DNA of 64,000 nucleotides from positions 467,875 through 531,874 of the forward strand of contig NZ_QUGI01000001.1 in the NCBI RefSeq assembly GCF_003478995.1, written 5' to 3'. The translations under genes were made by a program, and so were the position numbers. Position 1 is the first letter of the stretch. Each line of letters starts with the position of its first letter. The notes beneath the pieces are model-generated. The model saw nothing but the letters and a program-made list of their open reading frames with translations. It ran no database searches and was not told where the DNA came from. The DNA comes from Pseudoflavonifractor sp. AF19-9AC (GTDB lineage: Bacteria > Bacillota > Clostridia > Oscillospirales > Oscillospiraceae). Shown here in pieces: positions 1 to 64,000 of this stretch.

Positions 1-4
1 GGAT

Positions 5-2125
<2,121 letters not shown>

Positions 2126-2310
2126 TCCCCTTTTTCACCTCAAGCAGACCATTGAATAAAGCTATGACTGCTCAAGGGAAATGTTATAGTGCTATTTTAG
2201 CATATGGACACAAAAAAGCAAGGGGATCAAAAGGGGGAGTTTTGCATTTTGACGTAAAAAACAAAGCAAGAAAAATGTTAAAGTATACAAAAAATAAGTA
2301 AGTGCCGTCT

Positions 2311-3747
2311 TCATACCTTCTGCCAGGTGTGACGGCTGAACAAAATCAGAATGGGCATGATCTCAAGTCGGCCGATCACCATGCAGGCGGACATGACAAG
2401 TTTTGACAAGGGAGAAAAGGCAGCAAAATTGCCCATGGGACCCACGATCTCCAGACCAGGGCCTACATTGCTCAGGCAGGTAAGGGCGGAACTGAAGGAA
2501 GTTGCGAAGGAGAAGTTGTCCAGGGAAATCACCAGAGTAGCGGTCATCAAAATCAGAATGTAGCAGCCCACAAAGGTAATTACGGAGTGGATAGTATCCT
2601 CATCCAGCACCTTTCCCTCCAGTTTGACCACTTCTACGGAGCGGGGATGAGAGATGCGGTGAAGCTCCCTCCGGATCGAACGGAGAAGGATCAGGACTCG
2701 AGAGCACTTCATGCCGCCGCCGGTGGAGCCGGCGCAGGCACCGCAGAACATGAGCAGAATCAGAATGGCCTGCGAGAACTGGGGCCACTGGACGAAGTCA
2801 GCGGTGGAGAAACCGGTGGTAGAAATGATGGATGCCACCTGGAACACGGAGTAACGCAGGCTCTGCCAGATGTTTTCATACAGAGGCAGGATGTCCACTG
2901 CAATGAAAATTGTGGCACCTGCCACTACCAGCAGGAAAAAGCGCAGCTCATCGCTGCTCAAAACTTCGCGGAACCGGCGGGTAAGCAGCAGGTAAAAGAG
3001 GGCGAAGTTCAACGAGAAGAGCAGAATGAAGACGGTGATAATGAGATCGATAGCAACGCTGCCGTAGGCACCCACGCTGATGTTGCGGTTGGAAAAACCG
3101 CCGGTGCCTGCGGAGGAAAACGCGTGAATAAAGCAATCATAGAGGGGCATGCCCGCCAGCTTCAAGCACAGGACCTCCGCCAGCGTCAGCACGCAGTAGA
3201 TTTGATAAAGAATCTTTGAGGTCTGGGCCTGCTTGGGCACCAGCTTGGAAAACACCGGACCGGGCGTTTCCGCCTGGGTCAGATAATGGGAACGGATTCC
3301 CATGGAGGGAACGATGGCGGTAGCCAGGACCAGTACGCCCATGCCGCCCATCCAGTGGGTAAAGGAACGCCAGAACAGGATTCCTCTGGAATGGGACTCA
3401 ATGTCAGTGAGGATGGAGGCACCGGTAGTGGTAAAGCCGGAGTAGGATTCAAAGAGGCAGTCCACAAAGGAAGGAAACTCGCCGGAAAAATAGAAGGGAA
3501 GAGCGCCGGCCAAGCCGGTGAGCAGCCAAATCAGTCCCACAGCAAAGAAGCCTTCCCGGGTGTAAAAGTGCTTCTTAGAGGGAATGTGAGCGAGAATAAG
3601 ACCGGCAGCCAGCAGAATGACTGCGGTAAAAATGAAGGGCCTGGGTGATTCTCCATAAAGCAGAGCGACAACAAGGGGCAGCAGCATGGCAACAGCTTCC
3701 AGTACCATGACCCGGCCCACCACCCGTAAAACCAGCTTATAGTTCAT
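2311..3747 (-). CDS. trkH: TrkH-family K+ transporter membrane subunit
   Basis: 478-aa polytopic membrane protein of the Trk/Ktr/HKT superfamily, forming the K+-translocating pore. It shows repeated membrane-pore-membrane units, with pore-loop motifs such as SGFTTTGAS (about residue 108), SSAGTGGFSN, ISTTGFSTAD and LSNVGPGL, whose glycines line the selectivity filter. The length is typical for TrkH. Its start overlaps the stop of trkA by 4 nt (ATGA-type overlap), so the two are translationally coupled and form the gate plus pore of one transporter. The product should act in the cytoplasmic membrane with TrkA bound on the inner face. Confidence 0.95.
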   Translation of the reverse strand: MNYKLVLRVVGRVMVLEAVAMLLPLVVALLYGESPRPFIFTAVILLAAGLILAHIPSKKHFYTREGFFAVGLIWLLTGLAGALPFYFSGEFPSFVDCLFESYSGFTTTGASILTDIESHSRGILFWRSFTHWMGGMGVLVLATAIVPSMGIRSHYLTQAETPGPVFSKLVPKQAQTSKILYQIYCVLTLAEVLCLKLAGMPLYDCFIHAFSSAGTGGFSNRNISVGAYGSVAIDLIITVFILLFSLNFALFYLLLTRRFREVLSSDELRFFLLVVAGATIFIAVDILPLYENIWQSLRYSVFQVASIISTTGFSTADFVQWPQFSQAILILLMFCGACAGSTGGGMKCSRVLILLRSIRRELHRISHPRSVEVVKLEGKVLDEDTIHSVITFVGCYILILMTATLVISLDNFSFATSFSSALTCLSNVGPGLEIVGPMGNFAAFSPLSKLVMSACMVIGRLEIMPILILFSRHTWQKV

Positions 3748-5153
3748 TGGGCGCCCTCCGTTTGCTGGGACAGGTCGCTGGCACCGAAGGTATCCGCTTT
3801 GTAAATATCATTCAGGTCCAGAATACCGCTTCCCCGGGAAATAATGATGACATTGTCTCCGGCCTGGAGAGAGGAGGACCCCTCCGGGATAATAATTGCG
3901 CCGTCCCGAACAATGACCGAGAGCAGGATTCCGGGCTTCAGCCGCAGATCTTTCAGGGGAACACCCAAATAACGGGTGGAAGGGCTGACGGTAAATTCCA
4001 TGGCCTCCGCCGCGCCATCGGCAATGCGGTAAAGGGCGTTCATCACGCTGCCCTGGGAATTTTCCATGCCTCGGACCACCTGGAGAATTTGCTGAGCGGT
4101 AATCAGTTTGGGGGAGATGACGCTGTCCAGGCCGATGGCCCGGGCGATACTGGCGTAATTCTGGCGATTCGACTTGGCGATTACTTTGGAGATTCCCTGC
4201 TGCATGGCGTACAGAGAGATGATCAGATTGTCCTCATCCCGGTCAGTAAGGGCCACAAAGGCATCAGAGTCCGGCAGACGTTCCGATTCCAGCAGCTCCT
4301 GATCCGTACCGTCACCGCACAGGACGGTGGTGTGGGGCAGCCGCTCACTGATCAGGCGGCAGCGCTCCTCGTTCTTCTCCACCAGCTTGATTTTAATTTT
4401 CATCTTGTCCAGAATGGCGGCCAGATACATGGAGATTTTTCCGCCACCCACAATAAAGACGTTTTTCACCTGGGGCGTATAGCGGCCCAAGGTGTGGAAA
4501 AACTGGTCCAGACTGGTGGGGCGGCCGATGAGGTAGAGCTTGTCCCCGGCCTGGGGAACGAAGGCACCATTGGGAATAATGACCTCCTCGCCCCGTTCCA
4601 CTGCGCAGAAGAGGAGGGAGAGCTTTTTGACCTGAGCGGACAGGTCGCGCAGAGGCTTGCCCACCATAAAGTCCTCCTGCAGCAGTCGGAAGCCCATCAG
4701 CTCCACACGCCCACGGCAGAATGTTTCGATGTTGGCGGCAGAGGGGAAGCGAAGCAGACGGGAGATTTCCACAGCAGTGGCATTTTCAGGGTTTATGATC
4801 ATGTCAATGCCAAGAATACGCCGCAAATCATTCATGCCGGCGGCATATTCCGGGTTGCGGATGCGGGCAATGGTGTATTTGGTCCCCAGGTTTTTTGCGG
4901 TCAGACAGCAGACCATGTTGACTTCGTCGGAGTTGGTCGCGGAAATCAGCAAATCAGCGGAATCCGCACCGGCCTCCCGCAGGGTAGAGGCAGAGACACC
5001 GTTGCCGCGGATTCCCATAATGTCCAGCGTGTCGGCGGCCCTGTGAAGAGCGCTTTCATTGGAGTCCACAACAACGACGTCATGTTCCTCCCGCACCAGT
5101 TGTTCCGCCAGTGTAAATCCAACTTTTCCATTGCCCACAATGACAATTTTCAT
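3744..5153 (-). CDS. trkA: Trk system K+ uptake regulatory protein TrkA
   Basis: 469-aa cytoplasmic gating subunit. It contains two tandem RCK_N (Rossmann NAD-binding) plus RCK_C units. The first nucleotide-binding loop is at the extreme N-terminus (VIVGNGKVGFTLAEQL) and the second begins near residue 228 (VFIVGGGKISMYLA). Duplicated RCK halves and this length are diagnostic for TrkA rather than the single-unit KtrA. It is first in a trkA-trkH operon on the minus strand, and its stop overlaps the trkH start. Binding of NAD(H) or ATP/ADP is expected to gate TrkH. This is established for the family, not seen here. Confidence 0.95.
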   Translation of the reverse strand: MKIVIVGNGKVGFTLAEQLVREEHDVVVVDSNESALHRAADTLDIMGIRGNGVSASTLREAGADSADLLISATNSDEVNMVCCLTAKNLGTKYTIARIRNPEYAAGMNDLRRILGIDMIINPENATAVEISRLLRFPSAANIETFCRGRVELMGFRLLQEDFMVGKPLRDLSAQVKKLSLLFCAVERGEEVIIPNGAFVPQAGDKLYLIGRPTSLDQFFHTLGRYTPQVKNVFIVGGGKISMYLAAILDKMKIKIKLVEKNEERCRLISERLPHTTVLCGDGTDQELLESERLPDSDAFVALTDRDEDNLIISLYAMQQGISKVIAKSNRQNYASIARAIGLDSVISPKLITAQQILQVVRGMENSQGSVMNALYRIADGAAEAMEFTVSPSTRYLGVPLKDLRLKPGILLSVIVRDGAIIIPEGSSSLQAGDNVIIISRGSGILDLNDIYKADTFGASDLSQQTEGAQ

Positions 5154-5260
5154 TCAGAGCACCCTTTCCAGCAAAATCAAGATTTTCTCCTGAATCAAGC
5201 ACAAAACACACAATATCCCCTGTCAGAAGTGAAAACGGCACACAGGGAAACGAAATGGAT

Positions 5261-5962
5261 TCAGATTGTCCACTCTCCGTGGACCACACCCACCAGGAGC
5301 CAGTTGGAATCCTGGTTCTCAAAGACCAGTTTTAAGGAGCACCAGTCCAGTCCTTCGCCGGTTTCTCCCTGTTCCGGGAAACAAAAATCCACAAAGCGGC
5401 CCTGAGGATAGGCCTCTTTCAGATTTTCCAGCGCATTGCCGTGCATCAGAATGCGGTCAATTCCAATTTGCGGGGCCTGTGTATAATCTGCGTTGAAAAC
5501 GTAGTGCTTAAAATAGTCTGCCATCGTCATTTCAATGGGAGTCCCTCTGCCATCCACAGTCCCCCAAGTGTACACCGTGGTATCCTGGGAGAGATTCATA
5601 ATTTCTTCCCGGGAAAAGACACGGTCCGAATCCGGATCTACTGTGGAGTAAGGGGTAAAGGTGACACCCTTGGCAGGATGGACAAAAGAGGCCACTGTAC
5701 TGTAGTCCTGCTGACGCAGGGCCCGGACTACGGTGCAGGCGGCATTCAGAAGAGGAAAATTGCTGCTGTTGTCCAAGGGAGGCGTATTTGAGGGCGTCTG
5801 TGTGCCCACAGAATTGGCGTCGGAGGATTGGACAGAAACAGTATGGCTCAAAGCCGGAGCAGCCGGGACAGAGGGCTTATCCCAGGGCATGGGCAGCAGA
5901 CTGCCCACCAGCAGACCTACGATTAGACACAAAAAGGAAGAAAAGAAAAAGGAACGCTTCAT
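5261..5962 (-). CDS. Exported protein of unknown function
   Basis: 233 aa from the ATG at 5962, chosen because AGGAGG lies 9-10 nt upstream; an upstream in-frame start lacks such a site. The N-terminus MKRSFFFSSFLCLIVGLLVGSL is a signal peptide or anchor, followed by a Ser/Thr/Pro-rich low-complexity linker (about 35-70). A compact C-terminal domain starts near LLNAACTVVRALRQQDY and ends in a Trp-containing VVHGEWTI. I recognise the domain as recurring in Clostridia but know no function. It sits upstream of trkA on the same strand with about 107 nt between them. Confidence 0.75.
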   Translation of the reverse strand: MKRSFFFSSFLCLIVGLLVGSLLPMPWDKPSVPAAPALSHTVSVQSSDANSVGTQTPSNTPPLDNSSNFPLLNAACTVVRALRQQDYSTVASFVHPAKGVTFTPYSTVDPDSDRVFSREEIMNLSQDTTVYTWGTVDGRGTPIEMTMADYFKHYVFNADYTQAPQIGIDRILMHGNALENLKEAYPQGRFVDFCFPEQGETGEGLDWCSLKLVFENQDSNWLLVGVVHGEWTI

Positions 5963-6106
5963 AAAAAGAAAACCTCCTGGGAACATGTGACCAGGGCAAA
6001 AACTCCCGGAAATCAATGCCGGACAAGGGAAAGACCCCGGTTGCTGCAGATGCCGTCGGCACTGTCAGACGCAGCGCATGGATTGGAGGATAGAATCCGA
6101 CAATTT

Positions 6107-6129
6107 TATAATGAGTATGAGACATTATA
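6107..6129. promoter_or_regulatory. Inverted repeat in divergent intergenic region
   Basis: TATAATG, 9 nt, CATTATA: a perfect 7-bp inverted repeat in an AT-rich patch. It lies in the roughly 370-bp gap between the minus-strand exported-protein gene and the plus-strand 300-aa membrane protein gene. It could be an operator or overlapping -10 elements. Nothing else is seen in this gap. Confidence 0.3.
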
Positions 6130-6328
6130 GTATAAAAGAGAGGAGAGGTCAAGGATAGGAGGTCATCAGAACAAAGAGCGCAGAGAAGAATACAGGCCAA
6201 AATGGACACATTTCCTCGGTTCTTCCACCACAATCCTTGGCAGCGGGGGAAGCGGGGTGGTATAATAAATTTGGGAAATTCCTCGCATTCGTGCCTTGAT
6301 GCCGAACATGTTGTGAGGAGGGATTGGA

Positions 6329-7231
6329 ATGAATGGCAGCAGAAACCATCTGAAAAAGCTCTGCCTTGTGTGTCTGCTGCTGTCCCTGTTCTGCCTGCCG
6401 GTCCATGCCGATGTGGGTCCCAAGCCCTCAGTGACCATTACCCTGGAGGGAGTGGGGGGACAGGCGTGCTGGGGAACTCTGCTGACGCCCCAGCGCTCCA
6501 CTGGACCCTATAGCGCATCGGATACGCTGGAGCTGTCCGAGGGGCTGGAGTCGGGAGAGCGGGAGGCCTGGGAGCAGTTTTTCCGACTGGAGCAGGAGAA
6601 CGGGGAGGGACTCTCCTTTCTTAACTATGTGGATGACTGCTCCGATGGACAGTTCAGCTGGACCTACCGCCCGCCATCGGAATTCCAGCTTGCCCTCTGG
6701 TTTCCCGAGACTAAGACTCTGCTGGTCAGTGAGCGGGAGGAGAGCTACGCCTTTGACAGCTACTTTGCCTTCTCCCTGAAGGAGGTCATTCTGACGGAAG
6801 GGGAACAGACTGGCCTGCCCCTAGCTCACAGCTACCCCTACGGAAGGGAATTTCTGGCCTTTCTGGGCCGGGTTGCCCTTACGGTGGGAATCGAGCTGCT
6901 GATCGCCTGGGGAGTGGGGTTCCGGAGCCGCCGACAGCTGAACATCATTCTAATTGCCAACCTGATTACCCAAGGACTTCTGAATCTGGGGCTCAATCTT
7001 TACACCTATTTCTGCGGGGCGCTTGTCGGAATGGCCGGGATTCTTATGCTGCCGGTCTATCTGCTGGCTGAACTGATGGTGGTGGCAGTGGAGCTGTGCC
7101 TTTACCGCAGGCTGCTGGCGGGGCGGGAGGGAATGTCTAGGGAACGGGTGACGGCCTATACCTGGGCGGCCAATCTGTTGTCTCTGCTTGTGGGATACAT
7201 CCTGTCTTTCCTGCTGTCTGGCCTGTTTTGA
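6329..7231 (+). CDS. Signal-peptide membrane protein, tandem paralogue 1
   Basis: 300 aa; start ATG preceded by GAGGAGG. A cleavable signal (CLVCLLLSLFCLPVHA, about 12-27) leads into an exported domain beginning DVGPKPSVTI, with a conserved DDCSDGQF motif near residue 108. Four hydrophobic segments follow between about 180 and 300, with a short basic loop after the first (RSRRQL). The C-terminal membrane part resembles small ECF/VanZ-like membrane domains only in general appearance. It is about two-thirds identical to the next gene, which has the same length, so the pair arose by tandem duplication. No function is recognised. Confidence 0.8.
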   Translation: MNGSRNHLKKLCLVCLLLSLFCLPVHADVGPKPSVTITLEGVGGQACWGTLLTPQRSTGPYSASDTLELSEGLESGEREAWEQFFRLEQENGEGLSFLNYVDDCSDGQFSWTYRPPSEFQLALWFPETKTLLVSEREESYAFDSYFAFSLKEVILTEGEQTGLPLAHSYPYGREFLAFLGRVALTVGIELLIAWGVGFRSRRQLNIILIANLITQGLLNLGLNLYTYFCGALVGMAGILMLPVYLLAELMVVAVELCLYRRLLAGREGMSRERVTAYTWAANLLSLLVGYILSFLLSGLF

Positions 7232-7359
7232 GCCCATGAGGGCTGAGCGGATGATAACTCATGCACGACAAAAGGGAAAGGAGAGGACCACCAGGAAAAG
7301 AGCGGAAAAAGTTCATTGTATTCGCTGCCTTGCTGATGATACTGTGAGGAGGAATTGGA

Positions 7360-8262
7360 ATGAAAGAAAAAAGGAACCGTTTGAAAAAGTTCTGCCTTGT
7401 GTGTCTGCTGCTGCCCCTGTTCTGCCTGCCCGTTCACGCCGATGTGGCGCCCAAGCCCTCCATAACCGTGGATCTGAAAGGCCTGGAGGGCCGGACGTGC
7501 TGGGGAACACTCCTCTCTGCCCAGGAATCCACCGGCCGCTTTGGAACGGTGGATTCCCTGGACCACCCTGAGTGGTATGCTGCGGAGAAGTGGGAGGCCA
7601 AAGAGCAGTTTTTCCGGCTGGGGCAGGAGAACGAGGAGGGGTTTTATTTTCTCGACTATATGGATGACTGCTCCGACGGTCAGTTTATCTGGCCCTCCTA
7701 TCCGCCCTCGGAATTTCAGCTGGCCCTGTGGTTTCCCGATACCAAGACCCTGCTGGTCAGTGAGACGGAGAAACGCTATGCCTTTGACAGCTACTTTACT
7801 CTGTCCCTGGAGGAGCTCACATTGACACAGGGCGAGCAGACCGGACTGCCCCTGTCCCACAGCTACCCATATGGAAAGGAGCTTTTGGCCTTTCTGGGGC
7901 GGGTGGCCCTTACCGTTGGAATCGAGGTGCTGGCCGCGCTGCCCTTCGGCCTCTGGAGGCGCCGGCAGCTGAAGGTTATCCTGAAGACCAATATCGCCAC
8001 CCAGGGATGCCTGAACGTGGGAGTCAATCTGTTCACCTATTTCGGTGGAGCGCTGGCAGGGGCAACCATGATTTTCATGACGCCGGTGTACCTGCTGGCC
8101 GAGCTGGTGGTGGTGGGGCAGGAGCTGATCACGTACCACCGCCTGCTGTCCGGGCAGGAGGGCGTGACCAAGGGGCGGGTGACGGCCTATACCTGGACAG
8201 CCAACGCACTGTCCTTTGTCGTTGGATATTTGCTGTCCTTCCAGGTCTCTGTCCTGTTCTAA
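7360..8262 (+). CDS. Signal-peptide membrane protein, tandem paralogue 2
   Basis: 300 aa, collinear with its upstream neighbour. It has the same signal peptide (CLVCLLLPLFCLPVHA), exported domain start DVAPKPSITV, a DDCSDGQF motif and four C-terminal membrane segments. The upstream sequence GTGAGGAGG..TTGGAATG is also shared, so the duplication included the ribosome site. Divergence is greatest in the exported domain around residues 35-80 and in the loop WRRRQLKVI. Transcription runs into a GC-rich hairpin that separates it from the convergent two-component operon. Function unknown. Confidence 0.8.
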   Translation: MKEKRNRLKKFCLVCLLLPLFCLPVHADVAPKPSITVDLKGLEGRTCWGTLLSAQESTGRFGTVDSLDHPEWYAAEKWEAKEQFFRLGQENEEGFYFLDYMDDCSDGQFIWPSYPPSEFQLALWFPDTKTLLVSETEKRYAFDSYFTLSLEELTLTQGEQTGLPLSHSYPYGKELLAFLGRVALTVGIEVLAALPFGLWRRRQLKVILKTNIATQGCLNVGVNLFTYFGGALAGATMIFMTPVYLLAELVVVGQELITYHRLLSGQEGVTKGRVTAYTWTANALSFVVGYLLSFQVSVLF

Positions 8263-8277
8263 TCTTTGAAAAGCCGT

Positions 8278-8306
8278 GCGGCGCCGCCCAACTTGGGCGG
8301 CGCCGC
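8278..8306. terminator. GC-rich hairpin between convergent genes
   Basis: A 12-bp perfect stem (GCGGCGCCGCCC, loop AACTT) lies between convergent genes. There is no clear U-run on the plus side and only CTTTTC on the minus side. It is a probable weak bidirectional terminator. Confidence 0.55.
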
Positions 8307-8327
8307 TACACTTATAGCAGGGATAGA

Positions 8328-10412
8328 TTAGTTCGCCTGAGGCAGGGAGACGGTAGCTTTGAACAGGTCTCCATCCACAGCCAGGGAGAAGGTCCCTCCC
8401 TGAAGCTCGGTGAGGCTGCGGGCAATGGACAGGCCCAGACCGGAGCCTTCGGTGGTCCGGGATTCCTCTCCACGGACAAAGCGCTCCATAAGCCGCTCCG
8501 GGGGAATGTTCAATGCCTCACGGGAAATGTTTTTCACAGACAGAGAGACCTGTCCCTTGCCCCGTGTCAGATCCAGATAGACCCGAGTGCCCTCCATGGC
8601 GTACTTGGCGCAGTTGGACAGCAGGTTGTCGATCACTCGCCACAGATGCCGTCCGTCGGCATATACCCAGGTTTCCCCTTCGGGCAAGTTGGAGACCACG
8701 GTCAGCTTTCGCTCCTCCAGTTTTTCCGTCCACTCACCCAGAGCCTGGTCGATGAGCTGTGCCATGCCGATTTTTTCCCGGTTGACACTCAGCACACCGG
8801 TGGATGCCTTGCTGGCCTCCACCAGGTCTTCCGTGAGTTTTTTCAGGCGCTGAGACTTGCGGTCCAATACCTCAATGTACTCCAGAGCCTTGGGGTCATC
8901 TTGGCGGGTAGCCTTCAGGAGATTGACGTAATTGATAATCGAGGTGAGAGGGGTTTTCAGGTCGTGGGAGACGTTGGTAATGAGCTCGGCCTTGAAGCGC
9001 TCGCTCTTCATCTGTTCGTCCACGGCGCTGGCCATGCCCACGGAAATGTTGTTGAGATCTTCTGCGTAGAGCTTCAGGTCCCGGGGCATGCGCTGGGTTT
9101 CAATCTGATGGTGCAGGTTGCCGGAGGCCAGTGCCTGGCTTCCCTTACGAAGACGGCGGAAATTGACGGTCCACCAGCACAGAGCCAGCAACACCAGGAA
9201 ATTGAGGCATAGCCAGAGACCAGTAAAGAGTTCATTATACTGGCCCTGGGTAAACAGCACCAGATTGAGGAAAAAGTAGAGTAAAAATGCCATAATGACT
9301 CTCCAGGTCAGGGGAATACTGAGAATGAAATCGCGGATGGTCAAAACCAGCCACCGGATGACCAGACAGATCACGGAGGTTTTCACGAAGGAATGTCCTT
9401 TGCACCGTACGGCGATGGTGCGCAGCAGCAGAGACACAGTACCGACGGCGAGGGTGGACAACAGGGAAATGACATAAGTCATGAGACTGGTCTCCGTTGC
9501 CGTGGAGGTTGACACTGCTGAATAGTAGGCGTTGAGCAGGGACAGATAAGTATCAGTGGCCTGCAGGCCGCCCCAGAGTAGGAAAAAGAGGACGATCAGA
9601 GTGGTCAGAAGATGGATTTCCACAAAGGCGTGCTCCGGCCAGAAAAGGGTAATACCCTCCTGACCTGCCTTGTGCCCTGCGGTCCAAAGGGCGTACCCCA
9701 GGGCAATCAGGGCCAGAATACCGCAAACACTGGCGCCGATGATCAAGGGAAGGAACTGGGCGCTGGCAGTGGAGCAGTTCTGATACAGGGCGGTAAACTC
9801 ATCGGAAATGGTTTCTGGTGGGACGGAGGGGACCCCGTAAGCCAGAATGTAGACAGGAACAGATCCGGTCAATGTTCCCAGTGTGCCCCGACCACCCCAT
9901 ACGTCATAGAGCGATAGGGAACCCCATTCCAGGGAGGAAGTGCTCCATTGAAAGGAACCGTCCAGATCAGAGAGGGTTTGTGGGGAGAGGATGGAATAAT
10001 AGACCTGATCCACCACCTGGGAGAGCCGCTCATCTTCGCCCAGATTGGATTTGAAAACAGTTCCGTCCGAGGTGCGAAGCTGATAGCGGAAGGCAGTGGC
10101 CTCTGCGCTCAGTTCGGTTTCGGCGGTCTGAATGTCATCCTGCAGCTGCATCAGATCCATCTCATCCTGGGTGTACGAAAAATCGTTGGCCAGCAGGAAA
10201 TCCCAATCGATCGAGTCGATAAAGTACTGGGCCAACTGATCCCGTCGCTCCTGCAGCAGAACGGAAAAGGCAGCGGTGCTCTGCCAGTCCCCCACCGCCA
10301 GAATGGCGGAGGAAGCGGCGGACAGTCCCATCTGCACTCCGGCAAAGGTAAAGACTAGAAGCAGGGCCCAGGACAACAGCTTGCCCACCGGGCTGCTCTG
10401 AATGCGTGCCAT
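8328..10412 (-). CDS. Membrane sensor histidine kinase
   Basis: 694 aa. A first membrane segment (about 12-35) is followed by an extracytoplasmic sensing region to about residue 205, then a cluster of six or so membrane segments (about 210-415) and a cytoplasmic kinase. The H-box is NVSHDLKTPLTSI, the N-box is RVIDNLLSNCAKYA and the G-box is EGSGLGLSIA, so autophosphorylation on His and ATP binding look intact. The ATG overlaps the response-regulator stop by one base (TAATG), giving a coupled RR-HK operon. The ligand is unknown. The extracellular loop plus many membrane segments is a common layout in Clostridia for cell-envelope sensing, which is inference only. Confidence 0.93.
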   Translation of the reverse strand: MARIQSSPVGKLLSWALLLVFTFAGVQMGLSAASSAILAVGDWQSTAAFSVLLQERRDQLAQYFIDSIDWDFLLANDFSYTQDEMDLMQLQDDIQTAETELSAEATAFRYQLRTSDGTVFKSNLGEDERLSQVVDQVYYSILSPQTLSDLDGSFQWSTSSLEWGSLSLYDVWGGRGTLGTLTGSVPVYILAYGVPSVPPETISDEFTALYQNCSTASAQFLPLIIGASVCGILALIALGYALWTAGHKAGQEGITLFWPEHAFVEIHLLTTLIVLFFLLWGGLQATDTYLSLLNAYYSAVSTSTATETSLMTYVISLLSTLAVGTVSLLLRTIAVRCKGHSFVKTSVICLVIRWLVLTIRDFILSIPLTWRVIMAFLLYFFLNLVLFTQGQYNELFTGLWLCLNFLVLLALCWWTVNFRRLRKGSQALASGNLHHQIETQRMPRDLKLYAEDLNNISVGMASAVDEQMKSERFKAELITNVSHDLKTPLTSIINYVNLLKATRQDDPKALEYIEVLDRKSQRLKKLTEDLVEASKASTGVLSVNREKIGMAQLIDQALGEWTEKLEERKLTVVSNLPEGETWVYADGRHLWRVIDNLLSNCAKYAMEGTRVYLDLTRGKGQVSLSVKNISREALNIPPERLMERFVRGEESRTTEGSGLGLSIARSLTELQGGTFSLAVDGDLFKATVSLPQAN

Positions 10413-11107
10413 TACACCGACCCCTTTTCCATCTTATAACCCAGTCCCCACACTACCTTCAGCCAGCGGGGGTCGGCGGGGTTAATTTCAATTTTCTCCC
10501 GCAGATGACGGATGTGGACGGCCACGGTGTTCTCCGAGCCGTAGGCCGGGTCATTCCACACCTGTTCATAGATCTGCGCGGAGGAGAAGACCTGACCGGG
10601 GTGGGACATGAGCAGCTTTAAAATGTTATACTCAATGGGCGTGAGGGCCACTGGCTCGCCATCCACCGTTACCTGCTTGGCGCTGTCATCCATGGAGATG
10701 GGACCCACGGTAAGCAGACCAGGTCCCCGATCAGCGCCGCCCAAGCTGGTGTACCGACGCAGCTGGGACTTGACCCGGGCGATGACCTCCAGGGGGTTAA
10801 AGGGCTTGGTGATGTAGTCATCGGCTCCGATGTTCAGACCCAGGATTTTATCGGAATCCTCGCTTTTGGCCGTGAGGAGAATGATGGGGACGTTGCTGTC
10901 CTCCCGGAGCTTGGCAGTGGTACGAATGCCGTCCAGTTCGGGCATCATGATATCCATTAAAATAAGGTGGATTTCATTTTGCTCCGCCGCTTTCAGTGCC
11001 TCACGTCCGTTGTAGGCCTTAATGGTGCGGTAGCCCTCGCTGGTCAAATAGATATCCAGAGCAGAGACGATGTCCTTGTCGTCATCACAGATTAAAATGT
11101 TGTACAT
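10412..11107 (-). CDS. OmpR/PhoB-family response regulator
   Basis: 231 aa from the ATG at 11107, with AGGGGAAGG upstream; a longer in-frame start would add 14 residues without homology. The receiver domain shows the acidic pocket DDD near residues 8-10, the phospho-acceptor in ILMDIMMPE, and the conserved Lys in LLTAKSEDSDK and ITKPF. The C-terminal winged helix (about 130-228) ends with the typical ENTVAVHIRHLREKIE recognition region. It is the first gene of a two-gene operon with the histidine kinase, likely controlling envelope-related genes that are not identifiable here. Confidence 0.94.
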   Translation of the reverse strand: MYNILICDDDKDIVSALDIYLTSEGYRTIKAYNGREALKAAEQNEIHLILMDIMMPELDGIRTTAKLREDSNVPIILLTAKSEDSDKILGLNIGADDYITKPFNPLEVIARVKSQLRRYTSLGGADRGPGLLTVGPISMDDSAKQVTVDGEPVALTPIEYNILKLLMSHPGQVFSSAQIYEQVWNDPAYGSENTVAVHIRHLREKIEINPADPRWLKVVWGLGYKMEKGSV

Positions 11108-11307
11108 AGCAGCCTTCCCCTGTCCCTTATAATTTCTTATTGGTAGCATAACATAGACACTTTAAGTTGCAAGTGAGAAAGTATTAAGAAGGACTTAAGA
11201 ATCCTGGTGCCAGTTCACTATATCATGTTTTATGGTTCCCCGCAACTGAGACAGAAGGGAGCGGAGAAGGGCGAAAAAAGAAAAAATAAGAAAAATAAAA
11301 AAACCTC

Positions 11308-11336
11308 TTGCATTTTGAATTTAGGTGTGCTACAAT
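11308..11336 (+). promoter_or_regulatory. Promoter of tRNA-Arg
   Basis: TTGCAT, 17-nt spacer, TACAAT, ending 38 nt before the tRNA. The arrangement and distance fit a SigA promoter driving the tRNA gene. Confidence 0.65.
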
Positions 11337-11374
11337 AACTGAGCTGTCAGGGAGAACGCTCCTTGAAACAGTAT

Positions 11375-11451
11375 GCGGCTGTAGCTCAGTTGGATAGAGT
11401 GTTTGGCTACGAACCAAAAGGTCGGGGGTTCGAATCCCTTCAGCCGTACCA
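11375..11451 (+). tRNA. tRNA-Arg (anticodon ACG)
   Basis: Complete cloverleaf. The 7-bp acceptor stem (GCGGCTG with CAGCCGT, one G-U), D-arm GCTC/GAGT, anticodon stem TTTGG/CCAAA with loop CTACGAA, and T-arm with TTCGAAT are all present. The discriminator A and CCA are encoded. The ACG anticodon (A34 modified to inosine) decodes CGU/CGC/CGA. An accessory island starts just downstream, so the 3' end is a candidate integration site. Confidence 0.97.
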
Positions 11452-11479
11452 ACTAAGGTTGCTGAAAAAGATGCAACCC

Positions 11480-11509
11480 CTGAAACCCTTGCTGCGGCAA
11501 GGGTTTCAG
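11480..11509 (+). repeat. Perfect inverted repeat after tRNA-Arg
   Basis: A 13-bp perfect stem (CTGAAACCCTTGC, loop TGCG) lies 29 nt downstream of the tRNA, without a U-run. It may be the tRNA terminator or a recombinase arm site at the island edge. At 11571-11590 there is also a sequence resembling a T-arm on the minus strand. Confidence 0.45.
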
Positions 11510-11610
11510 CCGTTTCAGAGGACAAAATCGAGCACCAGACGAGATGGAGATGCAAAAGGCCATTTTCGTGATGTGGGGTGATTCGAACCTCTGAGCAAAG
11601 AGAAAACAGC

Positions 11611-11668
11611 GAGAGAATCCCCCGCTGGTAGTTCAAATCGAACTGCCAGCGGGGGATTCTCTCTTTTT
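11611..11668 (+). terminator. Strong intrinsic terminator
   Basis: A 24-bp stem with one G-U pair (left arm begins GAGAGAATCCCCC, loop AAATC) is followed by five Ts. It insulates the island genes from tRNA transcription. Confidence 0.85.
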
Positions 11669-11795
11669 ATTACGTAGCTGTTTCAGTTGGTGGTATTGCT
11701 TGCTTTGTCCTTGGTTCCTTGGTAGTCTTGGTAATAGCTTTCCGCCATGGTTTTGGATATACTTGCGTTGCAAAACGAGGAAAGGAGAGCAGACC

Positions 11796-12242
11796 ATGGC
11801 AGACAAGAAAAACCTATGCGCTCAAATCGACATCGCCCTGCACAACCGGGTAACAGAAGAAAAAGACCGCCTGGAGATGACCACCAGCCAGTACATCGCA
11901 GCACTGCTCACTGAATACTACAAGATGCAAGATGAGAATGGAGGAATCAACATGACAGGCAGCAGAACAATGGCATTCCAGATCCCCGAGGAACTCTTCC
12001 AGCGCATCAAGACCCACCTGGCCAGAGAAACGGCTCGGACCGGCGTAAAGCTCACCCAGCGGGACTTCGTCCTGGGCCTGATCGAGCAGGCGCTGGCGGA
12101 AGCCGAAGCCAGCCTGGCCCCACAGGAGGCCCCTGAGAGCACCGAGGAAGCCCCGGAGGACAGTGGAGCCGCCGGTACCACCCCAGACACCAGCGAGGCC
12201 AGCACGGAGGCGGAGAGAGACGCAGCGGACATCGAACAATAA
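11796..12242 (+). CDS. Tandem ribbon-helix-helix-like mobile-element protein
   Basis: 148 aa; the start ATG at 11796 has AAAGGAGAG upstream. Two similar units are visible: LCAQIDIALHNRVTEEKD...SQYIAALLTEYY (about 6-42) and MAFQIPEELFQRIKTHL...RDFVLGLIEQAL (about 54-97). Each reads as a short beta strand plus two helices, as in ribbon-helix-helix (Arc/CopG) proteins. The tail (about 100-148) is acidic and Ala/Pro/Glu-rich, probably disordered. It is the first gene of the mobile-element backbone and may be a DNA-binding copy-control or transfer-regulatory protein. Fold assignment is by eye and the role is inferred. Confidence 0.7.
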   Translation: MADKKNLCAQIDIALHNRVTEEKDRLEMTTSQYIAALLTEYYKMQDENGGINMTGSRTMAFQIPEELFQRIKTHLARETARTGVKLTQRDFVLGLIEQALAEAEASLAPQEAPESTEEAPEDSGAAGTTPDTSEASTEAERDAADIEQ

Positions 12243-12261
12243 CACAAGGAGTCAAAGCAAG

Positions 12262-12308
12262 GGGCCGGAGGAACCATCTCAAGCAGATGCGTCCTCCGGC
12301 CCTTTTTT
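12262..12308 (+). terminator. Intrinsic terminator
   Basis: An 11-bp stem GGGCCGGAGGA/TCCTCCGGCCC is followed by six Ts, just after the tandem RHH-like gene. Confidence 0.85.
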
Positions 12309-12331
12309 GTTTTTCTAGAAGGGAGGTAAAC

Positions 12332-12454
12332 ATGATACAAACGTCAGAAAAAACTCGTTTTACAGAGGTTGAAATGGCCGCTGTCCGAGACAGGGACCTT
12401 CCGGATCTGCTGATCCCCCTGGACTGCCAGGTAAAGCGGATCAGCCGTCATTAA
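12332..12454 (+). CDS. Small ORF, 40 aa, unknown
   Basis: An ATG 7 nt after AAGGGAGGT opens a 40-residue ORF starting MIQTSEKTRFTEVEM and ending QVKRISRH. The ribosome site is excellent and the region lies between a terminator and the ssb gene. It may be a truncated relative of a larger small protein found beside ssb in such elements. No function is recognised. Confidence 0.45.
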   Translation: MIQTSEKTRFTEVEMAAVRDRDLPDLLIPLDCQVKRISRH

Positions 12455-12534
12455 GCCTTTTGTGCCCCACGAATGCTGTGAGTCCCACGCTTTCTTACAA
12501 CTAACTAGTCTAACAGAAAAAGGAGAAATGAACG

Positions 12535-12906
12535 ATGTTGAAGATCACTGTCACCGGAAATCTGACCAATGATGTGGAGCTGAAGATGAACGAAACCACG
12601 GGCAAGCCCTATGCCATCCTGCGCATCGCCTCGGACCGCCGCTATCGGGATCAGGAGGGCAACCGGCTTACCGACTTCATCTCTATCAAGGTGCGCGGCC
12701 CCCTGGCCGAGTTCTGCGCCGCCTACGCCTGGAAGGGCTGCAAGCTGGCCGCCACCGGCGATTTCGAGACCATCACTTTTTCTGACGATCCCACCCGCCA
12801 GCTGGGCTTCCTGATCAAGGCTACGGAGGTGGAGCTCCTCTCCCCCCGTCGGGCAGAGGAGGCGACCGCTGCCGAGCAGAACCAGGGCGAGTGTGAGGCC
12901 GCCTGA
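12535..12906 (+). CDS. ssb: Single-stranded DNA-binding protein (element-encoded)
   Basis: 123 aa OB-fold protein. It starts LKITVTGNLTNDVELK and continues with a conserved aromatic/basic stretch around RIASDRRYRDQEGNRLTDFISIKV, typical of SSB strand 1 to strand 3. The C-terminal tail is short and acidic-poor (EQNQGECEAA), lacking the DDDIPF-type tip of chromosomal SSB. It would protect transferred single strands during conjugation. The stop overlaps the next ATG (TGATG), giving coupling to the ParB-like gene. AAAGGAGAA precedes the start. Confidence 0.88.
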   Translation: MLKITVTGNLTNDVELKMNETTGKPYAILRIASDRRYRDQEGNRLTDFISIKVRGPLAEFCAAYAWKGCKLAATGDFETITFSDDPTRQLGFLIKATEVELLSPRRAEEATAAEQNQGECEAA

Positions 12907-13802
12907 TGAAGAATACTGGGATCATTTACAGCAGCACAGAGCACACCCCTGTTGTGCTGCCTGAGATGGCCGAGCTGCTCCCGCCTTTGAGCGAGGAGCA
13001 GCTCGGCGCGCTGGAGACGGACCTCCTGAAAAATGGGTGCTACACCTCCATCATCGTCAATGAGGATCTGGTCGTCATTGACGGGCATAACCGAAAATCC
13101 CTGTGCGACAAGCACGGCCTGCCCTATCAGATGCTGGTGTTCGCCTTTGACGATCTGCTGGAGGCCAAGCAGTGGGCGCTGGATACCCAGAAGGGCCGCC
13201 GTAACCTGGACAAGTGGGAACTGGGCAAGATTGCCCTGAAGCTTAAGCCGGAGATCGAAGCCAGGGCCAAGGCAAACCAGGGTACGCGAACTGACCTTTC
13301 GGCAACATTGCCGGAAAGTTCTGTCCCTGTTGACACCCGCAAAGAACTGGCAGACTCCGTTGGACTGGGCGAACGGACCATGGGCAAAGTGATGCAGATC
13401 GACGAGCACGCCCCCGCAGCGGTCAAGGAGGCGCTGGACAAGAAGGAACTGTCCATCAACCAGGGCTACCAGATCACCAAGCAGGTGGAGGATCTGCCGG
13501 AGGAGCAGCGGGAGCAGGCCGCCCAGGAGGCGCTGGACATCCTAAAAGCAAAAAAGGAAATCCAGGAAAAGGATGCGGAGATCGACCGTGAGGGGAAGAT
13601 CGCCGGAATCTTCTGCAAGGCGTATGAAAAGGCGGTCCTGCTGGACCCCACAGAGGAAAATGTCCGGATCTGGGCCAAATGCACCCGCATGACTAGGGAC
13701 GAGATGGAAGATACGGTGAAAGAGTCCCGTGAATTGGCGGAGGTGTTTCGGATCATTGCCGACCTCATGGAGCGCCTCCTGCCGGAAAGGGGGACGCTAT
13801 GA
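12906..13802 (+). CDS. ParB/Srx-fold domain protein
   Basis: 298 aa. The N-terminal ParB-like domain (about 25-110) contains the DGHNR motif ([11 protein letters not shown], about 58-68) that binds nucleotide in this fold. It is followed by [17 protein letters not shown] and a helix-turn-helix-like segment (about 145-185: [22 protein letters not shown]...SINQGYQI). The C-terminal third is charged and helical. It is coupled to ssb by a 1-nt overlap. ParB-like proteins in mobilizable elements are thought to serve partition or regulation; no parA is present here, so the role is open. Confidence 0.82.
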
Positions 13803-14265
13803 CGGAAATGAGTGTCCGCCAGTGGCAGGAGCGATTTCGTGTCGGGGATTTTGCCTCGAAAGATCGTGCTGTTCAGTGTGAGGCCGGGTGGTATGACTGG
13901 TTCTGCCAGGATGACGCGCTGGCCGGGCGGCTCCACGGATCAGCAATCCTGGACCCGCTGGGCCGCCGAATGGCTTTATGACGCCCGTAAGGTCTGTAAA
14001 CCCGGTGTCCCTGTGTGCATGTTCATCGACTGGCGGCAGCTTCCCGCAGCCACAGATGCGCTCCAGTGGGCGGAGTGGATCTGGTGCGGCACAGCTGTCT
14101 GGGACAAATGCAACAGCTGTCCCCAGAAGGGCCGCTTCCACCAGTAAGCTGAGTACATTGTCTGCTGTGCTGGGGGGCTACTCCGCCACCGGCATCGAGG
14201 TTACCGACGCCTACGCCGCCCTGTCCAAGGAACGGATTGCACGGGAGCTGGCCCAGAGTGCGTGA
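13799..14265 (+). pseudogene. Chimeric remnant: small element protein fused to adenine-methyltransferase fragments
   Basis: Reading starts with [19 protein letters not shown] and [16 protein letters not shown] (13799-13920), the front of a small protein common in these elements. The frame then changes to a DNA-methyltransferase middle segment containing PVCMFIDWRQLPAATDALQ and a WCGTAVWDK motif, ending at an in-frame stop near 14145. A third frame carries LGGYSATGIEVTDAYAAL, the C-terminal SAM-domain end. The catalytic DPPY motif and the segment between the parts are missing. At least one deletion and two frame changes make this clearly inactive. Confidence 0.75.
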
Positions 14266-14342
14266 CGGCCTGCTGTCTGCCGATTGCCCTTGATAACTCC
14301 CCGGGAGGCGGGTATAATGAAACAACAGGAGGAGGTGCGCGC

Positions 14343-14660
14343 ATGAAAGTCGAATTCACTTTTGATAAGGAGCAGATCCAGCAGTACGGATATACTGTAG
14401 ATGCGGTGAAGCAGACGATTCTCAGAGGCTTTGTCGCAAAGGGTCTGCGCTGTACCTCCGCCGATGAGCCGATGACTTTTACAGACAGCGGACACAAAGA
14501 AGATTTCTCTAATGTGTGGGCCATTTTGATGGCGTTGCTTCGGACAGATTGGTTTCCCAAGTTCGCGGCTTCCTGCACTTGGTATGATGATGACGGTACA
14601 CAGGAAGATGTGCTGTCTCAGGCAGGGAAAGTGTCTGGATACTGTGGGGCACCACAGTAG
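14343..14660 (+). CDS. Hypothetical protein, 105 aa, beside HipA-like kinase
   Basis: 105 aa from the ATG at 14343, which has AGGAGGAGG 9 nt upstream. Begins MKVEFTFDKEQIQQYGYTVD and is rich in aromatic residues; the segment HKEDFSNVWAILMALLRTDWF (about 51-71) is probably helical. No known motif. It is a soluble small protein carried with the HipA-like gene about 130 nt downstream, so it could be a partner or simply an element accessory gene. Confidence 0.6.
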   Translation: MKVEFTFDKEQIQQYGYTVDAVKQTILRGFVAKGLRCTSADEPMTFTDSGHKEDFSNVWAILMALLRTDWFPKFAASCTWYDDDGTQEDVLSQAGKVSGYCGAPQ

Positions 14661-14790
14661 GATAAGGTAAATATGGCAATTTCCCTTGCGAAAGCAGAGG
14701 ACACCGGTATAATAAAAAACAAGCCGTTTTGTGCATGCCTGGATACTATTCCGGGAATCTCCGACTGTCTGAAATGGAGGTGAACATGGC

Positions 14791-15978
14791 ATGGAGCAGA
14801 AATACATGCTGCGCCTATATGATATGGATCTGCTGTCTTTTTCCCTGGCGGAGCAGGGCATCGAGGGCCTGAAAGCCAAGCTGCTGTGGACTAATGAGGA
14901 ACACAGGCAGCTCCTGCCCCTGGACATGGAGCTGTCCGATGCCGGTGTGTTGAAATGGCTTCAGAAGCGGGTCATCCCCAAGAATCGAGCCTATGTAGCG
15001 GAAATTTTGAAAACCTTCGGCCTGAGTATCAACGATACCAAAGGGATCATCGACGTGTGCAAGGGGCTGTCCCTCAACGACAGCTACTGGGTGGTGCCTG
15101 GAGACTTCTCTGGAACCTTCGCACAGTATAATCTGTACGAGAATCGCTTCTCCGAGATCCTCTCCCTGGTGGCTTACACCGGCATCGGCCAAAGTGACGC
15201 TGCCTTTACCACCTCGCCGGAACTGACGACCAACGGGATGCTGCCCAAGGCATGGCGTTTCATAGAGGGCAAGGGGATCTACCTGTACAAAGGGGGAACC
15301 TTCGGCGCGGCAAACACCGGAAACGAGCCATACAGTGAGTTTTACGCCAGTCAGGTGGCCCAGGCCATGGGCCTGAACGCGGTGTCCTACGAGCTGGAGA
15401 ATTGGAAGGGCATCCTGGCCTCCCGCTGCAAACTGTTCACCGATATCGACACATCTTATATCCCCATTGGCCGTATTGTGCGGGAGGGTGGGCTGAAAGC
15501 CTGCCTGGGCTACTATGAGAAGCTGGGATCGGAGGCTTATGAACATATCAAGAGCATGCTGGTGTTCGACGCTGTGATCTACAACGAGGATCGGCACTTC
15601 GGTAACTTCGGTGTCCTGCGGGATAACCACAGCGGCGCAGTGATCGGATCGGCTCCGGTTTTTGACAATGGCCTATCCCTGTTCAACTTCGCTATGCCGG
15701 ACGATTTCAAGGAGTTGGACAACTACGCCAGAACCAGAGGGACTCCCTATGGCATCAGCTTTGAAACTGTGTGCCGGGAGGTGATGGGGCCGGTTCAGAT
15801 GCGGCAGCTTCGCAAACTGATTGGATTTACCTTCCAAAGGCACCCCAGACTGAACCTACCCGATGACCGGCTACGGGCGATTGAACGGCACTTGCAAAAA
15901 CGTGTGCAGCAGCTTTTGGAGCTGACACCGGAACGAAGGGTGCAGTCAGCAAGGAAACCAACAGAGCCAGAGCGTTGA
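14791..15978 (+). CDS. HipA-like kinase-fold protein
   Basis: 395 aa. The C-terminal half carries kinase-like motifs of the HipA/CtkA group: VIYNEDRHFGNFGVLRD (catalytic Asp and Asn, about 264-280) and a metal-binding PVFDNGLSLF (DNG in place of DFG). A nucleotide-contacting Lys may be in IYLYKGGTFG (about 168-177). The N-terminal 100 residues are unlike Escherichia coli HipA. No HipB-type helix-turn-helix antitoxin is adjacent. HipA-family proteins phosphorylate tRNA synthetases or other targets and cause growth arrest. Here it may serve element maintenance, as inference. GGAGG lies 10 nt before the ATG. Confidence 0.72.
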   Translation: MEQKYMLRLYDMDLLSFSLAEQGIEGLKAKLLWTNEEHRQLLPLDMELSDAGVLKWLQKRVIPKNRAYVAEILKTFGLSINDTKGIIDVCKGLSLNDSYWVVPGDFSGTFAQYNLYENRFSEILSLVAYTGIGQSDAAFTTSPELTTNGMLPKAWRFIEGKGIYLYKGGTFGAANTGNEPYSEFYASQVAQAMGLNAVSYELENWKGILASRCKLFTDIDTSYIPIGRIVREGGLKACLGYYEKLGSEAYEHIKSMLVFDAVIYNEDRHFGNFGVLRDNHSGAVIGSAPVFDNGLSLFNFAMPDDFKELDNYARTRGTPYGISFETVCREVMGPVQMRQLRKLIGFTFQRHPRLNLPDDRLRAIERHLQKRVQQLLELTPERRVQSARKPTEPER

Positions 15979-16123
15979 TGACGCGGGAGAGTGTGTCCAG
16001 CTGGATACGCGCTCCCGCCTTAGCACCTTAACTGTCTACAGAACGAGGTTTTATTAGCGTATCATTAGGGTGCCATTTTTCAATAAACTGTCCACATGAT
16101 TGGGTACATTATAATTACTTTAT

Positions 16124-16167
16124 AATCCGGGTAGGGTGTCTAATGTGACACCCTACCCGGATTTTTT
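16124..16167 (+). terminator. Strong intrinsic terminator after HipA-like gene
   Basis: A 17-bp perfect stem (left arm AATCCGGGTAGGGTGTC, loop TAATGT) is followed by a T-run. It lies about 145 nt after the HipA-like stop. Confidence 0.85.
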
Positions 16168-16335
16168 AACTTTCAGGGTGCTAACATAGACACCCTTGTG
16201 TAGAGATGATCATGTCAGAGGAATATTGAGCATTCCAGCCTGCAATAAGCGTCGCCGCTCTGGCCCAGAGCGATGATTTTTCTTTTTCGAGGAGTTGGCA
16301 GGCTCTGCCTGCCCGGATCATAATCCACCTACCGC

Positions 16336-16500
16336 ATGAGAAAAGGCCCCGCTTCAGCGGGGCCGAGCCAACGCCGCCAGGGGCGGCGTTGGGCAAGCAT
16401 CGCGCAAATGTACATTTTGCGCACTTGCAGGGGAAACCCCTGACCCCAATGCCGCCTGCGGGCGGAAGGTTTGCGGCAGAGCCGCAGAAAGGAGGCGCAC
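16336..16500 (+). other. Probable oriT region with nested inverted repeats
   Basis: Immediately upstream of mobC are several short hairpins: GGCCCCGC/GCGGGGCC, AACGCCGCC/GGCGGCGTT, GCGCAAA..TTTTGCGC, GGGGAAACCCC and TTTGCGGC/GCCGCAGA. Clustered inverted repeats directly before mobC-relaxase genes are the usual place and appearance of an origin of transfer. The nic site cannot be assigned by eye. The stretch 16168-16335 shows no gene or convincing signal. Confidence 0.55.
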
Positions 16501-16818
16501 TTGGGACTCCCCAAAGAAAAACACCATCTGCATATCGAACTGACGGCGGAGCAGTATCAGCAGCTCTGCCAGCAGGCCAAACTCTGCGGGCTGTGTAAAC
16601 GGGCTTATATCGTTCGGCTCATCGACGGTACGCCGATTCGGGCCAGACCCTCCCAAGAGATTAAGGACCTCCGCACGGAGATCCATCACATCGGCAACAA
16701 CATCAACCAGATCGCCCGCAGCGTCAATGCCGGTATCGCCACAGCAGAGGATGCCCAACATGGGCTGTTTCTGCTGGATCAGGTATATGAGCTCATGTAT
16801 CAGGTGGCAAAAAAGTAA
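16501..16818 (+). CDS. mobC: MobC-type mobilization accessory protein
   Basis: 105 aa from a TTG start at 16501, chosen because AAAGGAGG lies 5 nt upstream and the residues before it have no MobC similarity. It shows the MobC pattern: an N-terminal strand-helix-helix DNA-binding part (HHLHIELTAEQYQQLCQQAKLCG) followed by the conserved RTEIHHIGNNINQIARSVN segment (about 60-78). It binds oriT and helps the relaxase form the relaxosome. Its stop overlaps the relaxase ATG, so they are coupled. Confidence 0.88.
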   Translation: MGLPKEKHHLHIELTAEQYQQLCQQAKLCGLCKRAYIVRLIDGTPIRARPSQEIKDLRTEIHHIGNNINQIARSVNAGIATAEDAQHGLFLLDQVYELMYQVAKK

Positions 16819-18214
16819 TGGCTATCACAAAGATTCTCCCAGGTAATTCAAGAATTGATTTGGCAATCCAGTATATTCTAAATGGCGATAAAACTGCGGA
16901 ACGTGTCCTCACGGCACACATGAACTGTGACCCAGGGCGAGAATACCGCCAGATGATGGATACCAAACGGGAGATTGGAAAGCTGGGTGGTCGCCAGTGC
17001 TATCATATCATCCAGTCTTTTCGTCCTGGTGAGATCACGCCAGAGTTGGCTCTGGAGATTCCAAAAGAATTTGCAAGGGAACACCTCTCAGGTTATGAGG
17101 CTGTAATTGGTGTTCACGTGGATAAGAAGCATATTCACGCCCATACTGTTTTCAATTCTGTAAATCAGGATACTGGGGAAAAATATCATAGCACCCTACA
17201 AAGCTATTATCAGCAGATTCGTGTCATCTCAGACCGGCTGTGCCGGGAGCACGGCCTCTCCGTGATCCTCTCTGGCGAGACCTCCAAATCCATGAGCTAC
17301 GTGGAGTGGCTGCGTCAATCCAAGGGTCAACCCACCTTCCGCTCCATGCTGGAGGCGGATCTCCGGGAGTCCATTGAGGACGCCAATGACCTGGGACACT
17401 TCTTCCTGCTCATGGAGCACAAGGGCTACGAGATCCGCCACGGAAACCGCCTGGGGTTTCGCCTGCGGGGGCAGGAACGGTTCCAGTATCCAGGCAAAAA
17501 AATGCAGCCTTCACAGAGGACGGTATCCGCGCTGCCATCCTTGGCAATTTGGAGGAAATCGAGACGGGTCAACGGGCCGCTTTTGCTGACAGGCCTATGT
17601 TTCGTCCCTACCGCAGACACCCCAAATACACGGGCTTTTTGGCCCTGTACGTTCATTATCTCTACCTGCTGGGAAAAATCGAACAGCGACAGTATCCCCC
17701 CAGGATGACGCCGCACCTGCGGCAGGAAGTCATGAAGTTTGAGCAGTACCGGACACAGTTTGCTTTCCTGCGAGAGAACAACATTTCGACCACTGACGAA
17801 ATGACCGCCTATCAAAGCCGCACAGAGGAAACGCTGGCCAATCTGATGAAGCAGCGCACTATCCTCAATGTGCGCAAAAAGAAGCGGCAGGCGCTGTACA
17901 ACGCCCTGGCGGATGTGGAGGCCCTGGCACCGGCCAAGGTATGCTATGAGAAGGGGCTGTCCGGCATGGAGGAAGAGTTTGCCCGCTACATGCAAGCCGT
18001 GCGCCTATTGGAACAGCGCGGCGTCCCCTCTGAGCATCTGACGCAAGAAAAAACGGAGGTGTATAACCAGCTTGCCGATCTGAACCGGCAGATCCGCGCA
18101 GAACGCAAAAAGCTGGCCTTGTGCCGGGAAATCCAGACGGCAAGTAAGCAGATGGAAGAAGATATCCGCAAAACTGAAACAAGAGGAAAAGTCCAATGGT
18201 ATGAAGTTAGGTAA
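16818..18214 (+). CDS. MobA-type relaxase, interrupted by a -1 frameshift
   Basis: Relaxase/mobilization nuclease of about 465 aa if the frame is restored. The first frame (16818 to about 17501) has the Tyr-bearing motif AIQYILNGDKT (about residue 19) and the metal motif GVHVDKKHIHAHTVFN (three His, about 99-110). At an A7 tract (17496-17502) the frame shifts by -1, and homology continues as NAAFTEDGIRAAI into the frame ending at 18214 (GKVQWYEVR). That second part is a helical, charged tail. Without the shift the protein would end at 17708 with 296 aa. This is either a one-base deletion, a sequencing error, or slippage. The N-terminal nicking domain is complete either way. Confidence 0.85.
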
Positions 18215-18488
18215 TGCAAGAAAAATTAGAGGAGAATCAGCTAAGCAGCGCCGTGTAAACGGTAAAAAGGTAACACTGAACCAAGCCCTACCCCTGTGAT
18301 TTTTGAAACAGAGCCGGAACTCAGAGTCGCATCTCCTCACAGAGTTGGCGGCTTCCAGCAGGTAGTAAGCAGAGTTTTCGCTCCGAGCAACGGTGAGGCA
18401 CTGGAAGACTCTGCTGAGTAATTTGTTTTTGTTGGATTACTCTGGCATGATCATACCTAGCCGCATTGGCACATTTGGACGCAAAATA

Positions 18489-18509
18489 AAAAGTATATAC
18501 CACTTTTTA
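18489..18509. repeat. Inverted repeat upstream of resolvase
   Basis: AAAAAGT, 7 nt, ACTTTTT lies just before the resolvase ribosome site, in the roughly 300-bp gap after the relaxase. It may be a recombination (res-like) subsite or operator. A 32-aa ORF at 18201-18299 in the same gap lacks a good ribosome site and is not called. Confidence 0.35.
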
Positions 18510-18522
18510 CGGAGGACAGACC

Positions 18523-19137
18523 ATGGACAATGCTATATATGGGTATATACGTGTATCAACAAAAGAGCAAAATGAAGCGCGCCAGCTGACAGCGATGCAA
18601 CAATTTGGCGTACCCAATGAAAATATAATTGTTGAAAAACAATCCGGAAAGGATTTCCGACGGCCACATTATCAAAGGTTACTCAAACAACTCCACTGTA
18701 ATGATGTTCTGGTGGTGAAGAGCATCGACCGGCTTGGACGCAACTACAAAGAAATCCTGGAGCAATGGCAAATCTTGACCAAAGAGAAGGGCGTAGACAT
18801 TGTGGTATTGGACATGCCGCTGTTGGATACACGACTGGGGAGGGATCTGACCGGACAACTGATCGCCGATATCGTTCTTCAACTACTTAGCTACGTAGCG
18901 GAGACAGAGCGGGAAAACATCCGCCAACGCCAGGCCGAAGGGATTATGGCTGCGAAGAAGCGTGGTGTACACTTGGGACGTAAACAAATGACTATGCCTG
19001 CGGAGTTTTATGATCTAGCCATTGCCTGGAGGAAGGGAAACATTTCTTCCCGCTCAGCAGCTGATCAGCTCGGTATTTCCTACCAGACATTTTTACGGCG
19101 CGCCAAGGAAACTGCGGATTGCGTTGATCCACAATAA
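18523..19137 (+). CDS. Serine recombinase, resolvase/invertase family
   Basis: 204 aa small serine recombinase. The nucleophile is in IYGYIRVSTKEQNE (Ser about residue 11). The conserved KSIDRLGRNYKEI (Arg cluster, about 65-78) and the E-helix AETERENIRQRQAEGI (about 126-141) are present. The C-terminus is a Hin-like helix-turn-helix (RSAADQLGISYQTFLRRAK). GGAGG precedes the ATG. It could resolve element dimers or invert a segment. Because it lacks the N-terminal MerR-like helix-turn-helix of IS607 TnpA, it is not the transposase partner of the TnpB-like gene downstream. Confidence 0.92.
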   Translation: MDNAIYGYIRVSTKEQNEARQLTAMQQFGVPNENIIVEKQSGKDFRRPHYQRLLKQLHCNDVLVVKSIDRLGRNYKEILEQWQILTKEKGVDIVVLDMPLLDTRLGRDLTGQLIADIVLQLLSYVAETERENIRQRQAEGIMAAKKRGVHLGRKQMTMPAEFYDLAIAWRKGNISSRSAADQLGISYQTFLRRAKETADCVDPQ

Positions 19138-19152
19138 TAATTCAAAAAACAC

Positions 19153-19189
19153 AGAGGCGGTTCCTCCGTTCGCAGGAGGAGCCGCCTCT
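19153..19189 (+). terminator. Hairpin after resolvase
   Basis: A 15-bp stem AGAGGCGGTTCCTCC/GGAGGAGCCGCCTCT with one G-U pair lies 15 nt after the stop. No T-run follows. A second small hairpin AACCACC/GGTGGTT is at 19205-19227. Probable transcript end. Confidence 0.55.
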
Positions 19190-19293
19190 ATCATTGAGTG
19201 TGGAAACCACCAGCGCTATTGGTGGTTATGACTCTGTGTAGGCTGTCGGGAAACCCATATTATTGTAAAAAAGACAGGATAATTGTGACAAAA

Positions 19294-19460
19294 GGTGTAC
19301 TTTTTGGATTGCCAATCTCGTTTTTGTTCCTTGAGTTATTCACTAGTTTTATCGGCTATTTTCTCGAAAACTTAAGACCTTTCCCAGAAAAATTTCATTA
19401 GAGATAGGTCTGTTACTAAAGGTACACCTTTTGGAACACACCTCGTTTTTCCTAATTGAG
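19294..19460. repeat. Pair of imperfect direct repeats upstream of the TnpB-like gene
   Basis: Copy 1 (19294-19335) and copy 2 (19421-19460) share the order GGT..AC..TTTTGGA, CTCGTTTTT, CCT and TTGAG, about 127 bp apart. They lie in the 347-bp AT-rich gap before the TnpB-like start. They could be operators, remnants of an insertion-sequence end, or target sites of the cassette's own guide RNA. Confidence 0.4.
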
Positions 19461-19484
19461 AAATAATGGGAAGGGGCAGATAGA

Positions 19485-20669
19485 ATGAAAATGAATGACA
19501 ATCGCAGACCTTCTGCCCCCAAACGGACAACCCAGTACAACACCATCAAAATCCGCCTGTATCCCAATCAGGAGCAGGAAGAGTTATTTCAGAGGACTTT
19601 TGGCTGCTGTCGGTATATCTGGAACCGGATGCTGGCCGATCACGAACGCTTTTATTACGAAACAGACGCTCACTTTATTCCCACCCCGGCCAAGTACAAA
19701 ACAGAAGCGCCGTTTCTCAAGGAAGTGGATCATCAGGCGCTGACACAGGAGTACAACAAGCTCTCTCAGGCATTTCGTAACTTTTTCCGAAACCCTGCAT
19801 CATTCGGCTATCCGAAGTTCAAACGGAAAAAGGACGACCGGGACAGCTTTTCTGCCTGCAACCAGGTGATGGGCAACAGTGCCACCATTTATATCACCCA
19901 GGATGCCGTGCGCATGACCAAGGCTGGGCTGGTTCGGGCAAAATTCCCACGGCGACCCCGGAGCGGCTGGAAACTTACTCGCATTACCGTGGAGCGTACC
20001 AAGACCGGCAAATATTACGGTTATCTGCTTTTTGCCTGTCCGGTCCACGCACCGGAGCCGGTGAAACCCACAGCGGATACCACCATCGGCCTGAAATACT
20101 CCCTCACCCATTTCTATGTAAGGGATGACGGGATTACCGCCGACCCGCCCCGCTGGCTGAGACAATCTCAGGACAAGGTATCCTCCATCCAGGAAAAGCT
20201 GAACCGGATGCAGCCCGGCTCCAGAAACTATCGGGAGATGGTGCAGAAATACCGTCTGCTTCACGAGCACATCGCCAACCAAAGACGCGACTTCCTGCAC
20301 AAGGAATCCCGGCGGATAGCCAACGACTGGGACGCCGTGTGCATTCGGGACGATTCTCTTAAGGCGATCTCCGAGGAACTGGGCGGTAGCGACATCCACG
20401 ACACCGGCTTTGGAATGTTCCGCGAGATGCTGCGTTACAAGCTGGACCGGCAGGGCAAGCAGCTTCTGGAGGTAGGGCGCTTCGACCCCACCACCAAGGT
20501 CTGCTCCGTGTGCGGGGCCATCAATGAAACCCTTTCCCCCAAGGCCCGCCACTGGGTTTGTCCCGTGTGCGGCGCGGAGCACAAACGAGGGAAAAACGCC
20601 GCCGTCAATATCAAAGCCCATGGGCTGGCGTGTTACCAGAATAAACAGGTTGCGGAGGCAGTTTCATAA
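19485..20669 (+). CDS. Nuclease-dead TnpB homologue (TldR-like RNA-guided repressor)
   Basis: 394 aa with the complete TnpB layout: an N-terminal helical/beta region (KIRLYPNQEQEELFQRTFG; YPKFKRKKDDRDSF; RITVERTKTGKYYGYLLF), a RuvC core, and a zinc ribbon CSVCG (340-344) / CPVCG (359-363). All three RuvC acidic positions are changed. RuvC-I has IGLKYSLTHF where active enzymes have G-I-D-x-G (D to K204). RuvC-II has CIRDDSLK where E is expected (R288). RuvC-III has HKRGKNAAVNI where HDRDxNAA is expected (G369). The gene is otherwise full length, so this is selective loss, not decay. No TnpA lies beside it. The protein likely binds a guide RNA and DNA without cutting. A guide-like RNA, a csrA-like gene and flagellin follow. 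Confidence 0.9.
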   Translation: MKMNDNRRPSAPKRTTQYNTIKIRLYPNQEQEELFQRTFGCCRYIWNRMLADHERFYYETDAHFIPTPAKYKTEAPFLKEVDHQALTQEYNKLSQAFRNFFRNPASFGYPKFKRKKDDRDSFSACNQVMGNSATIYITQDAVRMTKAGLVRAKFPRRPRSGWKLTRITVERTKTGKYYGYLLFACPVHAPEPVKPTADTTIGLKYSLTHFYVRDDGITADPPRWLRQSQDKVSSIQEKLNRMQPGSRNYREMVQKYRLLHEHIANQRRDFLHKESRRIANDWDAVCIRDDSLKAISEELGGSDIHDTGFGMFREMLRYKLDRQGKQLLEVGRFDPTTKVCSVCGAINETLSPKARHWVCPVCGAEHKRGKNAAVNIKAHGLACYQNKQVAEAVS

Positions 20670-20885
20670 CCTTCCTGCAAAAAGTGATGTTGCCGGCCGG
20701 AACACCGGAGAAGGCCCATGCTTCCCGTTGGGGAGCGTTGAGCGAAGCGGCGGACAGTACGCTGCCGTTTCCCTCAGCGTTCTCCAATCCGCGGGAGATC
20801 GTTGGGAAACGAGAAGATGCCTCCCCTCTGGGGCCGCATCCGAAGCCCGGCAGGGCGTTCCAAACATTATGACGATGATCATCCA
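20670..20885 (+). ncRNA. Candidate guide RNA (omegaRNA-like) of the TnpB-like protein
   Basis: Directly after the TnpB-like stop, where omegaRNAs lie. A 13-bp wobble-rich stem pairs 20730-20742 with 20773-20785, with an internal 6-bp stem GCGGCG/CGCTGC. Next comes GATGC..CCCC-TCT-GGGG..GCATC (20816-20840) and a terminal GCCC-GGCA-GGGC hairpin (20845-20856) followed by GTTC. This GAAGCCC...GGGCGTTC ending resembles the scaffold end before the guide in IS200/IS605 omegaRNAs. The guide would then begin near 20861 and contain ATTATGACGATGATC. The exact 5' end may lie inside the upstream gene. Structure is seen by eye; the guide role is inferred. Confidence 0.6.
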
Positions 20886-20897
20886 AGATGATCGTAC

Positions 20898-20936
20898 CAG
20901 CGCAAAGGAGTGCGCTGTCTCATCAGACACAGGAGG
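20898..20936 (+). promoter_or_regulatory. CsrA-type binding hairpin plus GGA Shine-Dalgarno in the csrA-like leader
   Basis: CAGCGCA-AAGGAG-TGCGCTG (20898-20917) is a perfect 7-bp stem with GGA in a six-base loop, the classic CsrA site. The ribosome site AGGAGG (20931-20936) supplies a second GGA. This layout implies translational autoregulation of the csrA-like gene. Confidence 0.65.
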
Positions 20937-20945
20937 TCTTTTTGT

Positions 20946-21359
20946 ATGCTCAGCCTTTCTCTGCTTCCGGACGAATATCTGTCTATCAATAACGGTCAAA
21001 TCATTGTACATCTGATCCGTGTGGCAGGTGGCCGCGCCCACCTGCGGATAGAGGCCGACCGCAGCGTTCCCATTGTGCGGGGCGCTCTGCTGGAGCGGGA
21101 GGGCGCAGCCCGACCGGAGTGCCTGACACCGCCGCCCCGGAGAAATCCGGGCCACCGCCGGGATCACCTTTATCTCTGGAACGATGACCGGGAGCGGGCG
21201 GTGCGAGCCATCCAGCAGAGTATCGACCGGCTGGAGCAAACGGGAGAAACGGCGGAGGCCGACATTCTGCGGACTCAACTGAATCGCCTTATCCCCACCT
21301 TCTGGGAGGAAGAAAAGCTTCCCCGTCGCTTGCGGGAGCAGACAGCGGATTCTGTATGA
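20946..21359 (+). CDS. csrA: CsrA-like RNA-binding regulator with C-terminal extension
   Basis: 137 aa from the ATG at 20946 (AGGAGG 9 nt upstream). Residues 1-52 align with CsrA: MLSLSLLPDEYLSI matches MLILTRRVGETLMI, and the beta5 segment VPIVRGALLER keeps the RNA-contacting Arg (CsrA R44). CsrA is normally 60-75 aa. Here about 80 extra residues follow: a Pro/Arg linker (TPPPRRNPGHRRDH) and a helical, likely coiled-coil tail (ERAVRAIQQSIDRLEQTGE). CsrA proteins bind GGA hairpins and block translation, and in Gram-positives they repress flagellin. The gene lies 194 nt upstream of a flagellin whose leader carries such sites. The identification is by pattern, not by search. Confidence 0.75.
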   Translation: MLSLSLLPDEYLSINNGQIIVHLIRVAGGRAHLRIEADRSVPIVRGALLEREGAARPECLTPPPRRNPGHRRDHLYLWNDDRERAVRAIQQSIDRLEQTGETAEADILRTQLNRLIPTFWEEEKLPRRLREQTADSV

Positions 21360-21482
21360 CCCCGGCATGGGGCTGAATGTGGTTTCACTCGGTCGACGGG
21401 CCGGTTGAAATATAGGAAGCGTGTGGAATGGTACAGACCGCCAAAGGCCACGGTGTCTGTGCCGGACCGCCAAAACAAGAAC

Positions 21483-21543
21483 CTGCACAAAAGGAATCTG
21501 TGCAGCGACCAGTAAATACCCACATCATTTCATATTGAAAGGA
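21483..21543 (+). promoter_or_regulatory. Two CsrA-type GGA sites in the flagellin leader
   Basis: CTGCACA-AAAGGAATC-TGTGCAG (21483-21505) is a perfect 7-bp stem with GGA in the loop. The ribosome site AAAGGAAG (21538-21545) holds a second GGA 48 nt further on. Bacillus subtilis hag has the same two-site plan (one hairpin site, one over the Shine-Dalgarno). No sigma-28 consensus is evident nearer to the gene. Confidence 0.65.
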
Positions 21544-21553
21544 AGCAATTTGA

Positions 21554-23158
21554 ATGAGAATCCAAAATAATATCATGGCTATGAACGCCTACCGCAACTA
21601 CACCAACAATACCTCTGCTCTGTCTAAGAACCTGGAGAAGCTGTCCTCTGGCTACAAGATAAACCGTGCCGGTGACGACGCAGCCGGTCTGGCAATCTCC
21701 GAGAAGATGCGTGCCCAGATCACCGGTCTGGAGGGTGCCCAGAAGAATGCCAAGGACGGCATTTCCCTGGTGCAGACCGCTGAGGGTGCTCTGACCGAAG
21801 TCCATGACATGCTCAACCGTATGTACTCCCTGGCTGAGCAGTCCGCCAACGGTACCTACGAGAACGAGACCGACCGTGCCCAGCTGCAGAAGGAAGTCAA
21901 GAACCTGAAGGACGAGATCAACCGCATCGCCGACAGCTCCAACTTCAACGGCATCAAGCTGCTTAACGGCGATCTGGCTGGTCCCATGGTAGAGCAGACG
22001 GTTGGTACTGCCCCCACCGGCGCGGCCGCACCGACTATCACCGCTGCCACCGGCGGCCTGGAGATGACCGCTACTGATGGTGACGGTGCCTCTACTGCGG
22101 CTAAAATTGAGTTTGATGTGGCCGGTATGTCCATCAAGGCTCCCACGGATGGCTCCACCGGTTCCAAGGTCAAGTTTACCATCGGCGGCCAGGAAGTGGA
22201 GATTGATGTTGCCGGCGATATGGACGACACCGCCATTGCGAATGCGCTGAATACCAAGGAGATTACTCTCGGCAGCAAGAAATTTACTGCGTCTGTTTCC
22301 GGCACCACCGTTACCTTTACCGCGGAAGATAATACTTCGCTCACTACCGCTGTAACCGACCTCAACGGCACGAACGCTTCTGCCGCGGGCGTGGCTGGCA
22401 CTGCTGCAGACGCTACCGGCACTGCCTCCACTGCTACCATCGACTTCAGCAACTATACCGGTGCCAACCTGATCGGCGGCAGCATGACCATCGGCAACAC
22501 CACCTATTCCTTTGTGGAAAAGGCCGAAGACGCTGCTGCAGGCACAACTGCAATTGAAATTGCCAAGGACGCCACTGCTGAGGAGATTGCCCAGGCGATT
22601 GTCGATGCCACCGCTGACAATACAGCTGCCACCGGTGCGCTGGATGCGAGCGGGACCAAGGTTGTGCCGACAGAGGTGGCCGGTGGCGGCGGGACCTTCA
22701 GCGGTGAGAAGATCGCTGTTTCCTTTGAGGGTGCTGGCGGTCTGATGCTGCAGATCGGTGACACCAGTGACAGCTATAACCAGCTGGCTGTGCGCATCAG
22801 CGACTGTCATACCGACCAGATGGGCATTGGCGAGGGCAGTACCGACACCATTGCCGACATCGACATCGGCACTCAGGCAGGTGCCAAGGCTGCTTTGAAG
22901 ACCATCGAGAACGCCATCAACTATGTCTCCGACGTTCGTGGTACTCTGGGCGCTACCCAGAACCGTCTGGACCATACCATCAACAACCTGTCCGTGATGC
23001 AAGAGAACATCCAGGACGCTGAGTCCACCATCCGCGACACCGATGTGGCCGAGGAAATGATGTCCTACACCAAGAACAACATCCTGATCCAGTCTGCCCA
23101 GGCCATGCTGGCCCAGGCCAACCAGGTGCCCCAGGGCGTACTTCAGCTGCTGCAGTAA
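21554..23158 (+). CDS. fliC: Flagellin
   Basis: 534 aa. The N-terminal D0/D1 domain (1-140: MRIQNNIMAMNAYRNY, LSSGYKINRAGDDAAGLAISEKMR, NFNGIKLLNG) and the C-terminal D1/D0 domain (about 440-534: NRLDHTINNL, ESTIRDTDVAEEM, QAMLAQANQVPQGVLQLL) are complete. A variable, Ala/Thr-rich central domain (about 150-435) would be surface exposed on the filament. All assembly regions look functional. No other flagellar gene is in the window, so this is a lone flagellin on an accessory island, linked to the TnpB-like and csrA-like genes. It is likely exported by the host's flagellar apparatus, with codon use like a highly expressed gene. Confidence 0.97.
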   Translation: MRIQNNIMAMNAYRNYTNNTSALSKNLEKLSSGYKINRAGDDAAGLAISEKMRAQITGLEGAQKNAKDGISLVQTAEGALTEVHDMLNRMYSLAEQSANGTYENETDRAQLQKEVKNLKDEINRIADSSNFNGIKLLNGDLAGPMVEQTVGTAPTGAAAPTITAATGGLEMTATDGDGASTAAKIEFDVAGMSIKAPTDGSTGSKVKFTIGGQEVEIDVAGDMDDTAIANALNTKEITLGSKKFTASVSGTTVTFTAEDNTSLTTAVTDLNGTNASAAGVAGTAADATGTASTATIDFSNYTGANLIGGSMTIGNTTYSFVEKAEDAAAGTTAIEIAKDATAEEIAQAIVDATADNTAATGALDASGTKVVPTEVAGGGGTFSGEKIAVSFEGAGGLMLQIGDTSDSYNQLAVRISDCHTDQMGIGEGSTDTIADIDIGTQAGAKAALKTIENAINYVSDVRGTLGATQNRLDHTINNLSVMQENIQDAESTIRDTDVAEEMMSYTKNNILIQSAQAMLAQANQVPQGVLQLLQ

Positions 23159-23223
23159 ACGTGATGCTGCGTAAATACGCCGTATGGCGCTGAGTTTTTA
23201 TTCCGAATCGCAGAAAAATACGG

Positions 23224-23257
23224 GGAGACCAGCCAGGTGCTGGTCTCCTCCGTGTTT
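23224..23257 (+). terminator. Hairpin after flagellin
   Basis: A 10-bp stem GGAGACCAGC/GCTGGTCTCC with loop CAGGT is followed by TCCGTGTTT, 65 nt after the flagellin stop. Probable terminator of the cassette. Confidence 0.6.
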
Positions 23258-23379
23258 ACTCGGAGAAATTGATATACTGCATATAAGATGCGGCCCTCAG
23301 AGAGATTGGTTTTCTGTTGGGTTCTTTCCTTGGAGCTATAGATAGCCTTCGAAAACAAAACAGCCAAAGATTGTAACTC

Positions 23380-23480
23380 CGCGCCGCTTGATGTGCTGAC
23401 TTCTCACGTGCTGCTTGATGATTTTTCTCCACCAAAACGATGGAGAAGCTCAACGGCGCGAGCCAGCGAGATCAAGCGGC
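23380..23480 (+). ncRNA. Structured segment with mutually exclusive pairings
   Basis: CGCGCCG (23380-23386) can pair with CGGCGCG (23454-23460), while the overlapping GCCGCTTGAT (23383-23392) can pair with ATCAAGCGGC (23471-23480). An inner hairpin TTCTCCA/TGGAGAA sits between. Competing stems suggest a regulatory RNA or a folded recombination site. No coding frame explains it. Confidence 0.35.
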
Positions 23481-23839
23481 TCTTCCCATGCTCATTCGGA
23501 TCTTAGCGAGAGACGGATGGACATTTTGCGTCTAGCCCCACAAAAATATTTTTTGAAAAAATTTTTTAATCCGGACATGGCCTGTCCGCATTAATCTATA
23601 TGATGTGGCTATGGAGGCGAACAATCGACTGGTACTTTCAGGACCGGCCAAAGCTATCGCCTAAACAGACGGCTTTGCTCAAACGCTTGGCAGCTGGACT
23701 GCAAGGCGAGGATCTGGAAAAATGACCCAGATTCTGGCCCGTTTCGTTTCCTGAAGGAGCGCCCGCCGCTCCATAGCACCTTGACAAGTTCATACCAGCA
23801 GTACGGAGAACCGCCTGAACAGTTGAGCGTCATGCAGCG

Positions 23840-24110
23840 CGCGCCATGACACCCAGAGCATTTGCCCTGGGCCGAGCGAGAACGCCACCTGCATGGGGCG
23901 CTATGGCACGCGCTTTTGCAATGACGCTGTTTGGGTACACAATGAGACACCTCGCATGGCCTGCGCATAAGACAGGCGGCGCTGCCCTGGAGTTGAAAGC
24001 AGTAGAGACTCCAGGTAAAAGCCCGTGCGGCTTCTTGCTAGAAGCCGATCCGTACTGTTCCCCATCGTCGGGGGGCGAGCTGCAAATACGACGATAACGA
24101 AGTTCATTTG
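23840..24110 (+). other. Possible TnpB 3'-end/omegaRNA relic
   Basis: A short frame reads GGAALELKAVETPGKSPCG, reminiscent of TnpB C-terminal tails. It overlaps hairpins GGAGT/ACTCC (23989-24012), CGGCTTCT-TGCT-AGAAGCCG and CCCC-ATCGTC-GGGG (24061-24074). The tail contains TACGACGATAACGAAG. There is no intact gene in 23159-24272; apart from this and the segments above I see only an AT-rich patch (23545-23570) and a CGGACA/TGTCCG hairpin. Confidence 0.3.
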
Positions 24111-24272
24111 GAACTACATTTCCTCCCGGCCTGTTTTTTATTGGCAGGCCTGTGGGAACTGCTGTCCGCAGAACGATACCGGCCCGGAACTGTTTGGGAA
24201 TAGTGCTGGCTATTCCCGCAGGAGTGTGGTATGGTTTCGTTGCCGAAAAAGATGGAAGGAGGCGAATGAGAA

Positions 24273-25817
24273 ATGGCTGAAGTACAAGTGATCCCACCCA
24301 AGGCAGCTAGACCAGACACCCTGCGGGTAGCAGCCTATTGCCGGGTCAGCTCCGACTCTGCGGACCAGCTCCATTCCTACGCCGCCCAGATCCGGGCCTA
24401 TACGCAGGCGATCAACGCCCACGATGGCTGGGATTTGGTGGACATCTACGCAGACGAGGGCCTGACCGGCACGCGGATGGATAAGCGTGAGGACTTCAAC
24501 CGCCTGATGGCAGACTGCCGGAAGGGCAAGATCGATAAGATCGTGGTCAAGTCCATCTCCCGATTTGCCCGGAACACCCGTGACTGCCTCGCCACCCTGC
24601 GGGAGCTTACCTCGCTGGGCGTGACCGTGAAATTTGAAAAAGAGAATATCGACACTGGAACGCTCACCTCAGAACTGATGGTGAGCGTTTCCGCTTCTCT
24701 GGCCCAGGAGGAATCCATCTCCATCTCCAAAAATCAACGTATGAGCTATCAGCGCCGCATGGAGCGTGGGGAATTTATCACCTGCAAAGCTCCTTTTGGC
24801 TATAAGATCGTCAACAGCAAGGAATTGGAGATCATCCCGGAAGAAGCCCATTATGTCAAGTGGATTTTTGATATGTACCTTAGCGGGGCCAGCATGGAAT
24901 GGATCGCAGAACAGATGACAAATACAGGACTTTTAACTTCGGATGGAGGACATCAATGGTATAGCTCCACCATCGCTTATATGCTGACGAATGAGAAATA
25001 TATAGGTGATTCCCTCTGCCAAAAGACATTCGCAAACGCATTTCCCTTTACCAAGCAAGTGAACCGTGGAGAACGGGATCAATATTATGTAGAGCATAGC
25101 CATCCAGCTATCATTTCAAAGGATATATTTGAAAAAGCCCAAGCGCTTCTACAGCGCAAGGGGCAGCGGATAGACCTGCAGCGGGAACGTACCCCGCTTT
25201 CAAAAAAGATGACCTGTGGGCTCTGTGGCAGTACATTAGTCCGGCGGATCTCAAAAGCTGGATATGTTACCTGGGTGTGCCGCAAGCATGACAGAAAGGC
25301 TGCCGACTGCCCCAACGGACGGATCAGCGAGGACAGCATCCATGCGGCATTCCTCCGGATGTATCGCAAGCTCCGCACCCATGACGGCATCGTGCTGGCA
25401 CCTGTGCTGAGGCAAATGGAGACTTTGTCAGATGCCCTGCATCGCGGCAACCCGGCCATGCTGGCGGTCAACACAGCCATCGCCACGGCATCCGAGCAGA
25501 GTTACCACCTCACAAAGCTGCACACGGCAGGTCTCCTGGACAAGGCTGCCTTATCCACAAAGCAGGCGGAACTCAACGCCAAGCTGACAGAACTGCGCCG
25601 GGAGAGGCGAAAGCTGCTTTGCAATGAGGATATTGATGAACAGGTGGATGCACTTCGCCTAACGATCAATACCATCCGAAATGGTCCAGAGACTCTGTCC
25701 AGCTTTAACGAAGCCCTGTTTACCAAGCTGGTGGAACTAATCGTTGTAGATACCAAGAGTACCATCCGCTTTCAACTATATGGCGGGTTTGAATTCCAAG
25801 AAACACTGGAGGCGTAG
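24273..25817 (+). CDS. Large serine recombinase 1
   Basis: 514 aa. The N-terminal resolvase domain has the nucleophile in AAYCRVSSDSADQ (Ser about 27) and the Arg-rich KSISRFARNTRD (about 94-105). A recombinase domain follows (about 170-260, FGYKIVNSKELEIIPEEA), then a zinc-ribbon domain (CGLCGSTLVRR ... CRKHDRKAADC, about 315-347), a coiled coil (about 405-460) and a C-terminal beta segment. The start ATG has AAGGAGG upstream. Such proteins carry out site-specific integration and excision. With the next two genes it forms a three-gene recombinase module common in Clostridia elements. Confidence 0.93.
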   Translation: MAEVQVIPPKAARPDTLRVAAYCRVSSDSADQLHSYAAQIRAYTQAINAHDGWDLVDIYADEGLTGTRMDKREDFNRLMADCRKGKIDKIVVKSISRFARNTRDCLATLRELTSLGVTVKFEKENIDTGTLTSELMVSVSASLAQEESISISKNQRMSYQRRMERGEFITCKAPFGYKIVNSKELEIIPEEAHYVKWIFDMYLSGASMEWIAEQMTNTGLLTSDGGHQWYSSTIAYMLTNEKYIGDSLCQKTFANAFPFTKQVNRGERDQYYVEHSHPAIISKDIFEKAQALLQRKGQRIDLQRERTPLSKKMTCGLCGSTLVRRISKAGYVTWVCRKHDRKAADCPNGRISEDSIHAAFLRMYRKLRTHDGIVLAPVLRQMETLSDALHRGNPAMLAVNTAIATASEQSYHLTKLHTAGLLDKAALSTKQAELNAKLTELRRERRKLLCNEDIDEQVDALRLTINTIRNGPETLSSFNEALFTKLVELIVVDTKSTIRFQLYGGFEFQETLEA

Positions 25818-25820
25818 GCA

Positions 25821-26597
25821 ATGGCAAATCGGAAAATATTGTATGGCTACCAGATCATACATGGCGATCTGGTCATCCAGGAGGAGGAACGCCTCACGGT
25901 TCAAAATGTATTTACCACGTATCTGGCCGGGTTATCTTATCAGGCACTGGCAGACCGGATGAATGCGGACAACATCCCGTTCTCTCAGGAATCGCCGCTG
26001 TGGAACAAGCACAAAATCAAGCGAATGCTGGAAAACTCTCGTTATGCCGGAGAAAATGGATACCCATCCATCATTGACCAAGATACCTTCCAGCAAGTGC
26101 AGAATAAGATCGCGGAAAAGGCTAGTGGGAAGCTTCCACGCCGGACGGAATCGGATGGCTTATGGCAAAAGCTGCGAAGCGGATGCTGTCAGACTCGCCT
26201 GCTCCGAACCGGAGGGCCAATCGGGCATACTGGAAACGTCCATCTGAAATGTTCTGCCTGCAGAAACGCATTTGTTGTCGGGAAGGAGGAACTGCTTGCG
26301 CAGACGGCACGGCAGCTTGCGGCACATGAAACGCCCGTATGTAAGCCATACGCGCCCTCTGCGGAGGCCGTTCGCCTGGCCAACGCCATTAACCGGGCGT
26401 TGGAACAGCCAGGAGACGGTAAGGAGGCTCTCTCCCACATCCTGCAAGGGGCAGCTGCCTGGTATGCCTGCTGTGATGATGGCGTGGATACGGCTGTAAG
26501 CCAAACGCAGCCCGACCAAATCGACTGGGAGCGCTTCGAACGAATGGTCTCCCATATCATAATCGGAACAGATAACGCAATCACCGTACACTTTTGA
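25821..26597 (+). CDS. Recombinase-domain protein lacking the catalytic domain
   Basis: 258 aa, beginning 3 nt after the previous stop. It starts straight in the recombinase domain (YGYQIIHGDLVIQEEERLTVQ, LAGLSYQALADRMNADNIPF, KIKRMLENSRYAGENGYP) and lacks the resolvase domain and its Ser. A single incomplete zinc-binding patch (CSACRNAF) and a C-terminal segment resembling the end of large serine recombinases (ERMVSHIIIGTDNAITVHF) follow. It probably acts as a DNA-binding helper or directionality factor for its flanking recombinases. This is inferred from domain content and operon position. Confidence 0.82.
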   Translation: MANRKILYGYQIIHGDLVIQEEERLTVQNVFTTYLAGLSYQALADRMNADNIPFSQESPLWNKHKIKRMLENSRYAGENGYPSIIDQDTFQQVQNKIAEKASGKLPRRTESDGLWQKLRSGCCQTRLLRTGGPIGHTGNVHLKCSACRNAFVVGKEELLAQTARQLAAHETPVCKPYAPSAEAVRLANAINRALEQPGDGKEALSHILQGAAAWYACCDDGVDTAVSQTQPDQIDWERFERMVSHIIIGTDNAITVHF

Positions 26598-26620
26598 TTA
26601 GGAACAGAAAGGACAGCAAA

Positions 26621-28258
26621 ATGGAACAATCATCACTGGAACGCACCATCCACCATATTCCGGCATTACGGTCCAATGTAGCAGGCAACAAGACGAGACC
26701 CCATGGCAGGCAGCGGGTGGCGGCTTACTGCCGGGTCAGCACCGACAGCGAGGAGCAGATCAACAGCTACACCGCCCAGAAAGCCTACTACACCCAGAAA
26801 ATTGAGGAGTCCCCGGATTGGGAACTGGCCGGGATCTTCGCGGACGAGGGGATCACCGGAACCAGCATGAAAAAGCGAAAAGAGTTCAACCGGATGATCA
26901 CCGCCTGCAAGCGGGGCGGGATCGACCTCATCCTCACAAAGTCTCTCTCCCGGTTCGCCCGGAACACCGTAGACTGCCTGGAGACGGTGCGGATGCTGAA
27001 GGCCAGGGGGATCGGGGTCATCTTCGAAAAGGAAAATATCAATACGCTGACAGAGTCCAGCGAGTTCCTCATCACTCTGTTCAGCGGATTTGCCCAGGCC
27101 GAGAGTGAATCACTCAGCGTCAATATCCAGCTGGGCATCCGGATGGCAATGAAAGAAGGAAAGGTCAACTTCCACTACAGATCCATGCTGGGCTACCAAA
27201 GAGGAGCGGACGGTAAGCCGGAGATCGTACCGGAGGAGGCCAAGGTGGTGCGGCGAATCTACCGCCGGTACCTGGAGGGCTGTAGTGAGGGCCAGATCCA
27301 GAGAGAACTTACCCAGGAAGGGATCGCCACCGCAAAGGGTGTCAAGGCATGGTCCCATCAGATTGTGCATAACATCCTCACCAATGAAAAGTATGCGGGA
27401 GACGCCTTGCTGCAAAAGACCTTCACCACAGACTGCATCAGCAAGAAGGTCAAGAAGAATACCGGCGAGTTGCCGCAGTATTACATCAAGGACAACCACC
27501 CTGCTATCATCCCGCGGGACATCTACCAGCGGGTGCAGGAGGAGATGGCACGGCGGACCAGCAAGCGAAAGATTCTGCAGAAAAGCGGAAAAACAGAACA
27601 GGGCAAGTATTCCGCCAAATATGCGCTCAGTGAGCGGCTGGTCTGTGGGGAGTGTGGTTCCCTCTATAAGCGGTGTACCTGGGCCAGGAACGGCGTCAAA
27701 CGGATCGTCTGGCGGTGCGTCTCCCGGTTGGAATTCGGGAAAAAATACTGCCATAACTCGCCTTCCATGGCGGAGGACAAGCTGCATACCGCAATTCTCA
27801 CGGTGCTTAACCGGGTAGTCGAAGCAAGCGATGGCCTACAGGATGAACTGGCAGAGACGCTCCGAATGGTATGTACCCCGGAAGGGGACGGTAACAACCT
27901 GTTGGAATTGGAGCATGAACTGGAAGCCCTGACCGCACGACAGAACGCCCTGTTGGATCAGGCTCTGGCCAATATGGATGACCTAACGATAACGGAGCAA
28001 CTCAAGACCCTGCTGGAAGAAAAACAGCACCTGCAGGCGCGGATCGATGCGGCGAAGAAGGAGGCAGCCAACAGAATCAATGAGGACTCACGTATGACAG
28101 AGTACGCAACTTATCTGGAGGAACATCTCAATGGATTCCCTCACTATGACGACGAGGTCGTTCGCAAGATGATTGAACGTATCACTGTAGTCGATGCGGA
28201 AACAATACGGGTCAAGTTCCGATACGGCGATTTGGAGATTGAACAGACCGCGCGCTAG
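26621..28258 (+). CDS. Large serine recombinase 2
   Basis: 545 aa from the ATG at 26621 (AAAGGA 9 nt upstream), rather than a TTG 27 nt earlier that overlaps the previous stop. The catalytic domain has AAYCRVSTDSEEQ and KSLSRFARNTVD. The recombinase domain has LGYQRGADGKPEIVPEEA. The zinc ribbon is CGECGSLYKRC...WRCVSRLEFGKKYC, followed by a long coiled coil (about 415-500) and an end segment ERITVVDAETIRVKFRYG. It is the last gene of the recombinase trio, and its stop is followed by a hairpin terminator. Confidence 0.94.
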   Translation: MEQSSLERTIHHIPALRSNVAGNKTRPHGRQRVAAYCRVSTDSEEQINSYTAQKAYYTQKIEESPDWELAGIFADEGITGTSMKKRKEFNRMITACKRGGIDLILTKSLSRFARNTVDCLETVRMLKARGIGVIFEKENINTLTESSEFLITLFSGFAQAESESLSVNIQLGIRMAMKEGKVNFHYRSMLGYQRGADGKPEIVPEEAKVVRRIYRRYLEGCSEGQIQRELTQEGIATAKGVKAWSHQIVHNILTNEKYAGDALLQKTFTTDCISKKVKKNTGELPQYYIKDNHPAIIPRDIYQRVQEEMARRTSKRKILQKSGKTEQGKYSAKYALSERLVCGECGSLYKRCTWARNGVKRIVWRCVSRLEFGKKYCHNSPSMAEDKLHTAILTVLNRVVEASDGLQDELAETLRMVCTPEGDGNNLLELEHELEALTARQNALLDQALANMDDLTITEQLKTLLEEKQHLQARIDAAKKEAANRINEDSRMTEYATYLEEHLNGFPHYDDEVVRKMIERITVVDAETIRVKFRYGDLEIEQTAR

Positions 28259-28266
28259 AATAAAAG

Positions 28267-28308
28267 TACGAAGGAATGGCTGTGCTGATGCACTGCCATT
28301 CCTTCGTA
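28267..28308. terminator. Hairpin terminator between convergent genes
   Basis: A 14-bp perfect stem TACGAAGGAATGGC/GCCATTCCTTCGTA lies 8 nt after the recombinase stop and separates it from the convergent minus-strand pair. The U-run is weak. It could equally be part of an attachment site. Confidence 0.6.
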
Positions 28309-28409
28309 TCTATTTGCAGTTGGCTTTGTCAGTTATGTCGGTAAAGAAAACCGCGCCCAACGTACAGACTTCCTTTCATCCTGTTCAGATTACAATTTGC
28401 TTGGAGCTT

Positions 28410-29717
28410 CTACCCAATTTCTAAAAGATCATTCCAGAGTGAGTCAATCTGAGCAGAATTAAATGTTATTTCAGCGCACAGCTTGTAAAGGCGGCGCTTG
28501 TAAACGGTCTCCTTGGCCGCGTATTGACCCTGGATAAAACAGGCGGTACCGAAGCAGAACTTCACGGAAGAGATGTCCTCAGAAGGGACTGTGGTCAGTA
28601 CACAGTCTTTTCGCAGTTTTCCCATCCTGCCCAATATGAAAGCGGCCTGATAATCATTCCGGTTATAGCGGACGATAACCTCCTTTGTATGCGCAGAAAA
28701 AATCGCGCGGAGGATGTCATCGTTGAGCAATTCTGCCAAAAACGGTGCCTGGATAAAGATGCGCGGTGCCTTAAAAGCGGCGCAATGGTACAGAATATCC
28801 TGAAGTTCTCCATCCAGCAGCGGGCGGTCGGCGTAATAGGCCGCTTCCAGTAAATCTGCCCAGTCACTCTGCACTCCACGGAGTTTGAACGCCGCAATCA
28901 AGTCGTGGGGCAGTTGTTCCTCCTCCGGGGAGGCGGCGCAAGGACGGTTGGGCGGAGAGAAGAGGTTCCAGGCGCCCAAGTGTCGGCAGTTGAGCTGTTC
29001 CGCCAGCACATCTGCATAGGCTTGGATTCCAGACTGGAAGTGAAAGGCCAGGGAGCGATCCGCCTGATTTAGATATACGAAGCAGAACTCGCGCTGATAG
29101 GACAGTGTGTGATAGGAGATATCAAGAATCCGATACAGCTCAGCGCTCTCAGCAGTACTCTGGAATACCACATTGGCCAGACGGCTCTCTCGGTAAATTA
29201 CTGCTAGCGTATCGAACTGACTGCGCAGGAATTCCATATTGAGTGGATACTTCTCCAGAAGGTATGCCTGCCCCCGCGGCGGCTCCCGGTAGGTGCCCAA
29301 GAGGGGCGTATCCGAGACCTCACCGGTGATCTGGTTTACCGATATGCGGCTGAGCTGGCTGCGCAAAGTCTTGACCTTCTTCTGGCTCTCCAGCACCTTT
29401 TTCCCCAAATCAGTCAGGACAATGTCGCCACAGGAAACAGCGGCGAGCTGCTCACTGTCCAGCTGTGATACGATTTGTAGCATAATACTTTCTGGCAGAC
29501 CAAACTGATCGGCAAGATCGGGGAGGGATTTGGCACCGATGCGGATGGCGGTGAGGACACATTCTTGAACAAAGGAGAGCACCTGGACACGCCGTTCCCA
29601 GACAGTCAAGCCGATTTCCTGGACAGGAATATAGACTGGAACCCGACAGATGAAATCATAGCCGGAAAGCTGCGGAGGAATGTATTTATCAACATTTTTT
29701 TGCCATTCAGATAGCAT
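28410..29717 (-). CDS. Partner of kinase-helicase protein, unknown function
   Basis: 435 aa. Residues about 47-110 (FVQECVLTAIRIGAKSLPDLADQFGLPESIMLQIVSQLDSEQLAAV ... LTDLGKKVLE, quoted in part) read as a winged helix. The C-terminal 120 residues have an alternating strand/helix pattern (IFIQAPFLAELL; EVIVRYNRNDY; SVKFCFGTACFIQG) that loosely recalls phospholipase-D-like nucleases, but the HxK histidine is absent, so I do not assign it. It overlaps the stop of the kinase-helicase gene by 11 nt, so the two are translationally coupled and probably work together. Confidence 0.7.
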   Translation of the reverse strand: MLSEWQKNVDKYIPPQLSGYDFICRVPVYIPVQEIGLTVWERRVQVLSFVQECVLTAIRIGAKSLPDLADQFGLPESIMLQIVSQLDSEQLAAVSCGDIVLTDLGKKVLESQKKVKTLRSQLSRISVNQITGEVSDTPLLGTYREPPRGQAYLLEKYPLNMEFLRSQFDTLAVIYRESRLANVVFQSTAESAELYRILDISYHTLSYQREFCFVYLNQADRSLAFHFQSGIQAYADVLAEQLNCRHLGAWNLFSPPNRPCAASPEEEQLPHDLIAAFKLRGVQSDWADLLEAAYYADRPLLDGELQDILYHCAAFKAPRIFIQAPFLAELLNDDILRAIFSAHTKEVIVRYNRNDYQAAFILGRMGKLRKDCVLTTVPSEDISSVKFCFGTACFIQGQYAAKETVYKRRLYKLCAEITFNSAQIDSLWNDLLEIG

Positions 29718-32700
29718 TTGTAAACTCCTTTATATCGATTTCCTGACAAAACTCGGGATGCTCCTGCATATAGCTGATCACATAGGGAAAGCGGTTGCCG
29801 GGGATACGGGGATTGCGGAGAAACTTTCCGTCACCGACAATGATCAAGGCCCGTTTCGCGCGGGAGAAGGCAACATTCAGCCGTGCTTCCTCTTTCAAGA
29901 ATCCGATACGCCGCTGATTGCTGCTTCGGACGGTGGAGTAGATGATGATGTCACGCTGACTGCCCTGGAATGCATCCACGGTGTTGATATCGACTTCAAT
30001 GTGGCTCAATGGGATTTGCTTGAGGCGGTTCCGGATTAGCTCCAGCTGCGCCCGGTATGGCGTGATGATGCCGATGGAATACTTCTCCCCTTGAGCGGAG
30101 ATTTCTTGGTTCAGCCTTTGCAAGCAGCTTTGGATCACAGTGACTTCCAGATGGTTGATGTATCCGCGTTGGTGCCCGACGGATTGTTCAAAGCGGACGG
30201 AACCGGCATTGGAGGTGGTTAGCCAGGTGATGGCGCAGTTATTGAGCATGGGAAGGTTCGTAGTTCGCTCAGATGCCTTAACGCCATTTTGCACTTTGCT
30301 ATCGTAAAAAAGAAAGCTGATGAGATCGCCGATCGCCGGGTGCATCCGGTACTGGGTGGAAAGCGTCTCTTTACAGCTGTCAGGCAGGATGTCAAACAGT
30401 TTCCCGAACCCGGTGTTTTGAAGCTCATCGATCTGGGAAGACTGGAAGCTGGCTTTGAGGGCATTCCGATCAAAGACCGGTGGCAGTTGCTTGTGGTCGC
30501 CCACTAGAATTGCCTTTCGTGCCCGAACCAAGGGAACCATGATTTCCGGCAGAGTTGCCTTTGCTGCTTCGTCTACAATCACATAGTCGAAGGTCGAGTC
30601 ACGGACGCGGGGATCCGAAATGACGCCAATGCAAGTACCTACGATAATGGAAGCGTTTTTGATATAAAACTCTCCCAGCTCATTGCTCTCACTGATGCGT
30701 CGGATCCATTGTTCGGAAATCAGGCAGCTCTGTACGTAAGGATTGGTGCGGCTTTTCCCGTAAGTGTTTTCAAAGTCTGTGGCAACCCGTTCCAGACGTA
30801 TGCGCTCTGTTTCTTCCAGATTTGCAAGTTTCAGCTCTTCCAACACTTGTGCGTATTTACAGAATGGCTCCATGGGGATGTGCTGTTCCAATAAACGTTG
30901 GGCCAGCCACGCTTTACAGTTCTCAACGCTTTCCTTCACCCATAGGGTCTGGCAGTGGTCCAATCCGAACCGTTCATTGATCTTGGGGTCAATATTTTCC
31001 TCGTGACCAATACGGATGGTCGTATGTTCCAGATAGGCTGCAAGGTCTTCCAGCAGTTTATCCACAGCGGCATGAGATTGGGACACAATCAAAATTTTCT
31101 GATCCAGTGCAGGATTCCGTTGGTTTTCCCCCAGAATCTGCCGGATTACTTCCACCAGGACATTGGTTTTGCCGGTGCCTGGAGGCCCCTGGATCAAAGC
31201 AATATCCTCCGCCTCCAGCGCTTTCCGGACCGCGCGCTTCTGGGTAAAATCCAGCTGTTCATTATAGAAGCAGGGCATAACCTTGAGCTGGAAATACCCG
31301 GGCTGCTCGGCACCCACAAAAATGCTCTTCAGATTTCCGCCGTTGGCGGTCTCAGATCGGCGGAATTCCTCCAGTGCTGCCTCCTGGCGGCGGTACTGCT
31401 GGATCTCTTTGCGGTAATCCAAACAGATAGAACCATTGTTCGGCATCCGGGGCTTCCTGGGTGCGGCCTTGATAGCCATCACAGCGCCGTCCTCCCGGTA
31501 TTCCCAGAAGGTGCCGACCTCTGCCAGAATTGGCTTCTTTTTGAAACGCCCACGCTGCTCAAAAATAAACAGGGTATCCTGGCTGAACGTCTCATCCGGC
31601 ACGCTGTCCGGATCCAGCCGGAACAGGAACATCCCGTCTTCGTAGCGGACACTTGTGTAGTACAACCGGACAGTATTCTTAGACGCGTCTGCGATCATAG
31701 CTTGGATGAATTCCCGCCAGATACCGTACTGTGTGTCGTATTCCCGGTCGATATTTTTCTGCGAGTGGATATCCGCTTGGAAATCAGCAATCCGGTTGCT
31801 TAGGATCTGGCTGCAATTGTTGGGAAGAGGGGTGTTTGCGATTCTGTGCGAAAACAGAAATTGGAAATGCCCAGGAACCTCCATGGAAAAGCGCTTGTGC
31901 TGCTCCCGCTTGAAGGCATCCAGCCGGCGGAAAGAGACCACCTGGAAAAAATCGTCCGACAAAACGCATTCCATTGAGATGCTGATGCCGTCAAAGCAAT
32001 AGATGGAGGTCTGACCCTCGGCACGAAGACGGATCAAGCCGCCCGCAAACTGGGCGGGAAGGAAGCTGTCCAGCAACTCTAAATAGGGCATATCCCGCCG
32101 TACCAGGTTACGTCTTTTCAGATCGTCGAGCGCATTGGTGGGGACGGCGAAGAAGTACCGCTCGTCGCTACCGCAATACCGCTGGTAGAGCGGAGCCAGG
32201 GCCAGTTCGCAGTCATCAATGTTTTCATATCGGTCCGCCGGGGCAGGGGCACACATCTTCAAAAGGACTTCCTTTAACTTTACATCGATGCCGCCAGCGG
32301 ATTGGATAGCCGTGGGCATTTCAGCAGCCGTCACTGGGACTTCACCGGTGAAAAGAAAATAAATGACAGCACCCAGCGAATAGATATCGCTGCGCTCTGT
32401 TGCATTTTCACTGTGGACGGTTACTTCCGGCGCGGAATAATTCTGGGTAGCGAACTGATATGTGGTTCCGTCCTGGAACATCCCGCGGATTTTTGCGATT
32501 CCGAAATCAATCAGTTTCAGCTCAAACGAGTCGGTAATGAGGATGTTGGAGGGATTGATATCCCGGTGAATCACGGAGTTTCGATGGGCGTGTTGGATGG
32601 CGTTGGTCAGCTGCTTTACCAGGTTGTACCGGGTGGAGGCATTCGGGATCACGTCTAGCATCTGGGACAGGGGACGTCCCTGAACATACTCCATGGAAAT

Positions 32701-32946
32701 GATGCCTTCACTTCGGCCATCCGGAGCGGCCTGGATATCTGAGCGGAAGATACGGACAATATTCTCGCAGGCCTTCAGCCGCGTCAGGGCCTGTGTTTCC
32801 TTCTGAAAAATGGCTCGGTAGATAGGGGCTTCCAGATTCTGGACTCGCTTTACCACAAAGCGAAACCCTGCTTCATTTTCTACCAGCTCTACAATTGTTC
32901 CAGAGTCCCTCTGCTTGCTCAGCGTCTGAATCACTTTTTCCTCCAT
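29707..32946 (-). CDS. Ser/Thr protein kinase fused to SF1 (Upf1/DNA2-like) helicase
   Basis: 1079 aa from the ATG at 32946 (AAAGGAAC upstream). The N-terminal eukaryotic-type kinase (about 1-260) has K33, E50, HRD 127-129, N134, DFG 147-149 and a SAPE motif near 171, so it looks active. A middle region (about 260-560) has no recognised motif. The C-terminal helicase has Walker A GPPGTGKT (587-594), DEAA (792-795), GDHKQLPP (816-823), TQYRMHP, TVDAFQGSQRD and NVAFSRAKRA: a complete SF1B motif set. Kinase-helicase fusions with a coupled partner on a mobile island suggest anti-phage defence. I do not match it to a named system. Confidence 0.9.
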   Translation of the reverse strand: MEEKVIQTLSKQRDSGTIVELVENEAGFRFVVKRVQNLEAPIYRAIFQKETQALTRLKACENIVRIFRSDIQAAPDGRSEGIISMEYVQGRPLSQMLDVIPNASTRYNLVKQLTNAIQHAHRNSVIHRDINPSNILITDSFELKLIDFGIAKIRGMFQDGTTYQFATQNYSAPEVTVHSENATERSDIYSLGAVIYFLFTGEVPVTAAEMPTAIQSAGGIDVKLKEVLLKMCAPAPADRYENIDDCELALAPLYQRYCGSDERYFFAVPTNALDDLKRRNLVRRDMPYLELLDSFLPAQFAGGLIRLRAEGQTSIYCFDGISISMECVLSDDFFQVVSFRRLDAFKREQHKRFSMEVPGHFQFLFSHRIANTPLPNNCSQILSNRIADFQADIHSQKNIDREYDTQYGIWREFIQAMIADASKNTVRLYYTSVRYEDGMFLFRLDPDSVPDETFSQDTLFIFEQRGRFKKKPILAEVGTFWEYREDGAVMAIKAAPRKPRMPNNGSICLDYRKEIQQYRRQEAALEEFRRSETANGGNLKSIFVGAEQPGYFQLKVMPCFYNEQLDFTQKRAVRKALEAEDIALIQGPPGTGKTNVLVEVIRQILGENQRNPALDQKILIVSQSHAAVDKLLEDLAAYLEHTTIRIGHEENIDPKINERFGLDHCQTLWVKESVENCKAWLAQRLLEQHIPMEPFCKYAQVLEELKLANLEETERIRLERVATDFENTYGKSRTNPYVQSCLISEQWIRRISESNELGEFYIKNASIIVGTCIGVISDPRVRDSTFDYVIVDEAAKATLPEIMVPLVRARKAILVGDHKQLPPVFDRNALKASFQSSQIDELQNTGFGKLFDILPDSCKETLSTQYRMHPAIGDLISFLFYDSKVQNGVKASERTTNLPMLNNCAITWLTTSNAGSVRFEQSVGHQRGYINHLEVTVIQSCLQRLNQEISAQGEKYSIGIITPYRAQLELIRNRLKQIPLSHIEVDINTVDAFQGSQRDIIIYSTVRSSNQRRIGFLKEEARLNVAFSRAKRALIIVGDGKFLRNPRIPGNRFPYVISYMQEHPEFCQEIDIKEFTNAI

Positions 32947-33004
32947 GAAATGTTCCTTTCTTCCCTTAATAGATGGCCTAAATGCATGGTAACAGGATAT
33001 TAAA

Positions 33005-33033
33005 AGTATAGCATAGACAACGGATTTCTGCAA
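33005..33033 (-). promoter_or_regulatory. Promoter of kinase-helicase operon
   Basis: On the minus strand: TTGCAG, 17-nt spacer, TATACT, placed 59 nt upstream of the start codon at 32946. Confidence 0.6.
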
Positions 33034-33126
33034 TTGTATACATAGCCGACATGATATTTCGCAGAATAAAACTGTAAAACATCAAATTAACGTAGACAGA
33101 TGTATCTTTTTCGGCAACCATAGACA

Positions 33127-33166
33127 ACTCGTCGCAAGCGAGAAATCGCTTGCGACGAGTTTTTTT
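33127..33166 (+). terminator. Orphan intrinsic terminator at island edge
   Basis: A 15-bp perfect stem (ACTCGTCGCAAGCGA, loop GAAA) is followed by seven Ts on the plus strand. No plus-strand gene lies just upstream. It may be a host terminator displaced by the insertion. Confidence 0.8.
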
Positions 33167-33278
33167 CAGATTACCACTCTCTTGTTTTGCAGCAGCGCTG
33201 TCTCAACCTGGGATGGAGCTGAGAACGTCAAGACTTGACGTCAGCCACAGAGCGGACGCAGCCAGTTATATTCGTTCC

Positions 33279-33314
33279 CGGAGCAGGCACTGCAAGAGCC
33301 TGCTCCGATTTTTT
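33279..33314 (+). terminator. Second orphan terminator
   Basis: A 10-bp stem CGGAGCAGGC/GCCTGCTCCG is followed by ATTTTTT. The 110-nt stretch between the two terminators contains a palindrome ACGTCAAGACTTGACGT (33225-33241) and could encode a short RNA. No gene is seen in 33034-33414. Confidence 0.7.
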
Positions 33315-33414
33315 ATGTTGGGAAAATGGCGGCTGCTGTTCTGCGATGGAACATGAGAAATACACGGTCGGAACACAGGGAGGGGGAAAGATAGAGAACA
33401 TAGGAGGATAAACA

Positions 33415-34071
33415 ATGGTTTTCATGAAGCGTGTGTTGGTTTACTGTTTGGGACTGTTTATTATGGCCCTGGGCGTTTCCTGTTCGGTCTGGTCCGATCT
33501 GGGAGTTTCTCCCATGAGTGCCATTCCCTATGTGCTCAGCCAGATTGTGCCCACGGTCAGCATGGGAACCTTTACCAGCGCACTCTTCTGCGGCTATATT
33601 CTGCTTCAGGCCATCCTGCTGGGAAGGGCCTTTCGGCTGATCCGTCTGCTTCAGATCGTGGGAACGGTCCTGTTTGGCTGGTTTGTGGACTGCACCAACT
33701 GGATTTTATCCTCTGTGCTGCCGGAGCCGGGAAATTATTTCATTCAGCTGTGTTTTCTGGCCATGGGAATTGTCTGTGTGGCCATTGGAATTTTCTTCTA
33801 CATCACACCTGGGATGCCCATGCTGCCGGGAGAAGGAGTGATGCAGGTGATTTCTGAGAAATACCACATCCCCCTGCACTGGTCAAAAATTGGCTTTGAT
33901 GTCACAGTAACAGCCATTGCGGTGGTGTTGAGTCTGGTGTTTTTCCATCAGCTCAACGGAATCCGGGAGGGGACTGTGCTGGCGGCTCTGGGTGTAGGCA
34001 AATTCCTGGGTGTGTTCCGCAAACTTTGGCAGACCCATTTGAATGATTTCGTGGCGCTGGAGTACGCCTAA
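33415..34071 (+). CDS. YczE/YitT-family membrane protein
   Basis: 218 aa with five or six membrane segments. It shows the family start (LGLFIMALGVSCSVWSDLGVSPMSAIPYV) and the motif GMPMLPGEGVMQVISEKYHI (about 139-158). YczE-like proteins are membrane proteins of unclear transport function in Firmicutes. AGGAGG precedes the ATG by 7 nt. It is the first core gene to the right of the island, with no co-transcribed partner evident; the next gene has its own leader. Confidence 0.8.
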   Translation: MVFMKRVLVYCLGLFIMALGVSCSVWSDLGVSPMSAIPYVLSQIVPTVSMGTFTSALFCGYILLQAILLGRAFRLIRLLQIVGTVLFGWFVDCTNWILSSVLPEPGNYFIQLCFLAMGIVCVAIGIFFYITPGMPMLPGEGVMQVISEKYHIPLHWSKIGFDVTVTAIAVVLSLVFFHQLNGIREGTVLAALGVGKFLGVFRKLWQTHLNDFVALEYA

Positions 34072-34277
34072 GCGGAGCGGTTGGTCCTCCTTTGGGCAAG
34101 GTTACGAAATGGAGAGAAATCTGCCGTGTGCCATTCAAGGCTGCAGCGGATTTTTCCATTTCCTGCCTGCGCAAACCCAATGGCACTTTCCAAGGGAAAA
34201 AACTTGTGATAAAATTACCCATATCCCTAAAAGGCGGCGGGGCCGCCTGTCCCTTTGTCCGAGAAAGGAGGACACTC

Positions 34278-36032
34278 TTGCTGGATTCCCTGTTTTTTCC
34301 CCAGCCGCTGCTGGCAGCGCTGGAGGAGGTTTTGGAGCAGAACCAGACCGCCCTGTGGTGGTACACGGCGCTGGTCCGGTTTGTGTTCCCGATTTTGGCC
34401 CTTCTGATTTTGCTGCGGGCATTCCGGGGGCTGCTTCGCCTGCGCCGTACCCCGGAGTGCTGGGGGCAGCTGGCTCTGCCTGGCGGCGGGTCCATTCCCA
34501 TCTGCCACTGGGAGAATATCCTGGGGCGGGCGCCTCTGGCCGACATTCGCCTGGACTTTCCCACGGTGTCCCGGCAGCACGCGGTGCTGGTGCGGGAGGA
34601 GTCGGGGGCATGGAAGGTGACAGACCTGGGTTCCAAGGGCGGGACCTTGGTCAATGGAGCCGCCGTGGAGGGAAGCGCTCCCTTACAGATGGGAGACACC
34701 CTGTCGGTAGGCGGCATTGAGCTGCTCTTTTTGCCCCTGTCCCAGGAGGAGGAGAAGAAACTCCTCAGTCGGCGCCGGTCAGAGGGGCCGGTGTCCATGT
34801 GGCCCTCGCTGCTGCTTCTGACGCTGTTTCAGATTCTGGCTGCGGTGCAGCTGCTCATCGGCAATCTGGAAGAGCGGGGGCTTTATCCCCTGGTGATGCT
34901 GGCGCTGACCGCCGTGATGTGGCTCTATGTGCTGATTATGCGTGGATTGGGCAGCCGGGGCTTTGAACTGGAGACCATCGCCTTTTTCCTGTCCACCTTG
35001 TCTTTGGCGGTGACGTTGTCCTCCGCGCCGGCGTCGGTGGTAAAACAGCTGGTGGCGCTGGTGCTGGGGCTGATCTTTCTGGTTGTCCTGGGCATCTGGC
35101 TGCGGGATACCGCCCGGATCCAGAAGCTGCGCTGGCTCATGGCCGGACTGGCTATCGGCCTTCTGCTGGCTACGGTGGTACTGGGCCAGACCAAATACGG
35201 GGCGTCCAACTGGATTATCCTGGGCCCCTTTTCCTTCCAGCCCTCGGAGATTGCCAAGATCTTTTACATTTTTGCCGGTGCGGCGGGGCTGGAGCGGCTG
35301 TTCCGGCGGCGAAATCTGTGGCTCTTCATGGTGATGACCGGGGCCTGCCTGCTGTGTCTGGCCAAAATGAGCGACTTCGGCACGGCGAGTATTTTCTTTG
35401 CCACCTTCCTGGTCATTGCCTATCTGCGCTCAGGAGATTTTGCCACGCTGTCCCTGATCTGCGGCGGAGCGGTGTTTGCCGGGGTGCTCATTCTTCAATT
35501 CAAACCCTACATTTTCCGCCGCTTTGCCTCCTGGGGGCACGCCTGGGAGGCGGCCTCCTCCACCGGCTATCAGCAGACCCGTGCCATGTCGGCGGCGGCC
35601 TCCGGCGGCCTTGTTGGCATGGGGCCGGGGGAGGGCTGGCTGAAAAACATCGCGGCGGCGGACACCGATCTGGTGTTTGGCGTGCTGTGCGAGGAGTGGG
35701 GCCTCATCATCGCCCTGCTGGCGGTTCTGTCCATCCTGGTGCTGGCGCTGTTTGCCACCTGGGCCTGCCGTATGGGGCGGTGCGCCTTCCCCACCATTGC
35801 GGCCTGCGCGGCGGGATCTCTGTTTGTGGTCCAGACGATGCTTAACGTTTTCGGCGCCATGGACCTGCTGCCCCTCACGGGAGTTACCTTCCCCTTTGTG
35901 TCCAACGGAGGCTCCGCCATGATCGCATCCTGGGGGCTGTTGGCCTTTTTGAAGGCAGCGGACACCAGGGAGAGGGCCAGCTTTGCCATTGAGGGCGGCT
36001 TGCGAAAGGGAAAAGGAGGTGCCCGGACATGA
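34278..36032 (+). CDS. FtsW/RodA/SpoVE-family glycosyltransferase with FHA domain
   Basis: 584 aa from a TTG start at 34278, selected because AAAGGAGG lies 6 nt upstream; a longer frame exists but lacks a ribosome site and similarity. A membrane segment (about 25-45) precedes an FHA domain (about 75-150: ENILGRAPLADIRL, VSRQHAVLV, DLGSKGGTLVNG) that should bind phosphothreonine. Then comes the SEDS polymerase core with about ten membrane segments, including LGPFSFQPSEIAKI, KMSDFGTASIFF and LTGVTFPFVSNGGSAM. It polymerises lipid II glycan with a cognate PBP, encoded next with a 4-nt overlap. The FHA fusion implies control by a PASTA-type kinase, as inference. Confidence 0.92.
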   Translation: MLDSLFFPQPLLAALEEVLEQNQTALWWYTALVRFVFPILALLILLRAFRGLLRLRRTPECWGQLALPGGGSIPICHWENILGRAPLADIRLDFPTVSRQHAVLVREESGAWKVTDLGSKGGTLVNGAAVEGSAPLQMGDTLSVGGIELLFLPLSQEEEKKLLSRRRSEGPVSMWPSLLLLTLFQILAAVQLLIGNLEERGLYPLVMLALTAVMWLYVLIMRGLGSRGFELETIAFFLSTLSLAVTLSSAPASVVKQLVALVLGLIFLVVLGIWLRDTARIQKLRWLMAGLAIGLLLATVVLGQTKYGASNWIILGPFSFQPSEIAKIFYIFAGAAGLERLFRRRNLWLFMVMTGACLLCLAKMSDFGTASIFFATFLVIAYLRSGDFATLSLICGGAVFAGVLILQFKPYIFRRFASWGHAWEAASSTGYQQTRAMSAAASGGLVGMGPGEGWLKNIAAADTDLVFGVLCEEWGLIIALLAVLSILVLALFATWACRMGRCAFPTIAACAAGSLFVVQTMLNVFGAMDLLPLTGVTFPFVSNGGSAMIASWGLLAFLKAADTRERASFAIEGGLRKGKGGART

Positions 36033-37405
36033 AAAAACTGGAACGTCGGGCCCTTTTGTGCCTGGTGCTGGCGGGCTGCCTGCTGGCGGGCCTGGTGCTG
36101 TTTGTAGGATTGTGGGCTGTGCGGGGGGAACACTGGGCCTCCTCCGCTTTTAATCGTCACCTCTACAACAAACAGGGCATTTTGATGAGCGGCACCGTGC
36201 TGGACCGAAACGGCGAGATACTCACCACCGTGGACGAGGACGGAAACCGGGTCTATGTGGGAGACAAAGCCAGGCGGACCTCTACTCTCCATGTGGTGGG
36301 AGATCCCTATGGAAATATCAGCACCGGAGCACTCAGTGCCTTTGCCCAGAAGCTGACGGGCTATAATTTGATTTTTGGCGCCTTTGGGGCAGAGCAGGGA
36401 GGCAACAACCTCTATCTCACCATAGACGCCCACCTGAACGAGGTGGCCTATCAGGCGCTGGGCGGAAAGAAGGGGACCGTAGCCGTCTATAACTATAAGA
36501 CGGGAGAGATCCTCTGCCTGGTCTCCGCCCCCGCTTATGACCCCATGAACATTCCCTCCGATCTGGAGGAAAATGAGAAGTATGAGGGAGCCTATTTAAA
36601 CCGCTTCCTGTCCTCCACCTTTACCCCGGGCTCTGTGTTCAAGACGGTGACCCTGGCGGCGGCCCTGGAGGAGATCCCGGATCTGGAGAGCCGCACCTGG
36701 ACCTGCGAGGGCTCCACCCAGATTGGAGAGGGTGTGGTCACCTGTATCTCCGCCCACGGAGAACAGGACATCCGGGAGGCACTGGCCAACTCCTGCAACG
36801 GAGTGTTTGGCCAGCTGGCGGTGGAGCTGGGGGGCGACACCCTGGAGCGCTACGCCGAAAAGGCGGGGCTGACCAGTTCCTACTCCATCAACGGAATATC
36901 CACCGCCAAGGGGAGCTTTTCCTTTGGGGATGACGTGTCTACCACCGATCTGGCCTGGGCCGGAGTGGGGCAATACCACGACAGCGTCAATCCCTGCGCC
37001 CTGATGATCTACATGGGGGCCATTGCCAACGGCGGCAAGGCGGCGGTGCCCTGTCTCATTCAAAAGGTGGAGAGCCAGGGGCTGCCTTCTCTGCCCCAGT
37101 TTACCCGGAAGACAAAGACGCTCATCTCCTCGGATACAGCGGAGACTGTGGCGGAGATGATGATGAACAACGTGCAGACGGCTTATGGAACCAAGCGCTT
37201 TCCCAACATGGAGCTGGGCGCCAAGTCCGGTACGGCAGAGGTGGGACCGGAGGAAAAGCCCCACGCCTGGTTTACCGGCTTTTTGAAGAATGAAGAGGCA
37301 CCCTACGCCTTTGTAGTCCTGGTGGAAAACGGAGGCAGCGGCGCGGATGTGGCCGGTACGGTGGCCTCCAAAGTGTTGAAGGCGGCGTTGGAGCAGGTGG
37401 GCTGA
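36029..37405 (+). CDS. Penicillin-binding protein (class B transpeptidase)
   Basis: 458 aa with an N-terminal membrane anchor (about 8-33) and a short linker domain containing LDRNGEIL. The transpeptidase domain has motifs TPGSVFKT (active Ser, about residue 202), SCN (about 256) and KSGTAE (about 397). It cross-links peptidoglycan outside the membrane with the SEDS partner upstream, whose stop overlaps this start (ATGA). The N-terminal dimerisation region is short, as in the PbpA-like group paired with RodA/FtsW proteins that carry FHA. All catalytic residues are present. Confidence 0.93.
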   Translation: MKKLERRALLCLVLAGCLLAGLVLFVGLWAVRGEHWASSAFNRHLYNKQGILMSGTVLDRNGEILTTVDEDGNRVYVGDKARRTSTLHVVGDPYGNISTGALSAFAQKLTGYNLIFGAFGAEQGGNNLYLTIDAHLNEVAYQALGGKKGTVAVYNYKTGEILCLVSAPAYDPMNIPSDLEENEKYEGAYLNRFLSSTFTPGSVFKTVTLAAALEEIPDLESRTWTCEGSTQIGEGVVTCISAHGEQDIREALANSCNGVFGQLAVELGGDTLERYAEKAGLTSSYSINGISTAKGSFSFGDDVSTTDLAWAGVGQYHDSVNPCALMIYMGAIANGGKAAVPCLIQKVESQGLPSLPQFTRKTKTLISSDTAETVAEMMMNNVQTAYGTKRFPNMELGAKSGTAEVGPEEKPHAWFTGFLKNEEAPYAFVVLVENGGSGADVAGTVASKVLKAALEQVG

Positions 37406-37485
37406 ATGTGTCCGCACCTTTGGTTACTCGATCAAGTGCAGAATACGTCCGGGGGACCCGGGCAGACGAACAGGGGATGAAAACC

Positions 37486-37920
37486 ATGATGATTTCCACA
37501 AAGGGGCGCTATGCCCTTCGTGTCATGATTGAACTGGCCTCCGGAGAAGGGGGAGAGCTGATTTCCTTGAAAGAGATTGCCCAAAGTCAGGAGATTTCCG
37601 AGAAGTATCTGGAGTCCATAGTGAAAAATCTGGTGAAGGCGGGGCTGGTCGCCGGACTGCGGGGCAAGGGCGGCGGATACCGCCTAGCCTCTCCGGCTGC
37701 CCAGTGTACGGTGGGCGGTATTCTGCGGGCAGCGGAAGGCTCTGTGGCTCCTGTGGCCTGTGTGGAGGGAGACGCCAAGCCCTGCCCGCGGCGGGAGTAC
37801 TGTCCCGCGCTCCCTGTGTGGACGGAGCTGAACCGAAGGATTGATGAGTATCTGGACAGCGTCACCCTGGAACAGGTGGTTCAGCAGGCACAGGAGATGC
37901 AATGCCACTCCCAGATTTGA
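37486..37920 (+). CDS. Rrf2-family transcriptional regulator
   Basis: 144 aa, starting MMISTKGRYALRVMIELA; I favour the ATG at 37486, though the ATG at 37477 or 37489 is possible. The winged helix spans about 1-75 (LKEIAQSQEISEKYLESIVKNL, GLRGKGGGYRLA). Three Cys in CVEGDAKPCPRREYC (about 97-111) match the Fe-S ligand pattern of IscR, so Fe-S sensing is likely. No isc or cysteine genes are next to it in this window, so its targets are elsewhere. A bidirectional terminator follows. Confidence 0.88.
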   Translation: MMISTKGRYALRVMIELASGEGGELISLKEIAQSQEISEKYLESIVKNLVKAGLVAGLRGKGGGYRLASPAAQCTVGGILRAAEGSVAPVACVEGDAKPCPRREYCPALPVWTELNRRIDEYLDSVTLEQVVQQAQEMQCHSQI

Positions 37921-37944
37921 CGATTCGCTCTCATTTTCAGGCAT

Positions 37945-37978
37945 AAAAAATTCCCGCTCTTAAGAGCGGGAATTTTTT
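37945..37978. terminator. Bidirectional terminator
   Basis: A perfect palindromic stem AAAAAATTCCCGCTCTTAA and its complement, with T-runs on both strands, lies between convergent rrf2 and the ammonia-lyase gene. Confidence 0.92.
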
Positions 37979-38041
37979 ATGCCCCGACGGATCCGAAGAT
38001 CCGCCGGGGCACAATTCGGGGAGGGGAAAAGACGATGAAGA

Positions 38042-39607
38042 TTACTCCAGATCGGGCAGAATCTCGTGAGCGATCTCCAGCAGCTCGCCGCTGCGCACCA
38101 TGGCCTCAACGGCCTTGATGTCGGGCCAAATCTCACGGTCGATCTCGAAGAAGGCGACCTTCTCACGCACGTGCTTGTAGAGAGCCTCGTGCAGGGGGGT
38201 GATGCCCTGGCCGTGGGTGTTCAGCTGACGACGGATGTCGATGGCCTGGCAGGCGGTGAGCAGCTCGTCAGCCAGCACGGACAGAGTGTTCTGGACAATC
38301 CAGCCGGCCTTGCGGGCGGCGGTGGTGCCCATGGAGACGATATCCTCCTGGTTGGCGGAGGAGGGGATGGAGTCCACGGAAGCGGGGTGAGCCAGCACCT
38401 TGTTCTCGGACACCATGGAGGCGGCGGCATACTGAACGATCATGAAGCCGGAGTTGACGCCGGGCTTGGTGGTGAGGAAGGGGGTCAGGCCGTTGGACAG
38501 AGCGGCGTTGACCATACGCTCGGTGCGGCGCTCGGAAGCGTTGGCGATCTCAGAGCAGGCAATGCCCAGAGTGTCGAAGGGGATCGCCATGGGCTCGCCG
38601 TGGAAGTTACCGCCGGAGATAACAGCCTCGTCCTCCAGGAACATGAGGGGGTTATCGGTCACGGCATTGAGCTCGTTGGCCACGATGGAGCTCACATAGT
38701 CCAGAGCGTCGCGGACGGCGCCGTGGAGCTGGGGGATGCAGCGCAGAGCGTAAGCGTCCTGCACGCGGTCCTTCTGGCAGTTGTCCAGAATCTCGGAGCC
38801 CTCCAGCAGCTTGGCCATGTTGCGGGCAACCAGCATCTGGCCCTTCTGGCCACGAACCTCGTGGATACGGGGGTCGAAGGCGTTGCGCAGGCCGGTGAGG
38901 CCCTCAAAGGTCATGGAGCCGATGATGTCGGCCAGCTGAGCAGCGCACATGGTGTCGTACAGAGCCAGGGAGCCCACGGAGGTCATGGCGCAGGTGCCGT
39001 TGGTCAGGCCCAGGCCTTCCTTGCTGACCAGAGTCTCCAGGGTCTTGATGCCGGCCTTGGCCATAGCCTCACCGCCGGACATCTCCACGCCCTGATAGCG
39101 GGCCAGGCCCTTGCCCAGCAGGGGCAGAGACATGTGAGCCAGAGGAGCCAGGTCACCGGAGGAGCCCAGGGAGCCCTTCTGGGGAACGACGGGGGTGACG
39201 CCCTTATTCAGCATCTCAGCCATCATCTCCACCAGGATGGGACGGACACCGGACACGCCCACGCACAGAGCATTGGCGCGGAGCAGCAGCATGCCGCGGA
39301 CAACCTCGTCAGCATAGGGCTCACCGGTACCGGTGCAGTGGCTGAGGATCAGGTTGGTGGACAGCTGGTTGCTCATCTCCTCGGGCACAGCGACCTTCTG
39401 GAAGTCGCCGAAACCAGTGGTGATGCCGTAAGCGACGCGGCCCTCGTTGGCGATCTTCTCAGCCAGGGCGCGGGACTCCTTCATGGCCTCGATGGCGCTG
39501 GGAGCAATTTCAACAGTGGCATGATAACGAGCGACAGCCACAAAATCCTCCAGGGTGAGGCTATGACCGTCCACAACAACATGGGTGATATTCTTGGGAT
39601 TTTTCAT
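38042..39607 (-). CDS. hutH: Histidine ammonia-lyase (MIO enzyme family)
   Basis: 521 aa from the ATG at 39607 (AGGAG 9 nt upstream; an in-frame GTG two codons earlier is too close). It has the aromatic ammonia-lyase signatures YGITTGFGDFQ (about 60-70), NLILSHCTGTG (His90) and GSLGSSGDLAPLAH. The MIO cofactor normally forms from Ala-Ser-Gly; here the triad is S149-S150-G151. Later motifs NAVTDNPLMF and QEDIVSMG fit HutH. The product would deaminate histidine to urocanate. No hutU/hutI is adjacent, so the substrate is probable, not certain. Promoter TTGAAA-17-TATGAT lies upstream. Confidence 0.9.
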   Translation of the reverse strand: MKNPKNITHVVVDGHSLTLEDFVAVARYHATVEIAPSAIEAMKESRALAEKIANEGRVAYGITTGFGDFQKVAVPEEMSNQLSTNLILSHCTGTGEPYADEVVRGMLLLRANALCVGVSGVRPILVEMMAEMLNKGVTPVVPQKGSLGSSGDLAPLAHMSLPLLGKGLARYQGVEMSGGEAMAKAGIKTLETLVSKEGLGLTNGTCAMTSVGSLALYDTMCAAQLADIIGSMTFEGLTGLRNAFDPRIHEVRGQKGQMLVARNMAKLLEGSEILDNCQKDRVQDAYALRCIPQLHGAVRDALDYVSSIVANELNAVTDNPLMFLEDEAVISGGNFHGEPMAIPFDTLGIACSEIANASERRTERMVNAALSNGLTPFLTTKPGVNSGFMIVQYAAASMVSENKVLAHPASVDSIPSSANQEDIVSMGTTAARKAGWIVQNTLSVLADELLTACQAIDIRRQLNTHGQGITPLHEALYKHVREKVAFFEIDREIWPDIKAVEAMVRSGELLEIAHEILPDLE

Positions 39608-39660
39608 ATTCACATCTCCTTTTATTATTGCACCGACGATCGGTTTTTTCTTGTACTGTC

Positions 39661-39689
39661 ATCATAGCACGATTATTGGTTAATTTCAA
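39661..39689 (-). promoter_or_regulatory. Promoter of the ammonia-lyase gene
   Basis: On the minus strand: TTGAAA, 17-nt spacer, TATGAT, about 55 nt before the start codon. The surrounding 300-bp gap (39608-39925) is AT-rich and otherwise holds only the upstream gene's terminator. Confidence 0.65.
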
Positions 39690-39859
39690 TCAAAAATCCC
39701 GAAAAAATAAGTAATATTTATGCAGTATTGATACATTGAATTAGCGGAATAGAGTGAAAAAGCGTAAAATGACAAAAAGAACCCTTTAAAACAGAAAAAA
39801 TAAAAACAAAATGACTGAAAAAATGCAATTGCAAGTAACCGGTTTCGAAGAATAAAAAT

Positions 39860-39895
39860 GCCGGAAACCATAGGAAAACACCTATAATTTCCGGC
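39860..39895 (-). terminator. Terminator of the Fe-S reductase gene
   Basis: On the minus strand, a 15-nt arm GCCGGAAATTATAGG pairs imperfectly with CCTATGGTTTCCGGC and is followed by ATTTTTATT. Confidence 0.75.
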
Positions 39896-39925
39896 AAAAA
39901 GAACGGGACGGATAATGAAGAAATA

Positions 39926-40867
39926 TCAATCCTCTGCGAGGACTTCCTCCTTGCGCTGGAGCAGCTCGTTCGACATGAGCATGGCCTGAACCTTCTCAAA
40001 ACCCAGTCGAGTAATGGTGTCCGCGAAGCGCTCCTTAGGCTGTCCGTAGGCTTTAAACAGGAGCAGGCACTTTTCAATGAGGGAGAGAGCATCCTCCTCG
40101 CTGGTCACGATGGTGTCCAGGGGGCGCCCCATGGCAGTGCGCTTGCCCCAGCGGCCTCCCAAATAAATTTGATAACCGGTGCATTGGTCTTCAATGGCCT
40201 GGAAGGGGCACTTCTTGATGCAGCGGCCGCAGTGGTTGCACTGAGTGTTGTCAATGACGGCCTTGTCACCCTGCATGGAGATGACGTGAATGGGGCACTC
40301 CTTCACGCAGATCTGGCAGCCTTTGCACAGGTCCTCGCGAATCAGGGGGAACCGCTGTCCCACGATGCCCACGTCGTTCAGGTCAGGCTTGACGCAGTTG
40401 TTGGGGCAGCCGCCCACGGCAATTTTAAACTTATGGGGCAGCTTTACATCGTGGTAGCCCACATAGAATCGATCGTGGATCTTTTGGGAGAGCGCGTAGG
40501 TGTCAATGAGGCCGTACTGGCAGGTAGTACCTTTACAGGAGACCACAGGACGGACTTTGGCGCCGGTTCCGCCGGTCTCCAGACCGGCCTCCTGACGGAG
40601 AAACTCCCGCATCGGCTCAATGTTTTCAAAGGGAACACCCTGAATCTCCACGGTCATGCGGGTGGTCAGAGTGACCTCACCGCTGCCAAATCGCTCAGCA
40701 GCCTGAGCAATGGCGGCGCATTCCTGGGCCGTGATCTTGCCGTTGCGGGTGATGACGCGGCCGTTGAACTTATCAGGGGTACGCTTGTCCCACAGAAATC
40801 CCAGCCCTTTGACCCGGGTAACTTCGCTCTGGGGAACGGAAGTACCGCTGTTGTTGGCTTGACTCAT
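39926..40867 (-). CDS. Siroheme/4Fe-4S sulfite (nitrite) reductase-like protein
   Basis: 313 aa. An N-terminal ferredoxin-like half-domain precedes the siroheme-Fe4S4 ligand motifs CKGTTC (about 110-115) and CPNNC (about 153-157). A two-cluster ferredoxin insert follows: CKGCQICVKECP and CNHCGRCIKKCP (about 181-225). This layout matches AsrC-type anaerobic sulfite reductases and related small one-gene reductases in Clostridia. AsrA/AsrB are not adjacent, so the electron donor and true substrate are open. GGGAGG precedes the ATG. It is divergent from livK. Confidence 0.88.
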   Translation of the reverse strand: MSQANNSGTSVPQSEVTRVKGLGFLWDKRTPDKFNGRVITRNGKITAQECAAIAQAAERFGSGEVTLTTRMTVEIQGVPFENIEPMREFLRQEAGLETGGTGAKVRPVVSCKGTTCQYGLIDTYALSQKIHDRFYVGYHDVKLPHKFKIAVGGCPNNCVKPDLNDVGIVGQRFPLIREDLCKGCQICVKECPIHVISMQGDKAVIDNTQCNHCGRCIKKCPFQAIEDQCTGYQIYLGGRWGKRTAMGRPLDTIVTSEEDALSLIEKCLLLFKAYGQPKERFADTITRLGFEKVQAMLMSNELLQRKEEVLAED

Positions 40868-41087
40868 AATTAAAAACCTCCCTGATTTTGCGGAAAATCC
40901 ACCAACATATTTGGCACAAAATGGCTTGATACGGCATCCATACCAGCCAAACGAGGAAAATACTACATTTAATAATAAAAATACAGGAACTGGGAGATGA
41001 TGTCAATGAAAGAAATCCCGAAATTTGCAGGGATATTCCCCTTTAAAAAAGGATAAAGTGCGAAAATGCATTTCTGTTATGTTTGCC

Positions 41088-41116
41088 TTGCATTTAAGAA
41101 AACCTTTTGCTATAAT
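41088..41116 (+). promoter_or_regulatory. Promoter of the liv operon
   Basis: TTGCAT, 17-nt spacer, TATAAT in the 335-bp divergent gap (40868-41202). The leader after it holds hairpins CACACA/TGTGTG and CTCCGGTT/AACCGAG. Confidence 0.75.
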
Positions 41117-41202
41117 AGGCCATGAACTTGTCACACAGACATATGTGTGTAAAGTGAGAACAAACTCCGGTTAAACCGAGAGAATCATGGGAGGAAACAA
41201 GA

Positions 41203-42381
41203 ATGAGACGAATCCTTGCACTTGCTATGTCCTGCGTGTTGGTCCTGGGTATTTTGGCCGGCTGTGGGAACGGCAACAGTTCCGGCGAAGGCGGCTCCGA
41301 TGGCGAGAAGGTCATCAAGGTCGGCGTGTTCGAGTGTACCACCGGTGAGAACGGCGGCGGCGGCCAGCTGGAAGTGAACGGCATCAAGTATGCCAACCAG
41401 ATCAAGCCCACCGTCAAAATCGGGGATGAGGAGTACAAAGTTGAGCTGGTTATCTCTGATAACAAGTCCGACAAGTCTGAGGCTGCCAACGCCGCCAGCT
41501 ATCTGGTGAATGAGGGCTGCTCCATTGTTCTGGGTTCCTATGGTTCCGCGGTGTCCATTGCTGCCGGTTCCGTCTTTAAGGAAGCTGAGATTCCTGCCAT
41601 TGGCTGCTCCTGCACCAATCCTCAGGTCACCCTGGGCAATGACTACTACTTCCGCGTCTGCTTCCTGGATTCCTTCCAGGCCAAGGTGCTTGCCTACTAC
41701 GCCATTGAGCAGGGCTACACCAAGGCCGCTGTCCTTACCCAGGTGGGTGACGACTACTCCATCGGCCTGGGCCAGTTCTTCCAGGAGTACTTTGTGGAGT
41801 TCGGCGGTGAGATCGTCTCCAGCCAGAGCTTCCCTGCTAACAACTCTGACTACAGCGCTCTGCTTCAGAACGTGAAGTCCTCCGGCGCCCAGTGCGTCTT
41901 CGCTCCTTCCTCCATCACCGCGGCTCCCGTGATTCTCCAGCAGGCCCAGAGCCTGGGCCTGGAGGCCGTGTTCATGGGCCCCGACACCTGGGACAACGCG
42001 GACATGATCAACACCGCTGAGGGCGGCGCTGCCGGCTGCACCGAAGGTCTCATCTGCTCCACCTTCTTTGACGACAGCGGCGATGACGTGGCCGACTTCG
42101 TCAACGGCTACAAGGAGGCCTTCGAGACTGACACTGTCAACGTGGTTACCGCTCTGGGCTATGACGCCTATATGGCTGCCATCCAGGCCATCGAGGCCGC
42201 TGGCTCCACCGACGGCAACGCCATCCGGGATGCTCTCACTGGCGTGAGCTTTACCGGCGTCACCGGACCCATCGCCTTTGACCAGAACGGCGACGTGGCC
42301 AAGGATTCCGCCGTGCTGAAGACTGCCAGCGGCGGTAAGCTGGTCTACGCTGATACTGTGACTGTGACTGACGTTCAGTAA
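41203..42381 (+). CDS. livK: Branched-chain amino acid ABC transporter, substrate-binding lipoprotein
   Basis: 392 aa. The signal peptide ends in a lipobox LAGC (Cys about residue 21), so the protein is lipid-anchored outside the membrane. Periplasmic-binding type I fold of the Leu/Ile/Val family: KVGVFECTTGENGGGGQLEVNG at the start, the segment EAEIPAIGCSCTNPQVT, and a C-terminal AIRDALTGVSFTGVTGPIAFD. It delivers amino acids to LivHM. First gene of a five-gene operon, with GGGAGG before the ATG. Confidence 0.94.
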   Translation: MRRILALAMSCVLVLGILAGCGNGNSSGEGGSDGEKVIKVGVFECTTGENGGGGQLEVNGIKYANQIKPTVKIGDEEYKVELVISDNKSDKSEAANAASYLVNEGCSIVLGSYGSAVSIAAGSVFKEAEIPAIGCSCTNPQVTLGNDYYFRVCFLDSFQAKVLAYYAIEQGYTKAAVLTQVGDDYSIGLGQFFQEYFVEFGGEIVSSQSFPANNSDYSALLQNVKSSGAQCVFAPSSITAAPVILQQAQSLGLEAVFMGPDTWDNADMINTAEGGAAGCTEGLICSTFFDDSGDDVADFVNGYKEAFETDTVNVVTALGYDAYMAAIQAIEAAGSTDGNAIRDALTGVSFTGVTGPIAFDQNGDVAKDSAVLKTASGGKLVYADTVTVTDVQ

Positions 42382-42487
42382 TCCACCCTTTATCCTGAGC
42401 ATAACTGGCGGGCAGGGGGCGTAAAAGTCTCCTGCTCGCCGCTGTGTTACAAGCACCAGATACTCGATATGGGAGGCTGGTCCCTTT

Positions 42488-43381
42488 ATGGATCTGACAA
42501 CATTCTTTCAAAGCTGTGTTACCAGTGTGTCCATCGGCAGCGCCTATGCCCTCATTGCCATTGGATATACGATGGTGTACGGCATCTTGCGTCTTATCAA
42601 TTTTGCTCACGGCGATATTTTTATGATGGCGGGCTACTTCACCATCTTCGCCATGTCGAATTTCATGTTACCCTGGTATGTGGCCATCCCCTTGGTGCTG
42701 GCCATGACCGCCCTGCTGGGTGTGGTCATTGAGCGCATTGCTTATAAGCCTCTGCGTTCGGCGCCCCGCATGTCCATCATGATTTCGGCCATCGGTGTGT
42801 CCTTCTTCCTGGAAAACTTTGCAACCTACCTCTTTACCGGTCTGCCCAAATCCTTCCCCGGCATCGGATTTCTCCAGATCCCCATGGAGTGGGGGTCAGT
42901 GAAGCTGCAGTCGGTGAGCATTATCACCCCCATTGTTACCATCGTGCTGGTGGTTGCCCTGATGACCCTGGTCAATAAGACCAAGATCGGTATGGCCATG
43001 CGGGCAGCTGCCAAGGATTTTGAGACCGCGCAGCTGATGGGCATTAAGATTAACCGCGTGATCTCCTTTACCTTTGCGGTAGGCTCCGTCCTGGCGGCGG
43101 TGGGTGCGATTTTGTACTTCTCTCCCCGCCCCATGGTCTATCCGTACAGCGGCATGATGCCGGGCCTGAAGTGCTTCGTGGCTGCCGTTCTGGGCGGCAT
43201 CGGCTCCATCCCCGGTGCCTGCATCGGCGGATTTATCATCGGTGCTGTGGAGACTTTCCTGGTAGCCATGTTCCCCACCCTCAGTGGTTACAGCGATGCC
43301 TTTACGTTTGTGCTGCTCATCCTCATGCTCCTGGTGCGGCCCACCGGCCTGCTGGGTGAAAAAATGACAGATAAGGTGTGA
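42488..43381 (+). CDS. livH: Branched-chain amino acid ABC transporter permease LivH
   Basis: 297 aa, about eight membrane segments. It begins SCVTSVSIGSAYALIAIGYTMVYGILRLINFAHGD (quoted in part), the LivH hallmark, with the EAA-like loop AMRAAAKDFETAQLMGIKINRVI (about 170-190) that contacts the ATPases. Length is typical. It is separated from livK by about 100 nt and from livM by 7 nt. It forms the membrane channel with LivM. Confidence 0.95.
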   Translation: MDLTTFFQSCVTSVSIGSAYALIAIGYTMVYGILRLINFAHGDIFMMAGYFTIFAMSNFMLPWYVAIPLVLAMTALLGVVIERIAYKPLRSAPRMSIMISAIGVSFFLENFATYLFTGLPKSFPGIGFLQIPMEWGSVKLQSVSIITPIVTIVLVVALMTLVNKTKIGMAMRAAAKDFETAQLMGIKINRVISFTFAVGSVLAAVGAILYFSPRPMVYPYSGMMPGLKCFVAAVLGGIGSIPGACIGGFIIGAVETFLVAMFPTLSGYSDAFTFVLLILMLLVRPTGLLGEKMTDKV

Positions 43382-43388
43382 TACGTTT

Positions 43389-44516
43389 ATGAAATTAAGC
43401 AAGAAAACAAACGTAGGCCTGACTGTCGCGCTGGTGGCCGTTGCCGCGGTGGTCATCACCCTGCTGGATCTCAAGATAATTGGCAGCACCTACGTTACAA
43501 ATATTATCAAACTCAGCGCAATTTATGCGCTGGTGGGCGTGTCCATGAACCTGGTCAATGGCTTTACCGGCCTGTTCTCCTTGGGCCAGGCGGGCTTTAT
43601 GGCCATTGGTGCCTATGTGGTGGCTATGCTCACCACGGATCCTGCAGGCCGGGCGGGTATCTACTATGTCGTGCCCATCAACCCCGTGCTGGAGCAGATT
43701 CAGATCCCCTTCCCGGTAGCCCTCATTCTGGGCGGACTGGTGGCAGCGGGTCTGGCCTATCTCATCGGTGCCCCCATCCTGCGGCTGAAGAGCGACTATC
43801 TGGCCATCGCCACCCTGGGCTTTTCCGAGATCATCCGGGTGGTGCTGTCCAACAATGAGCTGGCGCCCTTTACCAACGGCTCCCTGGGTCTGAAGAATGT
43901 CCCCTCCTTCAGCTCCATGTGGAAGGATCTGGGGCTGCCTGGAAACGGCCTGTGGCTCTGCCTGGGTATTGTGGCCCTGTGCATTGCCATTGTGGTTCTG
44001 CTCATCAACTCCTCCTATGGCCGGGCCTTTAAGGCCATTCGGGAAAACGAGGTGGCTGCGGAGGCTATGGGTATCAACCTGGCCCACCATAAGCAGATGT
44101 CCTTTGCCATCGGCGCCTTTTTTGCCGCCATTGGCGGCGGCCTGCTGGCGGCCCACCTCACTGCCATCGACCCCAACCAGTTTAAGATTGCCCTTACCTA
44201 CGAGCTGCTGCTGATCGTGGTTCTGGGCGGTCTGGGCTCCATTACCGGCACAGTGCTGGGTGCCTTTGTCTATACCGCAGGTAAGGAGTGGCTGCGCTGG
44301 TGCGACAACCCCCTGACCATCGGCGGTGTGGAAATTCCCATTTTCCGGTCCGGACTGCGTATGGTCATCTTCTCCATCCTGCTGATGGTGATTGTGCTGT
44401 TCTATAACCGGGGCCTGATGGGCACCAGCGAATTCTCCTGGAACGGCATCTACGGCACCCTGCGCCGCTGGATTGGAAAAGTGACCGGGAAGATCAGGAA
44501 GGAGGCAAAACAATGA
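43389..44516 (+). CDS. livM: Branched-chain amino acid ABC transporter permease LivM
   Basis: 375 aa, about ten membrane segments. The motif NLVNGFTGLFSLGQAGFMAIGAY (about 56-78) and the cytoplasmic loop GRAFKAIRENEVAAEAMGINLAHHK (about 215-239) identify LivM. An extra segment (about 85-110) contains VVPINPVLEQIQIPFPV. The C-terminal tail is basic. Its stop overlaps the livG start by 4 nt. It pairs with LivH as the heterodimeric pore. Confidence 0.95.
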   Translation: MKLSKKTNVGLTVALVAVAAVVITLLDLKIIGSTYVTNIIKLSAIYALVGVSMNLVNGFTGLFSLGQAGFMAIGAYVVAMLTTDPAGRAGIYYVVPINPVLEQIQIPFPVALILGGLVAAGLAYLIGAPILRLKSDYLAIATLGFSEIIRVVLSNNELAPFTNGSLGLKNVPSFSSMWKDLGLPGNGLWLCLGIVALCIAIVVLLINSSYGRAFKAIRENEVAAEAMGINLAHHKQMSFAIGAFFAAIGGGLLAAHLTAIDPNQFKIALTYELLLIVVLGGLGSITGTVLGAFVYTAGKEWLRWCDNPLTIGGVEIPIFRSGLRMVIFSILLMVIVLFYNRGLMGTSEFSWNGIYGTLRRWIGKVTGKIRKEAKQ

Positions 44517-45520
44517 GCAGCAAGGAAAATGTCCTCCGCCTGGAGAATGTAACCATGCAGTTTGGCGGCGTGGTAGCTGTCAATAACCTTTCCTTGGAGG
44601 TCAATGAGGGGGAGATCGTGGCCCTCATCGGCCCCAACGGCGCCGGCAAGACAACGGCGTTCAACTGTATCACAGGCGTGTATGAGCCCACCAACGGTCT
44701 GGTGGATTTCATGGGCCGGCCCATGATCCGCAACCACCCCAAGGGCAAGATGCTCAAGTCCTACGCCGGCGAAAACGGGAGCATGTACTGCGGCAGCTAT
44801 ACCGCCGATGACCCGGAGGCGCTGAGCGCCATTGAGGCCGAGCAGGACCAGGCGCGTCAGGCAGCCATGCGGAAGGAGTATGAGGCCGGGGCGGAGCAGC
44901 GGAAGCAGGCGGCCCGTGACCGGGATCCCTATGCCTTCACCGACAAGGTGCTCAATCCCACGCCGGATAAGATCACCCATCTGGGCATTGCCCGTACCTT
45001 CCAGAACATCCGGCTCTTTTCCCGGCTGTCGGTGCTGGACAACGTGCTCATTGCCAAGCACATGCGGGCCAAGCAGAACGTGTTTTCCGCCACCTTCCGG
45101 CTCAACCGCGCCGAAGAGAAGCGGATGCGGGAGGAGGCCCTGGCCCTGCTGGAGGAGCAGAACCTGCTCCACCTGAAGGACGAGGTGGCCGGCTCCCTGC
45201 CCTATGGCCTGCAGCGGCATCTGGAGATTGCCCGTGCCCTGGCCACCCACCCCAAGCTCCTCCTGCTGGATGAGCCTGCGGCGGGCATGAACCCTCAGGA
45301 GACCCAGGAACTGACCGACTTCATCAAGCGCATCCGGGATGAATTTGATCTGACCATTTTGATGATCGAGCACCATATGGATCTGGTCATGCAGATTTCG
45401 GAGCGCATCTATGTGCTGGATTTCGGCAAGCTCATTGCACAGGGCACGCCGGAGGAAGTGCAGAACAATCCTCGGGTAATCGAGGCGTATTTGGGGGTGG
45501 CAGACGATGCTGAAGATTGA
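44513..45520 (+). CDS. livG: Branched-chain amino acid ABC transporter ATPase LivG (with insertion)
   Basis: 335 aa, about 80 longer than usual LivG (about 255). Walker A is GPNGAGKTT (about 42-50). The extra block (about 75-150: SYAGENGSMYCG, QARQAAMRKEYEAGAEQRKQ) is charged and helical and sits between Walker A and the Q-loop region GIARTFQNIRLF. The remaining motifs are intact: a weak signature around LPYGLQRHLEIARAL, Walker B LLLLDEPAAGMNP and the switch His in MIEHHMD. It overlaps livM and livF. Confidence 0.93.
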   Translation: MSSKENVLRLENVTMQFGGVVAVNNLSLEVNEGEIVALIGPNGAGKTTAFNCITGVYEPTNGLVDFMGRPMIRNHPKGKMLKSYAGENGSMYCGSYTADDPEALSAIEAEQDQARQAAMRKEYEAGAEQRKQAARDRDPYAFTDKVLNPTPDKITHLGIARTFQNIRLFSRLSVLDNVLIAKHMRAKQNVFSATFRLNRAEEKRMREEALALLEEQNLLHLKDEVAGSLPYGLQRHLEIARALATHPKLLLLDEPAAGMNPQETQELTDFIKRIRDEFDLTILMIEHHMDLVMQISERIYVLDFGKLIAQGTPEEVQNNPRVIEAYLGVADDAED

Positions 45521-46202
45521 TGATTTAAAAGTCAGCTACGGCGGCATCGAGGCCGTAAAGGGAATTACCTTTGAGGTGCCCGAGCGAAAGATTGTCACCC
45601 TGATTGGAGCCAACGGTGCGGGCAAGTCTACCACCCTGCGCACCATTGCCGGTTTGGTGAAGCCTGCCCACGGCCGGATTCACCTGCAGGGGGAGGACAT
45701 TACCGGGCTTTCCCCGGACCGGATCGTGTCCAAGGGCATTACGCTGGTGCCGGAGGGACGTCGGGTATTTCCCGATCTGACGGTGCTGGAAAACCTGAAA
45801 ATCGGCGCATACCTCCGCCGGGACAGCATTGAGGACGACCTGAACTGGGTCTATGAGCTGTTTCCCCGCCTGAAGGAGCGCTCCTGGCAGGCAGCCGGCA
45901 CACTGTCCGGCGGCGAGCAGCAGATGCTGGCCGTAGGCCGTGCGCTGATGTCCCGACCCAAGATCATCATGATGGATGAGCCCTCGTTGGGTCTGGCTCC
46001 TCTGGTGGTGAAGGGCATCTTCGACATCATCCGGGAGATCAATCGCCAGGGTGTGACCGTTCTGCTTATTGAGCAGAACGCCAATATGGCTCTGCGCATT
46101 GCCGATGTGGCCTATGTGCTGGAAACCGGAAAGCTGACGCTCTCCGGTACCGGACGGGAACTGCTGGCGAATGAGCAGGTCAAGAAAGCCTATTTGGGCT
46201 GA
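45507..46202 (+). CDS. livF: Branched-chain amino acid ABC transporter ATPase LivF
   Basis: 231 aa, normal length. Walker A is GANGAGKST (about 35-43), the signature is LSGGEQQML (about 133), Walker B is IIMMDEPSLGL and the switch region is VLLIEQNAN. It starts 14 nt before the livG stop, so the last two genes are coupled. It hydrolyses ATP with LivG to drive uptake of Leu/Ile/Val or similar amino acids. A terminator follows. Confidence 0.96.
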   Translation: MLKIDDLKVSYGGIEAVKGITFEVPERKIVTLIGANGAGKSTTLRTIAGLVKPAHGRIHLQGEDITGLSPDRIVSKGITLVPEGRRVFPDLTVLENLKIGAYLRRDSIEDDLNWVYELFPRLKERSWQAAGTLSGGEQQMLAVGRALMSRPKIIMMDEPSLGLAPLVVKGIFDIIREINRQGVTVLLIEQNANMALRIADVAYVLETGKLTLSGTGRELLANEQVKKAYLG

Positions 46203-46215
46203 CATACAGAGAAAA

Positions 46216-46250
46216 ACGGAGCATCCGCATCACGCGGGTGCTCCGTTTTT
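46216..46250. terminator. Terminator of the liv operon
   Basis: A 13-bp stem ACGGAGCATCCGC/GCGGGTGCTCCGT (one wobble) is followed by five Ts; an A-run on the other side lets it serve the convergent gene too. Confidence 0.88.
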
Positions 46251-46274
46251 AATGGCAATAGGAATGCGTTGGAT

Positions 46275-46649
46275 TTAAGGGATAAAGGTAGGAAGCGGGG
46301 AGTGCTCCGAGGGGTATTTGTTCAGCAGACGGACAATTTCACTGCAAAGGGAGAGCAGCTCCTCCCGGTCCTGGGGCGCCCAGGAGGAATACCAGTCCAG
46401 CTTCAACAGCAGCTGAAACGTCTGATGACTCTGCTCCGGAGAGAACGTGTCGGAGAGCAGCACCGAGACGGGAATATCCAGATTGCGGGCAATGCACTCC
46501 ACGGTGTCCAGATGGGGCGGATGGCCGTGCTCAATTTCCTGTAGGGTGGATTTGGAAATGTTGAGCCGCTTGGCGAAGTGGACCAGCGAGCAGCCCTGCA
46601 TGGCCCGAAGTGTACGCAGATTTCTGGCCAGATTTTCTGTGGCACCCAT
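46275..46649 (-). CDS. XRE-family helix-turn-helix regulator
   Basis: 124 aa from the ATG at 46649; a GTG three codons earlier is possible. The helix-turn-helix is at about 8-60 (LARNLRTLRAMQGCSLVHFAKRLNISKSTLQEIEHG, quoted in part). The C-terminal half (about 70-124) is helical and may form dimers. It is encoded convergently to the liv operon and shares its terminator. Target genes are not evident; the neighbouring LysR gene is divergent. Confidence 0.82.
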   Translation of the reverse strand: MGATENLARNLRTLRAMQGCSLVHFAKRLNISKSTLQEIEHGHPPHLDTVECIARNLDIPVSVLLSDTFSPEQSHQTFQLLLKLDWYSSWAPQDREELLSLCSEIVRLLNKYPSEHSPLPTFIP

Positions 46650-46891
46650 GCTGATCACGCCCCCTTTCCACCAAGCATAGCACAGCACACGCGCAGAATT
46701 TGTCGAATTTTGGCGAGGAAGAAAAAAGAATGGGGAAATGGGAGAGAGACGGCTTGCCGAATGTTCCAAAAATCAGAAGAAACAGTTTGTTTTGTAAAGA
46801 AAAAGTGGGGGAGGACGGCAACGAGACACTGTTTTTAGCCAGAGAACTATGATATAATCATTATAAGCAATTGGTTATGGAGGTGCTGGCC

Positions 46892-47830
46892 ATGTTTGTG
46901 AAGAACCCGGAATATTTCCTTACCATTGTCAAGGAAAGAAGCATTTCCCGGGCAGCAGAGCACCTCTATCTCTCCCAGCCCTACCTCAGCCAGTACCTGG
47001 CCAAGCTGGAGTCCAATCTGGGTGTGGTACTGCTGGACCGCTCCCATACGCCTTTGCGCCTCACCCCGGCGGGGGAGCTGTTTTACGCCTATCTGGAGCG
47101 GCAGGACTATCTGGACCGGCAGCTGGTCAGCGACCTGCGGGACCTTCAGAATAAGAAGCGGCCCATGCTCCACATTGGTGTGTCCCCCTGGCGGGGGTCT
47201 ACGCTGCTCCCTGATGTGCTGCCCCGGTTTACCAAGGAATATCCGGATGTGCAGGTGGTGCTCCACGAGGCTCCGGTGCCCGATCTGGCGGATCTGGCGG
47301 CGGGCAGCATCACCGACTTCTGCATCATGCACATCCCCGGGGATCTGCAGGATCTGACCTATGAGCTGGTGATGCGGGAGCATGTGTTTTTGATCGGAAG
47401 CCGGCTGCACCCCCTGGTGCGGGACAGTCAAAGCAGCTATGAGGACCCCCAGCCCTTCCCGGACCTGCGGCTTTTGGAGCATGAGCGAATCATCATGCTG
47501 CCGCCGGACTGGCGGCTGAGCAAGCTGCTGCGCAATACCTTTTCCGTCCACAATGTGGAGCCTCAGAACATTCTCATTACCACCAATAACACCACAGCCA
47601 TCAATCTGGTGGCCGAAAATATGGGCTTTGCCTTCCTGCAGGAGAGCGGCATTTCCCGTACGCCTTATCTGGATCGCCTGGCCTGCTTTACCATTGGTGA
47701 CCCGCCGCTCACCTGTCCCATGGCGGTGGTTTATAAAAAGAATGGATTCCTGTCCCCGGCTGCCCGTACCTTCATTGACTTGACCAAGGAATACTATAGC
47801 CGCTTTGACCGCAAGGACTGGGACGTCTGA
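46892..47830 (+). CDS. LysR-family transcriptional regulator
   Basis: 312 aa from the ATG at 46892 (GGAGG 8 nt upstream; earlier ATG/TTG starts lack spacing). The N-terminal winged helix-turn-helix is FLTIVKERSISRAAEHLYLSQPYLSQYLAKLE (quoted in part, about 8-40), followed by a linker helix and a two-lobed effector domain (about 90-300). It directly precedes the formate/nitrite transporter gene in the same direction with a 36-nt gap, so it probably regulates that gene and may be co-transcribed. Confidence 0.92.
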   Translation: MFVKNPEYFLTIVKERSISRAAEHLYLSQPYLSQYLAKLESNLGVVLLDRSHTPLRLTPAGELFYAYLERQDYLDRQLVSDLRDLQNKKRPMLHIGVSPWRGSTLLPDVLPRFTKEYPDVQVVLHEAPVPDLADLAAGSITDFCIMHIPGDLQDLTYELVMREHVFLIGSRLHPLVRDSQSSYEDPQPFPDLRLLEHERIIMLPPDWRLSKLLRNTFSVHNVEPQNILITTNNTTAINLVAENMGFAFLQESGISRTPYLDRLACFTIGDPPLTCPMAVVYKKNGFLSPAARTFIDLTKEYYSRFDRKDWDV

Positions 47831-47866
47831 GCGGAACAATCGTGTGGAAGAAAGAGGAAGGATCGT

Positions 47867-48697
47867 ATGAATCAGAACAATTATTATTCCCCCGTTGAGG
47901 TAACCTCCATGTATGCTGCGGCAGGGGCGGACAAGACCAAAAAGCCCGCGATCGTGCTGATTCTGCTGGGTATTCTGGCCGGCGCTATTATCGCGCTGGG
48001 CAGCGCCGCTACCAACACCGCTATCTATGGCATTGCCGATACCTGGACGGCCCGCACCATCTGCGGACTTCTGTTCCCCTTTGGCCTGGGCATGATCGTT
48101 ATGACCGGAACTGAGCTCTTTACCGGCAACAGCCTCATTACCATCTCGGTTCTGGACCGGCGCTGTTCTGTCATGGGCATGCTGCGCAACTGGGTGATTG
48201 TCTACCTGGCCAACTTCGTGGGCTCTCTGCTGGTGGCTGCGGGCTGTGCCTTCTTTGGTCAGATGAACTACTCTGGCGGACAGCTGGCGGTCTTTACCAT
48301 GAAGCTGGCCGCAGGCAAATGTGCCCTGCCCTTCCAGAATGCTTTGGTGCTGGGCTTCTTCTGTAACCTCTTGGTGTGTCTGGGCGTTATACTGGCCATG
48401 TCGGGCAAGGACAATGCCAGCCGGATTCTGGGCGCGTTCCTGCCGGTGTGCTACTTTGTGATCTGCGGCTTTGAGCACTGTGTGGCCAACATGTACTATA
48501 TCCCCGCCGGCCTGCTGGCCAAGACGGTGCCCGCTTATGCTCAGCTGGCCGCCGAGATGGGGGTAGACCTGTCTGCTCTCACCTGGGGCAACTTTGTGGT
48601 GAAGAACCTTGTGCCCGTCACCATCGGAAATATTCTGGGCGGTGCGGCGCTGGGTGCTGTGCTTTGGTTCTGCTATCGGCCCAAGAAAGCGGCTTAA
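47867..48697 (+). CDS. Formate/nitrite transporter (FNT family)
   Basis: 276 aa, six membrane segments with the FNT fold. Signature segments are LGILAGAIIALGSAA (about 36-50), FPFGLGMIVMTGTELFTGNSL (about 70-90), and AFLPVCYFVICGFEHCVANMYYIPAGL (in part), which holds the central His of the pore. FNT channels carry formate, nitrite or hydrosulfide with protons. The nearby sulfite/nitrite-type reductase and the fermentative lifestyle leave the substrate open. It forms a unit with the LysR gene upstream. Confidence 0.93.
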   Translation: MNQNNYYSPVEVTSMYAAAGADKTKKPAIVLILLGILAGAIIALGSAATNTAIYGIADTWTARTICGLLFPFGLGMIVMTGTELFTGNSLITISVLDRRCSVMGMLRNWVIVYLANFVGSLLVAAGCAFFGQMNYSGGQLAVFTMKLAAGKCALPFQNALVLGFFCNLLVCLGVILAMSGKDNASRILGAFLPVCYFVICGFEHCVANMYYIPAGLLAKTVPAYAQLAAEMGVDLSALTWGNFVVKNLVPVTIGNILGGAALGAVLWFCYRPKKAA

Positions 48698-48714
48698 GGC
48701 TGCATACATAAAGA

Positions 48715-48746
48715 GCCTCTCTTCCGTAGGGAAGAGAGGCTTTTTT
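48715..48746 (+). terminator. Terminator after FNT gene
   Basis: An 11-bp stem GCCTCTCTTCC/GGAAGAGAGGC, loop GTAG, is followed by six Ts. The convergent gene ends inside the T-run. Confidence 0.9.
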
Positions 48747-49116
48747 ATGTTCTGGAGAAGCACCGGCGGGCCAGCAGATAGCCCAGCGCGCCCACCTGAT
48801 AGGCCAAAAAATCGAAGGGGTCAAAGACAGCTCCTGCCTTCCACAGGGGAGCCAGAACCTCCCACACAAAGCCGCAGGCCAACAGCAGGGGGACCGTTTG
48901 CTTCCAGGAGCGAATGGCGGGCAGACGGCCCAGCCGCAGCAGAGCATCCGCCCAGGCGGCCAGGAAAAGTCCGGCAAAGAGGTCGTTGGCGTAGCACACC
49001 AGAAACCACCGGACAAAACCGGCGGTCACATGGCGCAGCCAGAAGCGGTTCACCATGTAAAAGCCGGCGGCTCCTGTACACAGCAGCAGGTCCGCACACA
49101 GGATCCGCCGCCTCAT
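48745..49116 (-). CDS. Small membrane protein, unknown
   Basis: 123 aa with three or four membrane segments and a DPFDFLAYQVGALGYLLARR end (about 99-118). The motif around FDPFDFLAYQVG, following VWEVLAPLWK, recurs in small clostridial membrane proteins. No function is recognised. Its start overlaps the stop of the XRE-type gene upstream by 4 nt, so the two are coupled, suggesting a regulator/membrane-protein pair. Confidence 0.7.
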   Translation of the reverse strand: MRRRILCADLLLCTGAAGFYMVNRFWLRHVTAGFVRWFLVCYANDLFAGLFLAAWADALLRLGRLPAIRSWKQTVPLLLACGFVWEVLAPLWKAGAVFDPFDFLAYQVGALGYLLARRCFSRT

Positions 49117-49826
49117 AGGATGGATAACAGCAGGACCGTAAGGATGATTCCCACCACCACGGCCCCCACCATGCCCCAGAAGGAGAGGGGCTTTCGGTCC
49201 GAGGTCAGCTTCAGCTGGCGGTGGGAGAGGGAGGTCTGCCGCAACAGTTCCTCCGGTGTGTCCCCTGCCACGTCAGGATAGAAGAAGAAGTAGCCTTCAT
49301 AGGGGCCGGCGATCGCCTCCAGAATTTTGTCCACCTGGTGGGGCGAGAGCCCTTGGCCCAGGATGATGGGGGCCTCGTCCGTCAAAGCCTCTGCCTCCCA
49401 GGTGTTGAGGGGGTGTGCCAGGGGAGAATCCTCATCAAAGTAGCCGGTGCGGGAGAGCTTCTTCAGTTCGTCCACGGGACGGACCCACTCGCAGGGGGTG
49501 AGTAGAAGGGTGTAGCCGCATTCCGATGCCCCAAGTAAATGAAATCCGCAGCCAGGACAGAATTTATCCATAGGGGTGATGATCCCACCGCAGCTGGGGC
49601 ACAGGGCCGGGGGCCGCTCGTCGGCGTGTTCCTCCCCCAGCAGCAGCCAGTCGGCGGAGACGCCGAACAACCGGCACATCTCGGTGATGTAGGCCACATC
49701 CGGGTTGGTCTGGCCGCTCTCCCATTTGCTCACCGCCTGGCGGGATACGCCCAGCTTTTCACCCAGTTGCTCCTGGGACAGTCCGGCCTTCTTCCGGGCC
49801 AGAGAAATACGCTCATATAATTCCAT
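49113..49826 (-). CDS. XRE-family regulator with zinc ribbon and membrane segment
   Basis: 237 aa from the ATG at 49826 (AGGAGG 8 nt upstream). The helix-turn-helix spans 1-60 (ERISLARKKAGLSQEQLGEKLGVSRQAVSKWESG, in part). A zinc-ribbon-like CPSCG...CPGCG follows (about 76-95). The protein ends with a single membrane span (about 215-237: GMVGAVVVGIILTVLLLSIL). A membrane-tethered DNA-binding protein is implied. Coupled downstream is the small membrane protein. The target is unknown. Confidence 0.85.
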   Translation of the reverse strand: MELYERISLARKKAGLSQEQLGEKLGVSRQAVSKWESGQTNPDVAYITEMCRLFGVSADWLLLGEEHADERPPALCPSCGGIITPMDKFCPGCGFHLLGASECGYTLLLTPCEWVRPVDELKKLSRTGYFDEDSPLAHPLNTWEAEALTDEAPIILGQGLSPHQVDKILEAIAGPYEGYFFFYPDVAGDTPEELLRQTSLSHRQLKLTSDRKPLSFWGMVGAVVVGIILTVLLLSIL

Positions 49827-49981
49827 GGGCAGCCTCCTCAATCAAGCATGTCAGCTTCCTTTTTCTGTCTCCAAGATACCAAAGATAGGGCCCAAACACA
49901 AGAAAAAGAAGCTGGAAGTTTGTCAACCTCAGGTTGACAAGGGCGGATTCGGGCAAAAAGAGGGGAAAAGAGGGCTTGGTC

Positions 49982-50013
49982 TTGACACCCGGGCCGGGGG
50001 ATGATAATATAAT
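49982..50013 (+). promoter_or_regulatory. Promoter of the cysE-cysS operon
   Basis: TTGACA at 49982 with an AT-rich -10 region GATAATATAAT. A TAATAT at 50005 gives a 17-nt spacer; TATAAT at 50008 gives 20. It lies directly before the T-box leader. Confidence 0.6.
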
Positions 50014-50019
50014 GTCCTG

Positions 50020-50240
50020 TAAGCGCGAGGAACGGAAGAGTAGCATCCACGGCAAAGAACAGAGAGGGCCCTTCACCGGCTGAAAGGGGGCCTGCGGCGG
50101 CGGGATGTGAAGTGCGTCCGGGAGCGCGGCGGGTAATGCCGCCCGGTTCGGCCCCGATATTGGCCGGATGAGTGAAAAATGAGAGTGGAACCGCGATTTT
50201 GTCGCCTCTTATGCCTGTGCCGGGCATGGGAGGCTTTTTT
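50020..50240 (+). promoter_or_regulatory. T-box leader (tRNA-Cys responsive)
   Basis: The T-box sequence GTGGAACCGCG is at 50185-50195. Stem I features are GAGTAG and AGAGAGGG...GCTGAAAG. In the specifier loop GTGAAGTGCG the codon TGC (50113-50115) reads Cys, which fits the cysE-cysS genes downstream. The terminator (50204-50234, GCCTCTTATGCC with GGCATGGGAGGC, T6) competes with the antiterminator. Uncharged tRNA-Cys should allow read-through. Confidence 0.9.
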
Positions 50241-50300
50241 GTACCCTTTGGACCGGTGCAGGGCCTTGTCAACCCAGTCTGACCGGAAAAAGGAGGAGCC

Positions 50301-50990
50301 ATGTTCAAATCACTCAGCGAGCTTTTGGGGGCCTACCAGCGCCGGGATCCGGCGGCCCGCTCCAAGCTGGAAATCTTTTTGCTGTACCAGGGTGTCCACG
50401 CCGTGCTGTATCACCGGCTGGCCCACTGGCTATACTGTCACCACTGCAAGTTTCTGGCCCGTTTCGTCTCCCAATGGAGCCGCTTTTGGACGGGAATTGA
50501 AATTCACCCCGGAGCCAAGATCGGCCGCCGCCTGGTCATTGACCATGGCATGGGCATCGTCATCGGCGAGACCGCCGAGGTGGGGGATGACTGCCTCATC
50601 TATCACGGCGTCACCCTGGGCGGCACGGGCAAGGACCACGGCAAGCGTCACCCCACCATTGGGAACAACGTGCTGCTGAGCTGCGGGGCCAAGGTGCTGG
50701 GCCCCTTTAAGGTGGGGGACAACGCCCGCATTGCCGCCAACGCTGTGGTGCTCACCGGGGTGCCCCCCGATGCCACCGCCGTAGGAATTCCCGCCCAGAT
50801 TGTCCGCATTGCCGGCCGCACCACCCACTACGCCGACGACGTGGACCAGACCAGTGTGGAGAACCCCACTTTGGAAAAGCTTTCCGCCCTGTCTGCCCGG
50901 CTGGAGCTGGTGGAGCGCCTGCTGGATGAGCAGTTTATGGCCGGAAAAGGGCTGTCCGCCTCAGAGCGTCCTGTACAAACCGAAGAATAA
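50301..50990 (+). CDS. cysE: Serine O-acetyltransferase
   Basis: 229 aa. Makes O-acetylserine from serine and acetyl-CoA, the first step of cysteine synthesis. An N-terminal helical part (1-65) is followed by a left-handed beta-helix with hexapeptide repeats (about 70-175): IEIHPGAKIGRRLVIDHGMGIVIGETAEVG (in part), with catalytic His in DHGMG and YHGVTLGG. The C-terminal tail (about 180-229) is an unusual acidic/helical extension rather than the short feedback tail. AAAGGAGG precedes the ATG. Regulated by the Cys T-box; cysS follows 27 nt later. Confidence 0.95.
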   Translation: MFKSLSELLGAYQRRDPAARSKLEIFLLYQGVHAVLYHRLAHWLYCHHCKFLARFVSQWSRFWTGIEIHPGAKIGRRLVIDHGMGIVIGETAEVGDDCLIYHGVTLGGTGKDHGKRHPTIGNNVLLSCGAKVLGPFKVGDNARIAANAVVLTGVPPDATAVGIPAQIVRIAGRTTHYADDVDQTSVENPTLEKLSALSARLELVERLLDEQFMAGKGLSASERPVQTEE

Positions 50991-51017
50991 CATGTTCAAA
51001 TAAGGGAGAAGAACACT

Positions 51018-52466
51018 ATGCTGCTTTATAATTCCGCAACCCATAAAAAAGAAGAGTTCCAGACCCACACCCCCGGCCATGTGGAGATGTACACCTGCGG
51101 CCCCACGGTGTACCACTTTGCCCACATCGGCAACCTCCGCTCTTACATCATGGAGGACGTGCTGGAGAAGTTCCTGCGCTACGATGGCTATGACGTCAAC
51201 CGGGTCATGAACATCACCGACGTGGGCCACCTGGCTTCCGACGCGGACACCGGCGAGGATAAGATGCTCAAGGGCGCCAAGCGGGAGCACAAGACGGTGA
51301 TGGAGATCGCCCAGTTCTATACCGACGCCTTTTTTGCCGACTGCCGCAAGCTGAACATCCGCCGTCCCGATACCGTCCAGCCCGCCACCGGCTGCATCGA
51401 CGAGTATATCAAGATCGTCACTGGCCTGCTGGACAAGGGCTACGCCTATGTGGCCGGAGGAAACGTGTACTTCGACTCCTCCAAGCTGGACCGGTACTAT
51501 GTCTTCAATGACCACGACGAGGAGGATCTGGCCGTGGGCGTCCGGGAGGGCGTGGAGGAGGACACCAACAAGCGCAACAAGAACGACTTCGTCCTCTGGT
51601 TCACCAAGTCCAAGTTTGAGGACCAGGCCCTGAAGTGGGATTCCCCCTGGGGCGTGGGCTATCCCGGCTGGCACATCGAGTGCTCCGGCATCTCCCTGAA
51701 GTACAACGGCGAGTACCTGGACCTCCACTGCGGCGGCATTGACAATGCCTTCCCCCACCACACCAATGAGATTGCCCAGTCGGAGTCCTTCCTGGGCCAC
51801 CCCTGGTGCAAGCAGTGGTTCCATGTCCATCACCTGAACACCACCTCCGGCAAGATGTCCAAGTCCAAGGGCGAGTTCCTCACCGTCTCCCTGCTGGAGG
51901 AGAAGGGCTACGATCCTCTGGCCTACCGCTTTTTCTGCCTGCAGAGCCACTACCGCAAGGGTCTGGTCTTCTCCTGGGAGAACCTGGACAACGCTGCGGG
52001 CGCCTATCAGAAGCTGATCGCCAAGATCGCCGCGCTGAATCCCCAGGACGGGGAGGTGGACCAGGCCGTGCTGGAGGAGTACAAGGCCAAGTTCACCCAG
52101 CAGGTGGGCAACGACCTGAACACCTCCATGGGCGTCACCGCTCTCTATGATGCCCTGAAGGCCAAGACCAACGGGGCCACCAAGCTGGCCATTCTGGACA
52201 GCTTTGACCAGGTCCTGTCCCTGTCCCTGCTGGACAAGGCGGACAAGCTCCGTGAGGAGCAGGCCAAGGCCAAGACCGCTCAGTCCGCCGGTGGCTACAC
52301 CGTCACCGGCGAGGGCGATGCCGCCATCGACGCCCTGGTGCTGGCCAGAGGCGAGGCCAAGAAGGCCAAGAACTTTGCTGAGGCCGACCGCATCCGTGAC
52401 GAGCTGAAGCAGCAGGGCATTGAGGTGACCGACGTGCCCGGCGGCGCGGTGTGGAAGCGTGTGTAA
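51018..52466 (+). CDS. cysS: Cysteinyl-tRNA synthetase
   Basis: 482 aa class Ia synthetase charging tRNA-Cys. Zinc ligand Cys in YTCGPTVY (about residue 29), HIGH-like motif FAHIGNLR (about 35-42), KMSKS motif in SGKMSKSKGEFL (about 280-285), and the ECSGISLKY and HCGGIDNAFPHHTNE zinc-site segments are all present. The C-terminal DALR/anticodon region ends with EADRIRDELKQQGIEVTD. The length is normal. Second gene of the T-box-regulated operon; a strong terminator follows. Confidence 0.97.
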   Translation: MLLYNSATHKKEEFQTHTPGHVEMYTCGPTVYHFAHIGNLRSYIMEDVLEKFLRYDGYDVNRVMNITDVGHLASDADTGEDKMLKGAKREHKTVMEIAQFYTDAFFADCRKLNIRRPDTVQPATGCIDEYIKIVTGLLDKGYAYVAGGNVYFDSSKLDRYYVFNDHDEEDLAVGVREGVEEDTNKRNKNDFVLWFTKSKFEDQALKWDSPWGVGYPGWHIECSGISLKYNGEYLDLHCGGIDNAFPHHTNEIAQSESFLGHPWCKQWFHVHHLNTTSGKMSKSKGEFLTVSLLEEKGYDPLAYRFFCLQSHYRKGLVFSWENLDNAAGAYQKLIAKIAALNPQDGEVDQAVLEEYKAKFTQQVGNDLNTSMGVTALYDALKAKTNGATKLAILDSFDQVLSLSLLDKADKLREEQAKAKTAQSAGGYTVTGEGDAAIDALVLARGEAKKAKNFAEADRIRDELKQQGIEVTDVPGGAVWKRV

Positions 52467-52499
52467 AGTAAATATACCTGCCATAAGAAGAAACAAAAA

Positions 52500-52533
52500 A
52501 CGAGGCGTCTCCCATGGGAGACGCCTCGTTTTG
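52500..52533. terminator. Bidirectional terminator after cysS
   Basis: A perfect 15-bp palindromic stem (ACGAGGCGTCTCCCA and complement) is flanked by an A-run and TTTTG, between convergent cysS and the carboxypeptidase gene. Confidence 0.9.
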
Positions 52534-52544
52534 TATTTTATCAC

Positions 52545-53948
52545 TTACAGACGATCCAGAATCTGACAGAAAACCGTGGCCGCTTCCCCGCGGGTGAGCT
52601 GTCCGCCGGGATGGAGGAGACCGTCGCTGCCGCCGGAGAAGAGCCCCAGGGCGGTGATGTTATTGACCCCTTGCTGTGCCCAGGGGGAGACACTTGCACT
52701 GTCCGGGAAGGTGGGACCCTGTGCCTGAGGGGGACGGAGAGCGTTGTTGAGAATCACCATGGCCTGTTCCCGGCTGATGGCGGAGTCGGGGGAGAAGGCA
52801 CCGTATCCTGTGCCGGCCACCAGCCCCGGGGAGGCGGCCCGGAGGATTTCGGCCTGAGCCCAGTAGTCATCCAGGTCGGTGAATTGGGGCGTTGTCCCCT
52901 CGGGCAGGGCGTCCAGAGCGCCCCGGGGCCCCAGAGCGGAGACCAGCATGGCGGTAAATTCACCGCGGGTGATGGGCTCGTAGGGCCGGAATTTTCCACC
53001 CCGCGTGTGAAGGGCAATGCCGGTTTCGGCCAGCCGTTCAATGTTGGCGCGGGCCCAGTGGTCCGCAATATCATCAAAATAGAAGGAGTTCTCATCCAGC
53101 CACTGGAAGCCGTAGTCCAGAATGGTGGCGGTATCCGTGTGGCGGTGAGTGTCGTTGTTGGACTTCATGACCACTGCAATGATCCGGCGGCCGTCCCGGA
53201 CCGCGGTGGCGGACAGGCAGTAGCCGGCCTCCGGGATGGTGCCGGTTTTGAAGCCGTCGCAGCCCTCATAATAGTGATCGGTGAGCAGCTTGTTGGTGTT
53301 GGGGTAAGTCTTGCCGTTAAACTCCACAGAGGGGAGGGAGGTGTACTCCAGAATCTGGGGGAACCGGTCAATGAACTCCCGGATCAGGATGGCCACCGAG
53401 CGGGCAGTGAGATAGTGGGGGAATGCTCCGTGACAGTTTTCGTACTCACCTACCATGCCCAGACGCTGAGCGGTCTGGTTCATCCGGGCCACAAAGGCCT
53501 CTTCGCTGCCGGAGATAAACTCCGCCATCACAATACAGCTGGCGCTGGCGGAGGGGATCAGGATGAGCTTGAGCAGGGTTTCCACGCTGACCTCGCCTCC
53601 GGAGGGGAGGGGCACCATGGCCGGGTAGCTGGAGTCACGGGACTTGCGGGCATTTTCCGCGCTGATGGGCACCATGGTGTCCAGAGTAAAGGTGCCCGCT
53701 TCCAGCTCCTCAAAAATGATGTAGGCGGTCATGATTTTGGTCATAGAGGCTGGAACACGGAGGGAGTCGGTATCCTTGGCATAAATGGTTTCGCCGGTGT
53801 CATAGTCGATGACAATGGCGCTTTCTGCGTAGATCTCCGGCTTGTCCGGTTGGGAGGCGGAGACGGGGACAAGGCTCAGGAGGAGCAGCAAAGCCAAAAG
53901 AACCGATGCGAACCTGCGTTTAGTGGAAGCGGATTTCACAAGATCCAT
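52545..53948 (-). CDS. D-alanyl-D-alanine carboxypeptidase (DacF-like) with SLH repeats
   Basis: 467 aa. Signal peptide (about 12-31), then a serine DD-peptidase domain: active-site ASMTK (S68, K71) and GFKTGT (KTG triad, about 237). The second motif, normally SxN, reads SAS (133-135), so the Asn is missing. The C-terminal 170 residues hold three SLH domains (FDDIADHWARANIERLAETG; FTDLDDYWAQAEILRAA; FPDSASVSPWAQQGVNNITA), which attach the protein to secondary cell-wall polymers. It trims peptidoglycan pentapeptides. Length without SLH is normal. The start is a Met with GGAGATG upstream. Confidence 0.92.
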   Translation of the reverse strand: MDLVKSASTKRRFASVLLALLLLLSLVPVSASQPDKPEIYAESAIVIDYDTGETIYAKDTDSLRVPASMTKIMTAYIIFEELEAGTFTLDTMVPISAENARKSRDSSYPAMVPLPSGGEVSVETLLKLILIPSASASCIVMAEFISGSEEAFVARMNQTAQRLGMVGEYENCHGAFPHYLTARSVAILIREFIDRFPQILEYTSLPSVEFNGKTYPNTNKLLTDHYYEGCDGFKTGTIPEAGYCLSATAVRDGRRIIAVVMKSNNDTHRHTDTATILDYGFQWLDENSFYFDDIADHWARANIERLAETGIALHTRGGKFRPYEPITRGEFTAMLVSALGPRGALDALPEGTTPQFTDLDDYWAQAEILRAASPGLVAGTGYGAFSPDSAISREQAMVILNNALRPPQAQGPTFPDSASVSPWAQQGVNNITALGLFSGGSDGLLHPGGQLTRGEAATVFCQILDRL

Positions 53949-54107
53949 CTCCTTTACAAAAACTTTACTGCTTTAATGAAAGCGCAATTAGCCCCAAAAG
54001 TCAAGGGCTTAAGCGGGAAAGAAATTGCTTGCCGAAAAAAATGGGGCAGGATATAATGAAGGGCAATAGAGGAGTGTCCACCGCTGCTGAGAAACGGAGG
54101 TAGACCA

Positions 54108-55640
54108 ATGATGCGAAATCTGACGGCCCTGCTTCTGGCAGGAGCCCTGTTGTGTTCCCTGAGCGCCTGTGGACCAGGCGGCCAAGGGGAGGAGGTATCT
54201 TCCAGCCATGCATCGGCCAGCAGTTTGGTTCCGCCGGAGCCCATGCCCGACGTTCCCGGGGAGGATGAGCTCCCGCTGGAGCCGGAAGAACCACAGGTTC
54301 CGGCCCACACGCTGGAGTGGGAGAACGATCACAGGCTGGAAACTGAGTTTCGTCCGGAGAATCACGGCGGACTGGAGCTGCCGGTACGGGGAGCCACGGG
54401 ATATACTTCCGTAGAACTGGGACTATGGGAGATCCGGCCGGATCAGATGCCAAAACCGGAGCCGGAGCCGGCTGCTGTGAAAGAAGAGAAGGGCGAAGAT
54501 ACCGCACAGCCGGCGGAAGGTGGTACAGGCCAAACGGAGCAGGATCACTCCAACGGCGGGGAACCGGCAGAGCAGTCTCCTGCCCGGGAGGAGACGGGAT
54601 CCACAGAGGATCAAACAGAACAGGGCTCGTCGGAAAGCGAAACAGCAGATCAGGAGCCCTCGGATGCACCGGATGCTGTGGACCAGGCCGGGGGAGAACA
54701 GCCGGAGCCCGTTCAGCCAGAGCCGGAACCCGAACCCGAACCGGATCCCTTTGCGGGGGCCATGGCGGTGCTGAAGCCGGGCACGCCCTTCACCATTCTG
54801 GAGGAGCAGAAGGACTGGTGGCGGGTTCGATGTGAGCAGGGAACGGGCTGGGTGGAGCACCGCTACTGTATGATCAATCTGCCCGATGTCATTCCCTCCA
54901 TGGTGTACCATGCCACCAACAGCTTCAGCTCGCTCTATCGCACCAGCGGTAAAAGCATTTCCGGTATTACTGGCAATGCCTTCTATACCGGGAAGCGCTA
55001 CAATGAGCGGCTGGGACGGGAGGAGTACATGATGCCGGTGCTCTACTCCATGGCGCTGAAAATCGCTCAGGCCCAGCGGGCCGCTCTGGAGGAGGGCAAT
55101 ACACTGGTGCTCTATGAGGGCTACCGGCCGTACAGCACCCAGAAAGCGGTGCGGGATGCGGTGAGCAAGATGGCGGAGCGGGACCCTGTGGTGAAGGAGG
55201 GGGTAAGTGACCCGCCCTGGAGCCAGACCTGGTTTATTTCCAATGGCTACTCCAACCATCAGAAGGGATTTGCCATCGACGTAAGTCTGGGCAAGGTGTG
55301 GGACACGGAGGTACAGCAGTGCGGGAGCTATTCCTATCTGAGAATAACAGACTACTCCCTTTATGAAATGCCCACCCAGATGCACGAGCTGAGCATGGCA
55401 GCGGCTACCTTTACCGCACCGGTGGCAGTTAACTCGGCCACAGCCTGGAAATCCGCCCAGCTGGCGGAAGGGATGAACGAACCAGCTTTGGGCTTGCAGC
55501 GCTACTGCGCCGGAGCAGGGCTGACTCCCTTGGCCTCGGAGTGGTGGCATTTCAACGATTTGGAGACCAGAGCAAAGGTCCTGGAACGATCCGGGACAGG
55601 CGGATTTGAAATTAAGGTGTGCTTGAGCTCGGCGCCGTGA
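54108..55640 (+). CDS. Lipoprotein with SH3-like and D-Ala-D-Ala dipeptidase (M15) domains
   Basis: 510 aa. The lipobox LSAC (Cys about 21) marks a lipoprotein. A long acidic, Pro/Glu/Gln-rich stalk (about 30-220, with EPEPEPEPDP) is followed by an SH3-like segment (about 222-262: PGTPFTILEEQKDWWRVRCEQGTGWVE, in part). The C-terminal peptidase has YRPYSTQ, SNHQKGFAIDV (zinc ligands His and Asp) and SEWWHFND (catalytic Glu and zinc His), the VanX/DdpX pattern. It cleaves D-Ala-D-Ala peptides at the outer membrane face. GGAGG precedes the start. Tail residues end in LSSAP. Confidence 0.9.
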   Translation: MMRNLTALLLAGALLCSLSACGPGGQGEEVSSSHASASSLVPPEPMPDVPGEDELPLEPEEPQVPAHTLEWENDHRLETEFRPENHGGLELPVRGATGYTSVELGLWEIRPDQMPKPEPEPAAVKEEKGEDTAQPAEGGTGQTEQDHSNGGEPAEQSPAREETGSTEDQTEQGSSESETADQEPSDAPDAVDQAGGEQPEPVQPEPEPEPEPDPFAGAMAVLKPGTPFTILEEQKDWWRVRCEQGTGWVEHRYCMINLPDVIPSMVYHATNSFSSLYRTSGKSISGITGNAFYTGKRYNERLGREEYMMPVLYSMALKIAQAQRAALEEGNTLVLYEGYRPYSTQKAVRDAVSKMAERDPVVKEGVSDPPWSQTWFISNGYSNHQKGFAIDVSLGKVWDTEVQQCGSYSYLRITDYSLYEMPTQMHELSMAAATFTAPVAVNSATAWKSAQLAEGMNEPALGLQRYCAGAGLTPLASEWWHFNDLETRAKVLERSGTGGFEIKVCLSSAP

Positions 55641-55749
55641 AGAAAAAACATTGGCGAAAGTCGGCCGCAGAGGTGGAAGAAGTGCGATAAATGAAAAGCA
55701 CAGCGCCGTATGATAGCAAAAAAATTTCCTGTTAGAGAGGAAAAAATGA

Positions 55750-55778
55750 TTGACAAAGTCGGTAAGCTATGTTATTCT
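55750..55778 (+). promoter_or_regulatory. Promoter of rubrerythrin
   Basis: TTGACA, 17-nt spacer, TATTCT. The leader contains an (AAT)n run at 55791-55808 just before the ribosome site. Confidence 0.8.
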
Positions 55779-55840
55779 TTAGGCACAGTTAATAATAATA
55801 ATAATAATTCCTATTTATTTACATGAGGAGGAAATTGATT

Positions 55841-56377
55841 ATGCCTGAGTTGAAGGGAAGCAAGACGGAAGCCAATCTGTGGACCGCGTTTGCCGGCGAG
55901 TCCCAGGCCCGCAACAAGTACACCTACTTTGCCTCCAAGGCCAAGAAGGACGGCTATGTTCAGATCTCCAAGATTTTTGAGGAGACTGCCGCCAACGAGA
56001 AGGAGCACGCTGAGATTTGGTTCAAGCTTCTGAACGGCATCGGCACCACTGCTGAAAACCTGAAGGCCGCTGCCGAGGGTGAGAACTACGAGTGGACCGA
56101 TATGTACTCCACCATGGCCAAGGAGGCCAAGGAGGAGGGCTTTGACCACATCGCTTTCCTGTTCGAGGAAGTGGCCAAGATCGAGAAGGAGCACGAGGAG
56201 CGCTATCGCAAGCTGCTGGCCAATGTGGAGGGCGGCATTGTGTTCTCCCGGGACGGCGACATGATTTGGCAGTGCAGCAACTGCGGCCACATCCATGTAG
56301 GCAAGCAGGCCCCCGAGGTGTGCCCTGTGTGCGCCCACCCCAGAGACTACTTCCAGCTTAAGGCTGAGAACTATTGA
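55841..56377 (+). CDS. rbr: Rubrerythrin
   Basis: 178 aa from the ATG at 55841 (GAGGAGG upstream). The N-terminal ferritin-like diiron domain has the E(x)nExxH ligands ([36 protein letters not shown]). The C-terminal rubredoxin domain has CSNCGHIH and CPVCAHP, the 4-Cys iron site. It reduces hydrogen peroxide in the cytoplasm with electrons from NADH or rubredoxin, protecting a strict anaerobe. Monocistronic with its own strong promoter and terminator. Confidence 0.97.
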
Positions 56378-56416
56378 TGTTCCGGCGCTCCGGCTGAAGT
56401 ATTTGCAGGAGAAGAG

Positions 56417-56447
56417 AGGACCGGCCCTTCTGGGGCCGGTCCTTTTT
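56417..56447 (+). terminator. Terminator after rubrerythrin
   Basis: An 11-bp stem AGGACCGGCCC/GGGCCGGTCCT is followed by five Ts. Confidence 0.9.
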
Positions 56448-56475
56448 CATGCGAAGCGAACGATTGTGGAATGAG

Positions 56476-56512
56476 AGAAAAACAAAGCCCCCGGACGTTG
56501 GCGGTCCGGGGG
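56476..56512 (-). terminator. Terminator of the polar amino acid ABC operon
   Basis: On the minus strand, a 9-bp stem of CCCCCGGAC/GTCCGGGGG is followed by TTTGTTTTT. Confidence 0.8.
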
Positions 56513-56532
56513 ACAACTGTTTGTTCAGGGAA

Positions 56533-57255
56533 TCACAGCACCTTGGACAAGAACTCCTTGGTGCGGGCCTCTTTGGGATTGGAAAAGAAGGCATGGGGCT
56601 CATTCTGCTCCAGAATGTGGCCGCCGTCCATAAACAGGACCCGGCTGCCCACCTCCCGGGCAAAGCCCATCTCGTGGGTGACCACCACCATGGTCATGCC
56701 CTCCTCGGCCAGCTGCTTCATAACTTCCAGAACCTCACCCACCATCTCGGGGTCCAGGGCGGAGGTGGGCTCGTCAAAGAGCATGACCTTGGGCTTCATG
56801 GCCAGGGCGCGGACAATGGCGATCCGCTGTTTCTGACCGCCGGAGAGCTGGGCGGGGTAGGAATCCGCCTTGTCTGCAAGGCCTACCCGCTTAAGCAGAG
56901 TGATGGCGGTCTCATCCGCCTCTTCCTGGCTCATGCGCTTGGTCAGTACAGGGGCCAGGGTGATGTTTTTGCGGATGGTCATATTGGGGAAGAGGTTGAA
57001 GTGCTGGAACACCATGCCCATCTGGCGGCGGACGGAGTCAATATCAACCTTGGGAGAGGTAATTTCCGTGCCCTCAAAGGTAATAGAACCGGAAGAGGGG
57101 GTCTCCAGCAGGTTCAGACAACGCAGGAAGGTGGACTTACCAGAGCCGGAGGGGCCAATGATAACGACCTTTTCTCCGGGGGAAATGTGCTCGGAGATGT
57201 TGTCCAGCACCAAGTGGCTTCCAAAGGACTTGGTAAGGTTTTTAACGTCGATCAC
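56533..57255 (-). CDS. glnQ: Polar amino acid ABC transporter ATPase (GlnQ-like)
   Basis: 240 aa from a GTG at 57255 (GGAGG 10 nt upstream), giving the standard start [12 protein letters not shown]; an ATG further upstream lies in the permease gene. Walker [10 protein letters not shown] (about 36), Q-loop VFQHFNLFP, signature LSGGQKQR, Walker [14 protein letters not shown] and VTHEM are intact. It powers uptake of glutamine or another polar amino acid with the permease and binding protein encoded upstream. It overlaps the permease gene end by 14 nt. Confidence 0.95.
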
Positions 57256-57937
57256 TTTGGCGCAGCCTCCTCTCAATTTTTTTGATGATAAAGGTGAGAA
57301 GATATACAATGGCCAGATAGAACAGGGCCGCTACCGTCATGGGAGCCAGGTAATTGGCCAAATTTTGTCCGCTGCCCACATTTTTGGCGGCGGCAGTCAG
57401 GTCGTACATACCAATCATGCTGACAATGGAGGTTTCCTTGATCAGGGCAATCAGTTCATTGCCGATGGAAGGAATTACGTTCTTGATAGCCTGGGGGATG
57501 ACGATGTACCACATGGTGGCCCCGGAAGACAGGCCTAGGGAACGGCCGGCCTCGGTCTGGCCCACGTCCACCGACAGGATGCCGGCGCGGATGTTCTCCG
57601 ACACATAGGCGCCGGAGTTGATGCCGAACGCGATGATGGCAGTTACCAATACCGGGAAGCCGCGGATGGCCAGCACCACGAAGGCCATAATGAAAAGCTG
57701 CAGGGCCATGGGGGTGCCGCGTACCACGGTGACGTAGATCCCGCAGATGAGCTTGGGAATCTTCATCAGGGGATGCTTGGACCGGGACAGGCCTACCAGT
57801 GCCACCACCGTGCCCAGCACCAGACCGATGAGGGCGGCGCCGACGGAGATGGCAAGGGTCATGCGCAAGCCGGTCAGCATACTTTCCAGATACTTTGGTT
57901 CTGTAAAGACCAGCACAAATTTCTCAAAAAAGCTCAT
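57242..57937 (-). CDS. glnP: Polar amino acid ABC transporter permease
   Basis: 231 aa, His/Glu/Gln/Arg/opine family permease with five membrane segments. The conserved segment [20 protein letters not shown] (about 70-90) and the EAA loop [34 protein letters not shown] (in part, about 123-155) are clear. It probably forms a homodimeric channel. It lies between the binding-protein gene (94-nt gap with a stable hairpin) and the ATPase gene (overlap). Confidence 0.95.
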
Positions 57938-57963
57938 ATGTTCACCGGCTTTCTCATGTCAGC

Positions 57964-57995
57964 GGCGGAACGGCGCCTGTGGGCGCCGTTCCGCC
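57964..57995. promoter_or_regulatory. Stable intergenic hairpin in ABC operon
   Basis: A 14-bp perfect stem GGCGGAACGGCGCC/GGCGCCGTTCCGCC, loop TGTG, lies between the binding protein and permease genes and lacks a U-run. It likely stabilises the upstream transcript and gives excess binding protein. Confidence 0.65.
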
Positions 57996-58031
57996 AGCAT
58001 TTCTTCTTTATCTCAATCTCAGAAATAGGAA

Positions 58032-58919
58032 TTACTCAAGACCCATGTGCTTCATCACCAGGTCATTGATGCCGTCCTCGCCCAGCTCGGCCAGCACACC
58101 GTTGATAGCGGCCAGCAGCTCGTCCTGACCCTTGGTAACACAGATGGCGTACTGCTCCTGGGTGGGGTAGGGATCCTCGCCCTCGGCCCCGGCGTAGTAC
58201 AGAGCGGCGCACTCATAGCCGTCGTTCTTGTCCACGATGAAAGAAGCGGGCAGATAGTCCACAACCACTACATCGATCTGACCGGCGCCCACGGCGTCCA
58301 CGGCCAGCTGAGCGCTGTCGTAGCGGGTCTGGCTGGTCTGGGTGCCATAGAGCACACCGGTGTAGTTGTCAGACTCCTCGCTGCCGTCAGAGTTGATCTC
58401 CAGGCCCACATAGATGTCGCCGGTGGTGTCAGTCTGCACGCCGATCTTCTTGTCAGCCAGAGAGTCCCAGAGGATGTAATTGGTGTCGCCGTCAGTGCCG
58501 TCGGGGGTCATGGTGCCGGTGGGATAAATCACATACTGCACGGAGGTGTAGTAGGGATCGGAGAAGTCCACCAGCTCCTGGCGGGCAGGGGTGATGGTAA
58601 TGCCGGCGGCGCCCACATCAGCCAGCTTGCCGGAAGAGACGGTGTCGATGATGGTACCAAACTCCACGTTGGTGTAGGTGATTTCGCGGTTCAGCTTCTC
58701 ACCCACCATGTTCATGATATCCACGTCCACACCCACGATGTCGGTGCCGTCATAATACTCAAAGGGAGCGAAGTAAGCATTGGTGTAAACGGAAATGGGG
58801 GTACCGGAGGACTGCTGAGAGCCGGAAGCGCTGCTGCTATTGCTGCCGCTCTTGCTGCCGCAGGCGGCCAGGCTCATTACCATGGCCAGAGCCATAGCCA
58901 AAGCAAGAAACTTTTTCAT
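58032..58919 (-). CDS. Polar amino acid ABC transporter substrate-binding lipoprotein
   Basis: 295 aa. Signal with lipobox LAAC (Cys about 20), a Ser-rich linker, then a type II periplasmic-binding fold. Typical segments are FAPFEYYDGTDIVGVDVDIMNMV (in part), VGAAGITITPARQELVDFSDPYY and LAVDAVGAGQIDVVVVD. The Arg in TPARQE is the usual ligand for the amino acid carboxylate. First gene of the three-gene operon. An inserted loop (about 135-200) is longer than in GlnH. GGAG precedes the ATG. Confidence 0.93.
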   Translation of the reverse strand: MKKFLALAMALAMVMSLAACGSKSGSNSSSASGSQQSSGTPISVYTNAYFAPFEYYDGTDIVGVDVDIMNMVGEKLNREITYTNVEFGTIIDTVSSGKLADVGAAGITITPARQELVDFSDPYYTSVQYVIYPTGTMTPDGTDGDTNYILWDSLADKKIGVQTDTTGDIYVGLEINSDGSEESDNYTGVLYGTQTSQTRYDSAQLAVDAVGAGQIDVVVVDYLPASFIVDKNDGYECAALYYAGAEGEDPYPTQEQYAICVTKGQDELLAAINGVLAELGEDGINDLVMKHMGLE

Positions 58920-58969
58920 AGTAATATCTCCTTTTCAATGGGCCCCGAATGGATCGGGGCGTTATTCTG

Positions 58970-58999
58970 AGTATAACCCAGGATTCTATACACCGTCAA
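58970..58999 (-). promoter_or_regulatory. Promoter of the polar amino acid ABC operon
   Basis: On the minus strand: TTGACG, 18-nt spacer, TATACT. A leader hairpin CCCCGA/TCGGGG (58943-58959) follows before the start codon. Confidence 0.6.
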
Positions 59000-59231
59000 T
59001 AGATAGATATGCAAATTTTTTGCAAATGCAAAAACTTTTTTCGGCAGAAAGGCGGAAATTAGTGCTGAAGAAAGCGAGGGAATCGGAAAGCTGGCACAGA
59101 AAACTGTAAATTGGGAGAAAATGAATATTCACTCAAAAATGAATAATTAAAGGCGTGAAACCTTTTCTTTTTGTTTGCGTCTGATAAGAACAGAGACAAA
59201 TCAAAAAAATTACGAACTTCTGCCGGAGGTC

Positions 59232-59259
59232 TTGCATTTTTCGACAACTGAGCTATGCT
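59232..59259 (+). promoter_or_regulatory. Putative promoter of LTA synthase-like gene
   Basis: TTGCAT, 16-nt spacer, TATGCT, about 44 nt before the start codon, in the 383-bp divergent gap (58920-59302), which otherwise holds only AT-rich sequence. Confidence 0.5.
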
Positions 59260-59302
59260 ATTAAAGGCGGCGAATGCCGTGTTGATATTGGAGGATAGAT
59301 AC

Positions 59303-61138
59303 ATGAAGCGACTGCTCTATGGGGACACCTTTCCCAGACTGGTGTCCGACATCCGGGAACACCCGGGAAAATGGGGATCCCGGCTGGTGTTTCTGCTGGG
59401 ACCCTGGGTCTGCCTGTGGATGGTGGAGATCCTGAACCAGAACAATGTATTTCGGGACCTGTATGCCTGGCAGGTTCTGATGAACATGGTGTGGTACTAT
59501 ATTCTGTTCGTCTTTCTGCGCCTGGTGCTGGGGCGCAACCGCCGGGCGGCGGCTCTGGGTGTGACGCTGGCCTTCCTGGTGGGCCTGGTCAACCATTACA
59601 TATTGCGCTTCCGGGGAAGAATCCTTTTCCCCGCGGATGTGACTGCATGGCGTACGGCTGCCAACGTGGCTGAGGGCTTTGACTATTCCATGGACCTCTA
59701 TATCGTCCAGGCTCTCATTCTGCTGGTGGCCTATCTCTCCCTGGTGTGTATGTGCCAGCCCCAGAAAAAGCGGGCCCGTCTGCCCCTGCCGGTGAGTGGT
59801 TTGGCGCTGGTGTGTATTGTGGGCTACTGCTACGCGTTCTTCTTCACGAGCATGCTGCCCACCCTGGGCATCTTCACCCAGCAGTGGGTGACCCAGCGCA
59901 ACGGATTCCTGCTCAACTTCACCGTGGCCCTGCGGTACAGCTCCGTGGAGAAGCCGGAGGGTTACTCTGAGGAGACCGTTCTGGAGCTGATGGAAGAGTA
60001 TCCCGGCCTGGAGGGGGACGAGAGTGCCACCAAGCCCACCAACATAGTGGTCATCATGAATGAGTCCTTTGCGGACTTTTCGGTTTACGATCGGTTCAGC
60101 TGCTCGGAGGATCCCATGCCCTTCCTGCATTCCCTGGAGGAAAATACGGTGAAGGGGTGGATGTACTCTTCCGTGACGGGCGGCGGTACAGCCACCGTGG
60201 AGTTTGAGTACCTCACCGGCTTCAACAGCATCTTCCAGCCGCCGCACACAGTGGCCTACCAGCTCTATGTGGAGGAAAATATGCCCTCCCTGGCCGCTCT
60301 GGCGGGCACCCAGGGCTATGAGACCACTGCCTTCCACCCCTACAAGGCTTCCGGCTGGAACCGGGTAATCGCATACGATTATCTGAACTTTGACCGAAAG
60401 CTGTTTGATGAGGATGTTGTCGACCCCTGGTATATCCGCAATGTGATTTCCGATATCTCCGACTATGAAGTCATTTTCGATACCACGGAGGAGCAGGATT
60501 CTACCTTCTTCTTTAACGTCACCATGCAGAACCACAGCGGCTACGCCCAAGGTTGGAACAATCTGGAACGCACCATTGACCTGCCCGCAGAGCTGTCTGC
60601 AGCCGACAATACGGCGGAGCAGTACTTTGCCCTGCTGCGGGAAAGCGACCTGGCGTTGGAACAGCTGATCAACTACTACAAGAATCTGGACGAGCCCACC
60701 ATGGTTGTCTTTTTTGGCGACCATCAGCCGCCGCTGAGAAATGAGTTTTACGAGCAGCTGCATGGAAAAGCCCTGTCTGAGCGGACCACTGAGGAAGTCA
60801 TGCGGCAGTATGAGGTGCCTTTCTTCATCTGGACCAACTACGATATTGAGGAGCAGCAGGATGTGATCATCAGCCCCAACTATCTGGGGGTGCTTACCGC
60901 ACAGCTGGCGGGGCTGCCCATGACCGGCTTCATGAATTTCTTGTCCCAGATGTACGAGGAGCTGCCTGCCGTCACCCCGGTTGGAATTTATACCAAGGAC
61001 GGACAGTTCCTGGAGCAGGGAGAATTGAACGAGACCCAGCAGGAATGGATGAAAAACTATGAGATTCTGAACTACTGCGGCATGGTGGACCTCTTTGACG
61101 AGGCCCGGCCCATGTTCTGTCTCCACGGAGAAGAATAA
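59303..61138 (+). CDS. LTA synthase-family sulfatase-like phosphoglycerol transferase
   Basis: 611 aa from the ATG at 59303 (GGAGG upstream). Five membrane segments (about 25-210) precede an extracellular alkaline-phosphatase-like domain. It starts NIVVIMNESFADF (metal-binding Glu near residue 255) and contains SSVTGGGTATVEFEYLTGF, with a catalytic Thr, and FFGDHQPPL (metal ligands Asp and His). This matches the LtaS/phosphoglycerol transferase family that builds lipoteichoic acid or decorates wall polymers. Exact product unknown. Monocistronic with its own terminator. Confidence 0.92.
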   Translation: MKRLLYGDTFPRLVSDIREHPGKWGSRLVFLLGPWVCLWMVEILNQNNVFRDLYAWQVLMNMVWYYILFVFLRLVLGRNRRAAALGVTLAFLVGLVNHYILRFRGRILFPADVTAWRTAANVAEGFDYSMDLYIVQALILLVAYLSLVCMCQPQKKRARLPLPVSGLALVCIVGYCYAFFFTSMLPTLGIFTQQWVTQRNGFLLNFTVALRYSSVEKPEGYSEETVLELMEEYPGLEGDESATKPTNIVVIMNESFADFSVYDRFSCSEDPMPFLHSLEENTVKGWMYSSVTGGGTATVEFEYLTGFNSIFQPPHTVAYQLYVEENMPSLAALAGTQGYETTAFHPYKASGWNRVIAYDYLNFDRKLFDEDVVDPWYIRNVISDISDYEVIFDTTEEQDSTFFFNVTMQNHSGYAQGWNNLERTIDLPAELSAADNTAEQYFALLRESDLALEQLINYYKNLDEPTMVVFFGDHQPPLRNEFYEQLHGKALSERTTEEVMRQYEVPFFIWTNYDIEEQQDVIISPNYLGVLTAQLAGLPMTGFMNFLSQMYEELPAVTPVGIYTKDGQFLEQGELNETQQEWMKNYEILNYCGMVDLFDEARPMFCLHGEE

Positions 61139-61145
61139 CAAGTGT

Positions 61146-61180
61146 ACCACCCGGAGCCCATGGCTCCGGGTGGTTTTTTT
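61146..61180 (+). terminator. Terminator after LTA synthase-like gene
   Basis: A 13-bp stem ACCACCCGGAGCC/GGCTCCGGGTGGT, loop CAT, is followed by seven Ts. Confidence 0.93.
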
Positions 61181-61273
61181 CTGCCCCACATGGTAAAATG
61201 GGTGCAATATTGCAGGCTTAATTTCGTCTGAAAGGGTGAAGGGACCTTCAAGGATGAGAAAGGGGGAGCACCT

Positions 61274-61831
61274 GTGGAGGACGGTGCCATTGTGGAGCTC
61301 TATTGGCAGCGGAATGAGCGGGCCATTACGGCCTCCGATGAGAAATACGGCGGGCTGTGCCGCAGTCTGTCCCAGAACATTCTGGACAGTGTCCAGGATG
61401 CGGAGGAGTGCGTCAACGACACCTGGCACCGGGCCTGGAACACCATGCCGCCCCAGCGCCCGGGCTCCCTCCGGGCCTATCTGGCCCGGATCGTGCGCAA
61501 CCTGTCCATTGACCGCTGGCGGGCCAAACGAAGCCAGAAGCGGGGCGAGGGCATGGAGGCGCTGGTGCTGGAGCTGGAGGACTGCGTTCCCGCTGTCCAG
61601 AGTGCCGAGGCGGAGTTTGAGGCCAAGGAGACTGCCGCCGCCATCGACCGCTGGCTGGATACCCTGAGCCAGGAGGACCGGGTGGTCTTTGTCCGCCGTT
61701 ACTGGTACGGGGAGCGGGTGGATAAGCTGGCCGGACAGTGCGGGTGTACCCCCAAGCAGATGGCCGGGCGGCTGTTCCGGATGCGGGGCAGTCTGCGCCG
61801 GGCCCTGGAGCGGGAAGGAGTGAGCCTGTGA
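61274..61831 (+). CDS. ECF-type RNA polymerase sigma factor
   Basis: 185 aa from a GTG start with AAAGGGGGAG upstream. Region 2 is at about 25-95 (ILDSVQDAEECVNDTWHRAW, PGSLRAYLARIVRNLSIDRWR) and region 4 at about 120-180 (DTLSQEDRVVFVRRYWYGERVDKLAGQCGCTPKQM, in part). The N-terminus resembles group IV factors of Clostridia. Its stop overlaps the start of the membrane protein downstream (GTGA overlap), a typical sigma/anti-sigma layout. It likely autoregulates this operon. Confidence 0.92.
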   Translation: MEDGAIVELYWQRNERAITASDEKYGGLCRSLSQNILDSVQDAEECVNDTWHRAWNTMPPQRPGSLRAYLARIVRNLSIDRWRAKRSQKRGEGMEALVLELEDCVPAVQSAEAEFEAKETAAAIDRWLDTLSQEDRVVFVRRYWYGERVDKLAGQCGCTPKQMAGRLFRMRGSLRRALEREGVSL

Positions 61832-63531
61832 GTGACAAAAGCGAGCGCCTCTTTGAGGCCATGAGTGAGCTGAGCGACAAAACAATCGACGAGGGGGCCA
61901 CATACAACCCCAAAAAGAAATTCCGTTGGAAGCGGTGGACGGCTCTGGCCGCCTGCCTGGCTATCCTGGTGGTGGGAGTGGGTGGCATTACCGGGCTCAT
62001 TCCCATCTTCCGCATCGGGGCCAACGCCGGGGGCAGCGGCCACGATGAGGCATCCGTCTTCATGTCCTACGCCGGGCCGGTGTTTCCCCTGACCCTGGGG
62101 GAGGCCAACGGCAGCATCACCGCCCAGCGGGACATCACTCTGGACTTTGCCCCCTGGGTGCCCCGGTGGGAGAGCAATGAGGAACGGCTTTCGGACCGGA
62201 CCTGGCTGACGGAGGAGGAGCGGCAGGCGGTGCTGAAAGACTATCAGGAGCTGTACCCTGAGGGCGGACAGTACCGGTACAACAGCCATATCCTGGTCAC
62301 CGATGCATATACCCTGACCAACAGCTCGGAGGAGAATCAGACCATCACGCTCCTCTATCCCTTTGCATCCTCCCTGAGCGAATTGGGCTGGAGCCGTCCC
62401 ACCCTGACGATGGACGGACAGGAGCTGGAAACCAGAACCTATGTGGGGACCTACTCCGGATCCTTTGAGGGAGCCTGGAGCGGCACTCTCATGGAAGGGG
62501 AGGAGGGGGGCAGTTCCAACCTGAACTACGCTGAAAGCTGGGAGGACTACAAGGCCCTTCTCGGCGACGGCAGCTACCTGCAAAACGCCCTGGGTCCGGC
62601 CCCTGACGTGAGCAGTGTTCCTGTGGTGGTCTATGAATTTACCGACCCCTACGGCCCGGCACAGGATGAGGAGGCCGGAATCCCCAACCCCTTCCTCCGG
62701 GTGGGATTTGACCTGGACTATGACAAAACCACCGTGCTGGCCTACGGCTTCCACGGCGGGCGGTATGACCGGGAAAACGGCACCATGATCCAGGGCTTCT
62801 CCATCCCACAGGAGGGGGAGTCCCGATACGGCCAGACCTTCTATCTGCTGGTGGTGGGGGAGGACGTGGAAAACATGACCATCGGTGGCTATGTCACAGG
62901 AGGAACCGACCCGGATACCCAGGAGCTGGAGGGCTGTGGGGTAACGGTGGAGCGGTACGAGAGCGACTTGGATACCATGCTTCGGAAGATTCTCACTCCG
63001 ATGTGGGAGGAGGAAAGCCAGAAGACCTACGAGCAGGATGGCACCGAGCTTTCCGTGGACTTTGACACCTGGTACCGGGCGTTCCTGGAGCACCTGTTTG
63101 CGTACGGTGTGCTCTCCCCGGAAGCCGCGGAGCGGTACGGCACCGGCTGGTTGGAGGAGCTGGGCAGCGATGTGAATACCGTGGACCGGGTGTGCTGGCT
63201 GGAGGCGGAAGTCACCGTCCCCGCCGGAGGCAGCGTCGCCGTCAGCGCCCAAATGAACAAGGAGAACAGCTACGACTTCTACTGTGCCCACACGGAAAAT
63301 AGCGGCGTGAGCAGTTACGACCTGGTGACCACCCTGGGCTCCAACCTCTCCTGCACGGAGCAGACCGCCACTCTGGAGGACCGGGGTCAGATTGTGATTG
63401 TGCGGCAGAACTTCGGTTTTGATCTGGAAAACGGCGTGAAGACCGTAACTCTGGACCCGGGTACGGAACACTACTACCTGGAGGTAAAACGCTTGGCGGG
63501 AACCATCCCGGAAGAACCGCCGGAATCTTGA
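61828..63531 (+). CDS. Putative membrane anti-sigma factor
   Basis: 567 aa from a GTG at 61828 that overlaps the sigma factor stop and has AAGGAG 8 nt upstream; a longer frame inside the sigma gene is not credible. A short cytoplasmic part (about 1-35: SERLFEAMSELSDKTIDEG) is followed by one membrane span (about 37-58) and a large extracellular domain without recognised motif, rich in Asp/Glu/Tyr/Gly. Start sequence and coupling match the anti-sigma partners of such ECF factors in Clostridia. Signal sensed unknown. Confidence 0.85.
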   Translation: MSDKSERLFEAMSELSDKTIDEGATYNPKKKFRWKRWTALAACLAILVVGVGGITGLIPIFRIGANAGGSGHDEASVFMSYAGPVFPLTLGEANGSITAQRDITLDFAPWVPRWESNEERLSDRTWLTEEERQAVLKDYQELYPEGGQYRYNSHILVTDAYTLTNSSEENQTITLLYPFASSLSELGWSRPTLTMDGQELETRTYVGTYSGSFEGAWSGTLMEGEEGGSSNLNYAESWEDYKALLGDGSYLQNALGPAPDVSSVPVVVYEFTDPYGPAQDEEAGIPNPFLRVGFDLDYDKTTVLAYGFHGGRYDRENGTMIQGFSIPQEGESRYGQTFYLLVVGEDVENMTIGGYVTGGTDPDTQELEGCGVTVERYESDLDTMLRKILTPMWEEESQKTYEQDGTELSVDFDTWYRAFLEHLFAYGVLSPEAAERYGTGWLEELGSDVNTVDRVCWLEAEVTVPAGGSVAVSAQMNKENSYDFYCAHTENSGVSSYDLVTTLGSNLSCTEQTATLEDRGQIVIVRQNFGFDLENGVKTVTLDPGTEHYYLEVKRLAGTIPEEPPES

Positions 63532-63543
63532 GAGGATATAAGA

Positions 63544-63576
63544 AACGGGAGTCCGCTCTCAGCGGTCTCCCGTTTT
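63544..63576. terminator. Bidirectional terminator
   Basis: A stem AACGGGAG..CCGCT/AGCGG..CTCCCGTT with one T-T mismatch and T-rich flanks lies between the convergent anti-sigma and spoVAE genes. Confidence 0.85.
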
Positions 63577-63578
63577 GT

Positions 63579-63935
63579 TTATCCCTTTGGTTTTGGTTTG
63601 CACACCAGGGCCACCAGAAAGCCGAAAAAGATGGCGGCGGTAATTCCTCCCGCCGCGGCGGTGGCGCCTCCGGTGAGGGCACCCAGCAAACCGTCCTCCG
63701 CCACTGCCTTGCGAACGCCCTTGGCCAGCAGGTGCCCGAAGCCGGTGAGGGGAACGGTGGCGCCGCAGCCGCCCCAGTCCACCAGGTACTGATATACCCC
63801 CAGCCCGCTGAGAACTACCCCGGCGGTGACGTAGCACACCAAAATCCGGGCGGGAGTGAGCTTGGTCTTGTCAATGAGCAGCTGGCCGATGACGCACAGA
63901 ATGCCGCCGCAGAGAAAGGCATTGAAGTATTCCAT
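63579..63935 (-). CDS. spoVAE: Stage V sporulation protein AE
   Basis: 118 aa from the ATG at 63935 (GGGAGG upstream; the frame extends 4 residues further but without a ribosome site). Four hydrophobic segments, with the family pattern FLCGGILCVIGQLLIDKTKLTPARILVCYV (in part) and WGGCGATVPLTGFGHLLAKGV (about 55-75). SpoVA proteins form the channel moving dipicolinic acid into the forespore and out on germination. The gene upstream on the same strand looks like spoVAD, as expected. Transcription in the forespore is expected from the family. Confidence 0.93.
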   Translation of the reverse strand: MEYFNAFLCGGILCVIGQLLIDKTKLTPARILVCYVTAGVVLSGLGVYQYLVDWGGCGATVPLTGFGHLLAKGVRKAVAEDGLLGALTGGATAAAGGITAAIFFGFLVALVCKPKPKG

Positions 63936-63961
63936 AAAACCTCCCAAAGAACAAGGCGGGT

Positions 63962-64000
63962 TCAGCCCGCGGAAATGGCGATGGCGTGGCAGATGCCGGG
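63962..64000 (-). CDS. spoVAD: C-terminal end of SpoVAD (partial)
   Basis: Only the last 12 codons are in the window, reading PGICHAIAISAG and a stop at 63962-63964. The order spoVAD-spoVAE is the standard one and the ending resembles SpoVAD tails. The remainder lies beyond the window edge, so the call rests mostly on context. Confidence 0.5.
   Translation of the reverse strand, partial: PGICHAIAISAG

What the first reader, a model, noticed from the sequence alone, without database searches (positions are those of the whole stretch)
19485..23158. A mobile tldR-guide RNA-csrA-flagellin cassette: predicted RNA-guided flagellar switch
Four parts lie in one direction: a dead TnpB, a guide-like RNA, a CsrA-like regulator and a complete flagellin. 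They sit inside an element with MobC, relaxase and recombinases and with no other flagellar genes. The model has two layers. The guide RNA-protein complex silences the resident flagellin promoter, and the element's CsrA tunes translation of its own flagellin. The filament antigen would change on acquisition, affecting phage receptor use and immune recognition.
Basis: partly seen in the sequence, partly recalled or inferred. Interest (0 to 1): 0.95.

Follow-up and report, generated by a model that had tools for sequence, protein, structure and literature searches.

The report
RNA-guided flagellin switch in mobile element
Inside the worn-down remains of a conjugative DNA element, this bacterium carries a TnpB-like protein without its cutting residues, a guide-RNA region, a CsrA-like gene and a spare flagellin gene, which together are predicted to shut off the resident flagellin and replace it when an upstream promoter segment likely flips; this kind of locus is already published, so the news is mainly its address and the silent codon differences that would spare its own flagellin.

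Summary
A RuvC-dead TnpB (19485-20669), a structured guide-RNA region (guide 20863-20878), a CsrA-like gene (20946-21359) and an intact flagellin (21554-23158) lie head to tail in a conjugative-element backbone. Walker et al. 2026 (PMC13418256) already describe csrA-TldR-fliC loci with hin and an inverton, so the core is known. Corrections: the guide block matches the START OF THE CODING REGION of resident flagellins in relatives, not a promoter; and the element looks decayed (relaxase frame broken, cassette where a relative carries transfer genes). Added here: 17 of 18 guide-resident pairs match across the 6-nt seed against 3 of 26 guides with their own flagellin, mostly through synonymous Asn6/Ile7 codons; position 10 mismatches the target in all 18 pairs. 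The window's own genome is not held, so its real target is unchecked. Best model: a Salmonella fljBA-like phase switch with TldR plus CsrA as repressors, parked in a former ICE; none of 31 related loci showed that ICE gene set in the DNA held.

The parts
11375..11451 (+). tRNA-Arg (acg) at the left edge of the element
   Evidence: ARAGORN and Rfam; sequence just after it recurs at 85-94% identity in other genomes
12535..12906 (+). SSB-like gene of the element
   Evidence: PF00436 2.2e-13
16471..16818 (+). MobC/NikA-like mobilisation gene
   Evidence: PF21983 6.4e-13, PF05713 3.6e-8
16818..18214 (+). relaxase, broken: the N-terminal part is in one frame (16818-17708) and the C-terminal part continues in another (17549-18214)
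   Evidence: PF03432 8.9e-37 on the first part; one open frame in L178, L188, L190 and L191
18523..19137 (+). Hin-like serine recombinase, predicted invertase
   Evidence: PF00239 4.2e-32; hin-like gene upstream of tldR in many relatives
19284..19438 (.). predicted inverton bounded by 21-nt inverted repeats 19284-19304 and 19418-19438
   Evidence: 86% complementary arms, 113 nt between
19349..19375 (-). FliA-type promoter TTAAGTTT-N11-GCCGATAA pointing away from tldR (predicted OFF state)
   Evidence: motif recalled
19485..20669 (+). tldR, nuclease-dead TnpB
20670..20862 (+). gRNA scaffold (approximate ends), with a long hairpin at about 20730-20786
20863..20878 (+). predicted guide AACATTATGACGATGA
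20946..21359 (+). csrA-like gene (137 aa, long C-terminal part)
   Evidence: PF02599 residues 1-51, 4.7e-9
21483..21505 (+). GGA-loop hairpin in the fliC leader, candidate CsrA site
21554..23158 (+). complete flagellin gene
21569..21584 (+). site in the cassette's own flagellin that corresponds to the guide; mismatched at positions 3, 6, 10 and 12
24273..25817 (+). large serine recombinase 1
25821..26597 (+). serine recombinase 2 (Recombinase domain only)
26594..28258 (+). large serine recombinase 3

Best explanation
The cassette is predicted to be a phase-variable flagellin replacement switch: Hin would flip a FliA-type promoter, and in the ON state the operon would make a guide-loaded dead TnpB and a CsrA that likely silence the resident flagellin while its own, differently coded flagellin is made instead. 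Steps: (1) Hin inverts 19284-19438 (inferred from inverted repeats and from both promoter orientations among relatives; Walker et al. report inversions at a Flavonifractor plautii locus). (2) From the ON orientation FliA would transcribe tldR-gRNA-csrA-fliC; in this assembly the promoter points away, so the state is predicted OFF. (3) TldR with its gRNA would bind codons 6-11 of resident flagellin genes and block transcription (sequence match shown here in relatives; binding shown by Walker et al. for other csrA-TldRs; not shown for this one). (4) CsrA would bind GGA-loop hairpins in flagellin leaders and repress translation; which leader dominates is open. (5) The cassette flagellin would escape because its codons differ from the guide in the seed. 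(6) The cassette sits where a related ICE carries its transfer genes, so it was probably acquired by, or recombined into, an ICE that has since decayed.
For: Catalytic Asp replaced (Lys, Asn or His) and Glu replaced by Arg in 32 of 32 cassette TldRs. Conserved gRNA fold in 26 loci. In 16 genomes the pattern AAYATTATGNCNATG occurs 43 times: 24 at flagellin starts, 15 at cassette guides, 4 unassigned; the reversed control pattern occurs once. Seed match 17 of 18 guide-resident pairs against 3 of 26 guide-own pairs. FliA-type promoter between inverted repeats in 21 of 32 loci, 14 pointing away (window included) and 7 towards tldR (my reading). GGA-loop hairpins in 16 of 30 cassette and 18 of 28 other leaders against about 2.4 and 2.0 in shuffles. 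ICE backbone with the cassette in the transfer slot. Published binding data for related loci (PMC13418256).
Against: The window's own genome is not held, so no resident flagellin or target could be examined for this locus. 3 of 26 own flagellins match the guide seed (L006, L125, L126), and one resident (G285:C134) does not. Position 12 also mismatches in 7 of 18 resident pairs. Own flagellins read AAC/ATC close to their general codon habit (282 of 298 Asn, 134 of 165 Ile), so residents are the odd ones at this site. 11 of 32 loci gave no clear inverton. The CsrA-like protein lacks the Arg6/Arg7 that E. coli CsrA uses (E. coli residues recalled). No expression or inversion data for this locus.
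Confidence: 0.62

Rival explanations
1. The block AAYATTATGACGATGA is conserved scaffold, not guide, and its likeness to flagellin is incidental.
For: It is conserved in the 26 main-clade loci with few changes, and position 10 never matches the target.
Against: 39 of 43 genome-wide pattern hits fall at a guide or a flagellin start; guide position 12 equals the resident base in 3 of 4 guides that depart from G there (L120, L125, L126; not L018); five divergent gRNAs carry the same flagellin region in another register; the paper places targets inside fliC.
Confidence: 0.06
2. There is no phase switch: tldR-csrA-fliC is expressed from another promoter once acquired, as in the Enterobacter flagellin-remodelling prophage, and hin acts elsewhere or is idle.
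For: Walker et al. say TldR-FliCP expression appears constitutive in the Enterobacter lysogen (passage); 11 of 32 loci gave no clear inverton.
Against: Promoter lies between inverted repeats in 21 of 32 loci, in both orientations; the paper reports inversions at related loci.
Confidence: 0.15
3. The cassette is an inert relic in a dead ICE: it neither moves nor is expressed.
For: Relaxase frame broken, T4SS block absent, promoter points away.
Against: tldR, csrA, fliC, hin and the three recombinases are open; the gRNA keeps its fold and a guide that avoids its own flagellin.
Confidence: 0.17
4. The codon differences between cassette and resident flagellins are codon habit or ancestry, not a way to spare the cassette's own flagellin.
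For: Own flagellins follow their general AAC/ATC habit at the site; the genomes are related, so the 26 and 18 comparisons are not independent.
Against: Residents with a TldR in the genome read AAT ATT in 16 of 16, against AATATT in 4 of 16 Asn-Ile sites among 25 other flagellins; position 6 is mismatched in 23 of 26 own and 0 of 18 resident pairs.
Confidence: 0.25

Closest known systems
csrA-associated TldR loci (Walker et al. 2026, PMC13418256; abstract, section 11, part 1 of the legends and passages seen)
   Same: Dead TnpB, csrA, fliC, gRNA whose target lies in a fliC ORF, hin upstream, FliA-promoter inverton, long gRNA hairpin
   Different: Paper calls them chromosomally encoded; here the locus sits in an ICE backbone. 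Synonymous self-sparing and the fixed position-10 mismatch were not found in its main text by word search; supplements not read
Enterobacter flagellin-remodelling prophage TldR-FliCP (same paper)
   Same: TldR represses the host flagellin and a second flagellin replaces it
   Different: Prophage carrier, guide against the fliC promoter region, no csrA or inverton described in what was read
Salmonella Hin / fljBA phase variation (recalled; cited by the paper)
   Same: Hin, invertible promoter, second flagellin with a co-transcribed repressor of the first
   Different: Repressor there is FljA (recalled); here TldR-gRNA and CsrA
   Same: Left end, HipA-like, MobC, relaxase and three serine recombinases at 77-93% nucleotide identity
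   Different: G238 has VirD4 and TraG-type ATPase genes where the window has the flagellin cassette; its relaxase frame is open

Membership tests
csrA-associated TldR (Walker et al. 2026) | TnpB-like protein with RuvC active-site mutations | tested here: met
csrA-associated TldR (Walker et al. 2026) | csrA and fliC within 3 kb of tldR | tested here: met
csrA-associated TldR (Walker et al. 2026) | gRNA downstream of tldR with conserved fold and long hairpin | tested here: met
   prediction on 26 sequences; RNase III cutting not testable
csrA-associated TldR (Walker et al. 2026) | guide matches a flagellin gene of the same genome | tested here: inconclusive
   window genome not held; met in 15 relatives' cassettes, seed-perfect in 17 of 18 pairs
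csrA-associated TldR (Walker et al. 2026) | hin and FliA-promoter inverton upstream (most loci) | tested here: met
csrA-associated TldR (Walker et al. 2026) | RNA-guided DNA binding and repression | not testable with these tools
   needs ChIP-seq or a reporter
Integrative and conjugative element | integrase/recombinase genes | tested here: met
Integrative and conjugative element | intact relaxase | tested here: not met
   frame broken
Integrative and conjugative element | T4SS between relaxase and recombinases as in G238 | tested here: not met
Flagellin-remodelling prophage | carried by a prophage | tested here: inconclusive
   no phage family among the window ORFs scanned with Pfam (subset); no TldR relative in viral contigs; PHROGs not searched
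Salmonella-type Hin/fljBA switch (works like, not member) | invertible promoter before a second flagellin and its repressor | tested here: met
   architecture only; FljA not sought

The most novel reading that the evidence does not exclude
Conjugative elements carry phase-variable flagellin replacement kits in which one dead-TnpB guide silences the common start of resident flagellin genes, the kit's own flagellin is immune through synonymous codons in the 6-nt seed, and a fixed mismatch at guide position 10 is a built-in safeguard, for example against cleavage of the chromosome should an active TnpB pick up the same guide RNA.
Probability: 0.22. Interest if true: 0.78.

Novelty: new member of a known kind. 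Interest (0 to 1): 0.56.

Why it matters
It puts RNA-guided repression, DNA inversion and CsrA control into one flagellin switch found here in an ICE backbone, which would give a transfer route for filament change among gut commensals. The family comparison gives a rule that can be tested directly: codons at Asn6 and Ile7 decide which flagellin is silenced, and position 10 is always mismatched. If it holds, targets can be predicted in any genome with such a cassette.

Tried and rejected
Promoter-targeting guide: rejected, because the match lies in codons 6-11. Carriage by a virus: the viral-contig scan gave no relative. Right end of the element: no second copy of the tRNA 3' end of 12 nt or more in the window; homology to G238 stops at 28264, so the right end is not set and it is open whether the kinase-helicase gene 29707-33033 belongs to the element. 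Empty chromosomal site: searches from both flanks were not followed to one. Target-adjacent motif as the basis of self-sparing: 18 of 18 resident pairs have CAC or CAT before the site and most cassette flagellins do too, so not for the family; the window's own flagellin differs there (CAAAAT). The divergent clade was first compared in the wrong register and redone.

Rows left out: three resident rows were dropped (L013, a second copy of a cassette flagellin; G123:C27, a 1068-aa divergent protein, paired with two cassettes); all three mismatch the seed, and with them the match is 17 of 21. L002 and L010 were left out because their contig lengths and coordinates equal those of L111 and L123; L011 (fragment) and L012 (32% identity) were not used as cassettes; L129 was left out of the guide comparison because its contig ends before the guide. 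Resident flagellins without a held N-terminus, and weak flagellin-like hits, were not compared. One search left out L013, L002, L010, L214 and two duplicate pieces, and its shuffles keep single-letter content only; some of its hairpins overlap the ribosome-binding site.
Full report
What is there. The window holds, on the + strand, a Hin-like serine recombinase (18523-19137), a 155-bp segment bounded by inverted repeats (19284-19304 and 19418-19438), a TnpB-like gene (19485-20669), a structured guide-RNA region, a csrA-like gene (20946-21359) and an intact flagellin (21554-23158).

The TnpB is dead. In an alignment of 32 cassette proteins (window included) with active-looking TnpBs, the first RuvC Asp is Lys in 26, Asn in 5 and His in 1, and the Glu is Arg in 32 of 32; L035-L039 keep both. 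The last Asp is Gly in the window and is kept only in L111, L128 and L129 of the 32.

The family. A TldR search of GTDB contigs gave 12 loci, in MAGs or strains named Flavonifractor, Intestinimonas, Butyricicoccus, Oscillibacter, Flintibacter and others; L012 is only 32% identical. In a family sample 26 of 400 genomes match at E up to 1e-60, the weakest (36-39% identity) probably ordinary TnpBs. Hin, tldR, csrA and fliC recur together, not every part in every locus. Five close TldRs (L001, L003, L111, L112, L113; 78-79% identity) leave only 339-407 bp to fliC, no room for csrA there; L003 has a CsrA-like match upstream of tldR instead. The closest CsrA-like proteins (57-61%) are in G031 and G072, where no TldR was found at that cut-off. 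The module looks mosaic.

Guide and target. Aligned gRNA regions share a predicted fold (26 loci, 34 of 54 pairs varying on both sides), including a long hairpin like the one Walker et al. report as cut by RNase III; L001 lacks it. At the 3' end is a 16-nt block, AATATTATGACGATGA in most loci and AACATTATGACGATGA in the window, that matches codons 6-11 of flagellin genes. In 16 whole genomes the pattern AAYATTATGNCNATG occurs 43 times: 24 at flagellin starts, 15 at cassette guides, 4 not assigned (G251:C70, G285:C69, G397:C1:542, G397:C3); the reversed control occurs once. Across 26 main-clade cassettes the seed (positions 1-6) is matched by 3 of 26 own flagellins and by 17 of 18 resident pairs (16 genes, 15 cassettes; 17 of 21 if three dropped rows are kept). 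The difference lies at position 6 (mismatched in 23 of 26 own, 0 of 18 resident) and position 3 (18 of 26, 1 of 18). Both are third codon positions, of Ile7 and Asn6, so the changes are mostly synonymous. Residents read AAT ATT in 16 of 16, although the same genes use AAC in 156 of 161 and ATC in 71 of 89 codons elsewhere; own flagellins read AAC in 19 of 26 and ATC or ATA in 23 of 26, near their general habit. So the resident site is the unusual one. Of 25 other flagellins (two of them in genomes with distant TnpB hits only), 16 encode Asn-Ile there and 4 of those read AATATT, 5 AACATT. AACATT is what the window's guide reads, but the window's resident flagellin is unknown. The genomes are related, so the Fisher value (2.7e-8) is only indicative. 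Five divergent TldRs carry guides for the same region shifted by 7 nt.

Position 10. In 26 guides this base is A (25) or T (1), while all 60 flagellins tabulated have G. I have no firm explanation. Walker et al. say that repression was retained with natural guide-target mismatches in the Enterobacter system, and that 6-nt guides suffice there (passages). A safeguard against active TnpBs is a guess.

Switch. By my reading, a FliA-type promoter lies between inverted repeats of 10 nt or more in 21 of 32 loci: 14 point away from tldR (the window among them) and 7 towards it. The other 11 had no such pair, a weak repeat or too little upstream DNA. The promoter motif is recalled, and matches outside repeats also occurred (L001, L003, L007, L116, L124).

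CsrA. The window's fliC leader holds CTGCACA-AAAGGAATC-TGTGCAG (21483-21505). GGA-loop hairpins with at least 6 Watson-Crick pairs occur in 16 of 30 cassette leaders and 18 of 28 other leaders, against about 2.4 and 2.0 in shuffles. Walker et al. found their CsrA on the leader of the TldR-targeted gene. So this layer may act on either or both.

Setting. Left of the cassette are a tRNA-Arg (11375-11451), SSB, a methylase piece, a gene with a weak HipA_C match, MobC/NikA and relaxase; right of it three serine recombinase genes. G238:C9 has the same backbone at 77-93% nucleotide identity, with VirD4 and a TraG-type ATPase between relaxase and recombinases; the window's homology breaks at 18191 and resumes at 23323, around the cassette. 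The relaxase frame is broken in the window and open in four relatives. This is a decayed ICE with the cassette in the transfer slot. In 31 other cassette loci no match to the window's relaxase, MobC or SSB was found in the DNA held, some of it under 10 kb; L126 has a large serine recombinase next to tldR.

Known and new. PMC13418256 (seen: abstract, section 11, part 1 of the legends section, passages) already describes this kind of locus. ICE carriage, codon-based self-sparing and the position-10 rule were not found in its main text by word search; its supplements were not read, and the library holds open-licence papers only (searches). The finding is a new member of a known kind with an unusual address.

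Noticed in passing
guides of 26 main-clade cassettes, window 20872: Guide position 10 never matches the flagellin target, although neighbouring positions do.
   Followed up: partly
L001 gRNA: This Flavonifractor MAG gRNA lacks the long hairpin (132 nt against 206 for the window stretch).
   Followed up: no
window 21390-21480 and leaders of L001, L006, L112, L124, L128, L171, L172: A shared leader segment before fliC (TTTCAYCCGG ... CCGGTTGRAATA) looks like a conserved RNA structure; no Rfam family reached its threshold in the window except the tRNA.
   Followed up: no
G031 and G072 (L161-L165): csrA-like plus flagellin loci with hin-like pieces but no TldR found; their CsrAs are the closest to the window's.
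   Followed up: no
L190:16837-17400 and L198:6073-6663: Hin-like matches (63-65%) on DNA that also carries, or adjoins, ICE genes like the window's, without a flagellin match on the pieces held.
   Followed up: no
window 29707-33033 (-): A 1108-aa protein joins a protein-kinase domain to a helicase (AAA_11/AAA_12); its role and whether it belongs to the element are unknown.
   Followed up: no
L115:7407-9521 and L119:1565-5953: Chromosomal cassettes lie near a glycosyltransferase, methyltransferase and chemotaxis-receptor genes, perhaps for flagellin modification; the window has none after fliC.
   Followed up: no
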